The notes under the pieces were generated by a model, which saw only the letters and a program-made list of their open reading frames with translations, was not told the origin of the DNA and ran no database searches. A DNA stretch of 64,000 nt from Methanosarcina sp. 2.H.T.1A.6 (GTDB lineage Archaea > Halobacteriota > Methanosarcinia > Methanosarcinales > Methanosarcinaceae), in assembly GCF_000979455.1 (NCBI RefSeq), contig NZ_JJOY01000030.1:124001-188000 (forward strand). The letters are read 5' to 3'. How positions within the stretch are numbered: position 1 is the first letter of the stretch; the number at the start of each line of letters is the position of its first letter. This document shows positions 1-64,000 of the stretch, one piece after another. The translations under genes were made by a program, and so were the position numbers.

Positions 1-2
1 GG

Positions 3-1628
3 GCTGTCCGCCTGGAAGCAACCGATGCATTGATGCGGATAGAGTCAGAAAAAGCTCTTGAAATCCTTGTTTCCGCACTTGGAGATAAAGATGATTTTGT
101 CCGTTTTGGGGCTATGGGAGCTCTGGGCAGGGCAAACCCTCAAAAAGCGGCAGCCTCTCTCATAAAAGCATTTAAGGAAGAGAATAAACTTGTTCAGCTG
201 GGAGCTGCCGAGGCCCTGGGTCAGATGAGATCAGAAAAAGCTGTCGAACCGTTCATGGATGCCCTGCAGGATGAGGACGAATTTGTACGATGGATAGCGA
301 TAAAGGCACTTGGAAAAATAAAATCGGATAAAACCCCTGATACCTTTACCTGTACACTTGGCGATAAAAGCCATTTCGTCCGAAGAGAAGCAGCAAAGGC
401 GCTCGGGATGTTAGGTTCGGGGAAAACACTTGATCTCCTCGTTTCCGCGCTTTCGGATGAGAACGAATTCGTAAGAAAGGCAGCTACTGAAGCCCTCGGA
501 GAGAGAGGACCCGAAATTGCAGGCTCAAATACAGCTGTTGGTGCACTTGTAAAGAGGCTCGGGGATGAAAGCCATTTAGTCAGGTTGGAAGCGGCAAAGG
601 CACTCGGAATGGCAAGGTCCAGGGAAGCTGTTACCCCTCTTCTTCTGGTACTGGGGGATGAAAACCGGTTTGTCCGAAAAGAAGCAGCAAAAGCACTCGG
701 GCAGCTGGAACCCGAAAAAGTCCTTGAACTGCTTATTCATGCGCTTGAGTCAGGTAACCATTTTATGAGGCAGGGGGCAGTACGAGCCCTGAGGCAGATG
801 AGTTCTGATGAGACCCGGAACCAGATATCGGATAAAGTCTTCGACATTCTTGATAATGCCTTTCAGGATGAAGATAAGCTTGTACGGAGGGAAGCAGCCA
901 GAGCTCTGGAAAATATATCCAGAAACAGGCCTGAAAGAGCCTTTCAATCCCTGATTAATGCGCTTGACGATGAAGACGAAGAGGTCAGGAGGCTGCTGGC
1001 CGGGGTACTGGGGTGCCTGGGTTCTGAGACAGCTGTTCCCAAGTTGATCAGGGCTCTCAAGTCCGAAGATGAAACTGTGCGGCGGTTTGCAGCTGAAGCC
1101 CTTGGGCAAATAAGATCCAAAAAAGTCCTTAAGCCCCTGATAGATACCATGTTTTTCGATGCATCTGGAGTTGTGAAAGGAGAAGCAGCCAGAGCTCTTG
1201 GAAAAGTAAAATCCAGAAAAGCCGTAGAACCTCTTATTGACGCCCTCCTTGATGAAAACAATGAAGGCAGATGGGGAGCTGCCGAAGCCCTAGGCAGGAT
1301 TAAAGCTGAAACTGCAGTTGGACCCCTTATTCTCGCTCTTGCCGATAGAGACGACTTTACACGGTTTGCTGCAGCAAAAGCTCTTGGCAGAATAAAACCC
1401 AAAAAAGCTATCGAACCTTTGATTAACGCACTCTATGACCGGAACCGCTTTGTAAAAGCAGAAGCTACCGGAGCCCTCATGAAAATCTGTACGAAAGAAG
1501 ATAAAGATCGGATGCAGGTATTACTTGCTTCAGAAAATGAGCTTGCGGCAAATCTCGCGTTCGAAATCCTGGAAGAAATTGAAATGCAGGAAGTATCGAA
1601 AACCCGGCTGTTTCCGGATTTGCAGTAA
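3..1628 (+). CDS. HEAT-repeat (PBS-lyase type) protein, 5' end outside the window
   Basis: The reading frame is open from the first bases of the window. The codons before the first possible start (TTG at 30) already read as HEAT repeat (AVRLEATDAL), so the gene is 5'-truncated by the window edge. The visible 540 or so residues are almost entirely ~31-residue helical repeats of the type 'D..VR..A..ALG....KA...L..AL', characteristic of PBS-lyase/HEAT-like repeats. I see no catalytic domain. Such solenoids act as protein-protein interaction scaffolds, and the partner cannot be told from the sequence. It is followed by 111 bp of AT-rich sequence and then the methyltransferase on the same strand. 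The family is certain; the function is unknown. Confidence 0.9.
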   Translation, partial: AVRLEATDALMRIESEKALEILVSALGDKDDFVRFGAMGALGRANPQKAAASLIKAFKEENKLVQLGAAEALGQMRSEKAVEPFMDALQDEDEFVRWIAIKALGKIKSDKTPDTFTCTLGDKSHFVRREAAKALGMLGSGKTLDLLVSALSDENEFVRKAATEALGERGPEIAGSNTAVGALVKRLGDESHLVRLEAAKALGMARSREAVTPLLLVLGDENRFVRKEAAKALGQLEPEKVLELLIHALESGNHFMRQGAVRALRQMSSDETRNQISDKVFDILDNAFQDEDKLVRREAARALENISRNRPERAFQSLINALDDEDEEVRRLLAGVLGCLGSETAVPKLIRALKSEDETVRRFAAEALGQIRSKKVLKPLIDTMFFDASGVVKGEAARALGKVKSRKAVEPLIDALLDENNEGRWGAAEALGRIKAETAVGPLILALADRDDFTRFAAAKALGRIKPKKAIEPLINALYDRNRFVKAEATGALMKICTKEDKDRMQVLLASENELAANLAFEILEEIEMQEVSKTRLFPDLQ

Positions 1629-1739
1629 ATACAGAAAAAGGAAAGATTTGAATGAGGCGATAAAAGCGATAATAGTGATTTAAAAAATTTAAAAAATCGG
1701 TTTAAAAAATATCATTTTCAAAACATCGGAGCCAGAAAA

Positions 1740-2780
1740 ATGGAAAGAAATCTCAGGAAAAATTTTCTTAACGCCCTTCACGGAAATCCCGTTGACATGA
1801 CCCCTGCCCTTTCTGTCACCCAGACCGGAACAGTTGAACTTATGGACCTTACCGGCGCCGCCTGGCCAGCCGCCCATTCCGACCCGGAAAAGATGACAGC
1901 CCTTGCTCTTGCAGGCCACGAAATTGCGGGCCTTGAAGCCGTCCGCTACCCCTACTGTCTTACCGTGCTTGCCGAAACCATGGGCTGCAATGTGCGGATG
2001 GGTACAAAAGATATCCAGCCCTCGGTCCTGTCCCATCCCTTTTCCGAAGGTCCGGATAAACTGAAAGTCCCTGAAGCCCTGCTCGAAAAAGGAAGAATCC
2101 CCACCATCCTCAAAGCAACGGAAATCCTTGCAACCCGGACCGGAGGAGAAAACGGGAAGGAAGAAGTCCCTCTCATCGCAGGCATGGAAGGCCCCCTTAC
2201 TATTTTTACCCACCTTGCGGAAGTTAAAAACTACCTGATCTGGACCATCAGAAAACCCGAATACGTCAATGCCTTCATGGAAACCTGCACAGAAATCTGC
2301 ATAGAATACGCAAACGCCCTCTTTGACCACGGCGCAGATGCCCTCTGCATGCCCGACGGCGGGATAGTCGGTTCAAGGATGATGCCCCCCTCGGTCCTTG
2401 AAGATTCGGTCAAACCCTTCTACAAACGCCTCTGCAAAAAAGTAAAAGGCCCCGTAATCCTGCACATCTGCGGCGATGTAGGAGATTCCCTGAAAACCCT
2501 TTCTGAATGCGGCTTTGAAGCTATCAGCATCGAAGAAAAAGCCAGCATAAAAGCTGCAAAAGAAGCCATTGGCGGCAGGGCAAGGTTAATCGGAAACGTC
2601 TCCCCCTCAAGGACCATGCTTTTCGGGACACCTGCTGACGTGAAGGCAGAAGCAAAACAATGTCTCTCAGCCGGTGTGGATATTCTTGCCCCGGGATGCG
2701 GGATTGCGCCGAGGACTCCGCTTGCAAATATAAGGGCGCTTGTGGAAGCCAGGGATGAATGGTATGAGGAAAAGGAATGA
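1740..2780 (+). CDS. methylcobamide:CoM methyltransferase-like protein (MtaA/MtbA, uroporphyrinogen decarboxylase fold)
   Basis: A 346-residue protein of the MtaA/MtbA/CmuA family, which moves a methyl group from a methylated corrinoid protein to coenzyme M in methylotrophic methanogenesis. The zinc-ligand pattern of the family is present: His242 and Cys244 in 'LHICGD' and Cys320 in 'APGCGI'. Length fits MtaA/MtbA (about 340 residues). The start ATG at 1740 gives the expected N-terminus. No corrinoid protein or substrate-specific methyltransferase (mtaBC, mtbC, mttBC) lies beside it, so the substrate branch (methanol, methylamines or methyl sulfides) cannot be assigned from context, and a stand-alone paralogue is possible. 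It is cytoplasmic. Confidence 0.85.
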   Translation: MERNLRKNFLNALHGNPVDMTPALSVTQTGTVELMDLTGAAWPAAHSDPEKMTALALAGHEIAGLEAVRYPYCLTVLAETMGCNVRMGTKDIQPSVLSHPFSEGPDKLKVPEALLEKGRIPTILKATEILATRTGGENGKEEVPLIAGMEGPLTIFTHLAEVKNYLIWTIRKPEYVNAFMETCTEICIEYANALFDHGADALCMPDGGIVGSRMMPPSVLEDSVKPFYKRLCKKVKGPVILHICGDVGDSLKTLSECGFEAISIEEKASIKAAKEAIGGRARLIGNVSPSRTMLFGTPADVKAEAKQCLSAGVDILAPGCGIAPRTPLANIRALVEARDEWYEEKE

Positions 2781-2936
2781 AGAACAAAATGAGAGGGGCA
2801 AAAAAGAAGGGAGAAATAGTGTTCTGGGATCAGAGAGACTAACTTTATAGGATCTCTAACCATAAAACGGTATTCGCTATACAAAACCGCTTTTGTCACG
2901 CTCGACGAAGGAGAGCGGCCCTTTTCGCGAAAAAAC

Positions 2937-3002
2937 AGAAGAAGCAATTTCACGATCCACAAATCCGGCAAGGCTCCCGTTCTCAATGCCGCATTCCCCA
3001 AA
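2937..3002 (-). pseudogene. scrap of the toxin-locus pre-toxin module
   Basis: On the minus strand this 66-bp stretch reads as 22 codons beginning FGECGIENGSLAG and ending DREIASS. It closely matches the stub in front of the orphan toxin (FGECGIEGGSLAG...DSEIASS, near 6.8 kb), and the DNA is also near-identical. Homology stops abruptly on both sides. It is a remnant of another copy of the toxin gene, not an expressed gene. The rest of the 650-bp gap 2781-3435 holds only this scrap and the cupin tail. Confidence 0.8.
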
Positions 3003-3264
3003 TTAAAAGAAAAACAGAGTGCAACTATCGAAAGCCTATCAGCACTTAACATTCCAAGTGCGGAACTTTTTTCAAATCCATCGAGAAAAAGGTGTTGATC
3101 TGAATTCAGAGTCTCTAATTCTATTTTAATTGGGACACAAGAAGCTAAGTCTTTTATTTCTATTTTGAGAAGGCCGCCCGAATGCGGGCGGTGAGAAGGC
3201 CGGTACCTGAAAGCAGTTTGAAATAAAGGGAACACCGGCATCAAAAGGAAATCCAAAAGTGCTA

Positions 3265-3336
3265 TTACGCCATCAGTTCCGTATCCTCGTGCGAATACGC
3301 CGGCGCACAGCAGCAGAGAATTTTCAGCTCCTTTTC
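3265..3336 (-). pseudogene. broken 3' tail of a cupin gene
   Basis: The minus strand encodes 'KILCCCAPAYSHEDTELM' followed by Ala and a stop, nearly identical to the C-terminus of the intact cupin at 12261-12626. Homology begins at the DNA corresponding to 'KELK' and includes a short part of the 3' flank (the 'tacctgaaagca' string at both sites). The remainder of the cupin gene is absent. Together with the pre-toxin scrap 260 bp away it keeps the order cupin then toxin seen at 12.6-8.3 kb, which points to a largely deleted second copy of that region. Confidence 0.8.
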
Positions 3337-3435
3337 GGAGAGAAAAAGGTCCTGAGCCTTTTCCCTGGAGAAATCCCCTTCCTTGGCTCCGAAGGCAGCA
3401 GGAAGGGGTGTTTCACTTTCATTCACCACATTAAA

Positions 3436-4836
3436 TTAATGGTACACCGCCGTCCCGTTTTCTGTCTTATTATCCCATGTGTACGATGGGTGAGTCACCC
3501 CATTCACCGTAAAGGTGAACGTTAATGTATTTCCTTTGAATTCTTTCTCATCTGATTTAACCGTCACTTTCCCTGTTTCACCAGTCACTGCAGAATCCGT
3601 ATCACTGGTTGAACCGCTCCAGGAGCCTGAAACCGTGGCACCTTCGACCGGATTATTGTTGTCAAGGATTGTCACAACAGCGGTTGCAACGTAAGTATTT
3701 CCCTGAATTTTGCTTGTTGTAACATTCACATTCTCAATGTGGATAAGATTTCCCTGAGGAGCCTCAGGAGACAAAGATTTTTCGCCGCCGCTGGGAATAT
3801 ATACCGCAATATAGTCAATATTCAGGAAATGCATACCGCTTTTTCCATGGTTTGCCTTTGCAAGTATAGAGACGTTGAGGTTTTCAAGGTCCTCGGCATT
3901 TGTGATGTGGGGCAGATCTACTATTTCAGAACCCCATCGAGGGTTATGTTTTCCGGAATGGTATTCCGGCATACTATATTCTTCGAATCTCCCTTCCGTT
4001 TGATCCCATACCCGTAGCTTAACCCATTTAAATGATCCATCATGCCCATTATAAACAACTTTGATCTTTGCGCCGGAAATGTTGAGATTTTCATAATCCG
4101 AAAAAGTGACCCCGAAAGACTTGAGCACTGATTCATTCAACCCGAACTCGAAATACTCATACATTGAAGCTTCTTCATTCGGATAATAAGTTGTAAATCC
4201 GCCTCTGATTTTTTGGACGTCATCGAGGCATGCGGATCCTTCAATACCTTTTTGGGACCTGGAATTGTCGAGTGCAAGAAGCTGGGGCGGGATCCATATG
4301 TATCCGTCGTCAGGAATTTTATCTACCGGGATGCGGTCATTAGGACTCTGAATATCATCATCAAGATAAATAGAAGGAATTAAAGAACTCTGTATCACTT
4401 TTTTAGAAGGGGTGTGTATAAGGAGTACAACTAAGTCCTCATCACAGTTTTCGAGATCGAGGCCACACACTTCTGACACATTAAGAGAAATGTATTCACT
4501 CAAGTCCCAATACCCATTATCCCCACATTCTTCAATAAGCTGGCCGGATAGCTCTTCCCCGTTTATGATATACTCTGTGCTGCCTGAATGCAGAACAAGT
4601 TTAAGGTCTCGGAGGGGGACCGATTCGCCTCCGTTATTACAGATAACTATTGTGTCGTTAAACGGATCGAATTGTTCATAAATGTCAATATGTGGGACGT
4701 CTGAAGGTTTTGGTTCAGACAACACAAAAATACCAATTGACGTCATCATTATAACAACGATGAGAGTCATAAGCACCTGGCCGAAGACTTCTGAAACCCC
4801 GCAATCATTAAGTATAAACTTTTTTGAACACACCAT
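3436..4836 (-). CDS. archaeal type IV pilin-like surface protein with C-terminal Ig-like domain
   Basis: About 466 residues. The N-terminus resembles archaeal pilin N-domains: a short charged leader, then 'CGVSEVFGQVLMTLIVVIMM', a hydrophobic segment that would be processed by a prepilin peptidase and sit in the membrane or a pilus-like core. The middle is acidic and beta-rich. The last ~90 residues form an Ig/Big-like domain ('TYVATAVVTILDNNNPVEGA'). The frame opens at a GTG (4845), but ATG 4836 is preceded by AGGTG at good spacing, so I use 4836. It is exported to the cell surface. It sits between scraps of the toxin locus, but I see no evidence that it is part of that system. Confidence 0.75.
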   Translation of the reverse strand: MVCSKKFILNDCGVSEVFGQVLMTLIVVIMMTSIGIFVLSEPKPSDVPHIDIYEQFDPFNDTIVICNNGGESVPLRDLKLVLHSGSTEYIINGEELSGQLIEECGDNGYWDLSEYISLNVSEVCGLDLENCDEDLVVLLIHTPSKKVIQSSLIPSIYLDDDIQSPNDRIPVDKIPDDGYIWIPPQLLALDNSRSQKGIEGSACLDDVQKIRGGFTTYYPNEEASMYEYFEFGLNESVLKSFGVTFSDYENLNISGAKIKVVYNGHDGSFKWVKLRVWDQTEGRFEEYSMPEYHSGKHNPRWGSEIVDLPHITNAEDLENLNVSILAKANHGKSGMHFLNIDYIAVYIPSGGEKSLSPEAPQGNLIHIENVNVTTSKIQGNTYVATAVVTILDNNNPVEGATVSGSWSGSTSDTDSAVTGETGKVTVKSDEKEFKGNTLTFTFTVNGVTHPSYTWDNKTENGTAVYH

Positions 4837-5212
4837 GGCAAACACCTGTTAGTTAGAAAAAGCTTACTTAGCATGTTTTTAAGATTATTGAAAACCGAAG
4901 AATTATGCTGGTATAAATATGGATGCACATGTACATAAACAATTTGTTAACAATGTTGAATCAAGTGACTGGAGACTGTTTGCAGTGTTCAGACCAATGA
5001 TAACGTTCGTTTCTTTCGAGGAGTCGGGATAGCCGGGGCCACAAAATAAGATGAGTTTTTGCCCATATTATTGAAAGATTATTTTTTAAGAACCGGACAG
5101 AAAAAAGTAACAAAAAAGTACTGGATATGGGTATAAAACCATCATTCTTTGATTCTAAGACCATTTTTCTCTCTTATAATATGCAGTCATCCCCATTAAT
5201 TTTCAATTCATT

Positions 5213-5311
5213 CCCCCTCTTCACCCCGTCCCCTATACCTAACAATGCACCTGCCGCATTCAGGGCTGCACCAAGCTCGTCACCATTGATGAGAACCTGT
5301 ACTACATCCCA
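5213..5311 (-). pseudogene. second scrap of the pre-toxin module
   Basis: Minus-strand codons read 'VLINGDELGAALNAAGAL' and continue LGIGDGVK. This closely matches residues near the start of the orphan toxin ORF (ALINGDELGAALNAVGAL, SGIGDGVK). The match ends abruptly on both sides, and nothing resembling a toxin domain follows. It lies 70 bp beyond the stop of the second immunity candidate, where a third cassette would be expected. The rest of 4837-5381 holds nothing I can identify. Confidence 0.8.
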
Positions 5312-5381
5312 TAGCGTACTTTTAATAAAATTATATACACCGGGTAAGGATAGACAGAATATTTTCTGTAACCCACAATCA

Positions 5382-6032
5382 TCAATTTATATGCAGCCAC
5401 CAATATTTGGCAGGGGCAAATGGTTCATAAGAAGGGTATTCGTCAAGACCCATACATTTTAAAATGTCATCAAGGTCCTTTTTGAAAATATTATCCATTT
5501 CTTGGACTTTGTTCTTTAATCCTTCAATGTTGAGTTTTCCATCCAAATATTCAAATAATATTTCTATATACGTTCTAACGCTAATTAGTATGTCAAATTC
5601 ATACTCATCAGCAAAAAATAGTCCTTTATTCCTATTGAGAAAATATTCTTTATATAATGGATCGAGTTCTTCGTTTGCCCTAAAAATATCTTTATATTTT
5701 TGAAAATCCGAGAAATATTCTTCGTACGTACCAATTAAGCCCTTTAAATCATTGTAAAGAGGATTTAAAAAATCCTCTTTATAGTCTTTCTCATAAGCCT
5801 TAAACTCTTCATCTATTTTTGATACTTCTCTCTCAAATTGGCTTGTGTTACATCCTATTTTCCCAAGAGAATCTAATATCCAGAATATTCCTTTTCTATT
5901 GTATAATGGAAAAAATGGAGTTTTAACTCCATAGGGTCCCACTTTTTTTGGATCTGTTTTCATTTCATTTATAGAATCCCGATAATACTCTAGATATCGT
6001 CTAAGCGCATCTAAGAGATACTTTTTGTCCAT
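5382..6032 (-). CDS. candidate immunity protein for the orphan toxin cassette
   Basis: A 216-residue, highly charged, probably all-helical protein (starts MDKKYLLDALRRYLEYYRDS) with no signal peptide or membrane segment, so cytoplasmic. I do not recognise the family. It begins 10 bp after the stop of the orphan toxin ORF, with GGTGA a few bases ahead of the ATG, so the two are probably translated together. A small cytoplasmic protein placed directly behind a toxin domain is the usual position of an immunity gene in polymorphic-toxin loci. The immunity role is inferred from position only. Its AT-rich codon use differs from the pre-toxin part upstream, as expected of an exchangeable cassette. 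Confidence 0.6.
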   Translation of the reverse strand: MDKKYLLDALRRYLEYYRDSINEMKTDPKKVGPYGVKTPFFPLYNRKGIFWILDSLGKIGCNTSQFEREVSKIDEEFKAYEKDYKEDFLNPLYNDLKGLIGTYEEYFSDFQKYKDIFRANEELDPLYKEYFLNRNKGLFFADEYEFDILISVRTYIEILFEYLDGKLNIEGLKNKVQEMDNIFKKDLDDILKCMGLDEYPSYEPFAPAKYWWLHIN

Positions 6033-6042
6033 TTATTCACCT

Positions 6043-6759
6043 TCATATAAGCCGAATAAATCTGTTTGGATTGTTATCTATTTCCTTGGCAGCTCTTATA
6101 AACAGGGTTGCAATCTGGCCGTCTTTATTTCCTGCTACGAATTTTCCCGTGGAACGTTCGTACACCCCTAATGTGCCATGCAAAGTATCATAGTATTTTT
6201 CCACACCGACTTGTTCATTGATCAGTGCCACCGCCATATCAACATACTGTTGTTTCCCAACTAGATCAGACGGATTTCCGCTTAAACTGAGTTTTTGCCC
6301 ATGTTTTGCAAAATGATAATCCAGATTCGCAGCTGATCCTATATTTCCAGGCGACCAAACACCTGTATACACTTTTTCCAGTAAAGTTTTGACTTTATTC
6401 AGGTCCACGTCTTTATCGAAAAGTTTTATGAGCGTATCGACTGAAACGCTGTGAGCAGTATGCAAAGCAGAAGCTGCATCATCACACAGGGAATCCATTA
6501 CTTTTAATGCAGTATATGGTGGGAGATCATCAAGAACTTTGCTCAGTACTTTACAGACCTCAAAGATTTTTGTGGGATATTTAGAAACGAAGAGACTGAT
6601 GGCTGCACCTGTTTTCACCCCGTCCCCTATACCTGACAATGCACCTACCGCATTCAGGGCAGCTCCTAATTCGTCACCGTTTATGAGAGCCTGAACTGCA
6701 TCCCTTGCATCAGCTACAGCCCCGGCAACCGGGACCAGTGAAAAGCCGATCCAGCCCAC
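6043..6759 (-). CDS. orphan toxin cassette: pre-toxin helices plus C-terminal RNase-like toxin domain
   Basis: The 238-residue ORF from GTG 6759 begins inside a region homologous to residues ~870-940 of the large surface protein at 8290-11883 (GWIGFSLVPVAGAVADARDA, then DELGAALNAVGALSGIGDG). The last ~90 residues differ completely from that protein. They contain 'LDYHFAKHGQKL', then 'YERSTGKFVAGNKDGQIATL', a pattern (HF.KHG ... Y...TG.F...DG.I.T) I associate with BECR-fold RNase toxins of bacterial polymorphic systems. The fold assignment is inference. There is no signal peptide and no convincing start; upstream codons remain in frame (next entry). It is best read as a silent, headless C-terminal cassette that could be joined to the big gene by recombination. 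Confidence 0.7.
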   Translation of the reverse strand: MGWIGFSLVPVAGAVADARDAVQALINGDELGAALNAVGALSGIGDGVKTGAAISLFVSKYPTKIFEVCKVLSKVLDDLPPYTALKVMDSLCDDAASALHTAHSVSVDTLIKLFDKDVDLNKVKTLLEKVYTGVWSPGNIGSAANLDYHFAKHGQKLSLSGNPSDLVGKQQYVDMAVALINEQVGVEKYYDTLHGTLGVYERSTGKFVAGNKDGQIATLFIRAAKEIDNNPNRFIRLI

Positions 6760-7065
6760 AAGGTAATAAGGAGAAGAAGCAATCTCACTATCAACAAACC
6801 CGGCAAGGCTCCCGCCTTCAATGCCGCATTCCCCGAAGACTGCGCCAAGAACGATTGCACGACCTATCTCAAGGGTGCTGGATTCAGGGTCTATGCTGGT
6901 TGGGGAGAGAGGGTACTCGTCGTCAAAGTCAGTTATATTGTCCTTGTCTGTATCTGGAGAGAGGGGATTCGTGCCAAGTTCAAATTCTTCGAAATCGTCA
7001 AAGGCATCGATGAGAAATGGATAAAAAAATATTGCAGACTCGACCTCGATTGAAATCGAGTCTTT
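6760..7065 (-). pseudogene. in-frame 5' stub of the orphan toxin cassette (thrombospondin-3 repeat and linker)
   Basis: The frame of the orphan toxin stays open upstream to a TGA at 7066-7068, with no plausible start codon. It encodes 'EFELGTNPLSPDTDKDNITD', matching the last thrombospondin-3-type repeat of the large protein (FELEIGTEPTLKDTDFDGLGD), then 'AIVLGAVFGECG', matching 'REFVLGAVLGEFG'. This is the shared homology block that would let the cassette recombine with the full-length gene. Beyond 7066 the homology ends. Confidence 0.75.
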
Positions 7066-7125
7066 TCAAGTTTATATTTAGTTATTGGCCGTAAACTCAA
7101 TAGAGAGTTTCTTCCTTATTGGAGA

Positions 7126-8280
7126 TTATTCAATATCTGGAGAAAAATAGAAATACAGATTGTGTCCCGATTCTACTGCATCCTCTGCAACTCTTAGCAC
7201 TATCCTAGTCTTTTCTTTTACCCAGTCAGCTACATTATTCCTAGCAAGCAACCTTTCACATTCTTCAACAAGAGGTTCTGGTTCAAGGTAACTCTCAGAA
7301 AGGTAAGTTTCCATGAGTGAAGCAAGATTAGGATAGTCACCCAGTTTTCTGATTTCGTCACAATACTTTTCAAGCTCACTGTTGGTACCAAGGAAATCCT
7401 CAGAACCACCTTCTAAACTGGTAATTGCAATAATCCCCGGCTTTTCATCATCTAACAAGAATTCAACTTTTATCTCAGGAAGAGGCTTTTTCTCCTGCTG
7501 TTTTATTTCAGCAGGTACGCTTTTTGCCTCATAGACATCGGCGAATTTCTCTTTCAGGTGGAAATAGTAGAGATAAGCCTTAAGTTTATGTCTGTTCTCT
7601 CTGAGACTTTTAATAAATTCCTCGATACCTTTTTGTGCATTTTTAAGAGTCTCATCAGTCGGATTCAATTTATATTCGCAGAGTGGAACAACAGCTTTGG
7701 TAAGCGCATATTCCACAGTACGCCACATTTCCACTCCTGATTTTTTATATCTATTTAGGTAAGGAACAACCTGAACCAGCAGCTCATGTGCCTCTTCGTA
7801 TTTGCCAAGGTTTAGCAAGGAATAACCACGCCAGAGATGGGCAACAGCAATATCATCGAAATACCCTTCCTTCATCCAGAAATCAAAGTAATCTTCTGGA
7901 ACAACAAAATTCTCGGCTGCCCATCCAAAAAGCTTTTCAGCGGTAAGCGAATCTGAATTTGATAGGTTAAAGTATATTGCTTCATTCACAAAATAAGTAC
8001 TGTAATCATGTAAAAATCCAACATCAGCTACTTGTTCATCAGAAAGCTTACCATACCTGGAGGAGGGAGCATTGAAGGTTACGAAGTACTTAAAAAACCA
8101 TGAAGACTTCTGTTTATCTCCAAAATACCTGTATATTATTCCTAGATCTTTATAAGCATCCACCAGATCTAAAAAAAAATCAGTTGGGTATTTTTCTAAT
8201 ACCCCTTTTTCTTTCAAAAAATTTTCCCATTTTTCTTTTTTTTCTTCAAGAAAAATGGAGAACTTGTCTTTCTTAGCCAT
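7126..8280 (-). CDS. candidate immunity protein for the large VWA/nuclease toxin
   Basis: A 384-residue soluble protein of mostly helical, TPR-like character (for example 'LWRGYSLLNLGKYEEAHELL') followed by a more acidic C-terminal part. No signal peptide is present. The frame opens at ATG 8286, but GAGG, overlapping the stop codon of the toxin gene, is correctly spaced for ATG 8280 (MAKKDKFS), so I choose that start. The gene is almost fused to the toxin gene and probably translationally coupled. I do not recognise the family. Immunity is inferred from its position directly after the nuclease domain. Alternatively it is an unrelated TPR-type accessory protein. Confidence 0.6.
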   Translation of the reverse strand: MAKKDKFSIFLEEKKEKWENFLKEKGVLEKYPTDFFLDLVDAYKDLGIIYRYFGDKQKSSWFFKYFVTFNAPSSRYGKLSDEQVADVGFLHDYSTYFVNEAIYFNLSNSDSLTAEKLFGWAAENFVVPEDYFDFWMKEGYFDDIAVAHLWRGYSLLNLGKYEEAHELLVQVVPYLNRYKKSGVEMWRTVEYALTKAVVPLCEYKLNPTDETLKNAQKGIEEFIKSLRENRHKLKAYLYYFHLKEKFADVYEAKSVPAEIKQQEKKPLPEIKVEFLLDDEKPGIIAITSLEGGSEDFLGTNSELEKYCDEIRKLGDYPNLASLMETYLSESYLEPEPLVEECERLLARNNVADWVKEKTRIVLRVAEDAVESGHNLYFYFSPDIE

Positions 8281-8289
8281 ATTCATTCC

Positions 8290-11200
8290 TCACATATTTG
8301 CTGCTATGATATTGATGCTAACTGTGCCAGTAATTATCTGTCCCTCTTTTTTATACGTATACGGTACTTGTGAAGCCTCCCCCAATTGTGAAATCAAACT
8401 ATTTTTAATTGTCACACTTTCCGGACTATTTATATAAAGGACGAACTCCTTAGGGAAGTCTGGGTCCATGAAATGAGAGTCATCGCCAAGTTTATTAACC
8501 ACATATTTAGTGTTGAATGTTAATTCGCCTGTAATTTTATCCTTTTTGATATAATTTTTCAAATCTGGCAAATATAAATTATTCCTAACAGCCTTTGATT
8601 CTCCTATTTTCAGAGTACCTCCAGCAACTGCTGCATAGTCTATGCCTCCCTTGTTTACATGGGACAAATCTACTACTTTAACTCCGCCAATGAACTCTGC
8701 CAACAGATCTTCTGTGTATGCACCATAAAGGTTCCTGGCACACCGGTCTACATAACCGGAATTTCCTTTTCTCTGGGCTGCAGCAAGTTTCTGCGCGTCG
8801 AAGGTTACCCGTTTTTTCAGGGTTCCGCCTTCTTCGGCAAATCTTGCCTCCAAAAATGTTTTCAAGCCGGGGTAACGATTAAAAGCATTACTGTCGCCCA
8901 AAGCCTTTTCGAAAGCTGCAATATCTACACCCGCTTCAAGAAGCTTTTTAACTGCATTATCAGTGAAACCTTTAGCAATTAATTCGTCTTTAGCGTCCGT
9001 AAGTTTTGGAGAACTATCTATTACCGCTTTTACAGCCTGTTCTCTAAAAGTGCCTGCAGGGATGAATTTAGCCGAGAAAATAGCGATATCTCCCGCTTCA
9101 TCCGCATGCTTTGCAACAAACTCCCCTATGCTGGTTAAAATTTTAGCTGCATCTCCACCCAGCGGGACAAGACCAAGGCCGTTTAACAGTGTATCCACTA
9201 CATTACCTGCTATTATGGATGCAGCCATATCCCGGATGTCCCCAAGTGCAACAAGTCCACTTACAAGGTGACCTGCAAGATAGTAGAGGCTGTCATGCTC
9301 ATCGTAACCAAATTCGCCTAAAACAGCTCCCAGCACGAATTCCCTTGCAATCTCCTCATAACTATAGTGCTTTTCGTACACAAGAGGATCAAACAACGGA
9401 TGATAATATTCCGCGAAATCTCCTAGCCCGTCAAAATCAGTGTCCTTAAGCGTGGGTTCGGTTCCGATCTCAAGTTCAAACCCGTCATTTAACCAGTCGT
9501 TATCGGTGTCAGAGTCCAGTGCGGAGCAGGAGAATTCTTCTTCATCAGGGTCGTCAATACCGTCGTTGTCAGAGTCGATTTTCAGGGGATTACTTATGAA
9601 ATGGAAGAAGACCCTGCCGTCAACTGTGGTTACAACCCCGGCTTCTTCCCCGTCAAGCAGCCCGTCCCCATCAGTATCCGAATTATTGGGGTCGGTGGTG
9701 TACCAGTTGCCAAAGCCGTCCCTGAAACCGGTGGTTTCGGTGATGTCGGGAATGCCATCATCATCTGTATCTGTTGGCTCGATTTCTTCAGAGATCGTCC
9801 GGAAGACATCAGGCAGGTCTTCGGCAGTTGAAACGGAGAAATACTGGCCGCCTGTGGCCGTTGCAATACCTGTGAGCAGAGCGGTGTCCACATCGCTGCC
9901 AAGGCCGACGGTGTAGACGGTAATATTATTGTTTATTGCCTGCTGGGTGTAGGTATTGCTGTAGGTGCCCTGACCGTCGGTGAGCAGGATTACCATCCAG
10001 GCGTGTTCGGAATCCCCGGAATTGATAAGGTGGCTGTTTGCGGTGTTCATACCGGCGCCGATGTTCGTTCCGCCGGAGGCATCAAGGCTGTTTATGGAAG
10101 AATTTACGGCATCGAAGTCGCTGGTAAGGGGACGGATAAGCCTTGAATAAGAGTCAAAGTCGACGACTCCTGCCCGGTCCCCGGGGAGGAGAGCCCCAAC
10201 GAAGTTCTTTGCAGCGGTTTTCCGGTAACCGTAGGGGTCGTTCCAGCTCATGCTGCCCGAACTGTCCATTGCAAACATGACGTCCACATAGACCACATCG
10301 ACTCCACCGCCTCCTCCCCTGCCAAGGTTCATCTCGGCGTCGAAAAGGGCGTTCCATGTCGGGACATAGAAGATCGCAAAGGTCGAGAAGTGGGATGTGA
10401 GACCTGTTACGGTATGGTTTGCCGGGTCAACCGTAGATTCTACGGGCTCGAAAGTTCCGGCGCTATCATTGAAATAAAATAAGGACAGGTTTCCCGGGTC
10501 AGGCACTTTTGCAGGGTCGTAGGGAATTGTTACCTGTGCATTCTCAAAAGTCCTGTTCTCCAAGCTGAAGTCCACAACAGGGCTCACAAGTGCCGAGACG
10601 TTGGTAAACAGTTCCGAGGTTTCCTCGTATATGACAACTTCTTTTGCAAGGTCTCCAGTACCCTCTATTTCGACCATGACTCCGAGTTCGTCATCGATCA
10701 GGGTGGAGACATAAGTTTCATCTCCATCAGGTATCCCGTCCCCGTCGCTGTCCGGGTTCAGGGGATCAGTCCCGAGGCGAAGTTCACTATCGTCGGAAAG
10801 CCCGTCGTTGTCAGTATCCGATAACAGCGGGTCCGTACCCGAAGAATTTACCTCAAAGCTATCGGAAAGCGAATCCCCATCACTGTCCTCGCGCAGGGGA
10901 TCGGTTCCGTACTCCTGCTCTTCAAGGTTAGTAAGGCCGTCTGAATCCGGGTCTTCCTGCGCATCAGACACTCCGTCTCCGTTTGAGTCCCCTGAATTTA
11001 CATCAGTCAGGAGGCCCATTCTCATAAGTTCGAAATAATCTGAAAGCCCGTCGGAATCCGTATCCTCTTCAAAGGGGGAAGCTCCTATACGGGACTTTAC
11101 AAACGCAGGCAGCTGGCCGCCAAGCATTTCCATCCCGTCGGGAATTCCGTTTCCGGCTTCGTTTTCAGGGGTCATGGTTGAGTCGGAGTCGGGGTTCAGG

Positions 11201-11883
11201 GGGTCAAAGCCCAGCAGGTATTCATAAGATTCCGGCAGCATGTCCCCGTCCAGCAGGAGAGTTGCCGAGTGCACCCGGCCAGCGAGATCGCTTCCTGAAA
11301 CAGTAATATTAGCGGGGCCTGTAAGGTTCAGTTCGGTAGAGAAATTCCCGTTTTCCAGAGGAAGAACAGAAGTTATTCCATTGAAGGTAAGACTGATATC
11401 GGAAGTTATTAGAGTGTCAACAAAACCCGAAACATCAACAGTTCCGGAGGAAAACGTGTCATCGGAAGGAGAATTAATCGTAATAAAAGGAGATTCGTCT
11501 TCTATCCAGAGCGTAATCTGGCTTCCGGGAGCACTCCGCATTTCAACTTCAATATTAATGTCGTTTTCAGGTTCAAGAGATATACTCTTCTGGATCAGGT
11601 CTACGTTCTGGTTGAAGTCTGCCGGCCCGACTACGGGGACCCCGTTCAAAAAAATAAAAGAACTGCTGCTTGTATTTATTGCTCCGTCACCGTTTCTGAT
11701 ACAGAGGGTATAATTCTCATGAACATGATCCAGTGAAAAACTATCGTTTACTCTAACGGGTTTTCCATCCTCTCGTTCAAATTGTGCAGGCCCGTAGACT
11801 GTTGAAGCCATTACTGCGGGACTGAAAATGGAAACCATTATTATCGCTGCTAATACCAGCGCAGAGAACGCATTGGGTTTCAT
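8290..11883 (-). CDS. large secreted VWA/thrombospondin-3-repeat protein with C-terminal PD-(D/E)xK-like nuclease domain (candidate polymorphic toxin)
   Basis: 1197 residues. A signal peptide covers ~1-27. A beta-rich N-terminal part runs to ~210. Acidic DxDxDG calcium-type repeats occur at ~215-390 and ~703-825. A von Willebrand A domain at ~531-700 has an intact MIDAS (DSSGS at 540-544, Thr606, Asp636). Residues ~840-940 form a hydrophobic helical pre-toxin region shared with the orphan cassette. The last ~155 residues resemble a restriction-endonuclease-fold domain: Glu1058 in 'TEDLLAEF', Asp1082 in 'GGIDYAA', and Glu1095/Lys1097 in 'KIGESKA'. This layout of export signal, extended adhesive stalk, pre-toxin and nuclease, with a small gene following, is that of a polymorphic toxin. 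The nuclease call rests on motif spacing, not alignment. Confidence 0.75.
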   Translation of the reverse strand: MKPNAFSALVLAAIIMVSIFSPAVMASTVYGPAQFEREDGKPVRVNDSFSLDHVHENYTLCIRNGDGAINTSSSSFIFLNGVPVVGPADFNQNVDLIQKSISLEPENDINIEVEMRSAPGSQITLWIEDESPFITINSPSDDTFSSGTVDVSGFVDTLITSDISLTFNGITSVLPLENGNFSTELNLTGPANITVSGSDLAGRVHSATLLLDGDMLPESYEYLLGFDPLNPDSDSTMTPENEAGNGIPDGMEMLGGQLPAFVKSRIGASPFEEDTDSDGLSDYFELMRMGLLTDVNSGDSNGDGVSDAQEDPDSDGLTNLEEQEYGTDPLREDSDGDSLSDSFEVNSSGTDPLLSDTDNDGLSDDSELRLGTDPLNPDSDGDGIPDGDETYVSTLIDDELGVMVEIEGTGDLAKEVVIYEETSELFTNVSALVSPVVDFSLENRTFENAQVTIPYDPAKVPDPGNLSLFYFNDSAGTFEPVESTVDPANHTVTGLTSHFSTFAIFYVPTWNALFDAEMNLGRGGGGGVDVVYVDVMFAMDSSGSMSWNDPYGYRKTAAKNFVGALLPGDRAGVVDFDSYSRLIRPLTSDFDAVNSSINSLDASGGTNIGAGMNTANSHLINSGDSEHAWMVILLTDGQGTYSNTYTQQAINNNITVYTVGLGSDVDTALLTGIATATGGQYFSVSTAEDLPDVFRTISEEIEPTDTDDDGIPDITETTGFRDGFGNWYTTDPNNSDTDGDGLLDGEEAGVVTTVDGRVFFHFISNPLKIDSDNDGIDDPDEEEFSCSALDSDTDNDWLNDGFELEIGTEPTLKDTDFDGLGDFAEYYHPLFDPLVYEKHYSYEEIAREFVLGAVLGEFGYDEHDSLYYLAGHLVSGLVALGDIRDMAASIIAGNVVDTLLNGLGLVPLGGDAAKILTSIGEFVAKHADEAGDIAIFSAKFIPAGTFREQAVKAVIDSSPKLTDAKDELIAKGFTDNAVKKLLEAGVDIAAFEKALGDSNAFNRYPGLKTFLEARFAEEGGTLKKRVTFDAQKLAAAQRKGNSGYVDRCARNLYGAYTEDLLAEFIGGVKVVDLSHVNKGGIDYAAVAGGTLKIGESKAVRNNLYLPDLKNYIKKDKITGELTFNTKYVVNKLGDDSHFMDPDFPKEFVLYINSPESVTIKNSLISQLGEASQVPYTYKKEGQIITGTVSINIIAANM

Positions 11884-12260
11884 TCTTGTTGCTCCTGTTA
11901 TACAAAAAATCTCACGGACATGGAGAGTTATTGTAAAAACTGTATTAAGAAAATTTGATAAAATCTCAACAAATTTGAGATGTGATATTATAAAGAGATA
12001 TCTCGTTAGTTGCTCAAAAATGAGATTTGTGTTAATAAGTAATAATAAAATTAATTAAATAAACAAAGTTTGCATAAAAACAGAGTGCTCAGAATACCGT
12101 ATCCAGCCGTTATTGTCATGCTTGTTTACGACGGCGTTTTCCATGATAAAAGACAGACACGAAAGTGAAAGCCAGTACCTGAAAGCAATCAAAAAACGCA
12201 ATTCGGAAACAGATAAACAGAAATAAAAAATAGAAATAATCTTATGAGGATTTCAAAAAC
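11884..12260. other. AT-rich intergenic region upstream of the toxin gene
   Basis: No ORF is supported here. It contains several copies of the string ctcaa/ttgag, including the imperfect palindrome ctcaacaaatttgag near 11967, and AT-rich stretches that could hold the toxin promoter. The 'tacctgaaagca' string near 12177 is the one that also occurs beside the broken cupin tail at 3.2 kb. Confidence 0.4.
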
Positions 12261-12626
12261 TCATTCCATCAATTCCGTATCCTCATGCGAATACGCCGGC
12301 GCACAGCAGCAGAGAATTTTCAGCTCTTTTTCACCGGGATTTCGGACCCTGTGTGGAGTTCCGGGAGCAATACAGATGGAATCGCCTTTTCTGACCTCGA
12401 ATTCTTCAGAGCCGAGGGTCATTATCCCGCTGCCTTCGGTGATGTGATAGATTTCTTCGGTTACCCTGTGTTTGTGAAGGAACGTTTTCCCTCCGGCAGG
12501 CACGATGGCTTCGGCAAGGCTCTGGTTTGAGTTGCCGTGGACTGAGGGATGCATGAGTTCGCGGATTATTGAGCCATCTTTTGTAATGTAGGGCTTGACT
12601 TTGCTGTATTCGGTTTTTATCTGCAT
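12261..12626 (-). CDS. small cupin-domain protein
   Basis: A 121-residue single-domain cupin. Motif 1 is 'GGKTFLHKHRVTEEIYHITE' with metal ligands His-x-His and Glu. Motif 2 is 'GDSICIAPGTPHRVRN' with the second His. Such stand-alone cupins bind a metal and act as isomerases, dioxygenases or sugar/small-molecule binding proteins; the substrate cannot be deduced. The C-terminus has an unusual CCC run and is the part duplicated as a scrap at 3.3 kb. The length is complete for the family. It is cytoplasmic and not obviously in an operon with the unknown gene 40 bp upstream. Confidence 0.85.
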   Translation of the reverse strand: MQIKTEYSKVKPYITKDGSIIRELMHPSVHGNSNQSLAEAIVPAGGKTFLHKHRVTEEIYHITEGSGIMTLGSEEFEVRKGDSICIAPGTPHRVRNPGEKELKILCCCAPAYSHEDTELME

Positions 12627-12667
12627 TCAGAACTACTGAAACTGCCAACTATATAACTATTTTTATT

Positions 12668-13405
12668 TTAAAGAGATGGGAGTACTTCGTCTTCCTGCAA
12701 AAATTCTGAAAAAAGCGTGGGGCAGTCCGGGATCTTTTCAGCATCTATCATAATCAGATTAAGGTAAAAAGGACCTCCGCCTTTAATGTCTACAGGAGCA
12801 AGGTCGACGAATTCCAGGATGTCAACCGGATATTCGAGATAAGAGATCTCAAGCTCAGGATGGTTCAAATTTTCTTTGCAGGGGAGACCCACAGCATAGA
12901 TTTTGGAATCTAAAAGGTCTTCAGCTCCTGCATCCAGAATAAACGCAAAAAAGAAATACAGCCCATGGGGCAGATCAATCATGTACCTGGTGTCTGCATC
13001 AAGCTCGGATAATAAAAGGTTCTGTGTCTTTTTCCTGTACACCATCAAAAGCAACACTTTATCTTCGGAAAGGAGTTCCTGAACCGTATCTGGCAGGAAA
13101 AGACTCCCAAAGACAAACTCGTACTCTTCATAAATCGAAGCCGTAAAATCGTTTCTGACAAACAACAGGCCGTCCTGGTCCGAAAGCGAATAACTCATAT
13201 TGCCCTGAAGATCAATTATCGGATATTTCCCTGAAGAAGTATCCTTCCAGAAACGGTCAAGAGCTTTGTCCTCTATTCGGGACAACAGGTGTATACATTT
13301 TCCAACAGCAATACCTTCCAATAGTAACCCCTCCCACTGATTCCGCGGCTCATATTCAGCCCGATTTTTCCTATAAAAAACCCCCTTTGTAGAATCAAAG
13401 GTCAC
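12668..13405 (-). CDS. uncharacterised protein, 245 aa
   Basis: I do not recognise this family. The ORF starts with GTG (13405) and reads MTFDSTKGVFYRKNRAEYEP. It is acidic, soluble, without signal peptide or membrane segments, and of mixed alpha/beta appearance with a strongly acidic C-terminus. Codon use looks like that of the neighbouring chromosomal genes, and the frame is long, so it is very likely a real gene. It runs in the same direction as the cupin downstream (42 bp gap), so the two may be cotranscribed. Confidence 0.7.
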   Translation of the reverse strand: MTFDSTKGVFYRKNRAEYEPRNQWEGLLLEGIAVGKCIHLLSRIEDKALDRFWKDTSSGKYPIIDLQGNMSYSLSDQDGLLFVRNDFTASIYEEYEFVFGSLFLPDTVQELLSEDKVLLLMVYRKKTQNLLLSELDADTRYMIDLPHGLYFFFAFILDAGAEDLLDSKIYAVGLPCKENLNHPELEISYLEYPVDILEFVDLAPVDIKGGGPFYLNLIMIDAEKIPDCPTLFSEFLQEDEVLPSL

Positions 13406-13623
13406 ATGATATTAATTTCAATAAATTATAAGAACGGCATAATATAAATGACTGGACATAAAAACAGGTCAAATAATTAAGAATTCAAGATAGAATTCAA
13501 GATGAAAATCCAAAAAACAAATCCAGATAGAAATCCAAAAAACAAATCCAGAAAATAGATCAGGAAAATTATAGAAAAAAAGAAAGAACCTTGAATTTCA
13601 AGGTAGATGAGGAAAACTAGATT

Positions 13624-13908
13624 TTACTCGATTGTTTCTATTTTCTCTTTCTTGACAAAGGGCTTACTGATTTTTGCTGGCATCCATTCAGGCCTGTTTT
13701 TTGGAGCTGCGACAGTTTGCTTCCATGCTTTGAAAACATGAACTTTCTTTGTCCCGCGTTCCCTGAGTCGGATAATATCTGGCTTTGATTTGGTTCCGGT
13801 GCCCCTGTTTGCAGCTTTAAGGGCAGCTTGCCGAGGCTGTTTTCCAGAGAAAACTCCGTGCTCATTACCTTCTACATCCCGTAAAACAAAATTTCTTGTG
13901 TCAGACAT
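13624..13908 (-). CDS. mc1: archaeal chromosomal protein MC1
   Basis: The 94-residue sequence (MSDTRNFVLRDVEGNEHGVF ... KKVHVFKAWK ... KISKPFVKKEK) is the abundant DNA-bending architectural protein MC1 of Methanosarcina, which compacts the chromosome and bends DNA sharply as a monomer. Length, basic composition and the 'GKQPRQAALKAANRG' and 'RLRERGTKK' blocks are as in known MC1 proteins, so the identification is firm. It is monocistronic: about 220 bp to the next gene on either side. The AT-rich upstream region would carry its promoter. Confidence 0.97.
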   Translation of the reverse strand: MSDTRNFVLRDVEGNEHGVFSGKQPRQAALKAANRGTGTKSKPDIIRLRERGTKKVHVFKAWKQTVAAPKNRPEWMPAKISKPFVKKEKIETIE

Positions 13909-14154
13909 AAGGAATATCTCCTAAAATATGTTATAAGAGAATGATAAAAGTGAAGGTATATATAATTTTCTTTGTATGTTGTCAAGGGTCATTGGTTTAT
14001 GTTAGATTTACCTCAATTCAGGGATTGTGTATATACCTAATTTGGAACTGGCCCTTCCAGGGAAAACAATATCATTAGCAACATTTTCATAAGTAAAATA
14101 AGCAAATCTCAACGAGATGGCTTTCTTTAATAACAGGTTAAGAATTTTATAAAT

Positions 14155-14538
14155 TTATTTGACCCTTTCCGCCCTTTTTTTGAGGGCATTGTTCATATCC
14201 CCAAAGCTGCGTACCGTACCCTTCTCTATAGACCATGAAGTGCTGATAATAGGAATTGCAATGCCATTGAAGATCTCTTTCTGGATAAAGCGTACCTTGC
14301 GACCTGAAATTTCTTCAAGGATGAGGCTGTGTTCCCCATCGAGCAGCCCGGGGAAAAAGAAACTTCCTTTCCATGTAAACTCTTTTCTTGGCTCAAGGCG
14401 AATTATCCTCGGGTGAAGGGTCACGCCTTTTTTTTCCCAATCCGGCTTCATATAGACTTTAATTTTGCTCCCGACCTTTGCCTCCCCGCTGATTTCCTTT
14501 ATGTAGGGGTTCCAGTTGGGGTAGGCTGCAAAATCCAT
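14155..14538 (-). CDS. SRPBCC-fold (START-like) ligand-binding protein, start uncertain
   Basis: The ORF from ATG 14538 reads 'MDFAAYPNWNPYIKEISGEA', the 'W-NP' segment typical of SRPBCC/polyketide-cyclase-like proteins, and continues to 'FIQKEIFNGIAIPI'. The expected first strand and helix of the fold lie upstream in the same frame (KKEISTEIEIFASADRIWQI). The true protein therefore starts at about 14610-14620, but I find no ATG, GTG or TTG in frame there. The start may be non-canonical, or there may be a small frameshift: a TTG preceded by GAGGAG sits in another frame at about 14616. Such proteins bind hydrophobic small ligands in a deep cavity. The specific function is unknown. Confidence 0.7.
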   Translation of the reverse strand: MDFAAYPNWNPYIKEISGEAKVGSKIKVYMKPDWEKKGVTLHPRIIRLEPRKEFTWKGSFFFPGLLDGEHSLILEEISGRKVRFIQKEIFNGIAIPIISTSWSIEKGTVRSFGDMNNALKKRAERVK

Positions 14539-14736
14539 AAGGATCTGCCAGATGCGGTCCGCAGAAGCGAAGATTTCAATTTCTGTGCTGATTTCTTTTT
14601 TGAACCCGATGATTGCAACTCCTCTTTCGCTTTTCCTGTTTTTTCTTAGTCTATCGAAGGCAAACTTATTAACCCTGTTTATTTAGATCGGAAGCAGGGA
14701 AGATAAAATAGAAAAAAGAAGATCCAAGCTATAAGT

Positions 14737-15411
14737 TCAAGCCCTTCCGAAGAGTTTTTTCTTCAATTTTCGCTTTACGCTTCCCGACATCTGTTTCAGG
14801 ATAATTGGAGTGGGCGTGTTTTTTCCTGCGGGGGCAACTTTACCTTCTCTTATTGCCCTGAGCACTACCTCGACTGTGTTTTCGGAAGCATCGATTTCAG
14901 TGTACGCCTGCCCTACCATTTCAGGAATATGGGAATCACTTCCTGCAACTTCGGGTATTCCGAGTCTTTTTGCCTCAGCCAGAGCTTTCCTGTTGGCTCC
15001 GTTAAAAAGGCAGCGAGAATTGAAGACCTCAACTGCATCAATATCAAGCCCTTCAAAACTTCCAATGCCGTGGGAGCTGCGCTTGAAAGGGTGGGGGATG
15101 ATAACCGTACCTCCAAGTTTTCGAGCCCTGCGGATAGTTTCTTCCGGACTTAACAGAGGCTCTATATTCTCCCTGATTCCCAGAACCAGGATATGCCCTT
15201 TTGAAGAACTCACCTCCACGCCGGGAATGACTGTGATTTCAAGACCAAGCTCCATAGCTTTTTTTGCACAGGCGAGCCCGCCTTCAACCGTATCATGGTC
15301 ACAGATGGCAAATCCGTCAAGTCCCCTTTTGCGGGCAACCTCAAGGATATCTTCATGGCTTGACTCGCTATCTTTTGAATGCTCGGAATGTACGTGAAGA
15401 TCGAATTTCAT
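14737..15411 (-). CDS. PHP-domain metal-dependent phosphoesterase
   Basis: The frame is open to 15546, but the family start is ATG 15411 (MKFDLHVHSEHSKDS), giving 224 residues. The PHP metal-binding motifs are all visible: 'DLHVH', 'DHDTVEG', 'GVEVSS', 'PHPF' and 'GSDSH'. Members include histidinol phosphatase-like enzymes, nucleoside 3',5'-bisphosphate phosphatases and DNA polymerase-associated phosphoesterases. The stand-alone ~220-residue form with 'GFAICDHDTVEG' resembles the RNase AM/YciV type, but the substrate is not certain. It is cytoplasmic and monocistronic. Confidence 0.85.
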   Translation of the reverse strand: MKFDLHVHSEHSKDSESSHEDILEVARKRGLDGFAICDHDTVEGGLACAKKAMELGLEITVIPGVEVSSSKGHILVLGIRENIEPLLSPEETIRRARKLGGTVIIPHPFKRSSHGIGSFEGLDIDAVEVFNSRCLFNGANRKALAEAKRLGIPEVAGSDSHIPEMVGQAYTEIDASENTVEVVLRAIREGKVAPAGKNTPTPIILKQMSGSVKRKLKKKLFGRA

Positions 15412-15580
15412 GCTAATATAAAAATGAGCGATGAAGTTATATAAATTTTGAAACGGAGAAGAAGAAAGAGAAAAAGAAAGATAGCAGGCGCCTGACGAAT
15501 TGGAATTCAGAAAAAGGAAGAAAAGGATCAAGGAAAGTAAAATCAAAAAGCAGGGCTCTGTGAATTTAATTCGGAAAAGA

Positions 15581-15650
15581 GAATAAGGATAACTGAATAA
15601 GGATAATTGAATAAGGATAACTGAATAAGGATAGCTGAATAAGGATAAAC
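15581..15650. repeat. 14-bp tandem repeat, 5 units
   Basis: Five head-to-tail units of gaataaggataact, with one or two changes in units 2, 4 and 5. The array is intergenic, between the PHP gene and the small ORF. Confidence 0.9.
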
Positions 15651-15690
15651 AAACTGAAAAAAATGAAAGGAGGAATAGCGAACGGGCAAG

Positions 15691-15700
15691 TGTATATAAA
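15691..15700 (+). promoter_or_regulatory. TATA-like promoter element for the possible 40-aa ORF
   Basis: gtatataaaa is a good archaeal TATA box. It lies about 40 bp ahead of a strong ribosome-binding site (aggaggg at 15731-15737). The element is bracketed by an exact 9-bp inverted repeat, gcgaacggg (15677-15685) and cccgttcgc (15758-15766), which could be an operator or form a hairpin. Confidence 0.45.
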
Positions 15701-15741
15701 AAATCTGGTGTAGGGGTAGTTTAGGATATTAGGAGGGTCTG

Positions 15742-15864
15742 ATGTATTCAGTAGACACCCGTTCGCAAATAAACAAACAACTTTCGGGTATAAATGTCTT
15801 TCGTAGATATACGAACGATGTTCAGGTTATGAAAAAAAATATCGGAAAAGAAAAACATTGGTAA
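15742..15864 (+). CDS. possible small protein, 40 aa
   Basis: ATG 15742 follows aggaggg with a spacing of 4 bases and reads to TAA at 15862-15864. The product begins MYSVDTRSQINKQLSGINVF and ends KKNIGKEKHW. It is hydrophilic and basic at the C-terminus, with no membrane segment and no recognised family. Support comes from the combination of TATA-like box, strong Shine-Dalgarno and clean short frame in an otherwise empty 540-bp gap. Codon statistics are too short to help, so this remains a candidate. Confidence 0.35.
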   Translation: MYSVDTRSQINKQLSGINVFRRYTNDVQVMKKNIGKEKHW

Positions 15865-15952
15865 ATGTACGGACAATATACCAATGGTTATTATATAATT
15901 GGAAAAGCTTTTTATTCTTCAATGCCGCCTGAAAAAGCACCATAAACGTTAT

Positions 15953-17245
15953 TCAATGTCGGTCATCCAGAGTCTGTTCCAGAGATTTTATCCTGTTGAT
16001 TACCTCTGTTCTGGCTTCATAATCCACTGAAATTCGCTTCCCGTATTCAACCCTGTGTACAATACCCTCTTCATACAGCCAGGAGAGAATTGACATCCCT
16101 TTTTCCGAGTTCGGAAGGGAAAAGGAGTAGAAAAACCAGGCAGGAAGGTGTTTGATTATCTCGGCTTTTAACTCCTGCATGCCAACCTTTTCTTTTGCGG
16201 AAATGAACACAGGATTGGGAGCCATATAGCCTATTTCTTCCATAACAGCTTCAAGTTCGGATGCTTCAAGCAAATCGGCCTTGTTGAGCACTGTAATCAC
16301 CGGAACTCCCTGGATGCGGTCCCAGAGAGTATCGTGAGCTGTGGAAAGCTTCTGCAGGATTATCTCAGGTTTTTCGCTTACATCAACTACCAGCAGGATA
16401 AGGTCGGAAAGAAAGATCTCATCGAGGGTAGATTTGAAGGCATCAACCAGCCAGTGCGGGAGCTCCTCTATGAACCCTACGGTATCTGTCAAAAGAGCCT
16501 TTCTTCCGCCCAGGTCAAGTGCCCGGGTAGTCGGCACAAGGGTTGTAAAGAGCATATTCTGTGCTTCAACGCTTTCATCAACAATGGCATTGAAGAGAGT
16601 GCTTTTTCCGGCATTTGTATAACCTGCAAGGGAGACCAGGGAAAAACCCTTCCTATGTCGAAACGCCCGCAGAGACTCATCATCTTTTTCTGCAGACTCA
16701 AGTTCATTTTCAATCTTTGTTATCCTTTTCTTCAGGTCCTGTTCATAAGCGTCTTCATAGTCCCCAAGCCCCATGAAACCTGCCCTTTCCTCCTTTTTCA
16801 GAAGGGAAACAATAGCTCTTGCCCTCGGAACCTCATACCTCAGCCTCGCAAGTTCAACCTGCATCTTGGACCTGCGTGTGGTAGCTCTTTTTGCAAAGAT
16901 TTCAAGGATAAGCTGGAACTTGTCTATTACCTGGCACCCGCAGATTTCCGATATATTAAAAAGCTGAATTGTAGAGAGCCTGTTATAAAAGATGACCTTT
17001 TCAGCCCTCTTTATTCTCACAAGTTCGGCAAGCTCCTCTATCTTTCCTCTCCCCAGCTGGTATCTGGAATCCGGAAACCTTGTCTGAGTAAGCTCCCCAA
17101 CAGTAACATAGCCTGCAGCCTTTGTAAGCTCCCTGAGTTCCTCAAAGAGATATTCGCTGCGTTCAGGATCAGCACGCGGATTGGTTCTTTTTACGAGAAT
17201 TACCCGATTTTCGGTTTCTATTTTTTGTTCTGCTGGAATTTTCAC
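15953..17245 (-). CDS. hflX: GTPase HflX
   Basis: A 430-residue HflX-type GTPase that associates with ribosomes. The N-terminal HflX domain (about 1-190, including 'GRGKIEELAELVRIKRAEKV') precedes the G domain, with P-loop 'GYTNAGKST', G3 'DTVGF' and G4 'NKAD'. In bacteria HflX binds and splits stalled or hibernating ribosomes, and archaeal homologues bind the large subunit. Its start overlaps the stop of the upstream gene by 4 bases (ATGA), indicating translational coupling with the DUF2209-like protein. Length is normal for the family. Confidence 0.95.
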   Translation of the reverse strand: MKIPAEQKIETENRVILVKRTNPRADPERSEYLFEELRELTKAAGYVTVGELTQTRFPDSRYQLGRGKIEELAELVRIKRAEKVIFYNRLSTIQLFNISEICGCQVIDKFQLILEIFAKRATTRRSKMQVELARLRYEVPRARAIVSLLKKEERAGFMGLGDYEDAYEQDLKKRITKIENELESAEKDDESLRAFRHRKGFSLVSLAGYTNAGKSTLFNAIVDESVEAQNMLFTTLVPTTRALDLGGRKALLTDTVGFIEELPHWLVDAFKSTLDEIFLSDLILLVVDVSEKPEIILQKLSTAHDTLWDRIQGVPVITVLNKADLLEASELEAVMEEIGYMAPNPVFISAKEKVGMQELKAEIIKHLPAWFFYSFSLPNSEKGMSILSWLYEEGIVHRVEYGKRISVDYEARTEVINRIKSLEQTLDDRH

Positions 17246-17637
17246 GCCTCAATGTTAAGTTCTTTAAGAAGTAAATTTCGAGCGCTCAAAGAGATATGGT
17301 GAGCAAGTTCGATAGCCCTTCTCTCAGCTATGGACTCCTGGTACTTAAATGCCCTTGAAAACATACTTTCCGGCACCCAAAGGGGCTGGTTATACATATC
17401 CCCTTTTTCTGCCACAATTGTCCCCTCAAAGGAAAGCTGATTAGCCGTATCCTCAATCAGCTGCACGATATCAAGCAAGCCGGGTGCTCTTTTAAGCCAG
17501 AAGGGAAGGATCTTCACCTGCTTAACTTTTTCGATATGGTCAGCAGAAACAGTAAGAGCTGCTGCCGCACAGACCATGTAGTAGCCGCCTTTGATCCTGT
17601 GCCTGCCCGAAATGTCCACTGCAATGATATCCCACAT
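17242..17637 (-). CDS. conserved archaeal protein, DUF2209-like
   Basis: 131 residues (MWDIIAVDISGRHRIKGGYY). The opening 'DIIAVDISGRH' resembles a ribonuclease H-like first strand carrying an acidic residue. I place it in the archaeal family DUF2209 from memory, with moderate confidence. It is the first gene of a two-gene unit with hflX (ATGA overlap), suggesting a ribosome- or RNA-linked function, which is inference. It is soluble, with no signal peptide. Confidence 0.7.
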   Translation of the reverse strand: MWDIIAVDISGRHRIKGGYYMVCAAAALTVSADHIEKVKQVKILPFWLKRAPGLLDIVQLIEDTANQLSFEGTIVAEKGDMYNQPLWVPESMFSRAFKYQESIAERRAIELAHHISLSARNLLLKELNIEA

Positions 17638-17715
17638 TTATGTTTCACCCTCCTTCCGGGATGAAAACCCGATTTTCACGAACCCTTGAGAGAACGGTGA
17701 ATGTGTTTACTCAGG

Positions 17716-17790
17716 TCTAATCTACTAAGGCCTAATCTACTAAGGCCTAATCTACTAAGGTCTAATCTACTAAGGTCTAATCTACTAAGG
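17716..17790. repeat. 15-bp tandem repeat, 5 units
   Basis: Five near-perfect units of tctaatctactaagg; units 2 and 3 begin with c instead of t. The array is intergenic between the DUF2209-like gene and endA. Confidence 0.9.
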
Positions 17791-17834
17791 TCTGCCCGAA
17801 GAAACCTGAGGTAAAATCTCATTTTGATATAGAA

Positions 17835-18896
17835 TCACATTTTGACTCTGCCAATATCCAGGTACTCGACTCCTTCCCCTTTCTCGACTGCAAAGAGCAT
17901 TCGCTTGCGCACACTGTTTGCAAGCCTGACAGCCCCGGACATAACCGGAAGCCTGAACTCGTAATCTGCAGGGATAGCGTTCACAAGATACTCGGAATGA
18001 GGAATTTTTTCAATGGAATCGACTTTCCTGTAGACCCTGAAATGGGTCCCGAACTTAAAACCTGTCTTGACCACGTGCCCTGAGTCCCGCAAAGCTTTAT
18101 ACGCAAGGTATTTCCGCAGGAAAGAACCTTCGATTTTCGAGGCTTTCTCAACAAACTCTTCGAATGAAAAGACCTTTCCTTTCCTGTCTCTTACAACTAT
18201 GATCCCTCTGGAAAAGAGGTAGAGGGACTCAACAAGGGAGAGCTGCAGCCTTTCAGAGTCAAGCATTTTCCCGTAGAAACCTCTGGTATAAAGGGCCCCG
18301 GAAGCCTCAGCGTCCCAGGCTATTACCCTGTCTTCGAGAAAAGTTGTATCGGTTTTGACGGCAGGGAAGGGCTCAGGCATCTCCCCTTCAGGGGCAGCGG
18401 TTTTAATCTCGTAGAAGGTGAGGTCACTTTCTTCATCCACCACAGCTAGGATAAACTGCTTATGCACGTTTTCTGCCGAGACGACCGAATCCTGCAAAAG
18501 CTTTACAGAAAGAAGCTGCCTTTCCGACAGGACATGAACAAAAATTCTTGCCGCACTTTTTCCGGGATGGCTGCCTCTGGGGTATACCCTGAAGTCCACA
18601 GCTGAAGGCTGGACATAATACCCCCGCTCTTTGAGGTCTTTATACACGATATACTTCAGCTCGAAATTCGGCTGCCTCAGAGAAGCCTGCTCGAAAAAGG
18701 CCCTGAAATCAAGCGGTTTTCCTTCAAGCTCAATCTCGAGTTTTCCTCTAAACTGAAGGTATGCGGCTTCCACAAGTGAGAGTTCAAGCCCGTCCCCCCT
18801 GGGACGCCCGAAATAACCTGTTTTGTAAAGTTCGGCCACCGCGTCCTTTCCGGCAAGGACCCGGTCCCCTTTAAGTTGTGTTTTCAATAGTTTCAC
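17835..18896 (-). CDS. endA: tRNA-splicing endonuclease EndA (fused two-repeat form)
   Basis: 353 residues, about twice the length of the homotetrameric enzyme, so this is the fused form that works as a homodimer, as in Archaeoglobus. The N-terminal half is a degenerate copy. The C-terminal half carries the catalytic triad: Tyr289 in 'FRVYRK', His300 in 'IPHSEYLV' and Lys331 in 'SVRKRMLF'. It cuts pre-tRNAs at the bulge-helix-bulge to release introns and also acts on rRNA precursors. It is transcribed alone; an 11-bp perfect hairpin lies about 70 bp upstream. Confidence 0.95.
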   Translation of the reverse strand: MKLLKTQLKGDRVLAGKDAVAELYKTGYFGRPRGDGLELSLVEAAYLQFRGKLEIELEGKPLDFRAFFEQASLRQPNFELKYIVYKDLKERGYYVQPSAVDFRVYPRGSHPGKSAARIFVHVLSERQLLSVKLLQDSVVSAENVHKQFILAVVDEESDLTFYEIKTAAPEGEMPEPFPAVKTDTTFLEDRVIAWDAEASGALYTRGFYGKMLDSERLQLSLVESLYLFSRGIIVVRDRKGKVFSFEEFVEKASKIEGSFLRKYLAYKALRDSGHVVKTGFKFGTHFRVYRKVDSIEKIPHSEYLVNAIPADYEFRLPVMSGAVRLANSVRKRMLFAVEKGEGVEYLDIGRVKM

Positions 18897-18965
18897 CTGA
18901 AAAGAAAATAGAATGAAAATAAGTTTTATAAGAATCTTTTTTGTAACAATCTGAATTGTAACAAT

Positions 18966-18994
18966 CTGGATTATTATGGCTTTTAATAATCCAG
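18966..18994. promoter_or_regulatory. perfect 11-bp inverted repeat between cfbB and endA
   Basis: ctggattatta, a 7-base loop, then taataatccag. It lies 70 bp upstream of the endA start and 150 bp past the cfbB stop, both on the minus strand. It could be an operator for endA or a 3'-end hairpin for the cfb operon. It is preceded by a direct repeat of 'gtaacaatctg'. The sequence alone does not decide its role. Confidence 0.5.
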
Positions 18995-19144
18995 CCTGTA
19001 ATTCCTGGTGTGTAATAATCTGGCTTAATATAATATTGTTTTTTCGACCTGCAAAGGCAAGTGGCCCGCAACCGGCAGCATGAATATATAACTTAGAATA
19101 ATGCCTTTCGGTTGAAAACCCGGATCAAACCTGCATTTATATGT

Positions 19145-20671
19145 TTATCGGGAAGCCCTGGAAGCCCTGAATTTACGGGCAGCTTCAACAAATGAACCTG
19201 CAAGTTCCCTGTATGAGACTCCGTGCAGGTGGGCGTAAGAACCGAGGGTATTGCCGACAATAAGCCCATCCTGATCTCCTTTTATTCCAGTGCCCCTTGA
19301 GAGGGTTATTGCAAATTCCGCATCATCAGGGATTTCCCGGATTTCGGAGTGGTGGAACTCATGCCCCTTGAAGCTGTTGCCTTCTTTTCCTAGAAGGCAG
19401 TCCCTATCAAGAGTCCCGATATTGTAACTGACAACCCTTGTCTGCCCCATAATTGTGTGGCCAGGAAGCGCACCAACCATTGAATAGGTGGACTCGGGCA
19501 TCGAAGCGTCGTGGTATGTGCCTTTTCCGGGGACTCCGGTACTGATTTTTTCCGTAAGGTACATGAGCCCACCGCACTCGGCGTATATGGGCATACCTGC
19601 AGCAGAAGCTTCTTTGATGCTCATTCGCATGGACTCGTTGGCTTCGAGTTCGGCTGCAAAAAGTTCAGGGTAGCCGCCTCCTATATAGAGCCCGTCAACA
19701 TCAGGAAGCCCGGGATCTTTTATCGGGCTGAAGTAAACAATCTCCGCCCCGGCAAGTTCCAGCAGGTCGATATTATCATGGTAGTAAAAGTTGAAAGCCT
19801 CATCAAGGGCAATACCTATCCTCGGTCCGGGAGATCCTGCACCGGCAGCAGGGGAAAAAATGCTATTTTCGGAACTTTTCAGGGGTTTTGCACTCCTTGC
19901 GATTTCCAGGAAGCGGTCCACATCAATTCCTTTAGTGATAATCTCTTCAATGCCCCGAAGCCTGTCCTCAAACCCTCCGTCTCCAAGCCTCCGCCTGCCT
20001 TCAAGCGCAGGCATGAGCCCGAGGTGGCGCATGGAAATCTGCATGGCTGGGTCCCTTGGAATAATTCCTATAACCGGCACGCCAGTATAGTATTCTATTG
20101 CCTCTTTTGCCTTTTCTGCGTGGCGGCGGCCCCCTATATTATTAAGGACAACGCCTGCGATTTCCACATCTGGGTCGAAATTCTTATAGCCGCTTATAAG
20201 GGCTGCACTGGAACGGGTAATGCTGCGGGCATTGATTACGAAAACCACAGGGCATTTAAGGATTTTTGCGATCTGGGCGGTACTCCCCAGGTCGCTCAAG
20301 CTTTCAAAGCCCTCGTAAAGTCCCCGGACGCCTTCGATGATTGCAATATCAGCTCCGTCCCCGGTTTCACAGGCATGGGAGTAGACGTCAAGGATCCCGT
20401 CGTCATCCATCAGGTACCCGTCAAGGTTCCGGCAGAACCTTCCCGTGATTTCGGTATGGTAACTGGGGTCGATATAGTCAAGAGCGACTTTGAAGGACTG
20501 AACTTTATACCCTCTTGAAACAAGGGCAGCCATAAGGCCCATGGAAATTGTGGTCTTACCTGAAGAGGAACGGTCTGCAGAAATAAGGACCCTGGGAATG
20601 CTCCCTGCCTCTATTCCGGATTGTTTGCTGTAGGACATGCTTTCAATAACCCCTGAGTTCGGTATATCCAT
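19145..20671 (-). CDS. cfbB: Ni-sirohydrochlorin a,c-diamide synthase CfbB
   Basis: CobB/CbiA-type amidotransferase that makes Ni-sirohydrochlorin a,c-diamide, the second step of coenzyme F430 synthesis, using glutamine and ATP. The N-terminal ATPase part has the P-loop 'SADRSSSGKTTIS'. The C-terminal class-I glutaminase-like part has the nucleophile in 'YAECGGLMYL' and the 'GHEFHHSEI' segment. The frame opens at 20671, but a second ATG at 20638 (MSYSKQSGIE) is a possible start. It is the last gene of the cfb cluster, 29 bp after cfbC. Assignment to F430 rather than cobalamin synthesis rests on its cfbA/C/D/E neighbours. Confidence 0.93.
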   Translation of the reverse strand: MDIPNSGVIESMSYSKQSGIEAGSIPRVLISADRSSSGKTTISMGLMAALVSRGYKVQSFKVALDYIDPSYHTEITGRFCRNLDGYLMDDDGILDVYSHACETGDGADIAIIEGVRGLYEGFESLSDLGSTAQIAKILKCPVVFVINARSITRSSAALISGYKNFDPDVEIAGVVLNNIGGRRHAEKAKEAIEYYTGVPVIGIIPRDPAMQISMRHLGLMPALEGRRRLGDGGFEDRLRGIEEIITKGIDVDRFLEIARSAKPLKSSENSIFSPAAGAGSPGPRIGIALDEAFNFYYHDNIDLLELAGAEIVYFSPIKDPGLPDVDGLYIGGGYPELFAAELEANESMRMSIKEASAAGMPIYAECGGLMYLTEKISTGVPGKGTYHDASMPESTYSMVGALPGHTIMGQTRVVSYNIGTLDRDCLLGKEGNSFKGHEFHHSEIREIPDDAEFAITLSRGTGIKGDQDGLIVGNTLGSYAHLHGVSYRELAGSFVEAARKFRASRASR

Positions 20672-20700
20672 TTATTGCGGCACAGGTAAGTTTTTACAGT

Positions 20701-21498
20701 TCACTGCGTCATTTCCCTTAGCCTCTCATCGCTCAGGTGGGCTGCCAGGACCTTCTTTTCGTTATTCAGGATTGCTTTTCCAAGCTGGCGGTAGATTTCA
20801 GCAATGTCGGAGTCAGGAGCTTTCTCCATAACAGAGTAGCCTTCCCTTTCGCAGTCCTGCACTTCCTGCCGCTTTGGAATGAAAGACATCAGCTGGCTGC
20901 CGATCTCCTCAGAAAACTTTTTGACAATTTCCTCTTCTCTGCTAGCGTTTCTGGAATTGCAGATAATCCCGCTAAGCGGCATTCCAATCTTGGAAAGCCC
21001 TTTGCAGATATTGTTTGCTGCATAGAGGGGCATATATTCTCCCGAGGTCAGGACATATGCCTCATTTACATAGCCCTTCCGGACAGGGGCAACAAATCCG
21101 CCGCAGACAATGTCTCCCGGCACATCGTAGATTATAAGATCCTGTTCTTTAAGGAGTTCTTCTGAAATGCTTTTCAGTTTCTGGATTGCAACTATGATCC
21201 CGCGCCCCGCACAGCCTATGCCGGGCTCCGGGCCTCCGGCTTCTACACATTTGACGCCTGCATACCCTTCAAAGACCACATCTTTTTCCTTTACATCCAC
21301 ACCTTCGCGGAGAAGGTCGAGTATGGTCGGGATCCTCCTTCCGCCGAGAAGGGTTATGGATGAATCGCTTTTGGGGTCGCAGCCTATGATCATGACCTTC
21401 TTCCCTGCTTCCGCACAGGCGGCTGCAACGTTTGAGGCTGTGCTCGATTTGCCTATGCCGCCTTTTCCGTAAATTGCAATGATCTTTTGTTTTTTCAA
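20701..21498 (-). CDS. cfbC: NifH-like reductase component CfbC of the F430 pathway
   Basis: A 265-residue homologue of nitrogenase iron protein. The P-loop is 'GKGGIGKSS' (11-19), and the two cysteines that bind the inter-subunit 4Fe-4S cluster are Cys96 ('GCAGRG') and Cys132 ('DIVCGG'). With CfbD it carries out the ATP-dependent six-electron reduction of Ni-sirohydrochlorin a,c-diamide to Ni-hexahydro-seco-F430a, with gamma-lactam ring formation. It lies 56 bp downstream of cfbD on the same strand. Its position in the cfb cluster separates it from genuine NifH and from BchL/ChlL. Confidence 0.95.
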
Positions 21499-21554
21499 AG
21501 GATCTTCCTCCCGTTATTTGACTTTATCCTGCTTTTATCCTGACTCTTTTCGGT

Positions 21555-22679
21555 TCAGGCTTCCTTTGCAACTTCCTTTGCAACTTCCCTTAATGTGGCT
21601 CCGAACTCGGATTCCACAATTTCGCTGACTCCAAGGGTCTTTGGGTGGAGGTCGATCTCAACCATAACATGCTCATGCCCCATCTCTTTTAAGGGCAGGA
21701 CCTGCCTCGGGCCGTTCGTAACCGAGATCAGTTCCATGTGCTGCAGGTTTTCCATAGGGATTGCATGAGGAACGCCTGTGATAACTGCAAAATCGTAATC
21801 ACTGTATTTTGTCTTAATTAGTTCACTGACCTTTTCCCCCGCAATCGGGTACTCATCCATGCCGCCGATGATTTCGTGAATCTCAACCCCATGAGCTTTG
21901 AAGTCCCGCATAATGTATTCAGCATGCTGCCTGACCCGCGGAAGCCCGAGTTCCGGGTCGATATTTGCCATATTGACCAGGTTTTCCTTTTTCCCGAGCG
22001 CGGCTGCAACCTCATTGACCGCAAGGGTGATGTCTGCAAACATGTAGCCAGTTTCTTTTTTGGCGTTCATTATGACAAGGCCTTTCTTGCCTTCCTTGAG
22101 GAGTTCAATAACCCGCCTTGCAACCTTATATTTGAGGTCGCCCCTGGAGGGGGCAAGGTATTCCCTGCTTGCAGCTCCGAACCTCTTTTCAACCTCTGTG
22201 GCTTTTATGAGGAGGTGCTCCTGGCGCTCGAATTCTTTATGGTCAATTATCCCGGCATCGAGTGCGGATTCAAGGGCAAAGATCACGCCTTTTGTGTTGT
22301 TGTGATAGCCTGCGTGCACTTCGACTTCAATAACAGGGATATCCGGGTTTGCCTCGAGTACGGCTTCGTGCATTTCCTCCCCTATGATCATGCTGGCACA
22401 GGTGCCGACAACGCCCAGGACTTTCGGGTTGAAGAGTTCGATGGACTTGTTGATGAGCTGTACAAGCCGGTCATGCCCTCCGAAAACAAAGCCGTTCTCG
22501 TCAAGCCCTGTAGTGACTACATGAATACCGTCTTCTTCGAGCAGTCTCGCGTGCTTGAATGAGCAGCCAGGGGGTCCGTGCAGGATTGCAACATCGACGT
22601 TTAAGTCCCTGAGGGTATAAAGAGCCGCAACGATTGAACTCGGGCGGGGGTGAATGATTGAAATCTCTTTTGCAGTCAT
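21555..22679 (-). CDS. cfbD: NifD-like catalytic component CfbD of the F430 pathway
   Basis: A 374-residue NifD-like protein, shorter than nitrogenase NifD and forming a homodimer, as expected for CfbD. Cluster cysteines are seen in '[10 protein letters not shown]' (Cys39) and '[13 protein letters not shown]' (Cys94). It receives electrons from CfbC and reduces the Ni-isobacteriochlorin precursor of F430. The segment 22680-22979 between cfbD and cfbE (300 bp) contains no ORF I would support. It may carry a separate promoter, so cfbD-C-B could be a transcription unit distinct from cfbA-E. Confidence 0.95.
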
Positions 22680-22979
22680 GACAAATCCTCTTATTCTGAT
22701 TATACGAATGTTTATATGGGTTTCACCCGGGAGATTCCGGAATCCCGCAGGACTGTGAACCCCGCCTGGACGGGAAGAAGGTATCCGGAAGCATGATCAG
22801 TTGAAAGTTAAACAAGCAATGGAAACGAATACAGATTGGAAGACCCTGTATAAAATTGTATCATAAAATTCCTGCGAAAAGCCCGCAGCCTGACCCGGAA
22901 TTCCTGCCAATTTTCCAGGTCCGGCCGGAGAATTTTCGGAGGGACAATTTACATGGGAGATTACCCGGAGGGACAGCGC

Positions 22980-24584
22980 TCAACGGAAACATTTCACTGA
23001 GGAAAGAATTATATCTTCTGTTCCTGCAAGTTCCGAAGCTTTCAATAGCCCTTCCGGAAGGCTGCCTGCATAAGAGGCATTTTTAGCAGCTACTGCTGTC
23101 ATTCTCTCTCCAACGAGTATAATGTGCCTGCACTTTGCACCGAACTTTTCTACAAACCCCTGCACTGAGACAGGAGGCAGCCCTTCACATACCTGAGAAG
23201 CTTCTTCTCCGAGTACAAGGATTATACTTCCCTTTTTTTCGTCCTTTTTCTTCAGGAGAGCGTACTCAAGGGCTTTTTCTGCAGAAAGGATGTCCATTCC
23301 GGAGTTGGAGTTGTCAACCAGGGCAACCCCATTAAGCTCTTTTTCCTGCATCCTGCCTGAAAGCCCCCTGAACTCCTCAAGCACGGAAACAATAGTTTTT
23401 CGCTCAACCCCAAGTTCGAGAGCGGCTGCAGAGGCTGCAACAAAGGCTGTCATGTATGCCGAACTGTTATATCCGGGGCGCAGGGAAGCTGAAAAAAGTT
23501 CATCCCCTCTGCGGAGAAAATGCAGGGTAGAGCCTGAAGCTCCGGGAGTGATTGACGGTTCTGAGGGAGTTGACGGTTCTGAGGGAGTTGACGGTTCTGA
23601 GGGAGTTGACGGTTCTGAGGGAGTTGACGGTTCTGAGGGAGTTGACGGTTCCCGAGCAGCGGATAACTCCGGAGTAATTGATGATTTTTGAGTAGCTGAC
23701 GAGTCTTGAGCAGCTGATAATTTTGCAGTCCCGGCTTCAGTTTCCAGAACAAAATCCGGAACTTCAGACATCTTCACATGGGACTCTGCATAAAATGGAT
23801 CCTTAAAGGTGAGAACCTTTGCCCGGCTCCCTTTTGCAGCTTCAAGGGCTTTTTCTGCCCCGGCATTGAGAAGAAGGGTGCTTCCGGGTTTTGCGTTCAG
23901 GATAAGCTGGAGCTTTGCATCGCTTGCAAGGGAGGTATTGTTCGCAATCCCATAATCAGGGGAAAGGGTTGTCAGGATCCCGAGGTTTGCGGTACCCGTA
24001 CCTCCGATAGAGATTTCAAAGATGAAAAATTCCGGCCTGATTCCTGCCTCAAGGCTTTTTTCAATGGCTGTCAGGATACTCCCCGGAGTAATGCTCAGGC
24101 CCCTGTGAATAATAAAAGGGACACCCTCTTTCCAGGCTTCAAGCCCGCGCGAGGTATGGAGCACGACTTCGAAACTGCGGGAGAGCATGTCAGCGAGCAG
24201 GGACGCAGTGCTTGTCTTTGCTTTTACGCCTGTTATCTCAATTATTCTTATATCCGAAAGCTCCGGGTCGTCCTGCAGGATTTTCCCTATGGCTTCGTGG
24301 TGTGAGAGAACTGTTTTTCCTTCTGACCTGGCTTTTGAAAGCATGGGATAAGCCGGGTCCAGATGCACAGGCGCTACCAGCAGATCGAATTCGGATAAGG
24401 GGAGAGGAGTTTTTGAACAGCTGATGCCGTACTTTTCCTCAAGCTCCCCAAGCAGCACCTGATCCACGGTCCCGTAAACGTCTACTCCGGATACATCATT
24501 TCCCAGAGCTGCGAGTTTTATTGCGATTGGAATGCCGCCGTGTGTAAGGTCGAGCACGGCGAGCTTCTTCCGGAACAGGTCCAT
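22980..24584 (-). CDS. cfbE: MurF-like ligase CfbE (coenzyme F430 synthetase)
   Basis: A 534-residue Mur-ligase-fold protein that closes the carbocyclic ring in the last step of F430 synthesis, using ATP. The nucleotide-binding loop reads '[14 protein letters not shown]', the CfbE variant of the Mur 'GTxGKT/S' motif. The C-terminal ligase domain includes '[20 protein letters not shown]' and 'VDNSNSGMD'. Unusually, an insert of about 45 residues at ~290-335 consists of tandem hexapeptides (PSTPSE), encoded by an 18-bp repeat. This is probably a flexible surface loop. It lies 28 bp after cfbA. Confidence 0.92.
23551..23652. repeat. 18-bp in-frame tandem repeat inside cfbE
   Basis: Five copies of gttgacggttctgaggga (the first beginning att) and a 12-bp partial copy. 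Because the unit is a multiple of three, it encodes a repeated Ser/Pro/Glu hexapeptide in CfbE and keeps the frame whatever the copy number. Confidence 0.95.
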
Positions 24585-24612
24585 AATAAAAACCGGACCC
24601 AGATGTTCAAAT

Positions 24613-25005
24613 CTACAGGGATTCCTGCACCCTTTTAAAGACGAGGTCGGCGATCAGTGTGTCGGCTCCGAGGGGTTTTGCGTAGCAGAGAGGAACTGCT
24701 TTCCCATCGATTTCAAGGGTTCCGCAGCCGTTTTCGTCCAGATTAAGGATTTTAGGGATATCCTTTGTGATGTGGACGCCTGAAGCCAGGAAAACAGGTA
24801 CTGCTGAAATCTTTGTTACTCCTGTACCTGAAAAGCCTGCAATTGCTTCTTCCAGAGTTGGCTCACTGTTTTCCATAAAGCCGGCTCTAACAACAACATC
24901 AGAATACTTCTGTGCAATGTAATCTGCGATCTGGCTGACTACTTCTTTATTGTAAGGAAGTTTGCTCCCGTGGCCGATGGCCAGGATTCCGATTTTTTCT
25001 GTCAT
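24613..25005 (-). CDS. cfbA: sirohydrochlorin nickelochelatase CfbA (CbiX-small)
   Basis: A 130-residue class II chelatase of the short archaeal CbiX type. It inserts nickel into sirohydrochlorin to start F430 synthesis, and the same enzyme can insert cobalt for cobalamin. Metal/active-site histidines are His12 in '[13 protein letters not shown]' and His78 in '[13 protein letters not shown]'. The length fits the homodimeric small form. It is the first gene of the cluster on the minus strand. The ~430 bp upstream (25006-25441) hold an AT-rich stretch and a microsatellite, so the promoter is probably just upstream. Confidence 0.95.
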
Positions 25006-25272
25006 TTTTAAGACCTCATTTTAAGTTTAAGCTTAACACTATTATCAGAATTTGTTTAACACAATTAGTTTAATTTGTAACATCACAGAGTTTAACATAG
25101 TTAGAATTTATATGATATAACCTTTTTGAAAAAGGGACAACGGGAGAAAGTTTTGAGAGAAGCGGAGAAAGAAAGTTTTGAGAGAGAAAGCGGGAGAAAG
25201 AAACTGAGGATAAGGATAAAAATGCGTAAAGCCAGCAAGCCGCAGGAAGGGTATTAAAACAGGGCAAAATTT

Positions 25273-25437
25273 TCATTCATTAATTCATTAATTCATTAAT
25301 TCATTAATTCATTAATTCATTAATTCATTAATATTCATTTATTTATTCATTTATTTATTCATTTATTTATTCATTTATTCATTCACTTATTCATTCACTT
25401 ATTCATTCACTTATTCATTCACTTATTCATTAATTCC
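25273..25437. repeat. octanucleotide microsatellite (attaattc / atttattc variants)
   Basis: About 165 bp made almost entirely of 8-bp units: seven or so copies of attaattc, then blends of atttattc and acttattc. It lies between cfbA and the lipoprotein gene, whose stop codon follows within a few bases. No coding function is seen. Confidence 0.9.
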
Positions 25438-25441
25438 TGCT

Positions 25442-26266
25442 TTAGAACTCGACCAGGCCGTTCGGGTAGTATATAATAGACGCTCCCTGGAAGTATACAC
25501 CGCCGGGATGTCTGTACCCGTTTGACCCGCTCCAGTCGAAGTTGAGCCAGTACTGCGTTCCCTGCCCATCTTCAAGCACCCTTTCCGAGTACCAGACATT
25601 TTCGGCAGAGGGGTATCTCTCTGCGATATAATCCAGTATCCCGTAAGCTGCGTCCCTATCATCCCCTATGTAAAGTTCGGGATAAGCGTGCCCATAAGAC
25701 TCATTATATGCCGTAACTATCCTCGTATTGAACCCCATATTTTTCAAAAGGGCAGACATAACAATCGAATAATCATCGCAGTCTCCTATATATCCACTGT
25801 CAATAGTCTGTGAAGCCCCGAAGAAAAACTCGGCATTTTTGTCGTACCTGTACTGCCAGTTCCGGTTTACGTGATTATAAACAGCACAGGCATCTTCGAG
25901 ATTGTATCCTGAAGTCTTTCCTGTGATATTGAAGACCTCTTCTCCTGTCCTTTTCTCTCCTGACCCTATAGCCCTCCGGAAGTTCAGAGACAGCAGCCTG
26001 TATTCTTTTGGATAAACCGCACCTGACTTCTCTTCGGAATACGAGGGTACCTCAGGTATCCCCTGGGAGGCGATACTTTCAGCGCTTTCAACACTTCCGA
26101 CAAGATCAGCCTCTTCGGCTTCGAGCTCTTCTTCCGGGACAGTACCCTCAGGCAGCAGTTTATTCATCCCATCGGCGACAAGACCCTCCTTAAGGTTCCC
26201 GGTATCCATACAGCCGGCTGTCAGGGAGACGAGAAAAATGAGGACTATAAATTTTAAAGCCTTCAC
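25442..26266 (-). CDS. transglutaminase-like lipoprotein
   Basis: From GTG 26266 the product (274 aa) begins MKALKFIVLIFLVSLTAGCM, a lipoprotein signal with lipobox 'LTAGC', so the protein is exported and membrane-anchored. The track frame is open further upstream to 26371, but that part has no signal. The C-terminal ~150 residues show the transglutaminase/protease core: Cys in 'GYIGDCDDYS', His in 'YGHAYPELY' and Asp in 'WLNFDWSG'. In archaea such domains are usually proteases or peptidoglycan-independent hydrolases of unknown substrate. The gene is monocistronic. Confidence 0.8.
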   Translation of the reverse strand: MKALKFIVLIFLVSLTAGCMDTGNLKEGLVADGMNKLLPEGTVPEEELEAEEADLVGSVESAESIASQGIPEVPSYSEEKSGAVYPKEYRLLSLNFRRAIGSGEKRTGEEVFNITGKTSGYNLEDACAVYNHVNRNWQYRYDKNAEFFFGASQTIDSGYIGDCDDYSIVMSALLKNMGFNTRIVTAYNESYGHAYPELYIGDDRDAAYGILDYIAERYPSAENVWYSERVLEDGQGTQYWLNFDWSGSNGYRHPGGVYFQGASIIYYPNGLVEF

Positions 26267-26932
26267 ATGGACCACAAAATCAGCTCCTGAAGTACTGTAT
26301 AAGTAATATAGGTTAATAAATTTCTGTGACAGCCCACCCGAATAAATTCGCAGGCACCTATGGCCTTTCAACCAACGCTATTCTGCCCAGGAGCGAATAT
26401 TATTCTGGTCTCGCCAACACCGTTCAAAGTTTTACATGTAGAACTTCCCTACATAACTTCATACTTTAAGTTCAGAGCAAAGTCTAGCTGACCTACTTGA
26501 GCTTATTATGCTGATGGTAGCAAAAACTAGCCAATATAGAAAAGGACTGGGAGATAAATTAAGGTTTACAGGTAAACATTATCAAGAGAGTTTACGGCTG
26601 TATCCCGCCATAAAAATGACGGAGATTAGCCTCTACGCTCCGAAATATAATAAAGTAAATCTCTTTAAATTCTAACATTAGACTCTGGTTTCAATACATA
26701 GTTTATATTCCCCTTTTTCGTCTCAAAAATATCCCGCATTTGGGATAGTCGAGACCCTCACAGTATTTTCCTTTAGGCTGGAATTGAGAACATGATGAAC
26801 AATATTTACACTTTGTATGTAAGATAATGGATATTATACCCATATACAGACCCCCCATACATTCATAATATTAAATGTGCCCATGTATAATCAGATGGGT
26901 CCATATACATTAAACGTTGCATTGTTTCCTCT
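26267..26932. other. 665-bp intergenic region with no recognisable gene
   Basis: It includes the upstream part of the lipoprotein frame. I looked for transposase remnants and structured RNA and found nothing I can name. A segment at ~26580-26640 ('cggctgtatcccgccat...') could be an old mobile-element relic, but I cannot support it. Confidence 0.4.
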
Positions 26933-27187
26933 TCAAACCCGAATCGACCTTATTTCACTCGCTGATGCCCTTGCATTTCCTGAAGTGATCTCGGTTATTT
27001 TAAAGTATGGCAACCCCTGAATTGCTAGCTGGGCCATCGAGTACTCGATATCCGGAGTAGGTCCCTTAATCCTGAGAGGACTGGCTATGACGTTGAGCAG
27101 TTCCGCAAGGTTGGGGCTGTTCGACTTCCAGGTCCCGTCACTCTGTGTTTCAGCTGTAAAGATTTTCCATTCAATTTTCACGGACAT
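26933..27187 (-). CDS. uncharacterised small protein, 84 aa
   Basis: I do not recognise it. The product (MSVKIEWKIFTAETQSDGTW) is soluble and shows alternating hydrophobic residues compatible with a small beta-rich fold. ATG 27187 is preceded by gggag at good spacing. The upstream region contains the string ggagaata repeated three times. Coding-like composition and the ribosome-binding site support a real gene. Confidence 0.55.
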   Translation of the reverse strand: MSVKIEWKIFTAETQSDGTWKSNSPNLAELLNVIASPLRIKGPTPDIEYSMAQLAIQGLPYFKITEITSGNARASASEIRSIRV

Positions 27188-27605
27188 TAGTATTCTCCCA
27201 TATTCTCCCGTATTCTCCCCTTAAAAAAATGGTTATTCGGTCGAGCCAGTTGCTCAAAAAAATAAATTATCAGTACTCGAGCCTAAGTATTTTTATATGT
27301 TTTTACCTATAACTTTATATCACCGATGTAATTCGACTTTTCCCCTTTCAAAGCCTTGTTATTGACCAGAAAAAAATGCAGAATAATCTAAAAGGAAACT
27401 ACTTACTGCTGACTCAAGGGACAAAAATCATAAGTGTGCAGACTGAAAAAGAGATTTTTAAGCAGAGAGTTGTTTCAACCTAAATTGAGTTTATCCCACC
27501 CCTATCCAGCTCGGGAATAGCCGGCTCAGGAGCAGGAGTATTTATGTTAAAGAGGGCTCTTAGCGGCTCCCTTAAACAGGAAATTACGCATGCCTTTTTG
27601 CTGCC
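27188..27605. other. intergenic region, nothing identified
   Basis: AT-rich sequence with a possible TATA box near 27290 (ttttatatg) and no supported ORF or RNA gene. Confidence 0.4.
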
Positions 27606-28418
27606 TCACAGAAGACTCAGGAAATCCAGCACAATCCAATTAAATTCAGCAGGTTTTTCCATATTTGGCACGTGGGCGGTATCGGACATGAGAACCTTTT
27701 TTGCCCCTTTGATCTCGTTAGCAAGCAGGTCAGCAGCCCGCAGGATTTCAGGATTATCAAGAGAGCCAGCCATGAATAACGCAGGAACGGCGAGATCCCC
27801 AAGCCGCCCGGTGGCCGGCGGATTGAGCGGATTAAGCGGGTTGGCGTCGGCTATGGCCCAGGTTCCATTCTTGACCGGAATCCGGTTCATCTCAGTTGCC
27901 CGCTGACGGACGCGAGAGTCGACCTGCTCCGGCTGACGGAAACTGCCATCAACCCAGAGACGGATCTGCAGGTCACTTACGCGGTTCAGATCTCCCTGTT
28001 CGAGAGCCTGCAGCATCTCCAGAAGCTGAGAGGGAGGGGCGCCCCTCATTTCAAAGCCTCCAGGAGTCCCACTGACAACGATCAGCGACAGCACCATATC
28101 AGGGTGCTCGAGAGTAAAATCAATGGCTATTTCTCCCCCCATGGAGCAGCCCAATACATGTGCACGTTCAATACCGAGTTCCTGAAGCAAGCGGTACAAA
28201 TCCTGACGGCGGGAAACAGGCCCTGTTGCAGGATCGGATTTTCCGAACCCGCGCATATCAAAACGAAGAACCCTGTAATGCTGTATAAAAGCGTCCCACT
28301 GCCCATCCCACATGCGGCTGTCAACAAAGCCCGCATGGATGAGCACGAGCACCTCACCCTTTCCCTCAATTTCATAGTAGAGTTTCCCGTCTCCGGGGTC
28401 AACGTATCCGGTAGTCAT
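27606..28418 (-). CDS. alpha/beta-fold hydrolase
   Basis: A 270-residue alpha/beta hydrolase. The oxyanion region is 'VLIHAGFVDSRMWD', the nucleophile elbow 'LGCSMGGEIAID' (Ser), and the catalytic His 'DTAHVPNMEKP'; the Asp is probably in 'FMAGSLDNPE'. Many relatives are esterases or lactonases; the substrate is unknown. It is slightly more GC-rich than the flanks, and the sequence looks bacterial in style, so past transfer is possible. It is cytoplasmic and monocistronic. Confidence 0.9.
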   Translation of the reverse strand: MTTGYVDPGDGKLYYEIEGKGEVLVLIHAGFVDSRMWDGQWDAFIQHYRVLRFDMRGFGKSDPATGPVSRRQDLYRLLQELGIERAHVLGCSMGGEIAIDFTLEHPDMVLSLIVVSGTPGGFEMRGAPPSQLLEMLQALEQGDLNRVSDLQIRLWVDGSFRQPEQVDSRVRQRATEMNRIPVKNGTWAIADANPLNPLNPPATGRLGDLAVPALFMAGSLDNPEILRAADLLANEIKGAKKVLMSDTAHVPNMEKPAEFNWIVLDFLSLL

Positions 28419-28595
28419 GTTCTCTTATGCACCTCCCCTGTAATTTCAGCCCTGATTCCTATTTTGATGGATATTTCATTTTTATTGTTTGAACCCGGAC
28501 TCCTTTATTATAGTGTGTTTTCTCTTATTATCGTGTTTTCTCTTATTATCGTGTCTTCTCTTTATCGGGTCTTAATCCCGGCATTAATCCTGCTC

Positions 28596-30833
28596 TTAAT
28601 CCGGGTCTTTTTCCTTTCTGATTCTTGCATATATCTTCCGACCAGATTTTTTCAGCAGGTAGTTCAGACTTTCTTTTGATATCGGCTTTGATTTTTTAAC
28701 TATCATTACCGGCTTTCTGGAATGTCTGGCAATCCTCTGAGAGAGGGTACCGAGCAAAGAAATCTTAAATCTCTCGCTTGAATCGCCAATAATTGTCAGG
28801 TCGTAGCCGTTTGAAACTTCCAGTATGGCATCTTCTATAGAGTATCTTTCAAGCAGTTTGAAGCTGGCAGGTATAGAAGTTATCTTTTTGACCAGCCCAT
28901 CAAGTTCTTCAGTAATTTTTGCCTTTTTGTCCGGGTCTTCATCAGGGCTGATAATGCTGATTATTCTAATTGAAGCCCCGGTATTTGCAGCGAGTTTTTT
29001 TGCAAGATAAAGGCCGTGTACCGAATTTTCTCTTCCGTTATATGCTACAAGGATTTTCTTGATGCTGTCAGGTAGATGTCCTTTTAATAGAGCAATCTGG
29101 CTTTTTGAGGACAGAAGAACATCATTTGTTACGTCTCCTAGTGAGTACTTGAACCTCTTAGATTCGTGCCAGCCCATAATAATTATGTCTGCGTTCTCTA
29201 TTTCAGCCTGTTCAATAATTGAATTTGAGATTTTGTGGTCAAACGCAATGATAAATTCCCTTTTATTTCCGAATTTTGCAGGGTATTGCTCAAAATCTTC
29301 CTGGAAACGACAGTCCATCTCTATCTTTTTCTCATGGTAGGCTTCCTGAACTACCATTAAGGTTGTCTGGCGCGGAACTTCAATTATGTGCAGGCAAATT
29401 ATCTCACTTCCCAGGAAATCTGCCAGCTTCAGAAGGTCTCGTTCATGCCCCGGATTGGAAACTGGCACAAGTACCCTGCCAACAGAAACCGGTTCAATGC
29501 TCACTCTTTCTACATTATTTTCCAGCAGGTCAAACAGGTTATATGCTGGCATGGCTTTGTCTTTTCCATAGAACATGTACCAGCCGGCTCCGGCAAATAT
29601 CATTAATACGGTAAACAGTAAAGGTAAACCACCAAGAAGAGGCAGCAATAATATGCTCCCGACAACCCCGAATATTTGCGTGAAAGGATAGAAGGGATCG
29701 CGGAATGTTGGTTCATATCCGGGTAAAGTCCGTTTTCGGAGGATGATTACTGCCATATTGAGCAGGATAAATATCAAAATGTTAAAAGCCCCACCAAGTC
29801 TTGCCAGCTGCTCTATGTTGAAAAAAAACAGGAGTGAAACCATTACAGTTCCGGTGACCAGTATAGCATTGTGAGGAGTCTCATACTTTTTATGGATCAT
29901 GACAAACCATTCTGGCATCAGCGCATCTCTGCTCATTGCAAAAGGAAACCTGGAAGATGACAATATGGCGCCGTTGGCTGTGGAAAGCGTTGCAAGCAGG
30001 GCAGCAAAGGCAATGAAGAATTTCCCGGTGTCTCCTGAAATCAGGCCTGCGATATCCGCCAGCGGAGTGACCGTTGTTACTGCTCCTTCAGGACCTGAAA
30101 ATCCTACAGTTACTGCCATTATACCGACATAAAAGAGAGTTACTACAACCGCTGAAGCGATAAACGCCCTCGGTAAGTTCTTTGATGGGTTTTTAACTTC
30201 CTCGGAGACCGCGGCGGCTTCTGCGAGTCCCAGGTAAGATATGAAAATAATCCCTGTTGTAGTGAATATCGACATTATCCCATGCGGAGCTACCGGGACA
30301 AAATTATCCGGCTTGACCAGGAGAGATACTTTTCCTATGAATAGAACCAGTATTACCAGTAAAATAACAACAATAAAGTTCTGCAGGGAACCACTGCTTT
30401 TTGCACCGCGGTAATTAATTACTAACAGAAGCACTCCTGTAATAGCTGCGACTAAATAGAGCGGTAGAGGGTAAAAGACCTGAGAATACTCTGCAAGCCC
30501 TATGAGTGCAAACGTGCCTTTGAATACCAGCGCCAGCCAGGAGCCGAGCCCGATTACTGCGCCAAATGCGGCTCCCATTGTCCTGCTGATATAGTAATAG
30601 CTGCCGCCTGCCACAGGCATGCCTGTTGCCAGCTCTGACATGCTGATTGCTGTAGCTATTGAAATGAGCCCGCCCAGCAAAAATGAGATTATTGCTCCTG
30701 AACCTGCATTTGCTACGGCTATTCCGGGAAGAATGAATATTCCTGCTCCTATCATTGTTCCGGTGGCTATTGCAAAAGTTGAGAAAAAACCCAGGCTGCG
30801 CCCCAGCCTTTCCGTTGTTTCAACTGGCGCCAT
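28596..30833 (-). CDS. APC-family amino acid transporter fused to two universal-stress (UspA) domains
   Basis: 745 residues. The first ~430 form about 12 membrane helices with the APC signature near the N-terminus ('GTMIGAGIFILPGIAVANAG'). The remaining ~300 residues are two tandem UspA domains, ending 'LGTLSQRIARHSRKPVMIVK'. The fusion occurs in methanogens and in some bacteria. The Usp domains are thought to regulate transport by binding nucleotide in the cytoplasm. The transported amino acid or amine cannot be read from the sequence. No neighbouring gene is obviously related. Confidence 0.92.
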   Translation of the reverse strand: MAPVETTERLGRSLGFFSTFAIATGTMIGAGIFILPGIAVANAGSGAIISFLLGGLISIATAISMSELATGMPVAGGSYYYISRTMGAAFGAVIGLGSWLALVFKGTFALIGLAEYSQVFYPLPLYLVAAITGVLLLVINYRGAKSSGSLQNFIVVILLVILVLFIGKVSLLVKPDNFVPVAPHGIMSIFTTTGIIFISYLGLAEAAAVSEEVKNPSKNLPRAFIASAVVVTLFYVGIMAVTVGFSGPEGAVTTVTPLADIAGLISGDTGKFFIAFAALLATLSTANGAILSSSRFPFAMSRDALMPEWFVMIHKKYETPHNAILVTGTVMVSLLFFFNIEQLARLGGAFNILIFILLNMAVIILRKRTLPGYEPTFRDPFYPFTQIFGVVGSILLLPLLGGLPLLFTVLMIFAGAGWYMFYGKDKAMPAYNLFDLLENNVERVSIEPVSVGRVLVPVSNPGHERDLLKLADFLGSEIICLHIIEVPRQTTLMVVQEAYHEKKIEMDCRFQEDFEQYPAKFGNKREFIIAFDHKISNSIIEQAEIENADIIIMGWHESKRFKYSLGDVTNDVLLSSKSQIALLKGHLPDSIKKILVAYNGRENSVHGLYLAKKLAANTGASIRIISIISPDEDPDKKAKITEELDGLVKKITSIPASFKLLERYSIEDAILEVSNGYDLTIIGDSSERFKISLLGTLSQRIARHSRKPVMIVKKSKPISKESLNYLLKKSGRKIYARIRKEKDPD

Positions 30834-31033
30834 ATATATCCCCGTCTTTCAAGACTCCAGAATAGGTAAACCAAGCTCTGCATAAATACTCAGTTTACAA
30901 GTATGTTTACAATTTTGATAATACATTTCCGCACCATGCATCCGGGCAGGCAACGAGAGTCCAAATCCCTGCTTAATTGATCCGGCTGTCGAATAAAAAT
31001 CTCCGAAAAACGTCATTATCCTCCGGCAGTACA

Positions 31034-31070
31034 GTTTCAATCCGTTTTTTAGCGGGTCTTGCTACAGTTT
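31034..31070. repeat. solitary 37-bp CRISPR-type repeat, copy a (degenerate)
   Basis: Begins gtttcaatcc and contains tcttgct. It matches the repeat pair at 37150-37259 except for scattered changes and a diverged 3' end. It precedes the 115-aa ORF by 180 bp. The surrounding gap 30834-31249 holds nothing else. Confidence 0.7.
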
Positions 31071-31249
31071 TATTTAGAGGAATAAAGCAACCTATATCTG
31101 ATCAAAAAGTTTCAATTATGCTTTAATGCCTCTTGTTTTCGAATAGTACATATAATTATCCGTCAGAGGTATATTAAAATCGAATAATCCGGACCAAAAC
31201 TGAATCCTAATAAAAAATAAGAGTCCTTATAGCTTGAAATCAGGGTAGA

Positions 31250-31597
31250 TCAGGGTTTATAGTATTCTTTTACACATCCTCCAAATAATTTTTTGGATCT
31301 TTCAAATCCTTCATAGATTCCATCTAAATGGTCCTGAGAATAATTTGGTTTTTCTTTAACTGCAATCGTATCTATCATCAGGTTAAATCTTTCCTGCAGC
31401 CTCTGTATCTTTACAGCCGGATCTTCCTCTGAAACGAGTGAAATAAATACTCCCACGTTTTCCTCAAAAGTATCTTTGGCTATCTCTAAACCTTCATTTA
31501 TTCCTTCTTTAAAATCTGAATAAGCCCGACTATCTTTATTCCTCTCGATTAAATCACTAAATCTTCGAACTGTCTTTGTAATTAGTAGTTGATCCAA
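31250..31597 (-). CDS. uncharacterised helical protein, 115 aa
   Basis: I do not recognise the family. It is a soluble, charged, all-helical protein (MDQLLITKTVRRFSDLIERN) with heptad-like spacing. Two related-looking segments, 'YSDFKEGINEGLEIAKDTFE' and 'DHLDGIYEGFERSKKLFGG', suggest an internal duplication (Y..F..G...G.E.AK..F). It sits between repeat copies a and b of the 37-bp family. It is probably a real gene. Confidence 0.6.
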   Translation of the reverse strand: MDQLLITKTVRRFSDLIERNKDSRAYSDFKEGINEGLEIAKDTFEENVGVFISLVSEEDPAVKIQRLQERFNLMIDTIAVKEKPNYSQDHLDGIYEGFERSKKLFGGCVKEYYKP

Positions 31598-31651
31598 ATT
31601 TTGCCCCTCCCTACAGAAATATAAAAAAGACCGTTAATACCATAACAAGAA

Positions 31652-31688
31652 GTTCAGATCCTTATTTTAGCGGATCTTGCTTTTGAAT
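31652..31688. repeat. solitary 37-bp CRISPR-type repeat, copy b (degenerate)
   Basis: Contains tccttattttag and ggatcttgct and ends ttttgaat. It lies 61 bp before copy c, close to a repeat-spacer period but longer than a normal spacer. Confidence 0.75.
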
Positions 31689-31749
31689 AATGGATTTGTT
31701 TAGTAGTCAATGAATTTAGTTATTAGCATCAATACTTATAGGTATTTTC

Positions 31750-31786
31750 GTTTCAATCCCGGATTTAGGGGATCTTGCTCGCGAAT
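31750..31786. repeat. solitary 37-bp CRISPR-type repeat, copy c
   Basis: Begins gtttcaatcc and ends ttgctcgcgaat, as in the arrayed copies. It is 17 bp past the stop codon of the acyltransferase. Confidence 0.85.
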
Positions 31787-31803
31787 ATAAAAAATAATTT
31801 GAA

Positions 31804-33036
31804 TTATTTGAATAATTTATTATATATTGAAAAAATAGCGCTCGACAGATGTTCCTGCTTTATGTGTCCGGCCCCGCCGCGTCCGCAAGAATTAACCAGC
31901 CAATTGTAAAAGAGCTTCGATAATTCCACACCCGCCGTGTCGACGTACTTATAGAATAGATAGCTCAACGGAATTATTAAAAATAACGACAGGATGCATG
32001 AAATTAAAACAGCTGCGCCATATGGCAATACCGGGTACAGGACGAGGAACAGTGCACAGGTGAAACTGCTTATCACCAGGAAATGTACCAGGTACAGAGA
32101 GTAGGAGATTTTCCCGAGGAAAACCGGCACGGGAGATGAAAAAAAGTTTTGCAGCCGTCGGCTGTTCAATAAGACATACATCATCATGCCGGCGCCTAGA
32201 ATATGATAGGTAACCTTTGGGGTTTGGAAGAAACCGGTATTAAGAAAACCGTATAAAGAACCGTTTGTCACAGGGCTTATAGGGTACGACCCGAGAAACA
32301 ACCCCGAAACCAGTATAATAGATAGTATTATTTTATTACCTGTTTTAAATACCGGGGTCTCATTGTTGAACGTGTCGGCGAACACCATTCCAATTATAAA
32401 AGCCAGATAATAAGAGTTTAAGAAAAGCACGGCTGCGGCAAGATAGAATGTCCAGCGGTTGCGTATCGACCCGAACAGCAATGCCATTGCGAAAACGAGC
32501 ATCGATCCAAAAAATTCGATTTTCATGGTCCATAAAACCGGGTTGTAGGAGGTCTTGCCGCCTACAAAAAACGACCCCCACACAGCCTGTTTAACCGCAT
32601 CGACGATGCCTGGCGTAAAGTTCCAGTAGTCGCGGTAATTGCTGCCTGCGGAAATTACCATCGTTTCGAGATAATAACGGTATAATCCGGCTGATGCCAG
32701 TAAGTACGAGAGCATTACTACTGCAAATACCGGAATAAACAATCTGAGATATCGGCGCACTGCGCTGCTTATAATTACGCCGTTTTCCTTCGTTTTAAAA
32801 TATTTATGGGTTAATACGTAGCCGCTCAGGACGAAGAAGATGCACACTGAAAAGTTGCCAGCGCCAATTAATCCTAAGGGTGTGCTCGAAAAAAGCCGGT
32901 CAAGGTTTCCGAAATGCGAAGGCAGCTGACTACCATAGATCATGCCCGGGGCTAATGCGACAAAGAAATGCATTATCATGACATTAACCGCAGCTATACC
33001 TCGCAACCCATCGAGGTAGGTGATCTTCCCGGCCAT
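31804..33036 (-). CDS. membrane acyltransferase (acyltransferase-3 / OafA-like)
   Basis: A 410-residue protein with ~10 membrane helices. The family opening is 'YLDGLRGIAAVNVMIMHFFV', with the essential His and the Arg of 'DGLRG'. 'FFVLSGYVLTHKYF' and 'FLGKISYSLYLVHFLV' are also typical. These enzymes O-acetylate or succinylate cell-surface polysaccharides and other extracytoplasmic glycoconjugates. It fits snugly between 37-bp repeat copies c and d, with no other gene. That bracketing and the absence of sugar genes nearby suggest a mobile or acquired gene. Confidence 0.9.
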   Translation of the reverse strand: MAGKITYLDGLRGIAAVNVMIMHFFVALAPGMIYGSQLPSHFGNLDRLFSSTPLGLIGAGNFSVCIFFVLSGYVLTHKYFKTKENGVIISSAVRRYLRLFIPVFAVVMLSYLLASAGLYRYYLETMVISAGSNYRDYWNFTPGIVDAVKQAVWGSFFVGGKTSYNPVLWTMKIEFFGSMLVFAMALLFGSIRNRWTFYLAAAVLFLNSYYLAFIIGMVFADTFNNETPVFKTGNKIILSIILVSGLFLGSYPISPVTNGSLYGFLNTGFFQTPKVTYHILGAGMMMYVLLNSRRLQNFFSSPVPVFLGKISYSLYLVHFLVISSFTCALFLVLYPVLPYGAAVLISCILSLFLIIPLSYLFYKYVDTAGVELSKLFYNWLVNSCGRGGAGHIKQEHLSSAIFSIYNKLFK

Positions 33037-33068
33037 ATATATCGCTCAAAGTGTATTATTGAACTGTT

Positions 33069-33105
33069 TTTATATACCTTGTTTTAATGTATCTTGATTG
33101 CGAAT
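33069..33105. repeat. solitary 37-bp CRISPR-type repeat, copy d (degenerate)
   Basis: The 3' half matches the family (ccttgttttaatgtatcttg, then attgcgaat); the 5' ten bases have decayed. It lies 33 bp upstream of the acyltransferase start. Confidence 0.65.
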
Positions 33106-33161
33106 CAAAAGGCAAGAATCCATAATAACCTTTCTTTTTGTTTCAATTAACCTTTCTTTTT

Positions 33162-33197
33162 GTTTCAAGCCTTGTTTTAGGGATCTTGCTCGCAAAT
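33162..33197. repeat. solitary 37-bp CRISPR-type repeat, copy e
   Basis: Begins gtttcaagccttgttttag and ends cttgctcgcaaat, with one base missing in the centre. It lies 56 bp after copy d. The bases before it contain a 20-bp direct duplication ending gtttcaa (33127-33146 and 33149-33168). It lies 34 bp before the cupin start. Confidence 0.8.
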
Positions 33198-33231
33198 AAT
33201 TCTATATACAATTAAGCATATATTAAAAAAT

Positions 33232-33630
33232 ATGAAAGGATTTTCTATTGATATCGAAAAAGCCACTCTGGAAAATGACAATTTCCGCAAGGTGCTCTAT
33301 ACCTCAAAGCACAGCCAGCTGGTACTTATGAACCTCAAACCCGGGGAAGAAATCGGGATGGAAGTCCATGAGGAAAACGACCAGTTTTTCCGTTTCGAGA
33401 AAGGGCAAGGGAAGTGCATAATTGACGGCAACGAGCATGAACTCAGTGACGGGGTTGCAGTTATTGTGCCAGCCGGCGCACAGCACAACGTCATCAACAC
33501 TTCGGCAACTGAGGACCTGAAGCTCTATACGATCTACTCCCCGGCGCACCACAAGGACGGGATCGTGCGCGCCACGAAGGAAGAAGCCGAAGCCAATGAA
33601 GCGGAATTCGACGGAGTGACTACAGAATAA
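33232..33630 (+). CDS. cupin-domain protein
   Basis: A 132-residue single-domain cupin, unrelated in detail to the one at 12.3 kb. Motif 1 is 'GEEIGMEVHEENDQFFRFEK' (His and Glu ligands, one expected His replaced). Motif 2 is 'VPAGAQHNVIN'. The C-terminal tail 'ATKEEAEANEAEFDGVT' is typical of a widespread short cupin group in bacteria and methanogens. The substrate is unknown. It is in the + orientation, convergent with the phosphoesterase, and lies between repeat copies e and f. Confidence 0.88.
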   Translation: MKGFSIDIEKATLENDNFRKVLYTSKHSQLVLMNLKPGEEIGMEVHEENDQFFRFEKGQGKCIIDGNEHELSDGVAVIVPAGAQHNVINTSATEDLKLYTIYSPAHHKDGIVRATKEEAEANEAEFDGVTTE

Positions 33631-34013
33631 GCTCATAAAAAGCGGGAATCGATTAAGAAGCATTGAAAATGCAACAATCAAAATTGCGCTGGCGCACCCC
33701 GCTGCAAGCAACGGGGTATGTTCGTGCCACCGCTCTAAATTCCGTTAAAGTAGACAGTAACCCTAAAAAATCAGTTTGAGCAGAAGTTAACAGCCCAAAA
33801 ATGGAATTGATAAATCATATTATCATTAACGGTTACCGGGGAAGTTATCCATCCCCGCAGCAAGCTAGCGGGGTATTCGACTGAAATAAAAACGCTTTAT
33901 TTTTTACAAGCAGTATTACTTTTTATATCCAGACTTTTTTTATGTATAGAAGTGAAAGGCAGGGGTTTGTTTGCAGGCGTTGCGGGACCTGTTGAATTTG
34001 TATCCCAGTATTT

Positions 34014-34865
34014 TTACCCATTTTCCAGGATGACAATATTGATTTGCGGCCTGGCAAAAAACCGGATTGGTAAAAACGTGTTGCCGACGCCGTTGGAAAT
34101 CAAAGCCGTGGTTTTATCGGTTTTTACAATTCCAGTCCTGTATTTTTGTCCGTAATAGGAAGGCACGTATGGAGCCCATAATCCGAAAAATGTAATTTGC
34201 CCTCCATGAGTGTGGCCGGAGAACATCAGGTCGACTTTACTGGTTCTTAATTCTTCGGCAAAATCGGGCGTATGTGAAACTAAAATTACGAAATCATTTT
34301 CTTCAGCGTCTTTGATCAGTGGATCAATGTCAGAGTCACGGTTAAAGTACCAGCCTGTATTCCAGTCTATGCCCGCGATTTTAATTTTATCTTTGTCGAT
34401 TTCCAGCCACTCTGCTCTATCGCTCAATACAGTAATACCGGCCTTTTCCATGCACTTTACCGTGAGATCGTGATCTCCCCATTCGTCGTGATTTCCCGTA
34501 ACTCCGAAGACTCCCATTTTTGCTTTGAGTTTGGAAAGTTCTTCAAAACAGGGTTCGATGTATTCCGTATCTCCAGAAACATAATCTCCGCCGAGGATGA
34601 CGATGTCGGGGTCAAGCCTGTTTATTTTACTTACCAGGCCTGCGACTCTTTCTCTCTCGAAATATGGACCGTGATGAATATCGGAAATAAAAACGATTTT
34701 ATTGCCCACGAAATTTTGCGGCACATCGCTGTCGCTAATGACAGTTGTCTTTTTTTCAGTTAGATGTGGCTCAATAAAAGAATAGACAAAACAAGTTATC
34801 AAAAAGGCAAAGAGAATTACAAATACTTTTATAATTTTCAGGAGTTTTTCTTTTTTAGTTTTCAT
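34014..34865 (-). CDS. membrane-anchored metallophosphoesterase (YkuE/UDP-2,3-diacylglucosamine-hydrolase type fold)
   Basis: I choose ATG 34865 (MKTKKEKLLKIIKVFVILFA), which gives a short cytoplasmic stretch, one membrane helix at ~10-28 and an outward-facing enzyme domain. The open frame continues to 34988 without support. Calcineurin-type metal motifs are present in order: 'FISDIHHGPY', 'GGDYVSG', 'GNHDEW', 'SHTPDF' and 'GHTHGGQ'. The family cleaves phosphodiester or phosphomonoester bonds in cell-envelope molecules; the substrate is unknown. It is convergent with the cupin. Confidence 0.9.
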   Translation of the reverse strand: MKTKKEKLLKIIKVFVILFAFLITCFVYSFIEPHLTEKKTTVISDSDVPQNFVGNKIVFISDIHHGPYFERERVAGLVSKINRLDPDIVILGGDYVSGDTEYIEPCFEELSKLKAKMGVFGVTGNHDEWGDHDLTVKCMEKAGITVLSDRAEWLEIDKDKIKIAGIDWNTGWYFNRDSDIDPLIKDAEENDFVILVSHTPDFAEELRTSKVDLMFSGHTHGGQITFFGLWAPYVPSYYGQKYRTGIVKTDKTTALISNGVGNTFLPIRFFARPQINIVILENG

Positions 34866-35099
34866 AATTATGATGCGGACCCGTTTTCTTTGTGAAATCA
34901 AGAAGTTTGTGACAGGAACTCTAAAAGATCCTTGAAATTTTGATTTTATATTTGCACTATCGGAAAAATTATATATCTGACTTTGCATTTCACTTTATAG
35001 CGAATTGTTTCCGCAATGAAAGCCCAGGATGGGTTATTGTATTAGTAGACCTGCATTTATCATTTGCTTTTCTAACTTGTGGATTAATTTTATGAATAA

Positions 35100-35137
35100 G
35101 TGTCAATCCTTGTTTTAGTGGATCTTGCTTCTCAAAT
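35100..35137. repeat. solitary 37-bp CRISPR-type repeat, copy f
   Basis: Begins gtgtcaatcc, contains ttgttttagtggatcttgct and ends ctcaaat, one base longer than the consensus. It lies in the gap between the phosphoesterase and the RNB ribonuclease (34866-35330), which holds no other recognisable feature. Confidence 0.8.
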
Positions 35138-35330
35138 GGTTTGTCTGCTGCTATACCACCAAAAACAAAAGTCATACCAACCGAAAAGCTAACCATCAGA
35201 TTTCCAATCAAAACAGTCATTCAGGATCAGAAACGCAGCAGAAATAAAAAATAGGCATCTTTTACCACTCTTTTAATAACCAATATACATATAAGAAAAG
35301 CACACCAAATTTTTTCACCGAAGTGGTATT

Positions 35331-37106
35331 ATGCTGGATATGCTCAAAGGCATTACGATCGATGACGTGACAACCCGGGACATGGATGATGCAATCTGGG
35401 TGGAAAACACGGAAAACGGCGGTTGGCACGTCGTGGTCATGATCTCGGATGTCACAAAGGTAGTTCCTGCGCATTCCGAGCTTGACCGAATTGCGATGTC
35501 CCGGGTCGAGACAAGATATTATGCAACCGGTAACAGTCCGATGCTGCCCCGGCGGCTTGCAGACGAGAAGCTTTCCCTGTGGCCGGGAGAGTCGAAGTAT
35601 GTCCTCGCCGTGGATATCATCCTCGGCGTGGACCTGTCGGTCCTTGAAACCAGGCTTTCGTGGACTGCGATGACCAGCGAAGCCCGGCTCACCTTTTCTG
35701 ACATCCCCCGCATTCTCTCTGATCGAGAGCACCCGCAGCACACTCTCATCAAACTCGCAAGCCAGCTTGCGAACGGTCTTTTGACGCAGCGCCGCAACCG
35801 TGGAGCGCTGGCATTCTGCGACTTGAGTCGAGGGCTGGTGACGAGTGAAGAAGGATCGCTTCGGCAACTGAGACGCAGGGAGGATACCATCGGCTATGTC
35901 ATCATCCAGGAACTGATGATTCTCGCGAACATGACAGTAGCAGAGTACGCGATCATAAATGATATTCCTATCCTTTTCCGTAACCATACAGCCCGGAGCG
36001 CCACCCCTGAGCGGGAGGACTTGCTGAAGCTGCTCGAAAGCACGGCTGTAGTCCCCGAGATAAACATAGCTACCATCGGGCATACCACGTACATGATGTT
36101 CAATAGAGCGGAATACGCCCCCACAATCCTGGGCCATTTCGGACTGAACATCGGAGTGTATACCCACTTCACCTCGCCCATCCGAAGGTATGCTGATCTC
36201 GTGAACCACCAGCAGATCCGGGCATACATCCGGAACGAGCCCTTGCCCCATTCTAAAGAGGAGATTCAGGCAATTGCATCGCACGTCAACCTGATTCACC
36301 TAGAAAACGACAAAGCTAAAAGCGAGTACATGAAGGAAAAAGCGTATAGAAAAGCTGAGTCGGCCATCCTGGGGAACCGGATCGAGGATGCAAGCGATAC
36401 AGACTTTGAACGCATCACCAAAGTTCTTATCCGCAAAGGGGAGGACTGCCCCGAGACCTACTGCGATGCTTTCCGGAAACGCCTTGGCAAACTGCCGATC
36501 ATCTGCGCAGGGCTGGTACTCCTGCAGGCCCCTGATGGTGAAAGATGGACCGAACTTAAAAAAGAACTGCTGGAAGAGATGGCAACTGCACCTCACCGGG
36601 CAACCTCGATCTTCGATATCGCGCAACATATACCGGGCTGGCAGATGCCCGTATTCGAAGTGAACGAAACTGCCCGGGGCAACCTGCCGGTATTCACTGC
36701 CAGGAGCGCTACTAGAGTCGGTGATAGAGAGTACCGATCCGCTGCATACGAAGACGTGACAAAGAAAGGCGCCGTGCAGCGGGCATCTGTAGACCTGCTC
36801 GCAGCCATTGCAGGCTTACCCGCTCCGGACCTGAAGGCCACGATAGCAAATCCGCCGGCCAGCAAGGAAGAAATGACGATTAACACGTCAAAAGACCCGA
36901 TTTTTGCCCTGCAGGAGTATTGTCAGGCAAAGAAACTCCCCTTGCCAGCTTATTCATTTAAGACGGAAGGCCCGACCAACAAACCGATCTTCACCTGTAC
37001 CTGTACCTTTGGCTCCTCGACCAGCACCGAACAGGCGGGAAAAAAGCAAAGGGCCAAACGGCTAGCGGCTAGAGCGATGATATACACTTTAGTGTCCGGG
37101 AATTGA
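35331..37106 (+). CDS. RNB-domain exoribonuclease with C-terminal double-stranded-RNA-binding domains
   Basis: 591 residues. The RNB catalytic domain (~1-340) starts almost at residue 1 with the metal site 'TIDDVTTRDMDDAIWV' and ends with the family's 'YTHFTSPIRRYADLVNHQQI'. The cold-shock and S1 domains of RNase II/R are missing. Instead the C-terminus carries a clear dsRBD ('DPIFALQEYCQAKKLPLPAY' through 'GKKQRAKRLAARAMIYTL') and, before it, a partial one ('KGAVQRASVDLLAAI'). It is more GC-rich than its surroundings and is bracketed by 37-bp repeats f and g, so lateral acquisition is likely. It probably degrades structured RNA 3' to 5'; the target is unknown. Confidence 0.88.
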   Translation: MLDMLKGITIDDVTTRDMDDAIWVENTENGGWHVVVMISDVTKVVPAHSELDRIAMSRVETRYYATGNSPMLPRRLADEKLSLWPGESKYVLAVDIILGVDLSVLETRLSWTAMTSEARLTFSDIPRILSDREHPQHTLIKLASQLANGLLTQRRNRGALAFCDLSRGLVTSEEGSLRQLRRREDTIGYVIIQELMILANMTVAEYAIINDIPILFRNHTARSATPEREDLLKLLESTAVVPEINIATIGHTTYMMFNRAEYAPTILGHFGLNIGVYTHFTSPIRRYADLVNHQQIRAYIRNEPLPHSKEEIQAIASHVNLIHLENDKAKSEYMKEKAYRKAESAILGNRIEDASDTDFERITKVLIRKGEDCPETYCDAFRKRLGKLPIICAGLVLLQAPDGERWTELKKELLEEMATAPHRATSIFDIAQHIPGWQMPVFEVNETARGNLPVFTARSATRVGDREYRSAAYEDVTKKGAVQRASVDLLAAIAGLPAPDLKATIANPPASKEEMTINTSKDPIFALQEYCQAKKLPLPAYSFKTEGPTNKPIFTCTCTFGSSTSTEQAGKKQRAKRLAARAMIYTLVSGN

Positions 37107-37149
37107 TATCGAGTAAGAGGTTGTAATGAGAAACTCAGTGATTCTTTTA

Positions 37150-37259
37150 GTTTCAATCCCTGTTTTAGTGGATCTTGCTCGCGAATCTGTAACTACCAGC
37201 GTTTCGACTACTTTCACTGATGGTTTCAATCCTTGTTTTAGTGGATCTTGTTCGCGAAT
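37150..37259 (-). CRISPR. minimal CRISPR-type array: two 37-bp repeats, one 36-bp spacer (copies g and h)
   Basis: Repeats at 37150-37186 and 37223-37259 start gtttcaatcc and end cgcgaat, differing at two positions. Read on the minus strand they end ATTGAAAC, the usual 8-nt crRNA 5' tag, so transcription would run leftwards. The intervening 36 bp is unique in the window. The repeat differs from that of the large array. Six further solitary copies lie between 31.0 and 35.1 kb. No leader is recognised. The remaining gap to cas3 (37260-37607) holds nothing else. Confidence 0.75.
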
Positions 37260-37607
37260 ACGATGGATATTCAAGACTATTTGTAACGTGGATGACATAA
37301 TTCCAATTCAAGATTTACTGATGGGTAAAAAACTCTTCATTGGTCATTGGTTAAAGAATTTTTTTGCCTGAAGGCTATCGATTTTGTACCCGATGTCTGC
37401 CTCAAATTTTGCACTCTTTACTTAGAATCGATGCCCTGCTCCACTCCCGATTATGTTAAAATTTTGGACAACTTTTGTGGAAATGGATGCAATATATCAT
37501 GTGTTTCACTTAACCGAAGACGCATGAAAAACTCTTAGATAATTATGAGATTATTCTCAAAAAAATAGAAAAAAGATCGATGAAAAGTAATGTATAATGT
37601 TATCTTT

Positions 37608-39830
37608 TTAGGAATCTTTGTAAAAAATTCCCATAATAGATTCTTCTGAATCCAACAAAAGACCAAATTTAGAACTGTAGTCAACACTTGCAAATATCAT
37701 ATCAGAGTCAATCTGGATTTGATTATTATATTTTAGTTTTTTGTATTGACCAACATTTATCGAGACGACATATTTCATAGCTTCAAAATACCTTTTATTT
37801 TCGATTTCCTCAAGATACTCAAGTTTAAACTGAGTTGGAACAACTTCAACGGATTGATATAGGTTGTAAAACTCTTCCTGATTTTCTCTTTCGTTTATGA
37901 AAGGAACAATTTTGCTATGAAACTTGGGAAAGTTTTTTTTCACCATTTCGAAAGATGCCAGATCTGAACCCTGATATCCATTCGAATAAACTTCGTCCAC
38001 AAGTTTTTGAATTCTACTTTCTCTTAGAATATTCTCTTTACCTAACAGCTCCAGACTTTTAGCGACTAATTCCTGATTTTTATAAACGTATTTGTCTTTT
38101 TCAGATCCTTGCTCAAAAATGTATACGGGCTTGATTACCTTTTGTTCCCATCCTTTTCGATTAACCCTTCCAAATCTCTGGATAAGGGCATCGAGGGGGG
38201 CTGGTTCTGAAAATAGTACATCGTAATCAATATTAAGAGAGACCTCAATTGCCTGTGTGCCAACTAGAAGGTTCAGATTCTCTAATTTTGATTCAATTTC
38301 CTCTCTGTCTCTGAGGATAAATCTTCCGTGAATTAATGCCGAGTTACATACTTTTTGAGAGAGCGATTTATAGATATTTTGGGCCTGAGCTACGGTATTA
38401 CAAACAACAAGCACTTTTTTGTTATCATCAATTTCTTTTTTGATGAGATCCAAATTATCTAAAATGCCTCCCTTAAGAACAGAAACTCTATGTCTTGTAA
38501 ACTCATTCAGTTCAGGTTCTGTAAAGGAGATTTCTTTTGTGATTCCCAGTTCCCGCTTAAACATTTCTTTAAGAAAAGAAGGAAGAGTCGCAGACATAAT
38601 CAAAAAATTAGCTTGATAATCTTTCAAGATCTTCAATGTTTCAAGGATCAAGGCAGTTGTATGAGCATCATAAGCGTGAATTTCGTCCATTATGAAAAGA
38701 GCATTGGACATTTCTGCAAGATTCTGCTCAAAACCTCGAATTCCAAACATTGATTTAAGAATCTGATAGGGAGTCGCTATTTTATAAGGTCTATAAATTT
38801 TATCAGTGAGGTTTTTTATTTGTTTTGCTTTTTTACTTGCAATCAGGTAATCTTCTTCATCCTCAAAGCTTTGGTACAGATAGTACATAGCTTTTCCATG
38901 TTGGATACCAGTCAATTCAGGATCTTTAAAGTCCCTTTGAAGTCGTTTATACATTGCATTTATACTAGCAGTGTAGGGAAGCAGGTAAAAGACCCTTTTA
39001 GACCTACCAGAATTCTGATTTGCCTGACTCCAGAACAATGAGGCTTCAGTTTTCCCACTTCCAGTAGGTGCGATTAAAAAAGCATCACCTTTTGTTTCTG
39101 ATGCTTGACTCTGCGTTTTTCTCAGTTCAGAAAAATTATATACAGCTCTCATGTCTTCAATTCCACATAATAAGCTGTACTTTCCCCCTGATGCGAGATG
39201 ATCACAGGCTGTTAAAAATCCCTTGAGGAATATCCCGTACTTTCCATGTAAACTTGTTAATTCATAATCTTCAAGCTGATTTTTATAAGGTAGTACGGCA
39301 TTTTTATACGAATCAACCATTTCTTCTATTGATTCTACTTCTCTAAATTTATTTAATTCAAAGCCCAGGTACTTTTTGCTGATTACTGGAATTTTTCGTT
39401 GAATTTCCCTTAATTCTTCAAAGTTAGGAGTTAATTCCTGTAGCTTTTCAGAATACCGTTTTTTGCCAACTGGACTCGGATGCGTCTGAAACCTTTCCCG
39501 CAAATGAGATACGTCTTTGTGGTGCGTAATAATCGCCATGGCTATGGCTTCTTTAAACTGGCTCTCATATTCAAGCCCAGAAACAAAACCTGCAGAGAGA
39601 ATTTCATGCCTGTATTTCCATTTCTCCTTTCCAGAGAGAGATTTTTGAAATCCTGATGCAGCCTTTCCAAAGTCATGGAAAAAAATAGAGTAGAAGAGGT
39701 GTTCCCAGAAGTCAGGAACTCCACAGACCTGTGGGGTTTCAGGGTATGCATCTTTTACGCTTTTGAAGACCATGAGGGCTTTTTCGGTATGTTCCAGCAG
39801 AGTTTCATCCGGTTTTGCAAGAATGACCAT
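37608..39830 (-). CDS. cas3: Cas3 (HD nuclease-helicase), type I-B
   Basis: 740 residues. The N-terminal HD nuclease domain has 'FYSIFFHDFGKAASGFQ'. The SF2 helicase has Walker A 'APTGSGKTEASLFW', a DExH-type box 'FIMDEIHAYDAH', SAT motif 'IMSATLPSF' and motif VI 'QRFGRVNRKG'. Cas3 is recruited by Cascade to target DNA and degrades it 3' to 5'. It is the last gene of the interference operon cas8b-cas7-cas5-cas3, 22 bp after cas5. All motifs are intact, so the system appears functional. Confidence 0.95.
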   Translation of the reverse strand: MVILAKPDETLLEHTEKALMVFKSVKDAYPETPQVCGVPDFWEHLFYSIFFHDFGKAASGFQKSLSGKEKWKYRHEILSAGFVSGLEYESQFKEAIAMAIITHHKDVSHLRERFQTHPSPVGKKRYSEKLQELTPNFEELREIQRKIPVISKKYLGFELNKFREVESIEEMVDSYKNAVLPYKNQLEDYELTSLHGKYGIFLKGFLTACDHLASGGKYSLLCGIEDMRAVYNFSELRKTQSQASETKGDAFLIAPTGSGKTEASLFWSQANQNSGRSKRVFYLLPYTASINAMYKRLQRDFKDPELTGIQHGKAMYYLYQSFEDEEDYLIASKKAKQIKNLTDKIYRPYKIATPYQILKSMFGIRGFEQNLAEMSNALFIMDEIHAYDAHTTALILETLKILKDYQANFLIMSATLPSFLKEMFKRELGITKEISFTEPELNEFTRHRVSVLKGGILDNLDLIKKEIDDNKKVLVVCNTVAQAQNIYKSLSQKVCNSALIHGRFILRDREEIESKLENLNLLVGTQAIEVSLNIDYDVLFSEPAPLDALIQRFGRVNRKGWEQKVIKPVYIFEQGSEKDKYVYKNQELVAKSLELLGKENILRESRIQKLVDEVYSNGYQGSDLASFEMVKKNFPKFHSKIVPFINERENQEEFYNLYQSVEVVPTQFKLEYLEEIENKRYFEAMKYVVSINVGQYKKLKYNNQIQIDSDMIFASVDYSSKFGLLLDSEESIMGIFYKDS

Positions 39831-39852
39831 ATTTCGTCCCTTACTTTACGAA

Positions 39853-40476
39853 TCAATTCTTATGAAGCCAGACTGCCCAGTTCATTTCTGGGTCAAATAA
39901 ACACTTATCAGGATAGGTAAAGAATTCGTCCATCAGAAGATAGGGTTTTACTCCTACAGCTTTTCGGGGAATAGTATCAGTAAAATGACTTGGAAGAGCC
40001 TGCACTAGACCATATGCACCTTTAATTCCAAAAGGAAGGATAGTTTTCCCTAACCTCTTTCCAGCCTCTTCTTCAAGCTCCAATTCCTTTATTTCTGAAA
40101 CTTTTGCCAGGTCTCCGGATCTACCAAAAAGGAGGGGATACTGAGGCTTACGGAAATATTTACTAAATTCGGGCCTGTCAAGATAGAGATAAAGTTCAGG
40201 ATTATACAAGAATTCTCTTTTTATGACATTTGATTTTGCAGAAAGCCCTGGACTTAATTCATAGATCGTTTCAAGGTCTACTGCTTTACTCTCAAAGTCA
40301 AATACATAACCAATATTTACATCATCGGGGACAGTTAATTCTCCTCTCGCTGCTGAAATCAGCCCATATACAGTACTTATGGGAGGAGCTGTAAGAGTAG
40401 GCTGAAAACCGCTTATAAATCCGGGATACCTGAAGGATGCGGTCCAGCCCTCAATTTTGATCCTTAAGACTTTCAT
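39853..40476 (-). CDS. cas5: Cas5 (type I-B, Cas5t-like)
   Basis: A 207-residue RAMP-fold Cas5. It starts 'MKVLRIKIEGWTASFRYPGF', the typical Cas5 opening strand, followed by 'PTLTAPPISTVYGLISAARG'. In type I-B Cascade it binds the 5' tag of the crRNA and bridges Cas8b and the Cas7 filament. It starts directly after cas7 (1-bp gap), so they are co-translated. The subtype comes from the neighbours. Confidence 0.92.
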   Translation of the reverse strand: MKVLRIKIEGWTASFRYPGFISGFQPTLTAPPISTVYGLISAARGELTVPDDVNIGYVFDFESKAVDLETIYELSPGLSAKSNVIKREFLYNPELYLYLDRPEFSKYFRKPQYPLLFGRSGDLAKVSEIKELELEEEAGKRLGKTILPFGIKGAYGLVQALPSHFTDTIPRKAVGVKPYLLMDEFFTYPDKCLFDPEMNWAVWLHKN

Positions 40477-40477
40477 C

Positions 40478-41479
40478 TTACCTCATCAGCCCGGGAATCG
40501 TTTGCACAAAAGAATCAACCATTTCGTTTATAGAACCGTAAATTACTTTTTGACTGTTGTCGGCATATTTTTCAGTTAGAGCTTTAAGTGCAGGATCAAG
40601 CTCATCCATAAAACCCTTACGTCTTCCGATATAGATATCAGTCAACAGGATATCGGAATAATCGGAAATCACATCTTCCAGAGCTTCAATGTCTACAATG
40701 GCTTCCCCATTTTCCTCTCTGACCAGATTCATAAAGAGATGATTTCCACCGTCTACCCCAGCGAGTATGAGAAGTTTTGGCGAGACATCAGTGAGATGGG
40801 ATGTTTGTTTCGCACCGCCTGTAAGGTATGGAAGAGCTTTTAACACGTCTTTTGCCCTCTTCATTCTGACTTCGGCAGGCATTATCCATTTACTTTCTAC
40901 CTTTTCCGCCCCATTTTTTTCTGCAATTGCTTCGAGTTCAGAATACATATTTCTGTATCCTGTTTTTTCGTTCTTGTAAAACACACCGATGTTGTCAAGG
41001 TCAAGGGAAAAGATTCCTTTCAAAACCGTGGAGTAAAATTCGTGCTCATAAGGAACAGGGTCACCTTCGTGGCGTGCCATCACTCCGAAATCTTCCGTAG
41101 GAACCTGACCTGCAACCGAAACAAGAGGAGAATTCTTCAGGACTGAAAGCCTTGTGACGGTGCCCCCGTCTGCTTTCTTGAGCGCTCTCATGTAACCAAA
41201 TACGTCGTCATCATCGTATTCAACCGGGTTAGCACTTGTAAACGCTATTTTTTTCTCCCGCTCAATAGGGGAAACATTCCAATTGAACTTCTTTTCGAGG
41301 GTTGTGCGCCACCAGTACCTGAGAGCCTGTCCTGAGACATAGGGGTACACTTTCCTTCCTTTCCGGATTGCCTTCACTCTGACAACGTTTTCCGTCCTTT
41401 CACTGCTGTCATTTCCTGCGTTGTTGAGTGCTGAATGGGGAGCATCGATAAGCATGAAACCGTTTATTGTATGTGTCAC
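40478..41479 (-). CDS. cas7: Cas7 (Cst2/DevR family), type I-B backbone subunit
   Basis: A 333-residue RAMP protein of the Cst2/DevR type: 'INGFMLIDAPHSALNNAGND' and 'YPYVSGQALRYWWRTTLEKK'. Several copies coat the crRNA spacer in Cascade. It follows cas8b by 2 bp and precedes cas5 by 1 bp. Length and motifs are normal. The DevR/Cst2 label is the family I recall for this sequence style. Confidence 0.92.
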   Translation of the reverse strand: MTHTINGFMLIDAPHSALNNAGNDSSERTENVVRVKAIRKGRKVYPYVSGQALRYWWRTTLEKKFNWNVSPIEREKKIAFTSANPVEYDDDDVFGYMRALKKADGGTVTRLSVLKNSPLVSVAGQVPTEDFGVMARHEGDPVPYEHEFYSTVLKGIFSLDLDNIGVFYKNEKTGYRNMYSELEAIAEKNGAEKVESKWIMPAEVRMKRAKDVLKALPYLTGGAKQTSHLTDVSPKLLILAGVDGGNHLFMNLVREENGEAIVDIEALEDVISDYSDILLTDIYIGRRKGFMDELDPALKALTEKYADNSQKVIYGSINEMVDSFVQTIPGLMR

Positions 41480-41481
41480 AA

Positions 41482-42867
41482 TTATTCCTCCTCAGATAAT
41501 TCCGTTTCTTCTTCCTCGCTAGAGATGAGTTCAGATTTCAAAGCGTCCTGTCCAACCAGCCAGTTGTGCAGATTTTCGTAAATCCTGAAAAGTAAAAGAT
41601 CCTGAGTCTCTTTCCATCCCATATTCCCTTCAGGGAAGAGGTCTTCCATAAATTCTTCAAGAGTAAAAAGTGAGTTTTGAGAACCTTTTTTTATTCGGTC
41701 TTTTTCGATCAGCCTCAATAGATTTCTGAATGTGACAAAATTACTTGCCATTTCAAGCTGATTCAATTTTTTTATGTTTTGAGTATCCTTTATGTAATCT
41801 GAGATGCTGTCCCCAACTTTCTTGAGGGTATCCAATCTTTTACCACCCATGTTTCTTACCTCTGTCAAATAATATTCCAGTAACTGCCAATCCCCGTAGA
41901 CCTGCCTCGCTTTATTGTCGATGAAATATTTCACAATAGAATGACCTTTTAGAAGATTTATGTAAACAGAATTGCCTTTATTTTTGTATTCATCTCCTTC
42001 CTTAATTTGTTCAAAATTAAAATAGCCCTTTCTAACAATTTTTATCCATTCTGAAAACTTATCTTGGTGTTTGACATAAGCCAGGAACCTGAATACTGGA
42101 GTAGGAACTCTATAGATCTCAAGATCGGGTCCCTGGTTATAATTTGTAAAATGGTACATGCTTATAGAGGGATTCTCTTCAATCCATCTTTCTTCATATT
42201 GGAGAATTAAATCCTCAATTATATGGAAAAGAGCATTAACAGGATTTTTGTAACCCTCATCAAAACAACCTCTGTAGCTATTTGCTGAAATCTGTCTCCG
42301 AACATCCTTTATCGCTTTTTCTGCCCAATAATGCATTACTTTGTTAGAGTTTGAGTGGATGAGCAAAAGTTTTCCACATGCATAAAATATAAAAGGTGAG
42401 AATTGAACGGCAAGTGTGCAGGCAGCACAGTAATCAGCGCCTTGCTGACCGTAGGGGAAAAAATTAATCAATGTTCCTGAACCTATGAGGGGAATTTCTG
42501 TTTTTGTCCTAACGTCCTCAACATCATATCTCCCACAAGAGATGCAGTTACCGAACTCTCCTAACCCTCCCTGAGATTCAACCTGACCAATTAGCTGCTC
42601 TAAAAATTCAAGTAATCGTTTATCCTTATTTTTCACAGAGGGATTAGTAACCGCGTTATTCGGAAAAACAGAATAAAGGCTCTTTGCCCATTCCGGACTT
42701 AAATATACAGAGATCACATCTTGTTTAATTTCTCTGAGATCCTCCACTGTAATTTCTTCAGGCTTTTTTCTACCCGACCACTCGCATATAGCCCATATAC
42801 CAGCATCCACAAAAGGATTCCCAGTAAACGTATAAAGAAAACCCTGGCTCATTATTGTTACTTCCAT
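41482..42867 (-). CDS. cas8b: Cas8b (Cst1-like), large subunit of type I-B Cascade
   Basis: 461 residues, with Met6 (MSQGFLYTFTGNPFVDAGIW) as an alternative start. A zinc-finger-like pair of CxxC motifs occurs at 'NCISCGRYD' and 'DYCAACTLA', as in Cst1/Cas8b1 proteins. It recognises the PAM and recruits Cas3. It is the first gene of the interference operon and starts about 110 bp from the degenerate end of the CRISPR array. It is read in the same direction as the array, so read-through from the array is possible. Confidence 0.88.
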   Translation of the reverse strand: MEVTIMSQGFLYTFTGNPFVDAGIWAICEWSGRKKPEEITVEDLREIKQDVISVYLSPEWAKSLYSVFPNNAVTNPSVKNKDKRLLEFLEQLIGQVESQGGLGEFGNCISCGRYDVEDVRTKTEIPLIGSGTLINFFPYGQQGADYCAACTLAVQFSPFIFYACGKLLLIHSNSNKVMHYWAEKAIKDVRRQISANSYRGCFDEGYKNPVNALFHIIEDLILQYEERWIEENPSISMYHFTNYNQGPDLEIYRVPTPVFRFLAYVKHQDKFSEWIKIVRKGYFNFEQIKEGDEYKNKGNSVYINLLKGHSIVKYFIDNKARQVYGDWQLLEYYLTEVRNMGGKRLDTLKKVGDSISDYIKDTQNIKKLNQLEMASNFVTFRNLLRLIEKDRIKKGSQNSLFTLEEFMEDLFPEGNMGWKETQDLLLFRIYENLHNWLVGQDALKSELISSEEEETELSEEE

Positions 42868-42977
42868 TTCCAGAAATCTTCACTTTCACAAAATAATAAT
42901 ATTTCAAAATAGAGAAAGGTATTCAAATAAGTAACTTTTCTTTTTCATTAAATAGAAAAGATTAAATGTGAATTGAA

Positions 42978-45146
42978 GGATTAAGACCTCTAAGAGCTGA
43001 TTTTAACAAATTTTATAGGGACATAATAAACATTTCGGAATAGGTTTCAATTCCTCTAAGGTATGATTTTAATGCTATAACGGACCCCATTTTATTATTC
43101 AATATTAAATGTTTCAATCCCTCTAAGGTCTGATTTTAACCCTCTGCCTGCAACCTCTCGGAATATTTAAACGAATGTTTCAATCCCTCTAAGGTCTGAT
43201 TTTAACAAACCCCCTCCCTCTCCACCTTATACGGAGCTATCAGGTTTCAATCCCTCTAAGGTCTGATTTTAACTATTCTTCTATTTTGATTCCTCCATGT
43301 GTCTCAATTGTTTCAATCCCTCTAAGGTCTGATTTTAACGCTCTGCTGACCTTAACGAAGAGCTTGCAGATATCCGTTTCAATCCCTCTAAGGTCTGATT
43401 TTAACATCCAACGGCGAGGACACTTATGCTCTGATCAATCTGTTTCAATCCCTCTAAGGTCTGATTTTAACGCTATAGCCGTTCTTGGTTATGTGCTGAT
43501 AAAGAAGGTGTTTCAATCCCTCTAAGGTCTGATTTTAACGCGAATACAGGATTAAGATCAATATGGTTGGATTCTACGTTTCAATCCCTCTAAGGTCTGA
43601 TTTTAACAATATTCCGCTTCTTTTTGCAGTTGACGAAATAGGAGCCCGTTTCAATCCCTCTAAGGTCTGATTTTAACGGATTTGGTAGGTAGGGTACTGT
43701 ATTGCATAGCTCGTTTCAATCCCTCTAAGGTCTGATTTTAACTTTTTAAGGTTCAATTCAACATGCTTTTTAGGAGGTTTCAATCCCTCTAAGGTCTGAT
43801 TTTAACTCAGATATGGAAAAAGTGTCCGGGGAAGATTGGCACATAAGTTTCAATCCCTCTAAGGTCTGATTTTAACCAGAGGCGCAACCAACGCAGGCAG
43901 AAATCAGGCTCGTTTCAATCCCTCTAAGGTCTGATTTTAACCTGGAATGGCGTTTTTGATTGCATCTAAAGCTGCTTTGTTTCAATCCCTCTAAGGTCTG
44001 ATTTTAACAAGGGATAAAAGCTATTGATAACTTCTATAATGGAAATGTTTCAATCCCTCTAAGGTCTGATTTTAACGATTAACCGTTTTTTAATAGAGCG
44101 AGGGGTCTTTAATGTTTCAATCCCTCTAAGGTCTGATTTTAACGCAGCATATGAAGCGTATAGGCATGGGGTAGAGGAAGTTTCAATCCCTCTAAGGTCT
44201 GATTTTAACCATCTTCTTCGTCGTCTCTTTTTTCTTCCACGTCAATGTTTCAATCCCTCTAAGGTCTGATTTTAACCAATCTGGTCTGAATGGGTCAATG
44301 TCTGTGCCTGTGTTTCAATCCCTCTAAGGTCTGATTTTAACGAGATGGAGCGCATAGATAGATGAATCACTCTATAAAAAAGTATCAATCCCTCTAAGGT
44401 CTGATTTTAACGATGCTCTCGTCATATGTAGACGTGTCGTGGTTATGTTTCAATCCCTCTAAGGTCTGATTTTAACACTGAATAGCGATTAACTGACTAT
44501 ACCGAGTAGGCTTGTTTCAATCCCTCTAAGGTCTGATTTTAACCTGATTTGGATACAAAATCGAGAGCTACAAAGAGGCTGTTTCAATCCCTCTAAGGTC
44601 TGATTTTAACTAAATTTGATTTTGAACTGTATCAAAGAATTAGGTTGTTTCAATCCCTCTAAGGTCTGATTTTAACTGAAACTTGTAAGTAAGCGCTTAC
44701 AAGTTTTACAACGTTTCAATCCCTCTAAGGTCTGATTTTAACAAATCCGCATATACATTACTGAATGAATATACAACATGTTTCAATCCCTCTAAGGTCT
44801 GATTTTAACATCAAGGATCAATGACGTAATATTGTCTAATGCGTCGTTTCAATCCCTCTAAGGTCTGATTTTAACAGTTTTTGTGATCTTCTCTATTTTG
44901 ACTATATCATGTTTCAATCCCTCTAAGGTCTGATTTTAACAACCTTTCACTGAAGATACCACTGTAGGAGTAGACGTGTTTCAATCCCTCTAAGGTCTGA
45001 TTTTAACCAGTATTGAATTTTCTGTCACCCTCCCTGCTCTGTCGGAGTTTCAATCCCTCTAAGGTCTGATTTTAACTCTTCTGATACATCCTCAATTGCC
45101 GGGCCCTATATAAACAGTTTCAATCCCTCTAAGGTCTGATTTTAAC
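42978..45146 (-). CRISPR. type I-B CRISPR array, 33 repeats of 30 bp, 32 spacers
   Basis: The repeat begins GTTTCAATCC and ends TCTGATTTTAAC on the + strand, with a period of 64-70 bp. I located 32 clear copies from 43044 to 45146 plus a decayed one at 42978-43007. The two leftmost copies are the most degenerate, marking the old end. The copy at 44382 has a single change (GTATC). On the minus strand each repeat ends ATTGAAAC, the standard crRNA 5' tag, so the array is transcribed right to left from a leader beside cas2. Spacers are 34-40 bp; I found no match to other parts of the window by eye. Confidence 0.97.
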
Positions 45147-45454
45147 CAAGGAAATTTTCCCCGAATTTAGGCAAATTAGATGCAGGATCCTTTCAAATGG
45201 TAGCTGAATAATTCGGGTTTATGATGCTGTTTTTAGGCAATTGTATTTGGTGCTGTACAATATAAAAGTATTCTTTTCTTAATGGAGATTCAAGAGGAAT
45301 TCTCGGGGATCGTTCTTCTGGCGTTTCATTTATAAAGATCCACGAAAAAAGAAAAGAACCCGAATCTACAGACAGTGGAGTTATAATAAATATATAAATA
45401 AAGTGTTGGATCTTGCGTGAAAGCTTAAGTAGTGAAATACACAGATGTGGCAGA
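45147..45454 (-). promoter_or_regulatory. CRISPR leader between cas2 and the array
   Basis: The 308-bp AT-rich region between the newest repeat and the cas2 stop has no ORF and is expected to hold the array promoter and integration signals. Candidate minus-strand TATA boxes occur near 45265-45275 and 45382-45398. The string tttaggcaa occurs twice, at 45166-45174 and 45232-45240, exactly 66 bp apart, the same as one repeat-spacer unit. Confidence 0.75.
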
Positions 45455-45718
45455 TCAAATTATGTTGCTTGTATCTGCTTTTGGAGTTCCGAGATTTTCT
45501 ATTCCAAGGTATTTTTTATCTCTGGAACTGTAGAAGATAATGTGATCATGGCTTTCTTCAATTAGTTCCTTAAGCCTTGACTTAATTTTCAGGAATTCGG
45601 CTTTTGTAAGTTCACCTTCAAAAACACTATTTTGAACCCAGTTCAGGTATTCCCTTAAAAAGCTTCTCACTTTGTTTACCCTTTCCACTCCTACATCGTA
45701 CACAATTACCACGTACAT
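45455..45718 (-). CDS. cas2: Cas2
   Basis: An 87-residue ferredoxin-fold protein (MYVVIVYDVGVERVNKVRSF ... NWVQNSVFEGEL) with the conserved Asp of 'YDV' after strand 1. It is the dimeric structural core of the Cas1-Cas2 spacer integrase. It follows cas1 with a 1-bp gap and is the last adaptation gene before the leader. Confidence 0.96.
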   Translation of the reverse strand: MYVVIVYDVGVERVNKVRSFLREYLNWVQNSVFEGELTKAEFLKIKSRLKELIEESHDHIIFYSSRDKKYLGIENLGTPKADTSNII

Positions 45719-45719
45719 T

Positions 45720-46685
45720 TTACCACCACATTACGAGAGGTTTGTAGTCTTCTGCACCGAGGACATGCTTTGAAAGTTTGTACAGCTCAAGCCGGATAAG
45801 GCGTTTGTATGAAACACTCTTGTTAAGGCCTTTGTGTTTGATGGTGGTTTTGAGCTTTTCGTCATATTCTTTGAGGAAAATCTTTTTCCCTTTATCACTC
45901 AATAGCATGTTTCCGATTTCTCCCCGGAAGCAGCCGTCATCCAGCATATTTTTGTTGACAAGCTTAAAAATGATCCTGTCTACCAGGATAGGCTTGAAGA
46001 TCTCGCTTACATCGAGAGATAAAGAGAACCTGCGTTCAAAAGGCTCGTGCAGATACGAGATTGTGGGGTTAAGCTGAGTATTGTAAATCTCTGAAAGGGT
46101 CGTGGAATAGACAAGAGAATTTCCAAAACTGATTAGTGTGTTCATTTTGTTATCTGGCGGTCTTCTGGTACGTTTTATTATCCTGTATTCCTCAGGGAAT
46201 ATTTCATCAAGCGCATTGTAGTAGAGTTCCCTAATTTTTCCTTCCGTCCTCATCATGGAAGGTACTGTCTCCGCATCATTCAGCCGGGAAAATTCGGTTT
46301 CTATGGAGGTTACATAATTTTCGACTGTATTCTGAATGTCTTCCCGGTTTCTTGCATAATATTTGAGGTTTTTCAGGATATTCCCACAGGCACCTTCTAT
46401 AAATTTTCCAGCAAGATCCAACCGTTTTTCGGGATCAAGGTAATATTCAGCCTGCCGTATAACCAGATCTCCACTGATTAGGGTCTCCCGTGGATACATC
46501 GAACCCTCATAGAAGCCGTAGTAATTGAAAAAATGAATCGGAATTCCTTCTTTTGAGAGGTAGGAAACAACTCCTGAAGAAAACGATAGGTTTCCGTAGG
46601 CGAAAATAGAACTTATTTTGTTTATTGGCAGGATCTTTCTGCCTTCTTTGTTTTCAAAATAGACCGTGTTTTCTTTTCTCTTCAA
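45720..46685 (-). CDS. cas1: Cas1 integrase (type I-B)
   Basis: 321 residues. The N-terminal beta-sheet domain is followed by the helical catalytic domain with the metal ligands: Glu in the '[20 protein letters not shown]' region, His in '[20 protein letters not shown]', and Asp in the same segment. It inserts new spacers at the leader end of the array. It is in an operon with cas6, cas4 and cas2. Confidence 0.95.
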
Positions 46686-46771
46686 AATTCCGTCCTGTAA
46701 AATGTAAAAATCTTCCCGGATTCTTTTACCCCCTCTTACTTCTAAATATTATCACGATTTCTCTGGTTCGT

Positions 46772-47374
46772 TCATGCTCCATCTTCGTCGCCCTTACCAC
46801 AGAAACAAAATTCCTGATAAGCACATTTTAAACAGATTTTTTTGTGCATTGGTGCAGGCATTGAGCTAAGAACTATTTTTTTAATCTCCTCAATATCTCT
46901 TTCAGTATTGGCTTCGTCTTCTGCATTCATTTCAATTTTCTCTGTTTTATTCAGCAGAGGATAATTTAAAATTCCTACTGCATCAAAACCTCTTTTCTTG
47001 AGGTAATAAAGGTAAAATAAAAGCTGAGCTCTATCCGCAGCATCCATTTTTTTGCTTTTTTTGATTTCGTGAATCTCAATTCTTTTTCCTGTTTTCACAA
47101 AATCAATGCTTATACCATCAATGGTAACATTTTTAAGATTCTTCTTATAACGGTCTTCGTGCAGAATCTTTCCCAGGGAAACATTATCGTTCTCCCTCTC
47201 AAGATTTATATTATGAGAAAAAAGCCAGAGTTTTGTCTTGCAGATATGATAGTAATTTACCTTAACTCCAGTAATCCGAACTGAGTCCAGGAAAACCTCT
47301 GCATATATATTTGTTTCAGGCCCATCATTCAGCTCTAAACTATAATCTGTATCTTTAACAGATTCATCGTTCAC
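46772..47374 (-). CDS. cas4: Cas4 nuclease
   Basis: A 200-residue RecB-like PD-(D/E)xK nuclease: 'GISIDFVKTGKRIEIHEIKK' gives the Asp-...-Glu-x-Lys core. C-terminal cysteines 'KICLKCAYQEFCFCG' plus an N-terminal Cys form the 4Fe-4S site. It trims prespacers and selects the PAM during adaptation. It lies between cas6 (23 bp upstream) and cas1 (86 bp downstream). Confidence 0.94.
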   Translation of the reverse strand: MNDESVKDTDYSLELNDGPETNIYAEVFLDSVRITGVKVNYYHICKTKLWLFSHNINLERENDNVSLGKILHEDRYKKNLKNVTIDGISIDFVKTGKRIEIHEIKKSKKMDAADRAQLLFYLYYLKKRGFDAVGILNYPLLNKTEKIEMNAEDEANTERDIEEIKKIVLSSMPAPMHKKICLKCAYQEFCFCGKGDEDGA

Positions 47375-47397
47375 TCCAAAATCCCCTTACCTTGTGT

Positions 47398-48126
47398 TTA
47401 CTTCAATATATCCACACACCCAAACCCCATAGCGTTTTTTTCGCCCAGCCCGGCGTCATACGCAAACTCCAGGAGTTCCGGGTTTGCAGATAGAGATAAG
47501 TCCATCAAACTGCAGCGTCTATAATTGTTTTCCACCGTTACGCGCTTGGGCTTGAAGTTTGGAATACCCATAATTTCGAAAAAGTCCTTATCGATTTTTG
47601 ATCCGTAGAATTCTTCATATCGGGCAACTAGATTCTTATGCAGGTTTTCGTGAAACTTTGAGTCTTTAGGGTACAGATCGAACTCTACCAACCGTTCTTC
47701 CTGTTTTCTCAGGGTTTTTAAGTAAATAGGAGAAAGGGTCCTGAAGGTACATGTATCCGAAAAATGCATAACAGGAAGAACTTCAATTCTGTCAATTATA
47801 AAGCTGGTCTTATTTTCATTGTTCCCGAGAAAAAATTCAGGTTCAAGCAAAAGTCCTTCTGCAAAACTTCTTATAAACTCTGGGTCAGGAGATGAAAGGA
47901 AAAAATGAGCCTTCCTGAAGTTTAACCCGTTTTTTTCAGGAATTCGGTCGTCAAGAATAAGGTTTGAAAACGTATAAAATTTAAAACCTTTCTTACTATG
48001 AGTTTTATCTGCAAGCTCTACATTTGAGGCAGCTAATTTTAAGTACAGCATTGAGGCAAGACCATACTGATAATCGTAATGGAGCGGACCGGGAGATATT
48101 TTTTTTATACTTACCCTGCATCTCAT
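47398..48126 (-). CDS. cas6: Cas6 crRNA-processing endoribonuclease
   Basis: About 242 residues (MRCRVSIKKISPGPLHYDYQ). The C-terminal Gly-rich loop 'AGLGEKNAMGFGCVDI' is the Cas6 signature. It cuts pre-crRNA inside each repeat, leaving the 8-nt 5' tag. The frame opens with TTG 48132, but ATG 48126 is preferred: a TATA box (centre ~48153) lies about 27 bp upstream, which suggests a leaderless mRNA starting at that ATG. It is the first gene of the cas6-cas4-cas1-cas2 operon. Confidence 0.93.
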   Translation of the reverse strand: MRCRVSIKKISPGPLHYDYQYGLASMLYLKLAASNVELADKTHSKKGFKFYTFSNLILDDRIPEKNGLNFRKAHFFLSSPDPEFIRSFAEGLLLEPEFFLGNNENKTSFIIDRIEVLPVMHFSDTCTFRTLSPIYLKTLRKQEERLVEFDLYPKDSKFHENLHKNLVARYEEFYGSKIDKDFFEIMGIPNFKPKRVTVENNYRRCSLMDLSLSANPELLEFAYDAGLGEKNAMGFGCVDILK

Positions 48127-48140
48127 AAACAACTATTAGA

Positions 48141-48165
48141 ACTTTCGGTATTTATAACTGAAAGT
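48141..48165 (-). promoter_or_regulatory. TATA box of the cas6 operon inside an inverted repeat
   Basis: On the minus strand TTATAAATA is a good TATA box at a distance that predicts transcription starting at or near the cas6 ATG. It is flanked by ACTTTC and GAAAGT arms (48141-48146 and 48160-48165), an arrangement that could bind a dimeric regulator and block the promoter. Confidence 0.5.
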
Positions 48166-48771
48166 ATTGTGAGTAAAAGCATAAATTAATAGGCTTTTTT
48201 CTGCAGAATTTTTCCAGTCCAAATGACCTCTACTCCTTCCCCTCAATTCTCAAATATTCACATTTTATCTCCAAAAATAAAAATAAAGAATCTCTGACAC
48301 ATTACATTCTCGGGGGAAGCATAGAAAGAGAAGAGAGAGGGTAAACTTTCTCATTAAAACTTAGGTAGTGTTAAACTGTTATTATTACTGAGCAAATAGA
48401 AAAAAATACTTGTGAAGACATTCAATTAATTGGCAGACAGACAAAGATTGCACAAATGGATCCGCCTGCAGACCAGACTGCCGGCAAAATATATGGGAAC
48501 AAGAAAACTAAGAAATATGGGGGAGAAAGGAGTTCAAAGATGCAGTATGGGGGTACTGTATCAGAAAAACTCCCTGCTCCCTTAAATTTTCTTAGCCTTC
48601 AATCTGCTCTTCTCTCAGTCTACTCTTCTCTCGGTCTGTCTTTCTCTCAGTCTGCTCTTTCTGCTCTGTTCTGTATCGCCTGTTCATTAACAAAATATTC
48701 AATCGCGATTTTCCGGTTTTCATTTTTGATTTTTCCACAGCCTAACTTTCCACAATTCATTTTTCCGCAGC
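48166..48771. other. intergenic region with a short coding-like fragment
   Basis: A + strand frame at ~48400-48540 reads CEDIQLIGRQTKIA and then MDPPADQTAGKIYG. It looks coding-like but has no start signal or recognisable family and runs into a low-complexity tctctcagtctgctc-rich stretch (48600-48660). It may be a decayed gene. Confidence 0.3.
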
Positions 48772-49539
48772 TTATTTTTCCATAGCCTTAGCCCGGAGGT
48801 CTTCAGGGAATTTTTCGATTGCGTACCTGAGGGAGGTCCTGGGCATTTCTTTTTTGTTTTTCATGACATAATCGAAGACTTCCTGCAGGTGGGATTTGCT
48901 GGCTTCTTTCAGCATCCAGCCATAGCCTTTCCGGACGAGGTCGTCTTTATCTGTGAGGAGAAGGTCTGAGATTTCGAAGATATCCGGCAGGAAAAGGCCT
49001 TTTCTTGCAGGCAGGACAAGAGTTACTGCGGACGCACGCCTGAGCCAGCGGTTGTCCGATTGGGTCCAGAGCTTGAGGTTTTCAATATAAGGTGGGAATT
49101 TTTCGATAAAAAAGCCGACTGTGTGGTTGCAGAGGGTGTCGCATTTCGCCCAGTTGTTAACGTATTTTTCGACCCAGTGCTCAAAAACAGAGAAGTCGGC
49201 TTCGGTGTATTCGGCTCTTACCTGGTATGCCCATTCGAAGGCGATATAGGCTTCCTCGCAGTAGTCCGACTGAAGGAGTTCTTCACACAGGAAAAATATA
49301 TTTTTTTTGTCTGCCTGCCCTGCATTGTTCAATTCCTTTAAATAGTCCTTTGCGATTTTTCCGACAGCAGAAGACTTAACCCCATAGCACTTCACTTCCT
49401 CTTTAAAAAAGCGGCAACAACTATTTTTTGTCTTTTCGTCAACGCTTCCGGCTAAGTCCTTCCTGACCCTGGATACGACATCGGTTTGCACAGTTTTGTA
49501 TTTAATCAAAGGTTTACTTATATCTTGTTTTTCAGGCAC
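48772..49539 (-). CDS. DNA alkylation repair protein (AlkD-like)
   Basis: A 255-residue HEAT-like solenoid of the AlkD/AlkC type. These are DNA glycosylases that release bulky or charged alkylated bases without base flipping. Characteristic segments are 'WAKCDTLCNHTVGFFIEKFP', 'WLRRASAVTLVLPARKGLFL' and 'KDDLVRKGYGWMLKEASKSH'; the Asp in 'CDTLC' is the usual catalytic position. It is cytoplasmic and monocistronic. Its 5' end abuts the 15-bp minisatellite region. Confidence 0.9.
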   Translation of the reverse strand: MPEKQDISKPLIKYKTVQTDVVSRVRKDLAGSVDEKTKNSCCRFFKEEVKCYGVKSSAVGKIAKDYLKELNNAGQADKKNIFFLCEELLQSDYCEEAYIAFEWAYQVRAEYTEADFSVFEHWVEKYVNNWAKCDTLCNHTVGFFIEKFPPYIENLKLWTQSDNRWLRRASAVTLVLPARKGLFLPDIFEISDLLLTDKDDLVRKGYGWMLKEASKSHLQEVFDYVMKNKKEMPRTSLRYAIEKFPEDLRAKAMEK

Positions 49540-49602
49540 GAGAAATGGTCAGATATGAGAAAGATACGCTGATCCGGATAAAAGGTACGCTGACTCGGAT
49601 GA

Positions 49603-49707
49603 GATCTGTTGAAATAAGATCTGTTGAAATAAGATCTGTTGAAATAAGATCTGTTGAAATAAGATCTGTTGAAATAAGATCTGTTGAAATAAGATCTGTT
49701 GAAATAA
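49603..49707. repeat. 15-bp tandem repeat, 7 identical units
   Basis: Seven perfect copies of gatctgttgaaataa and a partial eighth, in the short region between the divergent alkD and GNAT genes. The unit is a multiple of three, so it leaves open frames on both strands (SVEIR- or FNRSY-type repeats). I regard those as artefacts of the repeat. The array lies where both upstream regions should be. Confidence 0.95.
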
Positions 49708-49759
49708 GATCTGGAAAAAAATCCGGAAAGAAAAATGGAAGGCGTTAAAAACATTTTTC

Positions 49760-50278
49760 ATGAGGAAAGCTCAATTTTCCATCATGCCTCAAGTAAAGAT
49801 TCGCCCTCAGGAACTTTCCGATGCCAAGCGTTTTTTTGAAATTTTAACACACACGGACTTTGAGTTTATAGAAATCCCGATCGAAACCCTTGAGGATGAA
49901 AAGCGATTCCTGAATCTGAGCGAGGTAAAAAGAAAAACCAATTTTGAACACAACTATTCAATTCTTTTGGACGGAAAACTTGTAGGACTCTGCGGGATCA
50001 GGATAGACCAGCACAGGCCGTGGGCGGGGGAAATAGGTTATCTTGTGGATAACGCTTACCAGGGACAGGGTGTTGCAACCGAAGCTGTAAAGCAGCTTGA
50101 GAAAATTGGTTTTGGGGAACTGAAATTACAGAGGATTGTTATCCTGATGGATATTCGAAATCTCGCAAGTGAGCAGGTCGCCCGGAAGTGCGGGTACGAA
50201 AAAGAAGGGGTTGCAAAAAAGATCCACAGAATAAGAAAAGAGTATTATGACTGCTTCGTATATGCCAAAACCATGTGA
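49760..50278 (+). CDS. GNAT-family N-acetyltransferase (RimJ/RimL type)
   Basis: 172 residues; Met9 (ATG 49784, MPQVKIRPQ) is an equally possible start. The GNAT core is clear: 'GLCGIRIDQHRPWAGEIGYL', then the acetyl-CoA loop 'YQGQGVATEAV', then 'NLASEQVARKCGYEKEGVAK'. This pattern is typical of protein N-terminal or antibiotic/amine acetyltransferases of the RimJ/RimL group. The substrate is unknown. It is cytoplasmic. Confidence 0.92.
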   Translation: MRKAQFSIMPQVKIRPQELSDAKRFFEILTHTDFEFIEIPIETLEDEKRFLNLSEVKRKTNFEHNYSILLDGKLVGLCGIRIDQHRPWAGEIGYLVDNAYQGQGVATEAVKQLEKIGFGELKLQRIVILMDIRNLASEQVARKCGYEKEGVAKKIHRIRKEYYDCFVYAKTM

Positions 50279-50426
50279 GCAGCAGGTAAGCAAGTAAGCA
50301 GCAGGTAAGCAGCGAGCAAGTAACAGGGCAACAACAGGTAAGCAGTAAAAATAGAGTTCAGATCGACCAGTGGGAAAAAATAAAAAATGAAGAAACAGGG
50401 CCTGAATTCGGAGGGTCTGTAATAAC

Positions 50427-50786
50427 TCAGACTAGCCCCACAGTTTCTATAAGGCTGACTCCGTACCAGACTACCATAAGGTTGTTTATCGTTACCAGGA
50501 TGCCTACGGATTCTATTATGTGTTTTGTGAGAGCCCAGCGTCCCTTTGACGTTTTTATAATCGGAGCTACGTAAAAGAGCAAAACGACAAATGCAATTTT
50601 TATAAGCAGGAGATGATAAATTCCGTACTTTTCCAAGATCATTGCAGGAACAGGGTTATATTCTGCACCGAACGGCAACGCGTAAAAGGTAGAAGCCCAG
50701 TCTCCGATCACATAGAAAAGGATGATAAAACGGATATCGTAAAGAAAAGACCTGAACGAACTCCGAATATAGCTAACTTTCAACAA
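50427..50786 (-). CDS. small membrane protein, DUF5658-like
   Basis: 119 residues with three predicted membrane helices: 'FIILFYVIGDWASTFYALPF', then 'YHLLLIKIAFVVLLFYVAPI', then 'SVGILVTINNLMVVWYGVSL'. The 'GDWASTFYA ... EYNPV' segment is the pattern I associate with DUF5658. The function is unknown. It is monocistronic and convergent with the GNAT gene. Short direct repeats (gcaggtaagcag) fill the gap before it. Confidence 0.7.
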   Translation of the reverse strand: MLKVSYIRSSFRSFLYDIRFIILFYVIGDWASTFYALPFGAEYNPVPAMILEKYGIYHLLLIKIAFVVLLFYVAPIIKTSKGRWALTKHIIESVGILVTINNLMVVWYGVSLIETVGLV

Positions 50787-51001
50787 AAACCCCCTCGAGT
50801 ACTTCTCTGTTTTTCGGTTAAAGCGACTTTAGATTATAAGATTATATAAACGTAAGAAACTAAGATAGAGGTTTACAAATTTTAGGAAGGGGGACGTAGC
50901 TTGTTTTAAGAATATATAAGATGTTTACTGGCTGTCGAATATGGAAAGAATGTTTAAACAAACTTAAATAAGCTAATAAACAGGACAATATTTAGTACAC
51001 A

Positions 51002-51130
51002 GTGTTTTTTAGAGCTAAAATAAAAAAAGAAAACTTAAAGGCGCTTGAAGTTGTTTCTGAGAAAATTCCCGACATCAGCCCGAACAGATGCCTGGGGTTT
51101 CCAATATTAGACGGAACGGATTTTTTATGA
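51002..51130 (+). CDS. possible small protein or gene remnant, 42 aa
   Basis: A GTG-started frame reads FFRAKIKKENLKALEVVSEK and then IPDISPNRCLGF..., ending TGA at 51128-51130. The composition looks coding. Its stop overlaps the ATG of the next mini-ORF (ATGA). The family is not recognised. It could equally be the relic of a longer gene. Apart from these two frames the 570-bp gap holds only short direct repeats (aagtaatccggcaaaa, aaagtacgggct). Confidence 0.3.
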   Translation: MFFRAKIKKENLKALEVVSEKIPDISPNRCLGFPILDGTDFL

Positions 51131-51201
51131 TCTCGCTTTCTGACCAGTTAAGGAAATTTCTGCAAGTATGGAAAAGATTTAAAAAGGGGAATTTCGACTA
51201 A
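51127..51201 (+). CDS. possible mini-ORF, 24 aa
   Basis: ATG overlaps the preceding TGA. The product begins MISLSDQLRKFLQVWKRFKK, amphipathic and basic. It could be a coupled leader-type peptide or part of a decayed gene. Weakly supported. Confidence 0.2.
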   Translation: MISLSDQLRKFLQVWKRFKKGNFD

Positions 51202-51355
51202 AAGGAAAACTCTGACGAAAAGATAATTCCAGAAATAAGTAATCCGGCAAAAAGTAATCCGGCAAAATCAGAAGTGAGAGCCCTGCTGGAGAAACGGCTA
51301 AAGTACGGGCTGAAAGTGTAAAGTACGGGCTAAAAATCTGATTTCAAACTAAAAG

Positions 51356-52195
51356 ATGATACTAATGGCTGAACAATTGGCTGAACAATTACAAAACCCG
51401 GGGATGGAAAACTTCCCCTCCCTGCTGGAAATGAAAAATGTTACGGTGATCAGAGGCGGAAAAAAGATCCTTGACTCCGTATCCCTTTCCGTCAAACCCG
51501 GAGAACATGTTGCAATTATCGGGCCCAATGGCTCTGGCAAGTCCTCCCTGATAAAGACATTAACAAAAGAATATCACCCACTGGCAGGAGCCGACGGGCT
51601 CGTACTGAAAATCATGGGTAAGGAGACCTGGAATGTTTTTGAGCTCAGGAATTTACTCGGGATAGTCTCCGGGGAACTCCAGCAGACGTGCTGCCGCCAG
51701 ATCCGGGTCCTTGATGTAGTGCTCTCCGGGTTTTTCAGCAGCATAGGCATATATTACAACCACAAAGTGACCCCTGAAATGGAAGCCAGAGCAGAGGAGG
51801 TTCTGGAGTTCCTTGAGATTTCCCACCTTGCAGACCGATCGATGTGCGAACTTTCCACAGGAGAAGCAAGAAAAGTTCTGATAGGGAGAGCTCTTGTGCA
51901 CGACCCGCAGGCTCTCTTCCTGGACGAGCCCGCAAACAGCCTTGACCTAAAAGCCCTTCACAGTTTCCGCGAAAGTGTCCGGAAAATTGCGCTTTCAGGC
52001 AAAAGTGTGATTCTTGTCACCCACAACCTGCAGGATGTCATTCCCGAAATCAGCCGTGTGGTCCTCATAAAGGAAGGGAAAGTCTTCAAGGACGGGAAAA
52101 AGGAGGAGATCCTGACAGATGCAAACCTCTCGGAACTTTTTTCCCTCTCCGTAAAAGTCCTGGAAAAGGAAGGTTACTACCAGACCTGGAGCTAA
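51356..52195 (+). CDS. ABC transporter ATP-binding protein (ModF/soluble-type)
   Basis: 279 residues; Met4 (ATG 51365) may be the start. Walker A is 'IIGPNGSGKSSLIKTL', signature 'LSTGEARKVLIGRAL', Walker B 'ALFLDEPANSLD', H-loop 'LVTHNLQDV'. No permease or substrate-binding protein is encoded nearby. The protein resembles the small group of soluble ABC ATPases related to ModF/PhrA. Its role may be regulatory, or it may pair with a permease elsewhere. Two DUF1638 genes follow on the same strand. Confidence 0.9.
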   Translation: MILMAEQLAEQLQNPGMENFPSLLEMKNVTVIRGGKKILDSVSLSVKPGEHVAIIGPNGSGKSSLIKTLTKEYHPLAGADGLVLKIMGKETWNVFELRNLLGIVSGELQQTCCRQIRVLDVVLSGFFSSIGIYYNHKVTPEMEARAEEVLEFLEISHLADRSMCELSTGEARKVLIGRALVHDPQALFLDEPANSLDLKALHSFRESVRKIALSGKSVILVTHNLQDVIPEISRVVLIKEGKVFKDGKKEEILTDANLSELFSLSVKVLEKEGYYQTWS

Positions 52196-52356
52196 AGAAA
52201 AGCAGATTCCGGCTCCAGCCCTGAAAATCCACCCTTTTCAGAGCTTACCGGGACAGAGGAAAAGGATTCAAAATTTAAAAACCCACGTTTTCCGCTAAGA
52301 GTTATTAGCTCTCCCGATAAGGATATTCTTTAATAGTCCCGGATAAAGTCTATATC

Positions 52357-53196
52357 ATGACAGTGATGGGCATAATAGGCTGCAGGATCTTCGAGGATGA
52401 AATTGTTCATGTGCTTTCAAATGACCTTGAAGTGGAAAGAATTTACCTCGTAAAAAACGAAGAAAACATCGGCCTCCTGCACAAACTTGAAGCTCAGGGG
52501 CTTGAGTCAGTGGTCCTTCCTGTTTACGAGATCAGGGCTTGCCTGGAGCAAAGTGATGAATTCAGCGTCATTGTCCAGCTTCAGGAGATCGGGCTCCATA
52601 TGAACCCTTCCGGACTCAAAAGTAAAACATATACAAACCTGAGCCTGATGTCCGGGTTTGCAGACGGGATCCTCCTTTTTTACGGGTTCTGCGGGCATGC
52701 GTTTTCCCGGATGCAGACAGATTTTGCGCGTACCGGATGCTCTCTACAACTGCTGCAGGACAGAAGCACAAGCGACACGGCCCGACCCCTTGAAGACTGC
52801 ATTGCAGCGGCCCTTGGAGGCAGTTCCCGCTACCGGGAAATTCTGAAAAGCCACAGTGATACATTTTTCTTAACCCCCATGTGGGCCGTAAACTGGAAAA
52901 ACGCTTTCGGAGTGGATGATAAACTGCATCCGGGTTTTGAATTCACCCCTGAAAACCTGAGAGAACTCGGGTATAAAAAAGTTGCAAAGGTCGACACAGG
53001 GCTTTCCTATGAACCCGATTTTGAGAAAAAAATAGAAGAATTTGCGCTTAACTTCGGTTTCGAAGTCATAGAATTTGAAGGCAGCACTGAAATAGCGCAA
53101 CAATCATACAGTCTAATGCAAAATATGCTGCTCAGGCCCCACTTAAAGCCTGAAAATATTTTGTTCAAAAAGAGCTTAAAGAGTTTTAGTACCTGA
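52357..53196 (+). CDS. DUF1638 protein, paralogue 1
   Basis: 279 residues. It opens 'MTVMGIIGCRIFEDEIVHVL', with the DUF1638 Cys in 'IGCRxFEDE', then 'ILLFYGFCGHAF' with a second conserved Cys, and 'FFLTPMWAVNWKN'. The conserved Cys/Asp/His set suggests a metal or corrinoid-related role. In methanogens these genes often accompany methyltransferase systems, but the biochemical function is not established. It is cytoplasmic. It is one of two tandem paralogues here. Confidence 0.88.
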   Translation: MTVMGIIGCRIFEDEIVHVLSNDLEVERIYLVKNEENIGLLHKLEAQGLESVVLPVYEIRACLEQSDEFSVIVQLQEIGLHMNPSGLKSKTYTNLSLMSGFADGILLFYGFCGHAFSRMQTDFARTGCSLQLLQDRSTSDTARPLEDCIAAALGGSSRYREILKSHSDTFFLTPMWAVNWKNAFGVDDKLHPGFEFTPENLRELGYKKVAKVDTGLSYEPDFEKKIEEFALNFGFEVIEFEGSTEIAQQSYSLMQNMLLRPHLKPENILFKKSLKSFST

Positions 53197-53367
53197 GGAT
53201 TGACTCAAAAACAATTAACTTTTTTGAAATTCGAAACTATCTGGAAGGCATTACGTCAAGTTATTGAAATATACCAGATGGTTAATTAGTGCATTTTAAT
53301 AACGCTCATGTATATAAGGATACACTGAAAATAATAACTGGATATTTTTAAAAGTAAAAATATAGCT

Positions 53368-53415
53368 TTGTAGAAAACCTGATTTGTAGAAAACCTGATT
53401 TGTAGAAAACCTGAT
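53368..53415. repeat. 16-bp tandem repeat, 3 units
   Basis: Three identical copies of ttgtagaaaacctgat in the 350-bp gap between the two DUF1638 genes. Nothing else is recognised in that gap. Confidence 0.9.
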
Positions 53416-53544
53416 TATATGATTTTTTTAAGAATATAATTTTTAAGAACATTATTCTGGATATTACATGAAATCCCTCAGGGGCCGCCCTGTCAGCTTT
53501 CAAAATGAGAAAACAATGAGTTGCACATGCCAGAGGAATTAAAC

Positions 53545-54351
53545 ATGCCAGTAATGACTATAATAGGGTGCAGGATGTTCGAAGACGAGATAATGCACCT
53601 TCTTGAAAACGACCCCGAGATTGGAAAAGTGCTCGTCGTGGAAAACGAAGACTGCAGCGGTATCATGAGAAAGATGGCCGAAGCAGGAATTGCACACACT
53701 GCTATCCCCTTTGAAGAGATTCCCGAAAAATCGGCAGGGGAAGATAGAGGTTTAACCCTGATTATATACATGCTTGAGCTTGCCCTGCATGCAATCCCTG
53801 AAAACCTTAAAAAAACCGTTTATTCGAAAGTAGAACTTGTGGCTCCCCGTTCGGATGGAGTCCTGCTCTTTTACGGGCTTTGCGGAAACGTACTCGGAAA
53901 CATTGAAGAAGACTTCAAAGCCCTGGACTGCAAGGTCTGCATCCTCAAAGAAGAAAACGGAGAAATCGTGGATGACTGCATCGGGGCTGTGCTCGGAGGC
54001 AGGGGACAGTACCTCAAAGCCCTGAAAAACTGCAGAGGAGTAGGGACCTTTTTCATGACCCCCATGTGGGCTGTGAACTGGAGGGAAATGATCCGGACTG
54101 CAGGCCTGAGCCAGAACCCGGATGATATTAAGATGTCAAAGTTTGTCTTTGACTATGCGGGTTACAAAAAAGTTGCAAGATTAAATACAGGCCTTGCCTA
54201 TGAAAAAGACTTTGATGCCTGTGTAAAGGAATTCTCTACCCTCTTTGAGTTTGAGGTTACAGACCTCGAAGGGACTCTGCAGCTTGTAGATAATTGTTAC
54301 GCAAAAACAAAAGCTTCAGTGCTCGATGCCTGCCCTCGCACCCATGCCTAA
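53545..54351 (+). CDS. DUF1638 protein, paralogue 2
   Basis: The frame opens at TTG 53521, but GAGG at 53533-53536 is well placed for ATG 53545, giving MPVMTIIGCRMFEDEIMHLL (268 aa) with the same N-terminus as its neighbour. Shared motifs are 'VLLFYGLCGNVLG', 'DDCIGAVLGG', 'FFMTPMWAVNWRE' and 'AGYKKVARLNTGLAYE'. The two proteins are clearly similar over their full length, so this is an old tandem duplication with both copies retained and intact. Confidence 0.88.
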   Translation: MPVMTIIGCRMFEDEIMHLLENDPEIGKVLVVENEDCSGIMRKMAEAGIAHTAIPFEEIPEKSAGEDRGLTLIIYMLELALHAIPENLKKTVYSKVELVAPRSDGVLLFYGLCGNVLGNIEEDFKALDCKVCILKEENGEIVDDCIGAVLGGRGQYLKALKNCRGVGTFFMTPMWAVNWREMIRTAGLSQNPDDIKMSKFVFDYAGYKKVARLNTGLAYEKDFDACVKEFSTLFEFEVTDLEGTLQLVDNCYAKTKASVLDACPRTHA

Positions 54352-54665
54352 AAAGGGGTCTGAAAAGCTCATTTTCCGGCCTCATCCCAGTCCTTGAATT
54401 TTTCGTTCATTTTTCGTTCTTTTTTTCTTTATTTCATTTAAGCAAAAACCAATAGCCGGTCGAAATCCTTAGAAAGGGATTTCAGATCGGCTCTGGAACT
54501 TATATTGAGTTTACAGTTTTCAGTCTTACACTTATTACCTTATGATCTCAGCCTTACCGTCCCCTATCAGTTTCCTTTATCAATTTATAAGTATTAATAT
54601 TCAAAGGCAAATTGAAAAAGGACACGAAATCTTAACTGCAAAAGACCTGAGGGGGAATTCAGGAG
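54352..54665. other. intergenic region before the glycogen synthase gene
   Basis: A T-rich run at ~54405-54440 could terminate the DUF1638 transcript. gaggggg at 54650-54656 is the ribosome-binding site of the next gene. No gene is seen. Confidence 0.5.
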
Positions 54666-56483
54666 TTGGGAAACCATTTCATAATAATTACCGGAGAAGA
54701 GGCAGGTCCTGCATCAAACAAAATGGGCGGGATCTGGAACGTCATTAATGAAGAGGCACATAGCCTTGCGGCTCTCTTTGACTCCGGAAAACTCAAGGCA
54801 AAAGAAGACACGGAAATCCTTGTTGCAGGGCCATATTTCGGGCACAGGGGCGCGGACTGGAACCGGGGCTTGAGCAGAATTACGGATATGAACGGGCTTG
54901 ATCCTCTCAGCACTGACGGAGAGCTAGAGAAAAATCTGAAAGCCCTTGAAAACGAAGGCATAAAAGTTTTCACAGGAGAAGAAATGGTAGGAAAAACCCG
55001 AATAGGTTACCTGCAATTTCAGACCTCTGATTTTGGAAAAATCCGCTCAGCATATATGGGAAAAGAGATGACTCTCGAAAGCAGGGTAAAAACCGAAGCC
55101 TATGAACTCCTGGGGCTTGACTCCCTGAGATATGAAAGCATGCCAAATGGCGCGGAATATACCCATTACCTTTCTCTTTCACATTCGATTTCCGAGCTTA
55201 TCCGGCTCCTTGTAAGTTCGGCTCCCAAAACTGCCGACACCTGGGCAGAAGAGGCAGACTCGGGTAAAAATATAATTCCCTGTCCCGGGGTTTCCCTGCA
55301 CTGCCATGAGTTCGGAGTATTTTATGCGCCTGCGAGACTTAAGAAACTGGGAGTCCCGATAAATACTGTCGCAACCCTGCACGCTACCCTTCCTGGCAGA
55401 GCTGCCGGATATAACTCCATTCAAAAAAGAAGAAACAATGACAGTACATGGCCTCCAGGTGTGCCTGAAAACCTTTCCTCCCTCGAAGCCCTTGCCCTTT
55501 ACGCAGACACGGTTACGGCAGTAGGGGAATCTACGCGTCAGGAAGCCAGACTTTTTTACGGGATTAACGGGATTGTCATCAGAAACGGGATAACCATCGC
55601 ATCCGAGAAAATAGACTGGAACCGGAAAGAACACTGCCTCGGACAGATCCGGAATTTCCTTTCCGAAAACCTGTACAGATATCACGGAGGGGAAAAGATC
55701 GAACCCGAAAAGATCATTCCCATTTTCACAATCTCCCGCATAGAAATCGAAAACAAAGGATACCCTGACCTTCTAGATTCCCTTGTGGCTCTCGAGCATG
55801 TAATAAGGAACAGCATCCTGGAAGGGCATATGGAAGAGGGGATAAAGGTAATCTGCTTCCTTGTAGCTGCAGAAGGCCCAAAAAATAACCTCCCGGAAGG
55901 GTTTCCGGTAAACCTGCCAAAAGATGTGCTTGTAGGAAACGAGCTGAGGCTTCAGCAGATGATAGAGGAGAGAGGGCTGGATTTTCCGAAAATGGTAAGG
56001 GGAAAACGTTCCGTTGCTGCGTTGCTCTATCCCCAGATTATCTCAACAGAGGACGGAGGGCTGGGAATGGGAGTGAGGGACTTTATGGCAGGCTGCTGTG
56101 CCGGAGTTTTTCCCTCCCGCTACGATCCGTTCCTGCTCACGGGGCTTGAAGCCGGAAGAGAGGGCACCCCAAGCGTGGTAAGCCGGGTCTGCGGTTTCAG
56201 TGATGCCATAAAAACTATTGAGTCCCTGGTAGAAGGTCTTGGTGGAGTAATAGTGGTAGACAACATAGACCTTTCTTACTATGAGACAGTCCTTGACTAC
56301 GCCCTGGCAGTCAGTTACTTTACCAGAAATTTCGTAGACGACCGGGTGAAATACAAACTTCTCTGCAGGGAAGCTTTTCTCCTTGCAAAGGATATGGACT
56401 GGGAAAACCCTACAGAACAGTATTATGAACTGATAAGCGGGGCACGCTTCTGTAAGCAGGAAAGTCAACTACCCCTGAGCTAA
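54666..56483 (+). CDS. glycogen (starch) synthase, GT3-like, 3' end replaced by IscB element sequence
   Basis: 605 residues from TTG 54666, placed 9 bp after gaggggg. It resembles the GT3 (animal/fungal Gsy-type) glycogen synthases: 'NKMGGIWNVINEEA' near the N-terminus, 'LHCHEFGVFYAPARLKKLGV', 'VATLHATLPGRAAG', and the acceptor/donor site 'GVFPSRYDPFLLTGLEA'. It transfers glucose from a nucleotide sugar to an alpha-1,4-glucan. The last six residues (SQLPLS) and the stop codon come from the left end of the inserted IscB element at 56464, so the native C-terminal tail has been lost, probably without harm. Confidence 0.88.
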   Translation: MGNHFIIITGEEAGPASNKMGGIWNVINEEAHSLAALFDSGKLKAKEDTEILVAGPYFGHRGADWNRGLSRITDMNGLDPLSTDGELEKNLKALENEGIKVFTGEEMVGKTRIGYLQFQTSDFGKIRSAYMGKEMTLESRVKTEAYELLGLDSLRYESMPNGAEYTHYLSLSHSISELIRLLVSSAPKTADTWAEEADSGKNIIPCPGVSLHCHEFGVFYAPARLKKLGVPINTVATLHATLPGRAAGYNSIQKRRNNDSTWPPGVPENLSSLEALALYADTVTAVGESTRQEARLFYGINGIVIRNGITIASEKIDWNRKEHCLGQIRNFLSENLYRYHGGEKIEPEKIIPIFTISRIEIENKGYPDLLDSLVALEHVIRNSILEGHMEEGIKVICFLVAAEGPKNNLPEGFPVNLPKDVLVGNELRLQQMIEERGLDFPKMVRGKRSVAALLYPQIISTEDGGLGMGVRDFMAGCCAGVFPSRYDPFLLTGLEAGREGTPSVVSRVCGFSDAIKTIESLVEGLGGVIVVDNIDLSYYETVLDYALAVSYFTRNFVDDRVKYKLLCREAFLLAKDMDWENPTEQYYELISGARFCKQESQLPLS

Positions 56484-56746
56484 AGACTCAGGGGCTTGTC
56501 TAACAAGCCCTGGTTGACCAGATCACCGATTAGGAGCAACGGAAAATCGGTAAACGATAGGAAAGAATACATAGTTACCCTTGAATGTCGCCTCAGTTTA
56601 AGGCTCTAAGGATGCCGGTTAAACAGTCCTGAGAGGTAGGGACAGTGCTTGCATCGTTAAACCTTTCCATATCAGATCGAGAGGAGGACGGATTCCTGAA
56701 TTGACTCCACAATTCGGATACGCATAACTCTTCGGAGGAAAACTAT
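56464..56746 (+). ncRNA. omega-RNA region of the IscB element
   Basis: The 283 bp upstream of iscB have no ORF. They contain several hairpins (cccctgagc...gctcaggg-like at the left end; ggcttgtctaacaagcc at 56496-56512) and are conserved at about 80% by eye with the iscB-less copy at 60.9-61.1 kb. IscB proteins are known to use such an upstream RNA as guide scaffold, with the guide taken from sequence just outside the left end. Here that would be the last coding bases of the glycogen synthase gene. The exact RNA ends are not determined. Confidence 0.75.
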
Positions 56747-58027
56747 ATGTTAGTTTTCGTAATCAATCAAAACAAAAAACCACTGATGCCCTGCAAACCC
56801 TCAAAAGCCAGAAAGCTACTGCAAGCAGGCAAAGCAAAAGTGGTCCGAAATACGCCATTCACAATCAAGTTACTTTTCAGAAGCAGTGGCTATACTCAAC
56901 CTGTAACTGCAGGGATGGATACCGGCTCTAAGGTAGTGGGCTGTGCAGCCATTGCTAACGGAAAAGTGTTGTATCAGTCCGAAATCTACCTGAGAGAAAA
57001 CGTTTCGAAAAAGATGGAACAACGGAAGATGTACCGGAGAACCCGGAGAAGTCGGAAGACAAGGTATAGACCCGCAAGATTTGATAACCGGGGAAATTCA
57101 AAGAAAGAAGGAAGATTGGCTCCTTCTATCCGAAGCAAACTTGAAGCTCATTTCCGGGAAAAGAGGTTTGTGGAATCCCTGCTTCCTGTAACCGAGTGGA
57201 AGGTAGAACTTGCTTCCTTTGATATTCACAAAATAACAAATCCGGAAGTTTCCGGGATCGGATATCAGGAAGGGGACCTTAAAGGGTTCTACAATATCAA
57301 AGCTTACGTTCTGGACAGGGACGGATACACCTGCCAGCACTGCAGGGGAAAGTCAAAGGATTCCAGGCTGCATTGCCATCATATCGTTTTCAGGTCACAA
57401 AAGGGAACAGATGCACCGGAAAACCTGATAACGCTCTGTGAAACCTGTCACAAAGCCCTGCACAATGGAGAATTCAAGCTTTCAGGGAAAAAGTCAAAAA
57501 CAAAACATGCAACAGAAGTAGGCATTATCAAATCCCAAATCCGGAAATCAGGTTGGAATTTTGCAGAGACTTTCGGGTACGAAACCAAGTACAGGAGAGA
57601 GCAGGTATTGAAGCTGTTAAAAACACATTACTTTGATGCTGTTGCTATTTGTTGCAGGGACGAACAGAAAGTAGAGGTAGAAGAGTCTGTTTTTTTAAAA
57701 AGAAACGTTAGCAAGGGGGATTACCAGCAAAGGACAGGAAAAAGATCCGAAAAGAAAATACATACGGGGAAACTGTTCAACCTGAGAAAATTCGATCTTG
57801 TAAAAACGAGTAAGGGAATTGGGTTTGTCAAAGGCAAAAGGTCTTCCGGATTCTTTGCTATTTCGGATATGTTTGGAAACAAAATCTCAGATAGTGTTAA
57901 CGTGAAGAAAATTTGTGAACGATTGAGGGCCAGGACAAGTACATTAATTCAACAGAGCAGGACGGGGAAGTTTACGCATTCCTCCCCTGAGCTAAAGACT
58001 CAGGGGTTTCCTGCTGAGGGTTTATGA
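56747..58027 (+). CDS. iscB: IscB RNA-guided nuclease
   Basis: 426 residues. The N-terminal PLMP domain has 'NKKPLMPCKPSKARKLLQAG'. RuvC-I is 'AGMDTGSKVVG' (Asp58), followed by the arginine-rich bridge helix 'RRTRRSRKTRYRPARFDNR'. RuvC-II Glu154 is in 'WKVELASFDIHK'. The HNH domain has 'CQHC', His211-His212, Asn227, 'CETCHKAL' and paired CxxC motifs. RuvC-III Asp297 is in 'HYFDAVAICC'. All catalytic residues are present, so it is probably active. IscB cuts DNA complementary to its omega-RNA guide and is the ancestor-type of Cas9. ggagg is correctly placed before ATG 56747. The stop lies in the element's right end. Confidence 0.93.
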   Translation: MLVFVINQNKKPLMPCKPSKARKLLQAGKAKVVRNTPFTIKLLFRSSGYTQPVTAGMDTGSKVVGCAAIANGKVLYQSEIYLRENVSKKMEQRKMYRRTRRSRKTRYRPARFDNRGNSKKEGRLAPSIRSKLEAHFREKRFVESLLPVTEWKVELASFDIHKITNPEVSGIGYQEGDLKGFYNIKAYVLDRDGYTCQHCRGKSKDSRLHCHHIVFRSQKGTDAPENLITLCETCHKALHNGEFKLSGKKSKTKHATEVGIIKSQIRKSGWNFAETFGYETKYRREQVLKLLKTHYFDAVAICCRDEQKVEVEESVFLKRNVSKGDYQQRTGKRSEKKIHTGKLFNLRKFDLVKTSKGIGFVKGKRSSGFFAISDMFGNKISDSVNVKKICERLRARTSTLIQQSRTGKFTHSSPELKTQGFPAEGL

Positions 58028-58101
58028 AATCCTCAGAAGCCATATTTTTGAAATGCAGGAAGGCTTTAGCAAAAATAGATGTGTTTCTTCAGGGTGGTAA
58101 C

Positions 58102-59286
58102 TCATCCGAGGCGGAAGATGAAAAACATGAATCCGGAGTAGAGAAGGAAAAGGATAAGCCCTTCAAACCTTTTTATTCTCCAGCCTGTCCGGATAAAGAG
58201 GAGAAGCAGGAGACTGATAAGCAGCATGAAAGGTGTTATGTAATAGACACTGATTTCGGTTACTGTGAGAGGGTGAACAAGTCCCGAACAGCCCAGAATC
58301 AAGAGAGTATTAGTGATATTTGACCCTATGACGTTTCCAAGAGCTATGCTGGCATAGCCGCTGCGGGCTGCAGAAACCGTTACCATCAGTTCAGGAAGGG
58401 AAGTCCCGATTGCAACAAGGCTTACACCGATAAGAGTCTCGGGAACCTCCAGAATCTGGGCAAAAAATATTGACTGCTCTATGAAATACTTTGCCCCGAT
58501 TATTATAGCAAATCCGCTTGTGACCAGTTTTATAAACTCTATTAAAAGGCTGCTTTCAAAAAGATATTCAGTTTCATTTTCTATCTCAGTTTCATTTTTT
58601 ATTTCAGTTTCATTTTCGGCTTTAATATCAGTGCAAGTTTTATTCTCTGCCCTAATCACTTCTTCTGTTTTAGTTTCTCTTTCTGTTTCTTCATAGCTTT
58701 CTTTTATGGCTTCCTTTATTCTTTTTTCATCTATTCGTCCTCTAATGCCGGTTTCAATCCTTGCTTTTAAATCGAAAATATATTCAAACTTGAAAAAGTA
58801 GTGAATAAAGTCTTTGAAATATATATCTTCTTCGTGTTTTTTCACCTTCTCAAGCAGGAACAGAAGATAGGCAACATATAGAAAAAGAAAAATTGAGGCT
58901 TCAATCCTTGAAATTCTGAAGTCCAGAACAAAAAGTAAAAAAAGAAAGGCGGAAAATAACATAATATAGCCGTCTCTTCTAAGCATTAGTTCTTCAGTCT
59001 TCACATTGGACAGAAGGGCAGCGGTACTCACGACCAGTCCTATGTTTGCGATGTTTGACCCGAGTACATCGCCCATAACTATTCCGCTTGCGTGTTCGAA
59101 GGATGCTGTAAGGGAGGAGGCGAGCTCAGGCATAGATGTCCCTATCGATACCAGAGTTAGCCCGATTATAAACTCTGAGACCCCAAACCTCTTAGCAATC
59201 CAGGACGAGGACATTACAAACAGGTCTGCCCCCTTTACAAGCAGCAGTAGCCCCCCGATAAAAATAAGGGCGTTAATTAAGTACAC
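58102..59286 (-). CDS. sodium/calcium exchanger family protein (CaCA)
   Basis: 394 residues in two homologous halves of ~5 membrane helices. The alpha repeats are 'IGTSMPELASSLTASFEHAS', then 'GSNIANIGLV', in the first half, and 'AIGTSLPELMVTVSAARSGY', then 'GNVIGSNITNTLLILG', in the second. The linker between halves is long and low in complexity (ETEIKNETEIENETEY). It exports Ca2+ in exchange for Na+ (or H+). The start of a + strand frame at 58024 overlaps it antisense and is not a gene. Confidence 0.92.
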   Translation of the reverse strand: MYLINALIFIGGLLLLVKGADLFVMSSSWIAKRFGVSEFIIGLTLVSIGTSMPELASSLTASFEHASGIVMGDVLGSNIANIGLVVSTAALLSNVKTEELMLRRDGYIMLFSAFLFLLFVLDFRISRIEASIFLFLYVAYLLFLLEKVKKHEEDIYFKDFIHYFFKFEYIFDLKARIETGIRGRIDEKRIKEAIKESYEETERETKTEEVIRAENKTCTDIKAENETEIKNETEIENETEYLFESSLLIEFIKLVTSGFAIIIGAKYFIEQSIFFAQILEVPETLIGVSLVAIGTSLPELMVTVSAARSGYASIALGNVIGSNITNTLLILGCSGLVHPLTVTEISVYYITPFMLLISLLLLLFIRTGWRIKRFEGLILFLLYSGFMFFIFRLG

Positions 59287-59460
59287 ATTGAATTGTGAAC
59301 TCGAGTTTTATTTAAAGATATCCTTTAAGCTGCCGTACCTGATAATATGCTAATAAATGACAACCTGTAAGAAAAGGATAATATCTCATCAGGTAACGCT
59401 TTTCAGAAATTAGAAACACTTGCAGGAAAATGCCAATTTTAAAAACAATTGAGGAGTTAA

Positions 59461-60030
59461 TCAGGCAAGTTTTAACTCCATTATATAACAGGTCTCATTC
59501 TGGCCGCATATACCTTCTATTTTTTTGATTATCTGAAAATCCATTTTTTCGTACAACTTTATTGCAGGGGTATTTTTTACATTTACATACAGCAGAATAG
59601 AGTATATTCCGTTCAGCCTCATTTCCGTTATGCTTTCTTCCAGAAGCGTCCTGCCATATCCTTTTCCCCGGAATTTCTTGTCGATTGCAATTGAGTAAAC
59701 TACGGATTTCTTTTTCAGTCCTTTGAACGAAAGTTCTGGTTTCAGGTAGTATATACAGTAACCTGCAATTTTGTCCTGGTTTTTAATTACGTAAAAGATT
59801 TTTCTGAATTTCTTTGAATATTTTATAAGATTTTCCTGTTTCTTACTATCAAATCCCTCTGCCTGAATTCTAAGAATCTCAGGAAGCATAGTTTCATCTA
59901 CAGGCAAAATATGTTCCTTTTCGGTATGTTTCCATTCTTTTAGAAGATGAGCCCCGATTGTATCCCGCAGTAGTTTCAGAAAACTCGCAAAATATGAAAA
60001 TAATCTCATGTAAATTTGTGTGGGATCCAT
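59461..60030 (-). CDS. GNAT acetyltransferase, tandem paralogue 1
   Basis: 189 residues with the RimI-like GNAT core 'VVYSIAIDKKFRGKGYGRTL' and 'LYVNVKNTPAIKLYEKMDFQ'. The N-terminal ~30 residues precede the fold. It is very similar over the full length to the next gene (60195-60764) on the same strand, 165 bp away, a recent tandem duplication. The substrate is probably a protein N-terminus or small amine, but this cannot be read from the sequence. Confidence 0.9.
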   Translation of the reverse strand: MDPTQIYMRLFSYFASFLKLLRDTIGAHLLKEWKHTEKEHILPVDETMLPEILRIQAEGFDSKKQENLIKYSKKFRKIFYVIKNQDKIAGYCIYYLKPELSFKGLKKKSVVYSIAIDKKFRGKGYGRTLLEESITEMRLNGIYSILLYVNVKNTPAIKLYEKMDFQIIKKIEGICGQNETCYIMELKLA

Positions 60031-60194
60031 AGAATCACCTTAAAGTGGAAAGCCATTGATATAATTCTCCGTGGGTTTTGTTGCTGCTATTAAAAGAAAC
60101 TCTTTCCTTTGCTGCAGATATAAAGTTATGAACTACAGGCATACTGAACTGTAAAACCGAATTTTTATATAAATATACCCTCTGAGTCCTGAAA

Positions 60195-60764
60195 TCAAAA
60201 AAGTTTAAGTTCCATTTTGTAGCACATCTCCTTTTGTCCACATACGTTTTCTACTTCTTTGATTATCAAAAAGCCCGTTTTCTCGTATAATTTTATGGCA
60301 GGGGTATTGTTTACGTTTACGTACAGGAGGACAGACAATACCCTATTCAGCTTCATTTCCCTGATGCTTTCTTCCAGAAGCTTCCTGCCAAATCCCTTCT
60401 TTCTGAATTTACTATCAATTGCGATCGAATAAATTACAGATTTTTTCTCAAAACCCCGGGATGAAAAAACCGGTTTCAGGTGATATATGCAGTAGCCTAT
60501 TACATTATCTTGGCTCTTAATTACATAAAAGACTTTTCTGAATTTCTGTGAATATTTTATAATTTCCCCCTGCCTTTCATTTTTAAATCCTTCTGCCTGA
60601 ATTCTAAGGATTTCCGGAAGCATGGTATCGTCAACAGTTCCAATATTGTCATATTCAATTTGCTTCCATCCCTTTAAAAGAAAAATTCCTGCGGTATCCC
60701 ATAGTGTTTTTTTAAAACCTCTTAAATATAGATCTGGCTTTGCGTGGATTTTTGCAAGATCCAT
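60195..60764 (-). CDS. GNAT acetyltransferase, tandem paralogue 2
   Basis: 189 residues, the same length and layout as its neighbour: 'VIYSIAIDSKFRKKGFGRKL' and 'LYVNVNNTPAIKLYEKTGFL'. The acetyl-CoA loop here (RKKGFGRK) is slightly altered from the Q/R-x-x-G-x-G/A consensus but is still compatible with activity. The upstream 80 bp lead to the end of the iscB-less element. Confidence 0.9.
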   Translation of the reverse strand: MDLAKIHAKPDLYLRGFKKTLWDTAGIFLLKGWKQIEYDNIGTVDDTMLPEILRIQAEGFKNERQGEIIKYSQKFRKVFYVIKSQDNVIGYCIYHLKPVFSSRGFEKKSVIYSIAIDSKFRKKGFGRKLLEESIREMKLNRVLSVLLYVNVNNTPAIKLYEKTGFLIIKEVENVCGQKEMCYKMELKLF

Positions 60765-60844
60765 ATATCTCCTGAAGTGCTAGAATTGAAAGAAATAAAA
60801 CAATCATTATATATAAATTAAATAAGTTTTTCAGTTCACTCCGC

Positions 60845-61100
60845 TCATAAATCCTCAGCAAGAAACCCCGGAATCTTTAGCTCGGGGGAGAAACGCGTCA
60901 GAAAGGTTTAGCGATGCGAGCACTTCCCTACTTCTCAGGACTGTTTAACTGGTATCCTTAGAGCCTGAAACTGAAGCGGTATTTCAGGGCAACTATTTCT
61001 TTCCGATCGGTCCCCTATTTTCCGTTGCTCCAAATCGGGGATCTGATCAACCAGGGCTTGTCAGACACGTCCCTGAGTCTTTAGCTCAGAGATAGTTGAC
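60845..61100 (-). mobile_element. 256-bp iscB-less relative of the IscB element with omega-RNA-like region
   Basis: Read on the minus strand it starts GTCAACTA, follows the 56464-56670 region at ~80% identity through 'cgctaaacctttc', then jumps directly to the right-end hairpin (ccccgagctaaag) and 'tgctgaggatttatga'. The iscB gene is missing. It is inserted in the 3' end of nikR in the same orientation as that gene, supplying its last codons and stop. It is thus a non-autonomous miniature element that retains a potential guide-RNA scaffold. Confidence 0.85.
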
Positions 61101-61519
61101 ACTGTCCTCTCTTCAGGTACGGTTGTTAATCTGGCGTGCTTAACTCCCTTTAAACTAAGGATTTTTTCAGCCAGTTCCACTATTTTTTCTCCATCCCCTT
61201 CGAGGATTATCACTTCAAAGCAGAAATTTTCTTCGATATGGAAATGGACTGAAGAGCTTATCAGATCCATGTATTCATGCTGAATTTCTGCCAAGGCACT
61301 TGTTACGCCTTTTTTTGAGCAATCGTATACAATAGAGATGCTTGCAGCCCTTGTGCCCTTTATCTGCTGCATCCATTCATAGTGCTGGTTGTATGTTCTT
61401 ATGGCATCCCTTATGCCTTCAGAACGTGAGGAGTATCCTCTCTTCATAAGGGCTTTATCAAACTTATCCAGAAGCTCCCCGGGAAGGGAAATCCCTATTC
61501 TCATAAGTCTTTTTTCCAT
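61061..61519 (-). CDS. nikR: nickel-responsive regulator NikR, C-terminus extended by insertion
   Basis: 152 residues: an N-terminal ribbon-helix-helix DNA-binding domain ('MRIGISLPGELLDKFDKALM') and a C-terminal ACT-like nickel-binding domain with the four square-planar ligands His81, His92, His94 and Cys100 ('IQHEYMD ... VHFHIEENFCFEV'). When nickel is plentiful the tetramer represses nickel uptake genes. The domain ends near 'VKHARLTTVPE'. The last residues (STISELKTQGRV) are encoded by the inserted miniature element and are not native. The gene is monocistronic; a candidate operator lies 105 bp upstream. Confidence 0.93.
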   Translation of the reverse strand: MEKRLMRIGISLPGELLDKFDKALMKRGYSSRSEGIRDAIRTYNQHYEWMQQIKGTRAASISIVYDCSKKGVTSALAEIQHEYMDLISSSVHFHIEENFCFEVIILEGDGEKIVELAEKILSLKGVKHARLTTVPEERTVSTISELKTQGRV

Positions 61520-61621
61520 ACACCTCTCCTGAATATGGTATCCTTTCTGTCAGGCTTTTCTGGCCTCAGTCGTTTTACTGATGAAAAATCAAACCTGTTG
61601 ACCAAACAGATAAAATCCACC

Positions 61622-61663
61622 ATATATCCTAATCCCCATAAAATATAATATTCAAGGATATAT
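61622..61663 (-). promoter_or_regulatory. candidate nikR promoter-operator: inverted repeat around a TATA box
   Basis: Exact 9-bp arms atatatcct (61622-61630) and aggatatat (61655-61663) flank 24 bp that contain tattatattt on the minus strand, a good TATA box for nikR. Long-spaced palindromes are typical of NikR-bound sites, so autoregulation is plausible. The arms do not resemble the E. coli GTATGA half-site. Confidence 0.45.
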
Positions 61664-62153
61664 TTAAGATTTTATCGTATTCAGAGACATAAACAGTCAC
61701 AGGATAGAGATAATTAGACTCTGGAGTTATGTTTGATTCAAAAGATGTTTATCTGACAAAATGACGGCATGAATGGACTGGTACAGACAAAAGTCTTCAT
61801 GCCGGAACTTCTGTCCCTGCCTGACAAAGCTGCGAAAAAGGGTATTTTTGCCCCAGAGGACAGTTTCTAAGACGAAAATGAAAGTGACTTTTCTTCCTTT
61901 TTACAGGCCGAATCTTTCCTATAAATCACCCTTGATGGCAGACGATGCTGATTATTAGAAAATTTACAATAAATTAAAATTTTTACAACGACCGGTGAGG
62001 TTTCAGGCAACCCTGTTGGTTCCCAAAAAGCTTATTAAAGCCAGAGTTCTATAGCGTGAAACGCGTTTACTCTAAAAGTTCAGGAATTTAACTGATAAAG
62101 GATAATTTCCTTACTTATCTAATTTAATTAATTTAATAGAAGAGTTGAGAATT
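61664..62153. other. intergenic region between nikR and the FKBP gene
   Basis: A 33-codon frame at 61769-61870 (MNGLVQTKVFMPELLSLPDK ... FAPEDSF) looks partly coding-like but lacks a ribosome-binding site, so I do not call it a gene. AT-rich sequence at 62110-62140 should hold the promoter of the FKBP gene. Nothing else is seen. Confidence 0.35.
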
Positions 62154-62903
62154 ATGGCAATTCAGAAAGGCGATTTCATAAAGTTAAACTACACAGGTAG
62201 ATTTGAGGACGGCAGGATTTTCGACACAACAGACGAAGAGCTTGCAAAAAAAGAAGAGATCTATAATCCCCGCGGACTTTACGGCGGAGACGTCGTTATT
62301 GTTGGAGCAGGGCACACAATCGATGGCCTTGATGAAGACCTTGAAGGAAAGGAAGATGGTTACTCCGGTACAGTTTCAATCCCTCCGGAAAAGGCATTCG
62401 GCCCAAGCAATCCGAGTCTCGTAGAGACCGTTTCCATAACAAAGCTCCCGGACAGAAATGTTCACCCCGGCATGCCTGTTGAACTGGACGGCAGAAGAGG
62501 AGTTGTCAGCAGGGTTATCGGCCGCAGGGTCACTGTAGACTTTAACAGCCCCCTTGCAGGCAAGACTGTTAGCTACGAGTACACCATTGAAAAGATCCTT
62601 GAGAATGATGTTGAAAAGATCCAGGGTATTCTTGCCCTCTATACCGGCATTCGTGACACGGAAGTCGAAATAGCTGATGGTGTCGCAAAGATCAATGTGC
62701 CCACAGGCCTGACCTTCAACCAGCGCTGGCTCATGGCAAAGAACAGGGTGGCATCCGAACTCTTCAAGTACGCAGGTCTCACAGAAGTCCAGCTCATTGA
62801 AAAGCTTACCGCCGAAGCTGAAGTCCCTGCACCTGCAGAGCCTGAAGTCGAGACTGAAGCCGAAACCGAAGTTAAAGAAGAGACTTCAGAGTCCCAGGAA
62901 TAA
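62154..62903 (+). CDS. FKBP-type peptidyl-prolyl cis-trans isomerase (SlyD-like, long archaeal form)
   Basis: About 249 residues from ATG 62154 (MAIQKGDFIKLNYTGRFEDG); the TTG at 62145 is less likely. The FKBP core is split by an insert-in-flap chaperone domain: 'AGHTIDGLDEDLEGKEDGYS' and 'PEKAFGPSNPSLVETVSITK'. It continues into the ~100-residue C-terminal domain of long archaeal FKBPs and ends in a very acidic tail (PEVETEAETEVKEETSE). It speeds proline isomerisation and protects unfolded proteins in the cytoplasm. It is monocistronic, with a terminator hairpin after it. Confidence 0.92.
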   Translation: MAIQKGDFIKLNYTGRFEDGRIFDTTDEELAKKEEIYNPRGLYGGDVVIVGAGHTIDGLDEDLEGKEDGYSGTVSIPPEKAFGPSNPSLVETVSITKLPDRNVHPGMPVELDGRRGVVSRVIGRRVTVDFNSPLAGKTVSYEYTIEKILENDVEKIQGILALYTGIRDTEVEIADGVAKINVPTGLTFNQRWLMAKNRVASELFKYAGLTEVQLIEKLTAEAEVPAPAEPEVETEAETEVKEETSESQE

Positions 62904-62928
62904 TTATTTAACTGTAATTAACAGAAAT

Positions 62929-62950
62929 GCGAAGAGTTATTTCTCTTCGC
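62929..62950 (+). terminator. hairpin terminator after the FKBP gene
   Basis: gcgaagag, a 6-base loop and ctcttcgc form an 8-bp perfect stem, followed by aaatttt, 25 bp past the stop codon. Confidence 0.5.
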
Positions 62951-63067
62951 AAATTTTATATATAATAATCAGGTTCTCTGTATACGCGTCCCGGAATATC
63001 AGGACGGTTTGCCGGGATTTATCCGGAAAGCCAAAAAAAGTTACATTTAAAAGTCTATTTTCAACAT

Positions 63068-63153
63068 GCTGAGGTAGCCCAGCGGACTACGGCGCCGGTC
63101 TTGAAAACCGGTAGTGCTCACGCGCTACGGGAGTTCGAATCTCCCCCTCAGCG
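63068..63153 (+). tRNA. tRNA-Ser (anticodon TGA)
   Basis: An 86-nt tRNA. Acceptor stem GCTGAGG pairs with CCTCAGC and is followed by discriminator G. The anticodon arm is GCCGGTCTTGAAAACCGGT, with anticodon TGA, reading UCN serine codons. The long variable arm (AGTGCTCACGCGCTA) is diagnostic for tRNA-Ser. The T arm is GGGAGTTCGAATCTCCC. CCA is not encoded. No intron is present. An A/T-rich box (tttaaaag, 63047-63054) lies upstream and may be the TATA element. Confidence 0.97.
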
Positions 63154-64000
63154 TAACTTCAAGGCTTTTTTAAAAAGATCTTTTTATTCCAATCAATGCC
63201 TATCTCCGATAGTTGCCGCGTCCCGCACTTCTAAAAAAGTAAGATCAGACTTTTACATCGGGAGACTGAAAATTTATACATCGGAAAGCTTCAGTTATCA
63301 CTTTTTCAGCTTACTGAAGTTTATATTGAACTTTGCCCCACTGTAATTTTAAGTTCGATAGAACCTTCTATCTGTTCAACAAAAATATTTATAAGCTGCA
63401 GGCCAGGGGAATCCGTGTTCCGAAAACTAAATTCCGGAATTAGAGTCAGATCTGTGCAGATGAACAGTTCTGCTTTTTCCAGCCTGCCGCATATGTTTTA
63501 AGAGAATTGGTTCAGAATAGAATAGGAATTGAGAGTTTAGGTTCTTTCCCAATATCCAAATATTTTTATCATCTAAAAATCCGTTTTTCCGTTTTTCTGT
63601 TTTTCCGTTTTTCCAAGTTTTTATATAACTTGTTAATTCTTAATTATTTTTATAATATTTAAAATTTTCTGAGAAAGTTATAGCGCAAATATATTTTGAT
63701 ACATATTCTTCAGTTAGCTGGATTCGATTCCAAAATCTAGTGATTTTTGCATTTCTTGATTGAAATTCTGAATTCGCAAGAAGAATCCGGCCTTTAATCA
63801 AAATCAGTATTCAAGCTCAAAAAACCGTGATCCAAAAATCTTACCACAAGAATTGTAACCAATTATAAAATCCAGTGATTTTTAATTTTACATTCATCAC
63901 TGGATTTTGGTACTGAGTCTTATTTCCTGTCCTTTTCTTATTCTCTACCTTTATCTACAATTTTTTATGGATATTCCTACGTCTGATTAACTTGATTTGA
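63154..64000. other. 847-bp gene-free end of the window
   Basis: No convincing ORF or RNA. It holds a T-rich tandem stretch of tttttccg units (63582-63616) and the hairpin listed separately. A regulatory region for a gene beyond the window is possible. Confidence 0.5.
63867..63908. repeat. perfect 13-bp inverted repeat
   Basis: aaaatccagtgat, a 16-base spacer, then atcactggatttt. A diverged single arm (aaaatctagtgattttt) also occurs at 63733-63749. It could be a terminator for a gene entering from the right, or the relic of a small mobile element. Confidence 0.6.

Follow-up and report, generated by a model that had tools for sequence, protein, structure and literature searches.

Gene and domain layout

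The window, the whole stretch of 64,000 nucleotides of Methanosarcina sp. 2.H.T.1A.6 DNA that was analyzed, carries on its plus strand (positions 35331 to 37106) a gene predicted to encode an RNB-dsRBD exoribonuclease of 591 amino acids, as supported by the open reading frame, Pfam matches, and purifying selection in its orthologs. The RNB catalytic domain occupies residues 5 to 301 (35343 to 36233, plus strand; Pfam E value of 7e-66, 223 bits against a curated cutoff of 29.3), so that it starts where a first-pass annotation of the DNA had placed it. It is followed on the same strand by a helical region (residues 302 to 419; 36234 to 36587), which according to the secondary structure of the model forms the end of the RNB fold and a helical linker, by the divergent dsRBD1 (residues about 422 to 494; 36594 to 36812), and by dsRBD2 (residues about 520 to 590; 36888 to 37100), which contains a Pfam dsrm match at residues 526 to 584 (E value of 9e-14, 52.3 bits against a curated cutoff of 23). 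About 40 nt before the ATG lies a TATA-like element, CATATAAG (35288 to 35295, plus strand), which is almost unaltered across 10 genomes in the upstream alignment, and this conservation suggests that the gene may have its own promoter.

A Pfam scan of the protein detected neither cold-shock nor S1 domains and, beyond RNB and dsrm, returned just one weak match to a related dsRBD model; a helix-turn-helix domain is also absent. With RNB beginning at residue 5, there is no N-terminal room for cold-shock domains. The starts of the orthologs coincide, and the open codons upstream would add at most about 30 amino acids in any of them, so cold-shock domains have not been overlooked through a misplaced start. 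The suggestion that dsRBDs take the place of the cold-shock and S1 domains is therefore borne out, with the dsRBDs at the C terminus. The score against the NCBIfam RNase_R model is 206.5 (cutoff, 597.85), that against the superfamily model TIGR00358 is 201.7 (cutoff, 368.6), and the RNase II model likewise scores far below its cutoff; low RNase R and RNase II scores are expected of a protein without the cold-shock and S1 parts. At the level of sequence, the RNB score and the conserved active-site residues place the protein in the RNB (RNase II) superfamily; lacking cold-shock and S1 domains and scoring below the equivalog cutoffs, it would not be classed as RNase R or RNase II proper.

RNB enzymes remove nucleotides hydrolytically from RNA 3' ends. 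Residues D11, D17, D19, D20, Y63, E194, Y262, Y277, R285, and R286 are invariant wherever the residue is present in a 19-row family alignment, and the N-terminal members of this set align with RNase R; D11, D17, D19, D20, and Y63 correspond to active-site residues of RNase R/II. The offset with which the E. coli RNase II match begins places the four aspartates at positions 201, 207, 209, and 210, which are the catalytic aspartates of that enzyme. By analogy with the RNase II/R family, the protein is predicted to be catalytically active with 3'-to-5' polarity.

The C-terminal part had been described as one clear and one partial dsRBD. It does match dsRBD profiles, and dsRBD2 is the clear domain. 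The region described as partial, dsRBD1, matches Pfam dsrm in the window copy with an E value of just 0.21, whereas 10 of 12 family members match singly (best E value, 8e-9). A profile built from this region hits that of the C-terminal dsRBD with an E value of 8e-13 and, when searched against the PDB, finds dsRBD chains of DRB4, TRBP, ADAR, Loquacious, and Staufen. An AlphaFold model of the protein (mean pLDDT, 89.6; pTM, 0.69) was read for domain folds and does not fix the placement of the dsRBDs relative to the RNB channel; it gives dsRBD1 three to four strands and a long helix, with a helix preceding, and dsRBD2 an alpha-beta-beta-beta-alpha fold. Foldseek searches with the model recover RNase R and RNase II and, separately, the tandem dsRBDs of TRBP, Loqs, and DRB4. 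The profile matches, the model, and the Foldseek results indicate that two dsRBDs are present, the supposedly partial one being a divergent yet complete domain. Proteins with Pfam dsrm matches are confined among the 31 Methanosarcina genomes to those with the RNB-dsRBD gene, the one exception being an RNase III of the genome that the window comes from. This RNase III, a 411-amino-acid protein on contig 50 (L092, 5090 to 6325, minus strand) with a dsRBD and possibly a second dsRBD-like C terminus, is the sole other dsRBD protein found in these genomes.

This combination sets the protein apart from the known systems that it resembles. It shares the RNB domain, active-site residues, and fold with RNase R and RNase II, from which it differs in having tandem dsRBDs instead of cold-shock, S1, and helix-turn-helix domains and in forming a separate clade. 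TRBP, Loquacious, and DRB4 have the same dsRBD fold and tandem arrangement; unlike the window protein, they are eukaryotic RNAi partners without a nuclease domain. In RNase III, a nuclease domain is followed by a dsRBD; this enzyme matches the window protein weakly through the dsRBD and differs from it as an endonuclease with an unrelated catalytic domain. Haloferax RNase R and Deinococcus RNase II resemble the window protein in having an RNB domain with reduced accessory domains (PMC12320835; for Deinococcus, also a fold match), but they have no dsRBDs. A 2025 review of RNase R lists Dss1, Ssd1, Deinococcus, and Haloferax as unusual layouts and does not contain the word dsRBD (PMC12320835). 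As no account of RNB joined to a dsRBD was found in the open-access literature, which is weak evidence, the architecture appears to be undescribed.

Occurrence, selection, and relatives

The gene was found in 11 of 31 Methanosarcina genomes and is absent from the other sampled genera of the order. Its GC content exceeds that of its flanks (0.541 against 0.365 in the window), as the first-pass annotation had noted, and the same holds in all 10 orthologs examined. The median dN/dS over 10 orthologs is 0.165 (RNB, 0.163; dsRBD1, 0.213; dsRBD2, 0.118), with purifying selection strongest on dsRBD2, and a ratio of this size, about 0.16, identifies the ORF as a genuine gene and not a chance reading frame. 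The abrupt domain start at residue 5 and the repeats that flank the gene might bring to mind a decayed RNase R, its N- and C-terminal domains lost by rearrangement within a CRISPR array; the identical start in all orthologs, the dN/dS ratio, and the same layout in bacterial and contig relatives rule this out to the point that its probability is negligible.

In the Methanosarcina genomes that carry the RNB-dsRBD protein, no other RNB protein was found, which favors a plain replacement of RNase R, namely, a general RNA-turnover exonuclease serving where there is no other RNB enzyme, with dsRBDs that add affinity only. We consider this unlikely, as the majority of sampled Methanosarcina genomes manage without any RNB protein, three of five bacterial genomes carrying the family also encode a second, separate RNB protein, and dsRBD2 is the most conserved part. 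The patchy presence of the gene, with about two-thirds of the sampled genus lacking it, argues against an essential role in turnover.

Full-length relatives occur on plasmids of Streptomyces, Rhodococcus, Mycolicibacterium, Pseudomonas, and Methylorubrum (dsRBDs were confirmed in relatives from four of these five genera and from Gordonia), on IMG/VR contigs of 48 to 536 kb with identities reaching 40%, and in genomes of Streptomyces, Phytomonospora, and Bacteroidales, the occurrence in bacterial genomes being a lower bound from a contig scan with one narrow pattern. The bacterial and contig relatives have the same layout as the Methanosarcina protein, and the annotated bacterial members are named in databases just "RNB domain-containing ribonuclease" or similar. 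Those on plasmids and contigs combine RNB with one or more C-terminal dsRBDs at a similar length and 27 to 40% identity; some differ from the window protein in a third dsRBD or another C-terminal extension, and they have no CRISPR setting. The search for the taxonomic distribution and gene neighborhoods of this architecture, which had been proposed as a check, thus leads to plasmids, large contigs, and some bacterial genomes in addition to Methanosarcina.

A tree built on RNB residues alone, leaving out the dsRBDs, places the RNB-dsRBD family on one side of a branch with support of 100/99, and the Methanosarcina copy groups with the plasmid, viral-contig, and bacterial members; no donor within the clade is singled out. 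By layout and by the RNB tree, the Methanosarcina copy belongs to an RNB-dsRBD clade that is separate and well supported. The phylum's other RNB proteins match the window protein only over residues about 8 to 360 and do not group with it, and a single group of the Methanosarcina copy and the other archaeal RNB proteins was rejected (p-AU, 9e-7). A vertical archaeal origin is ruled out by the genus-limited occurrence, the partial archaeal matches, and this tree test.

The neighbors of the relatives include phage-type nucleotide-metabolism genes and homing endonucleases, and the large contigs look phage-like by these genes. Such neighbors, together with the occurrence on plasmids and large contigs, would suit an RNA weapon of mobile elements that degrades host, rival, or sensor-triggering duplex RNA and whose archaeal copy retains a defense or counter-defense role. 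This is improbable: the neighborhood comparison revealed no gene partner recurring beside the relatives, the family is also found in a few bacterial genomes, one terminase family searched in 12 records was matched in just 1, and no PADLOC defense model matches the protein, so it is not a known anti-phage defense protein.

CRISPR repeats and cas genes at the locus

The gene lies between CRISPR-type repeats and next to a cas operon, as had been recognized from the sequence. A relic of a 37-nt repeat is located upstream (35100 to 35136, minus strand; Rfam CRISPR-DR7, 41.7 bits), and two further CRISPR-DR7 matches of the same 37-nt type follow on the minus strand, one 44 nt after the stop codon (37150 to 37186) and the second 73 nt further on (37223 to 37259). 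The adjoining type I-B genes cas3, cas5, cas7/Cst2, and cas8b1/Cst1 (37611 to 42867, minus strand) were identified by NCBIfam models, except for cas5, which was assigned by position and size only. Beyond them are the present array of the locus, with about 32 copies of a 30-nt repeat (43044 to 45146, minus strand), and cas1b and cas6 with another gene between them (45723 to 48132, minus strand; NCBIfam).

Weaker copies of the 37-nt repeat are present in intergenic gaps further left, at 31034, 31652, 31750, and 33069, and none were found in shuffles. Together with those at 35100, 37150, and 37223, these relics number one or two per intergenic gap over ~6 kb and are separated by ordinary genes (acyltransferase, cupin, metallophosphoesterase, and RNB), a pattern that looks like the end of an old array split by inserted genes. 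In other species, the array at this locus is built from the same 37-nt repeat, and the cas operon checked among them (G002) is of the Csh1 type of I-B; the window today pairs a 30-nt-repeat array with cas genes of the Cst1 type of I-B. The site, which extends from the cupin gene (window position 33232) to the flank genes at 48775 to 52192, holds I-B/Cst1, I-B/Csh1, I-D, or nothing depending on the species, and judged by this gene content it is a CRISPR-Cas exchange site in Methanosarcina.

A repeat begins about 160 to 230 bp before the ATG in the majority of genomes with the RNB-dsRBD gene (farther in G008), and a second one often follows shortly after the stop codon; no close-by repeat was detected in G026, and in G005 the stretch just behind the stop codon lacks one. 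Next to the locus in G026 (L030, 7317 to 7785), GTTGAATCT units form a short tandem array that is not CRISPR. Where the locus is readable, cas genes are present in all eight genomes with the RNB-dsRBD gene (I-B/Cst1, I-B/Csh1, or I-D, three genomes being typed directly and the rest by similarity) and in three of eight without it (G004, G014, and G029), a difference with a two-sided Fisher p of 0.026 before any correction for phylogeny. Of the five genomes with neither the gene nor cas, four (G016, G022, G007, and G024) retain degraded 37-nt repeats near the cupin gene, as would be consistent with the loss of an ancestral array. We infer that the gene entered that array by a single insertion, at the end distal to the cas operon, and that spacers were later lost and the cas operon was exchanged.

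The bracketing by repeats in most genomes with the gene and the association with cas could point to an accessory nuclease that shortens crRNA precursors from their 3' ends or clears duplexes of pre-crRNA and antisense RNA for the neighboring type I systems, and RNase R, which completes crRNA maturation in a Staphylococcus type III-A system, provides a precedent (PMC9762709). However, the same gene stands beside three different cas operons, in three genomes the locus holds cas but not the gene, and Cas3 helicase-type matches occur in all 31 Methanosarcina genomes (25 above the curated cutoff), of which 11 carry the gene. The gene and cas may also simply be retained or lost together as one island. 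Among 19 relatives outside the genus, 18 have no CRISPR array nearby, the remaining one, L041, shows a short repeat flag at its edge, and no cas gene is named beside the annotated plasmid copies. The cas linkage appears limited to one lineage, so the gene would not be counted among CRISPR-associated accessory genes, and crRNA trimming is a quite improbable, minority reading because relatives outside the genus show no such link and the gene persists whichever cas type is present. The defense role that the CRISPR neighborhood had suggested is likewise weakly supported: the gene keeps its place within the genus, but the cas type varies, cas occurs without the gene, arrays are absent near the relatives, and PADLOC gives no match.

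Predicted substrate and role

The reading that we favor, and consider probable, is that the protein is a hydrolytic 3'-to-5' exoribonuclease of a mobile RNB-dsRBD clade that was captured by an ancestor of Methanosarcina and prefers structured or double-stranded RNA. The clade would circulate on plasmids and large phage-like elements, and the capture would have occurred inside a CRISPR array, at its cas-distal end. The RNB domain would trim RNA 3' ends one nucleotide at a time, and the tandem dsRBDs would stand in for the OB-fold funnel of cold-shock and S1 domains, holding duplexes or hairpins near the catalytic channel in the predicted placement. The preferred substrate would be RNA that is structured or double-stranded and offers a 3' end for threading, the duplex being opened during digestion.

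Binding of duplex RNA is what is expected of dsRBDs, which may also mediate protein-protein contacts. Because the S1 domain and the K/R-rich tail of RNase R aid duplex binding and unwinding (PMC12320835), dsRBDs would be a reasonable functional replacement for these parts. By this analogy a structured- or dsRNA-directed exoribonuclease is favored, and an enzyme specialized for such RNA, as the first-pass annotation had proposed, is the best reading of the domain content. Since about two-thirds of the genus lack the gene, its job would be to clear RNA that is structured, antisense, or foreign and not to serve in essential turnover. A rather unlikely version combines several of these elements: the mobile family would be an RNA-level tool of defense or counter-defense, and the Methanosarcina copy, domesticated in a CRISPR locus, would join whichever type I effector is present in acting on crRNA precursors or foreign duplex RNA.

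RNB exonucleases are usually described as relying on OB-fold domains to lead single strands to the catalytic channel. A widespread clade with tandem dsRBDs that acts as predicted would be a second natural way to aim the RNB engine at duplex RNA; domain swaps could then test which part of RNase R opens duplexes, and the enzyme is a possible source of a dsRNA-degrading reagent. It would also represent a dsRNA-binding enzyme captured by archaea that are otherwise almost devoid of dsRBD proteins and retained next to an old CRISPR array while the CRISPR system itself changed.

Two further repetitive features were observed elsewhere in the window. At positions 49584 to 49713, a 15-nt unit (ATAAGATCTGTTGAA) occurs seven or eight times in tandem, and a direct duplication of 300 nt with 73% identity is present at 59459 to 59758 and 60193 to 60492.
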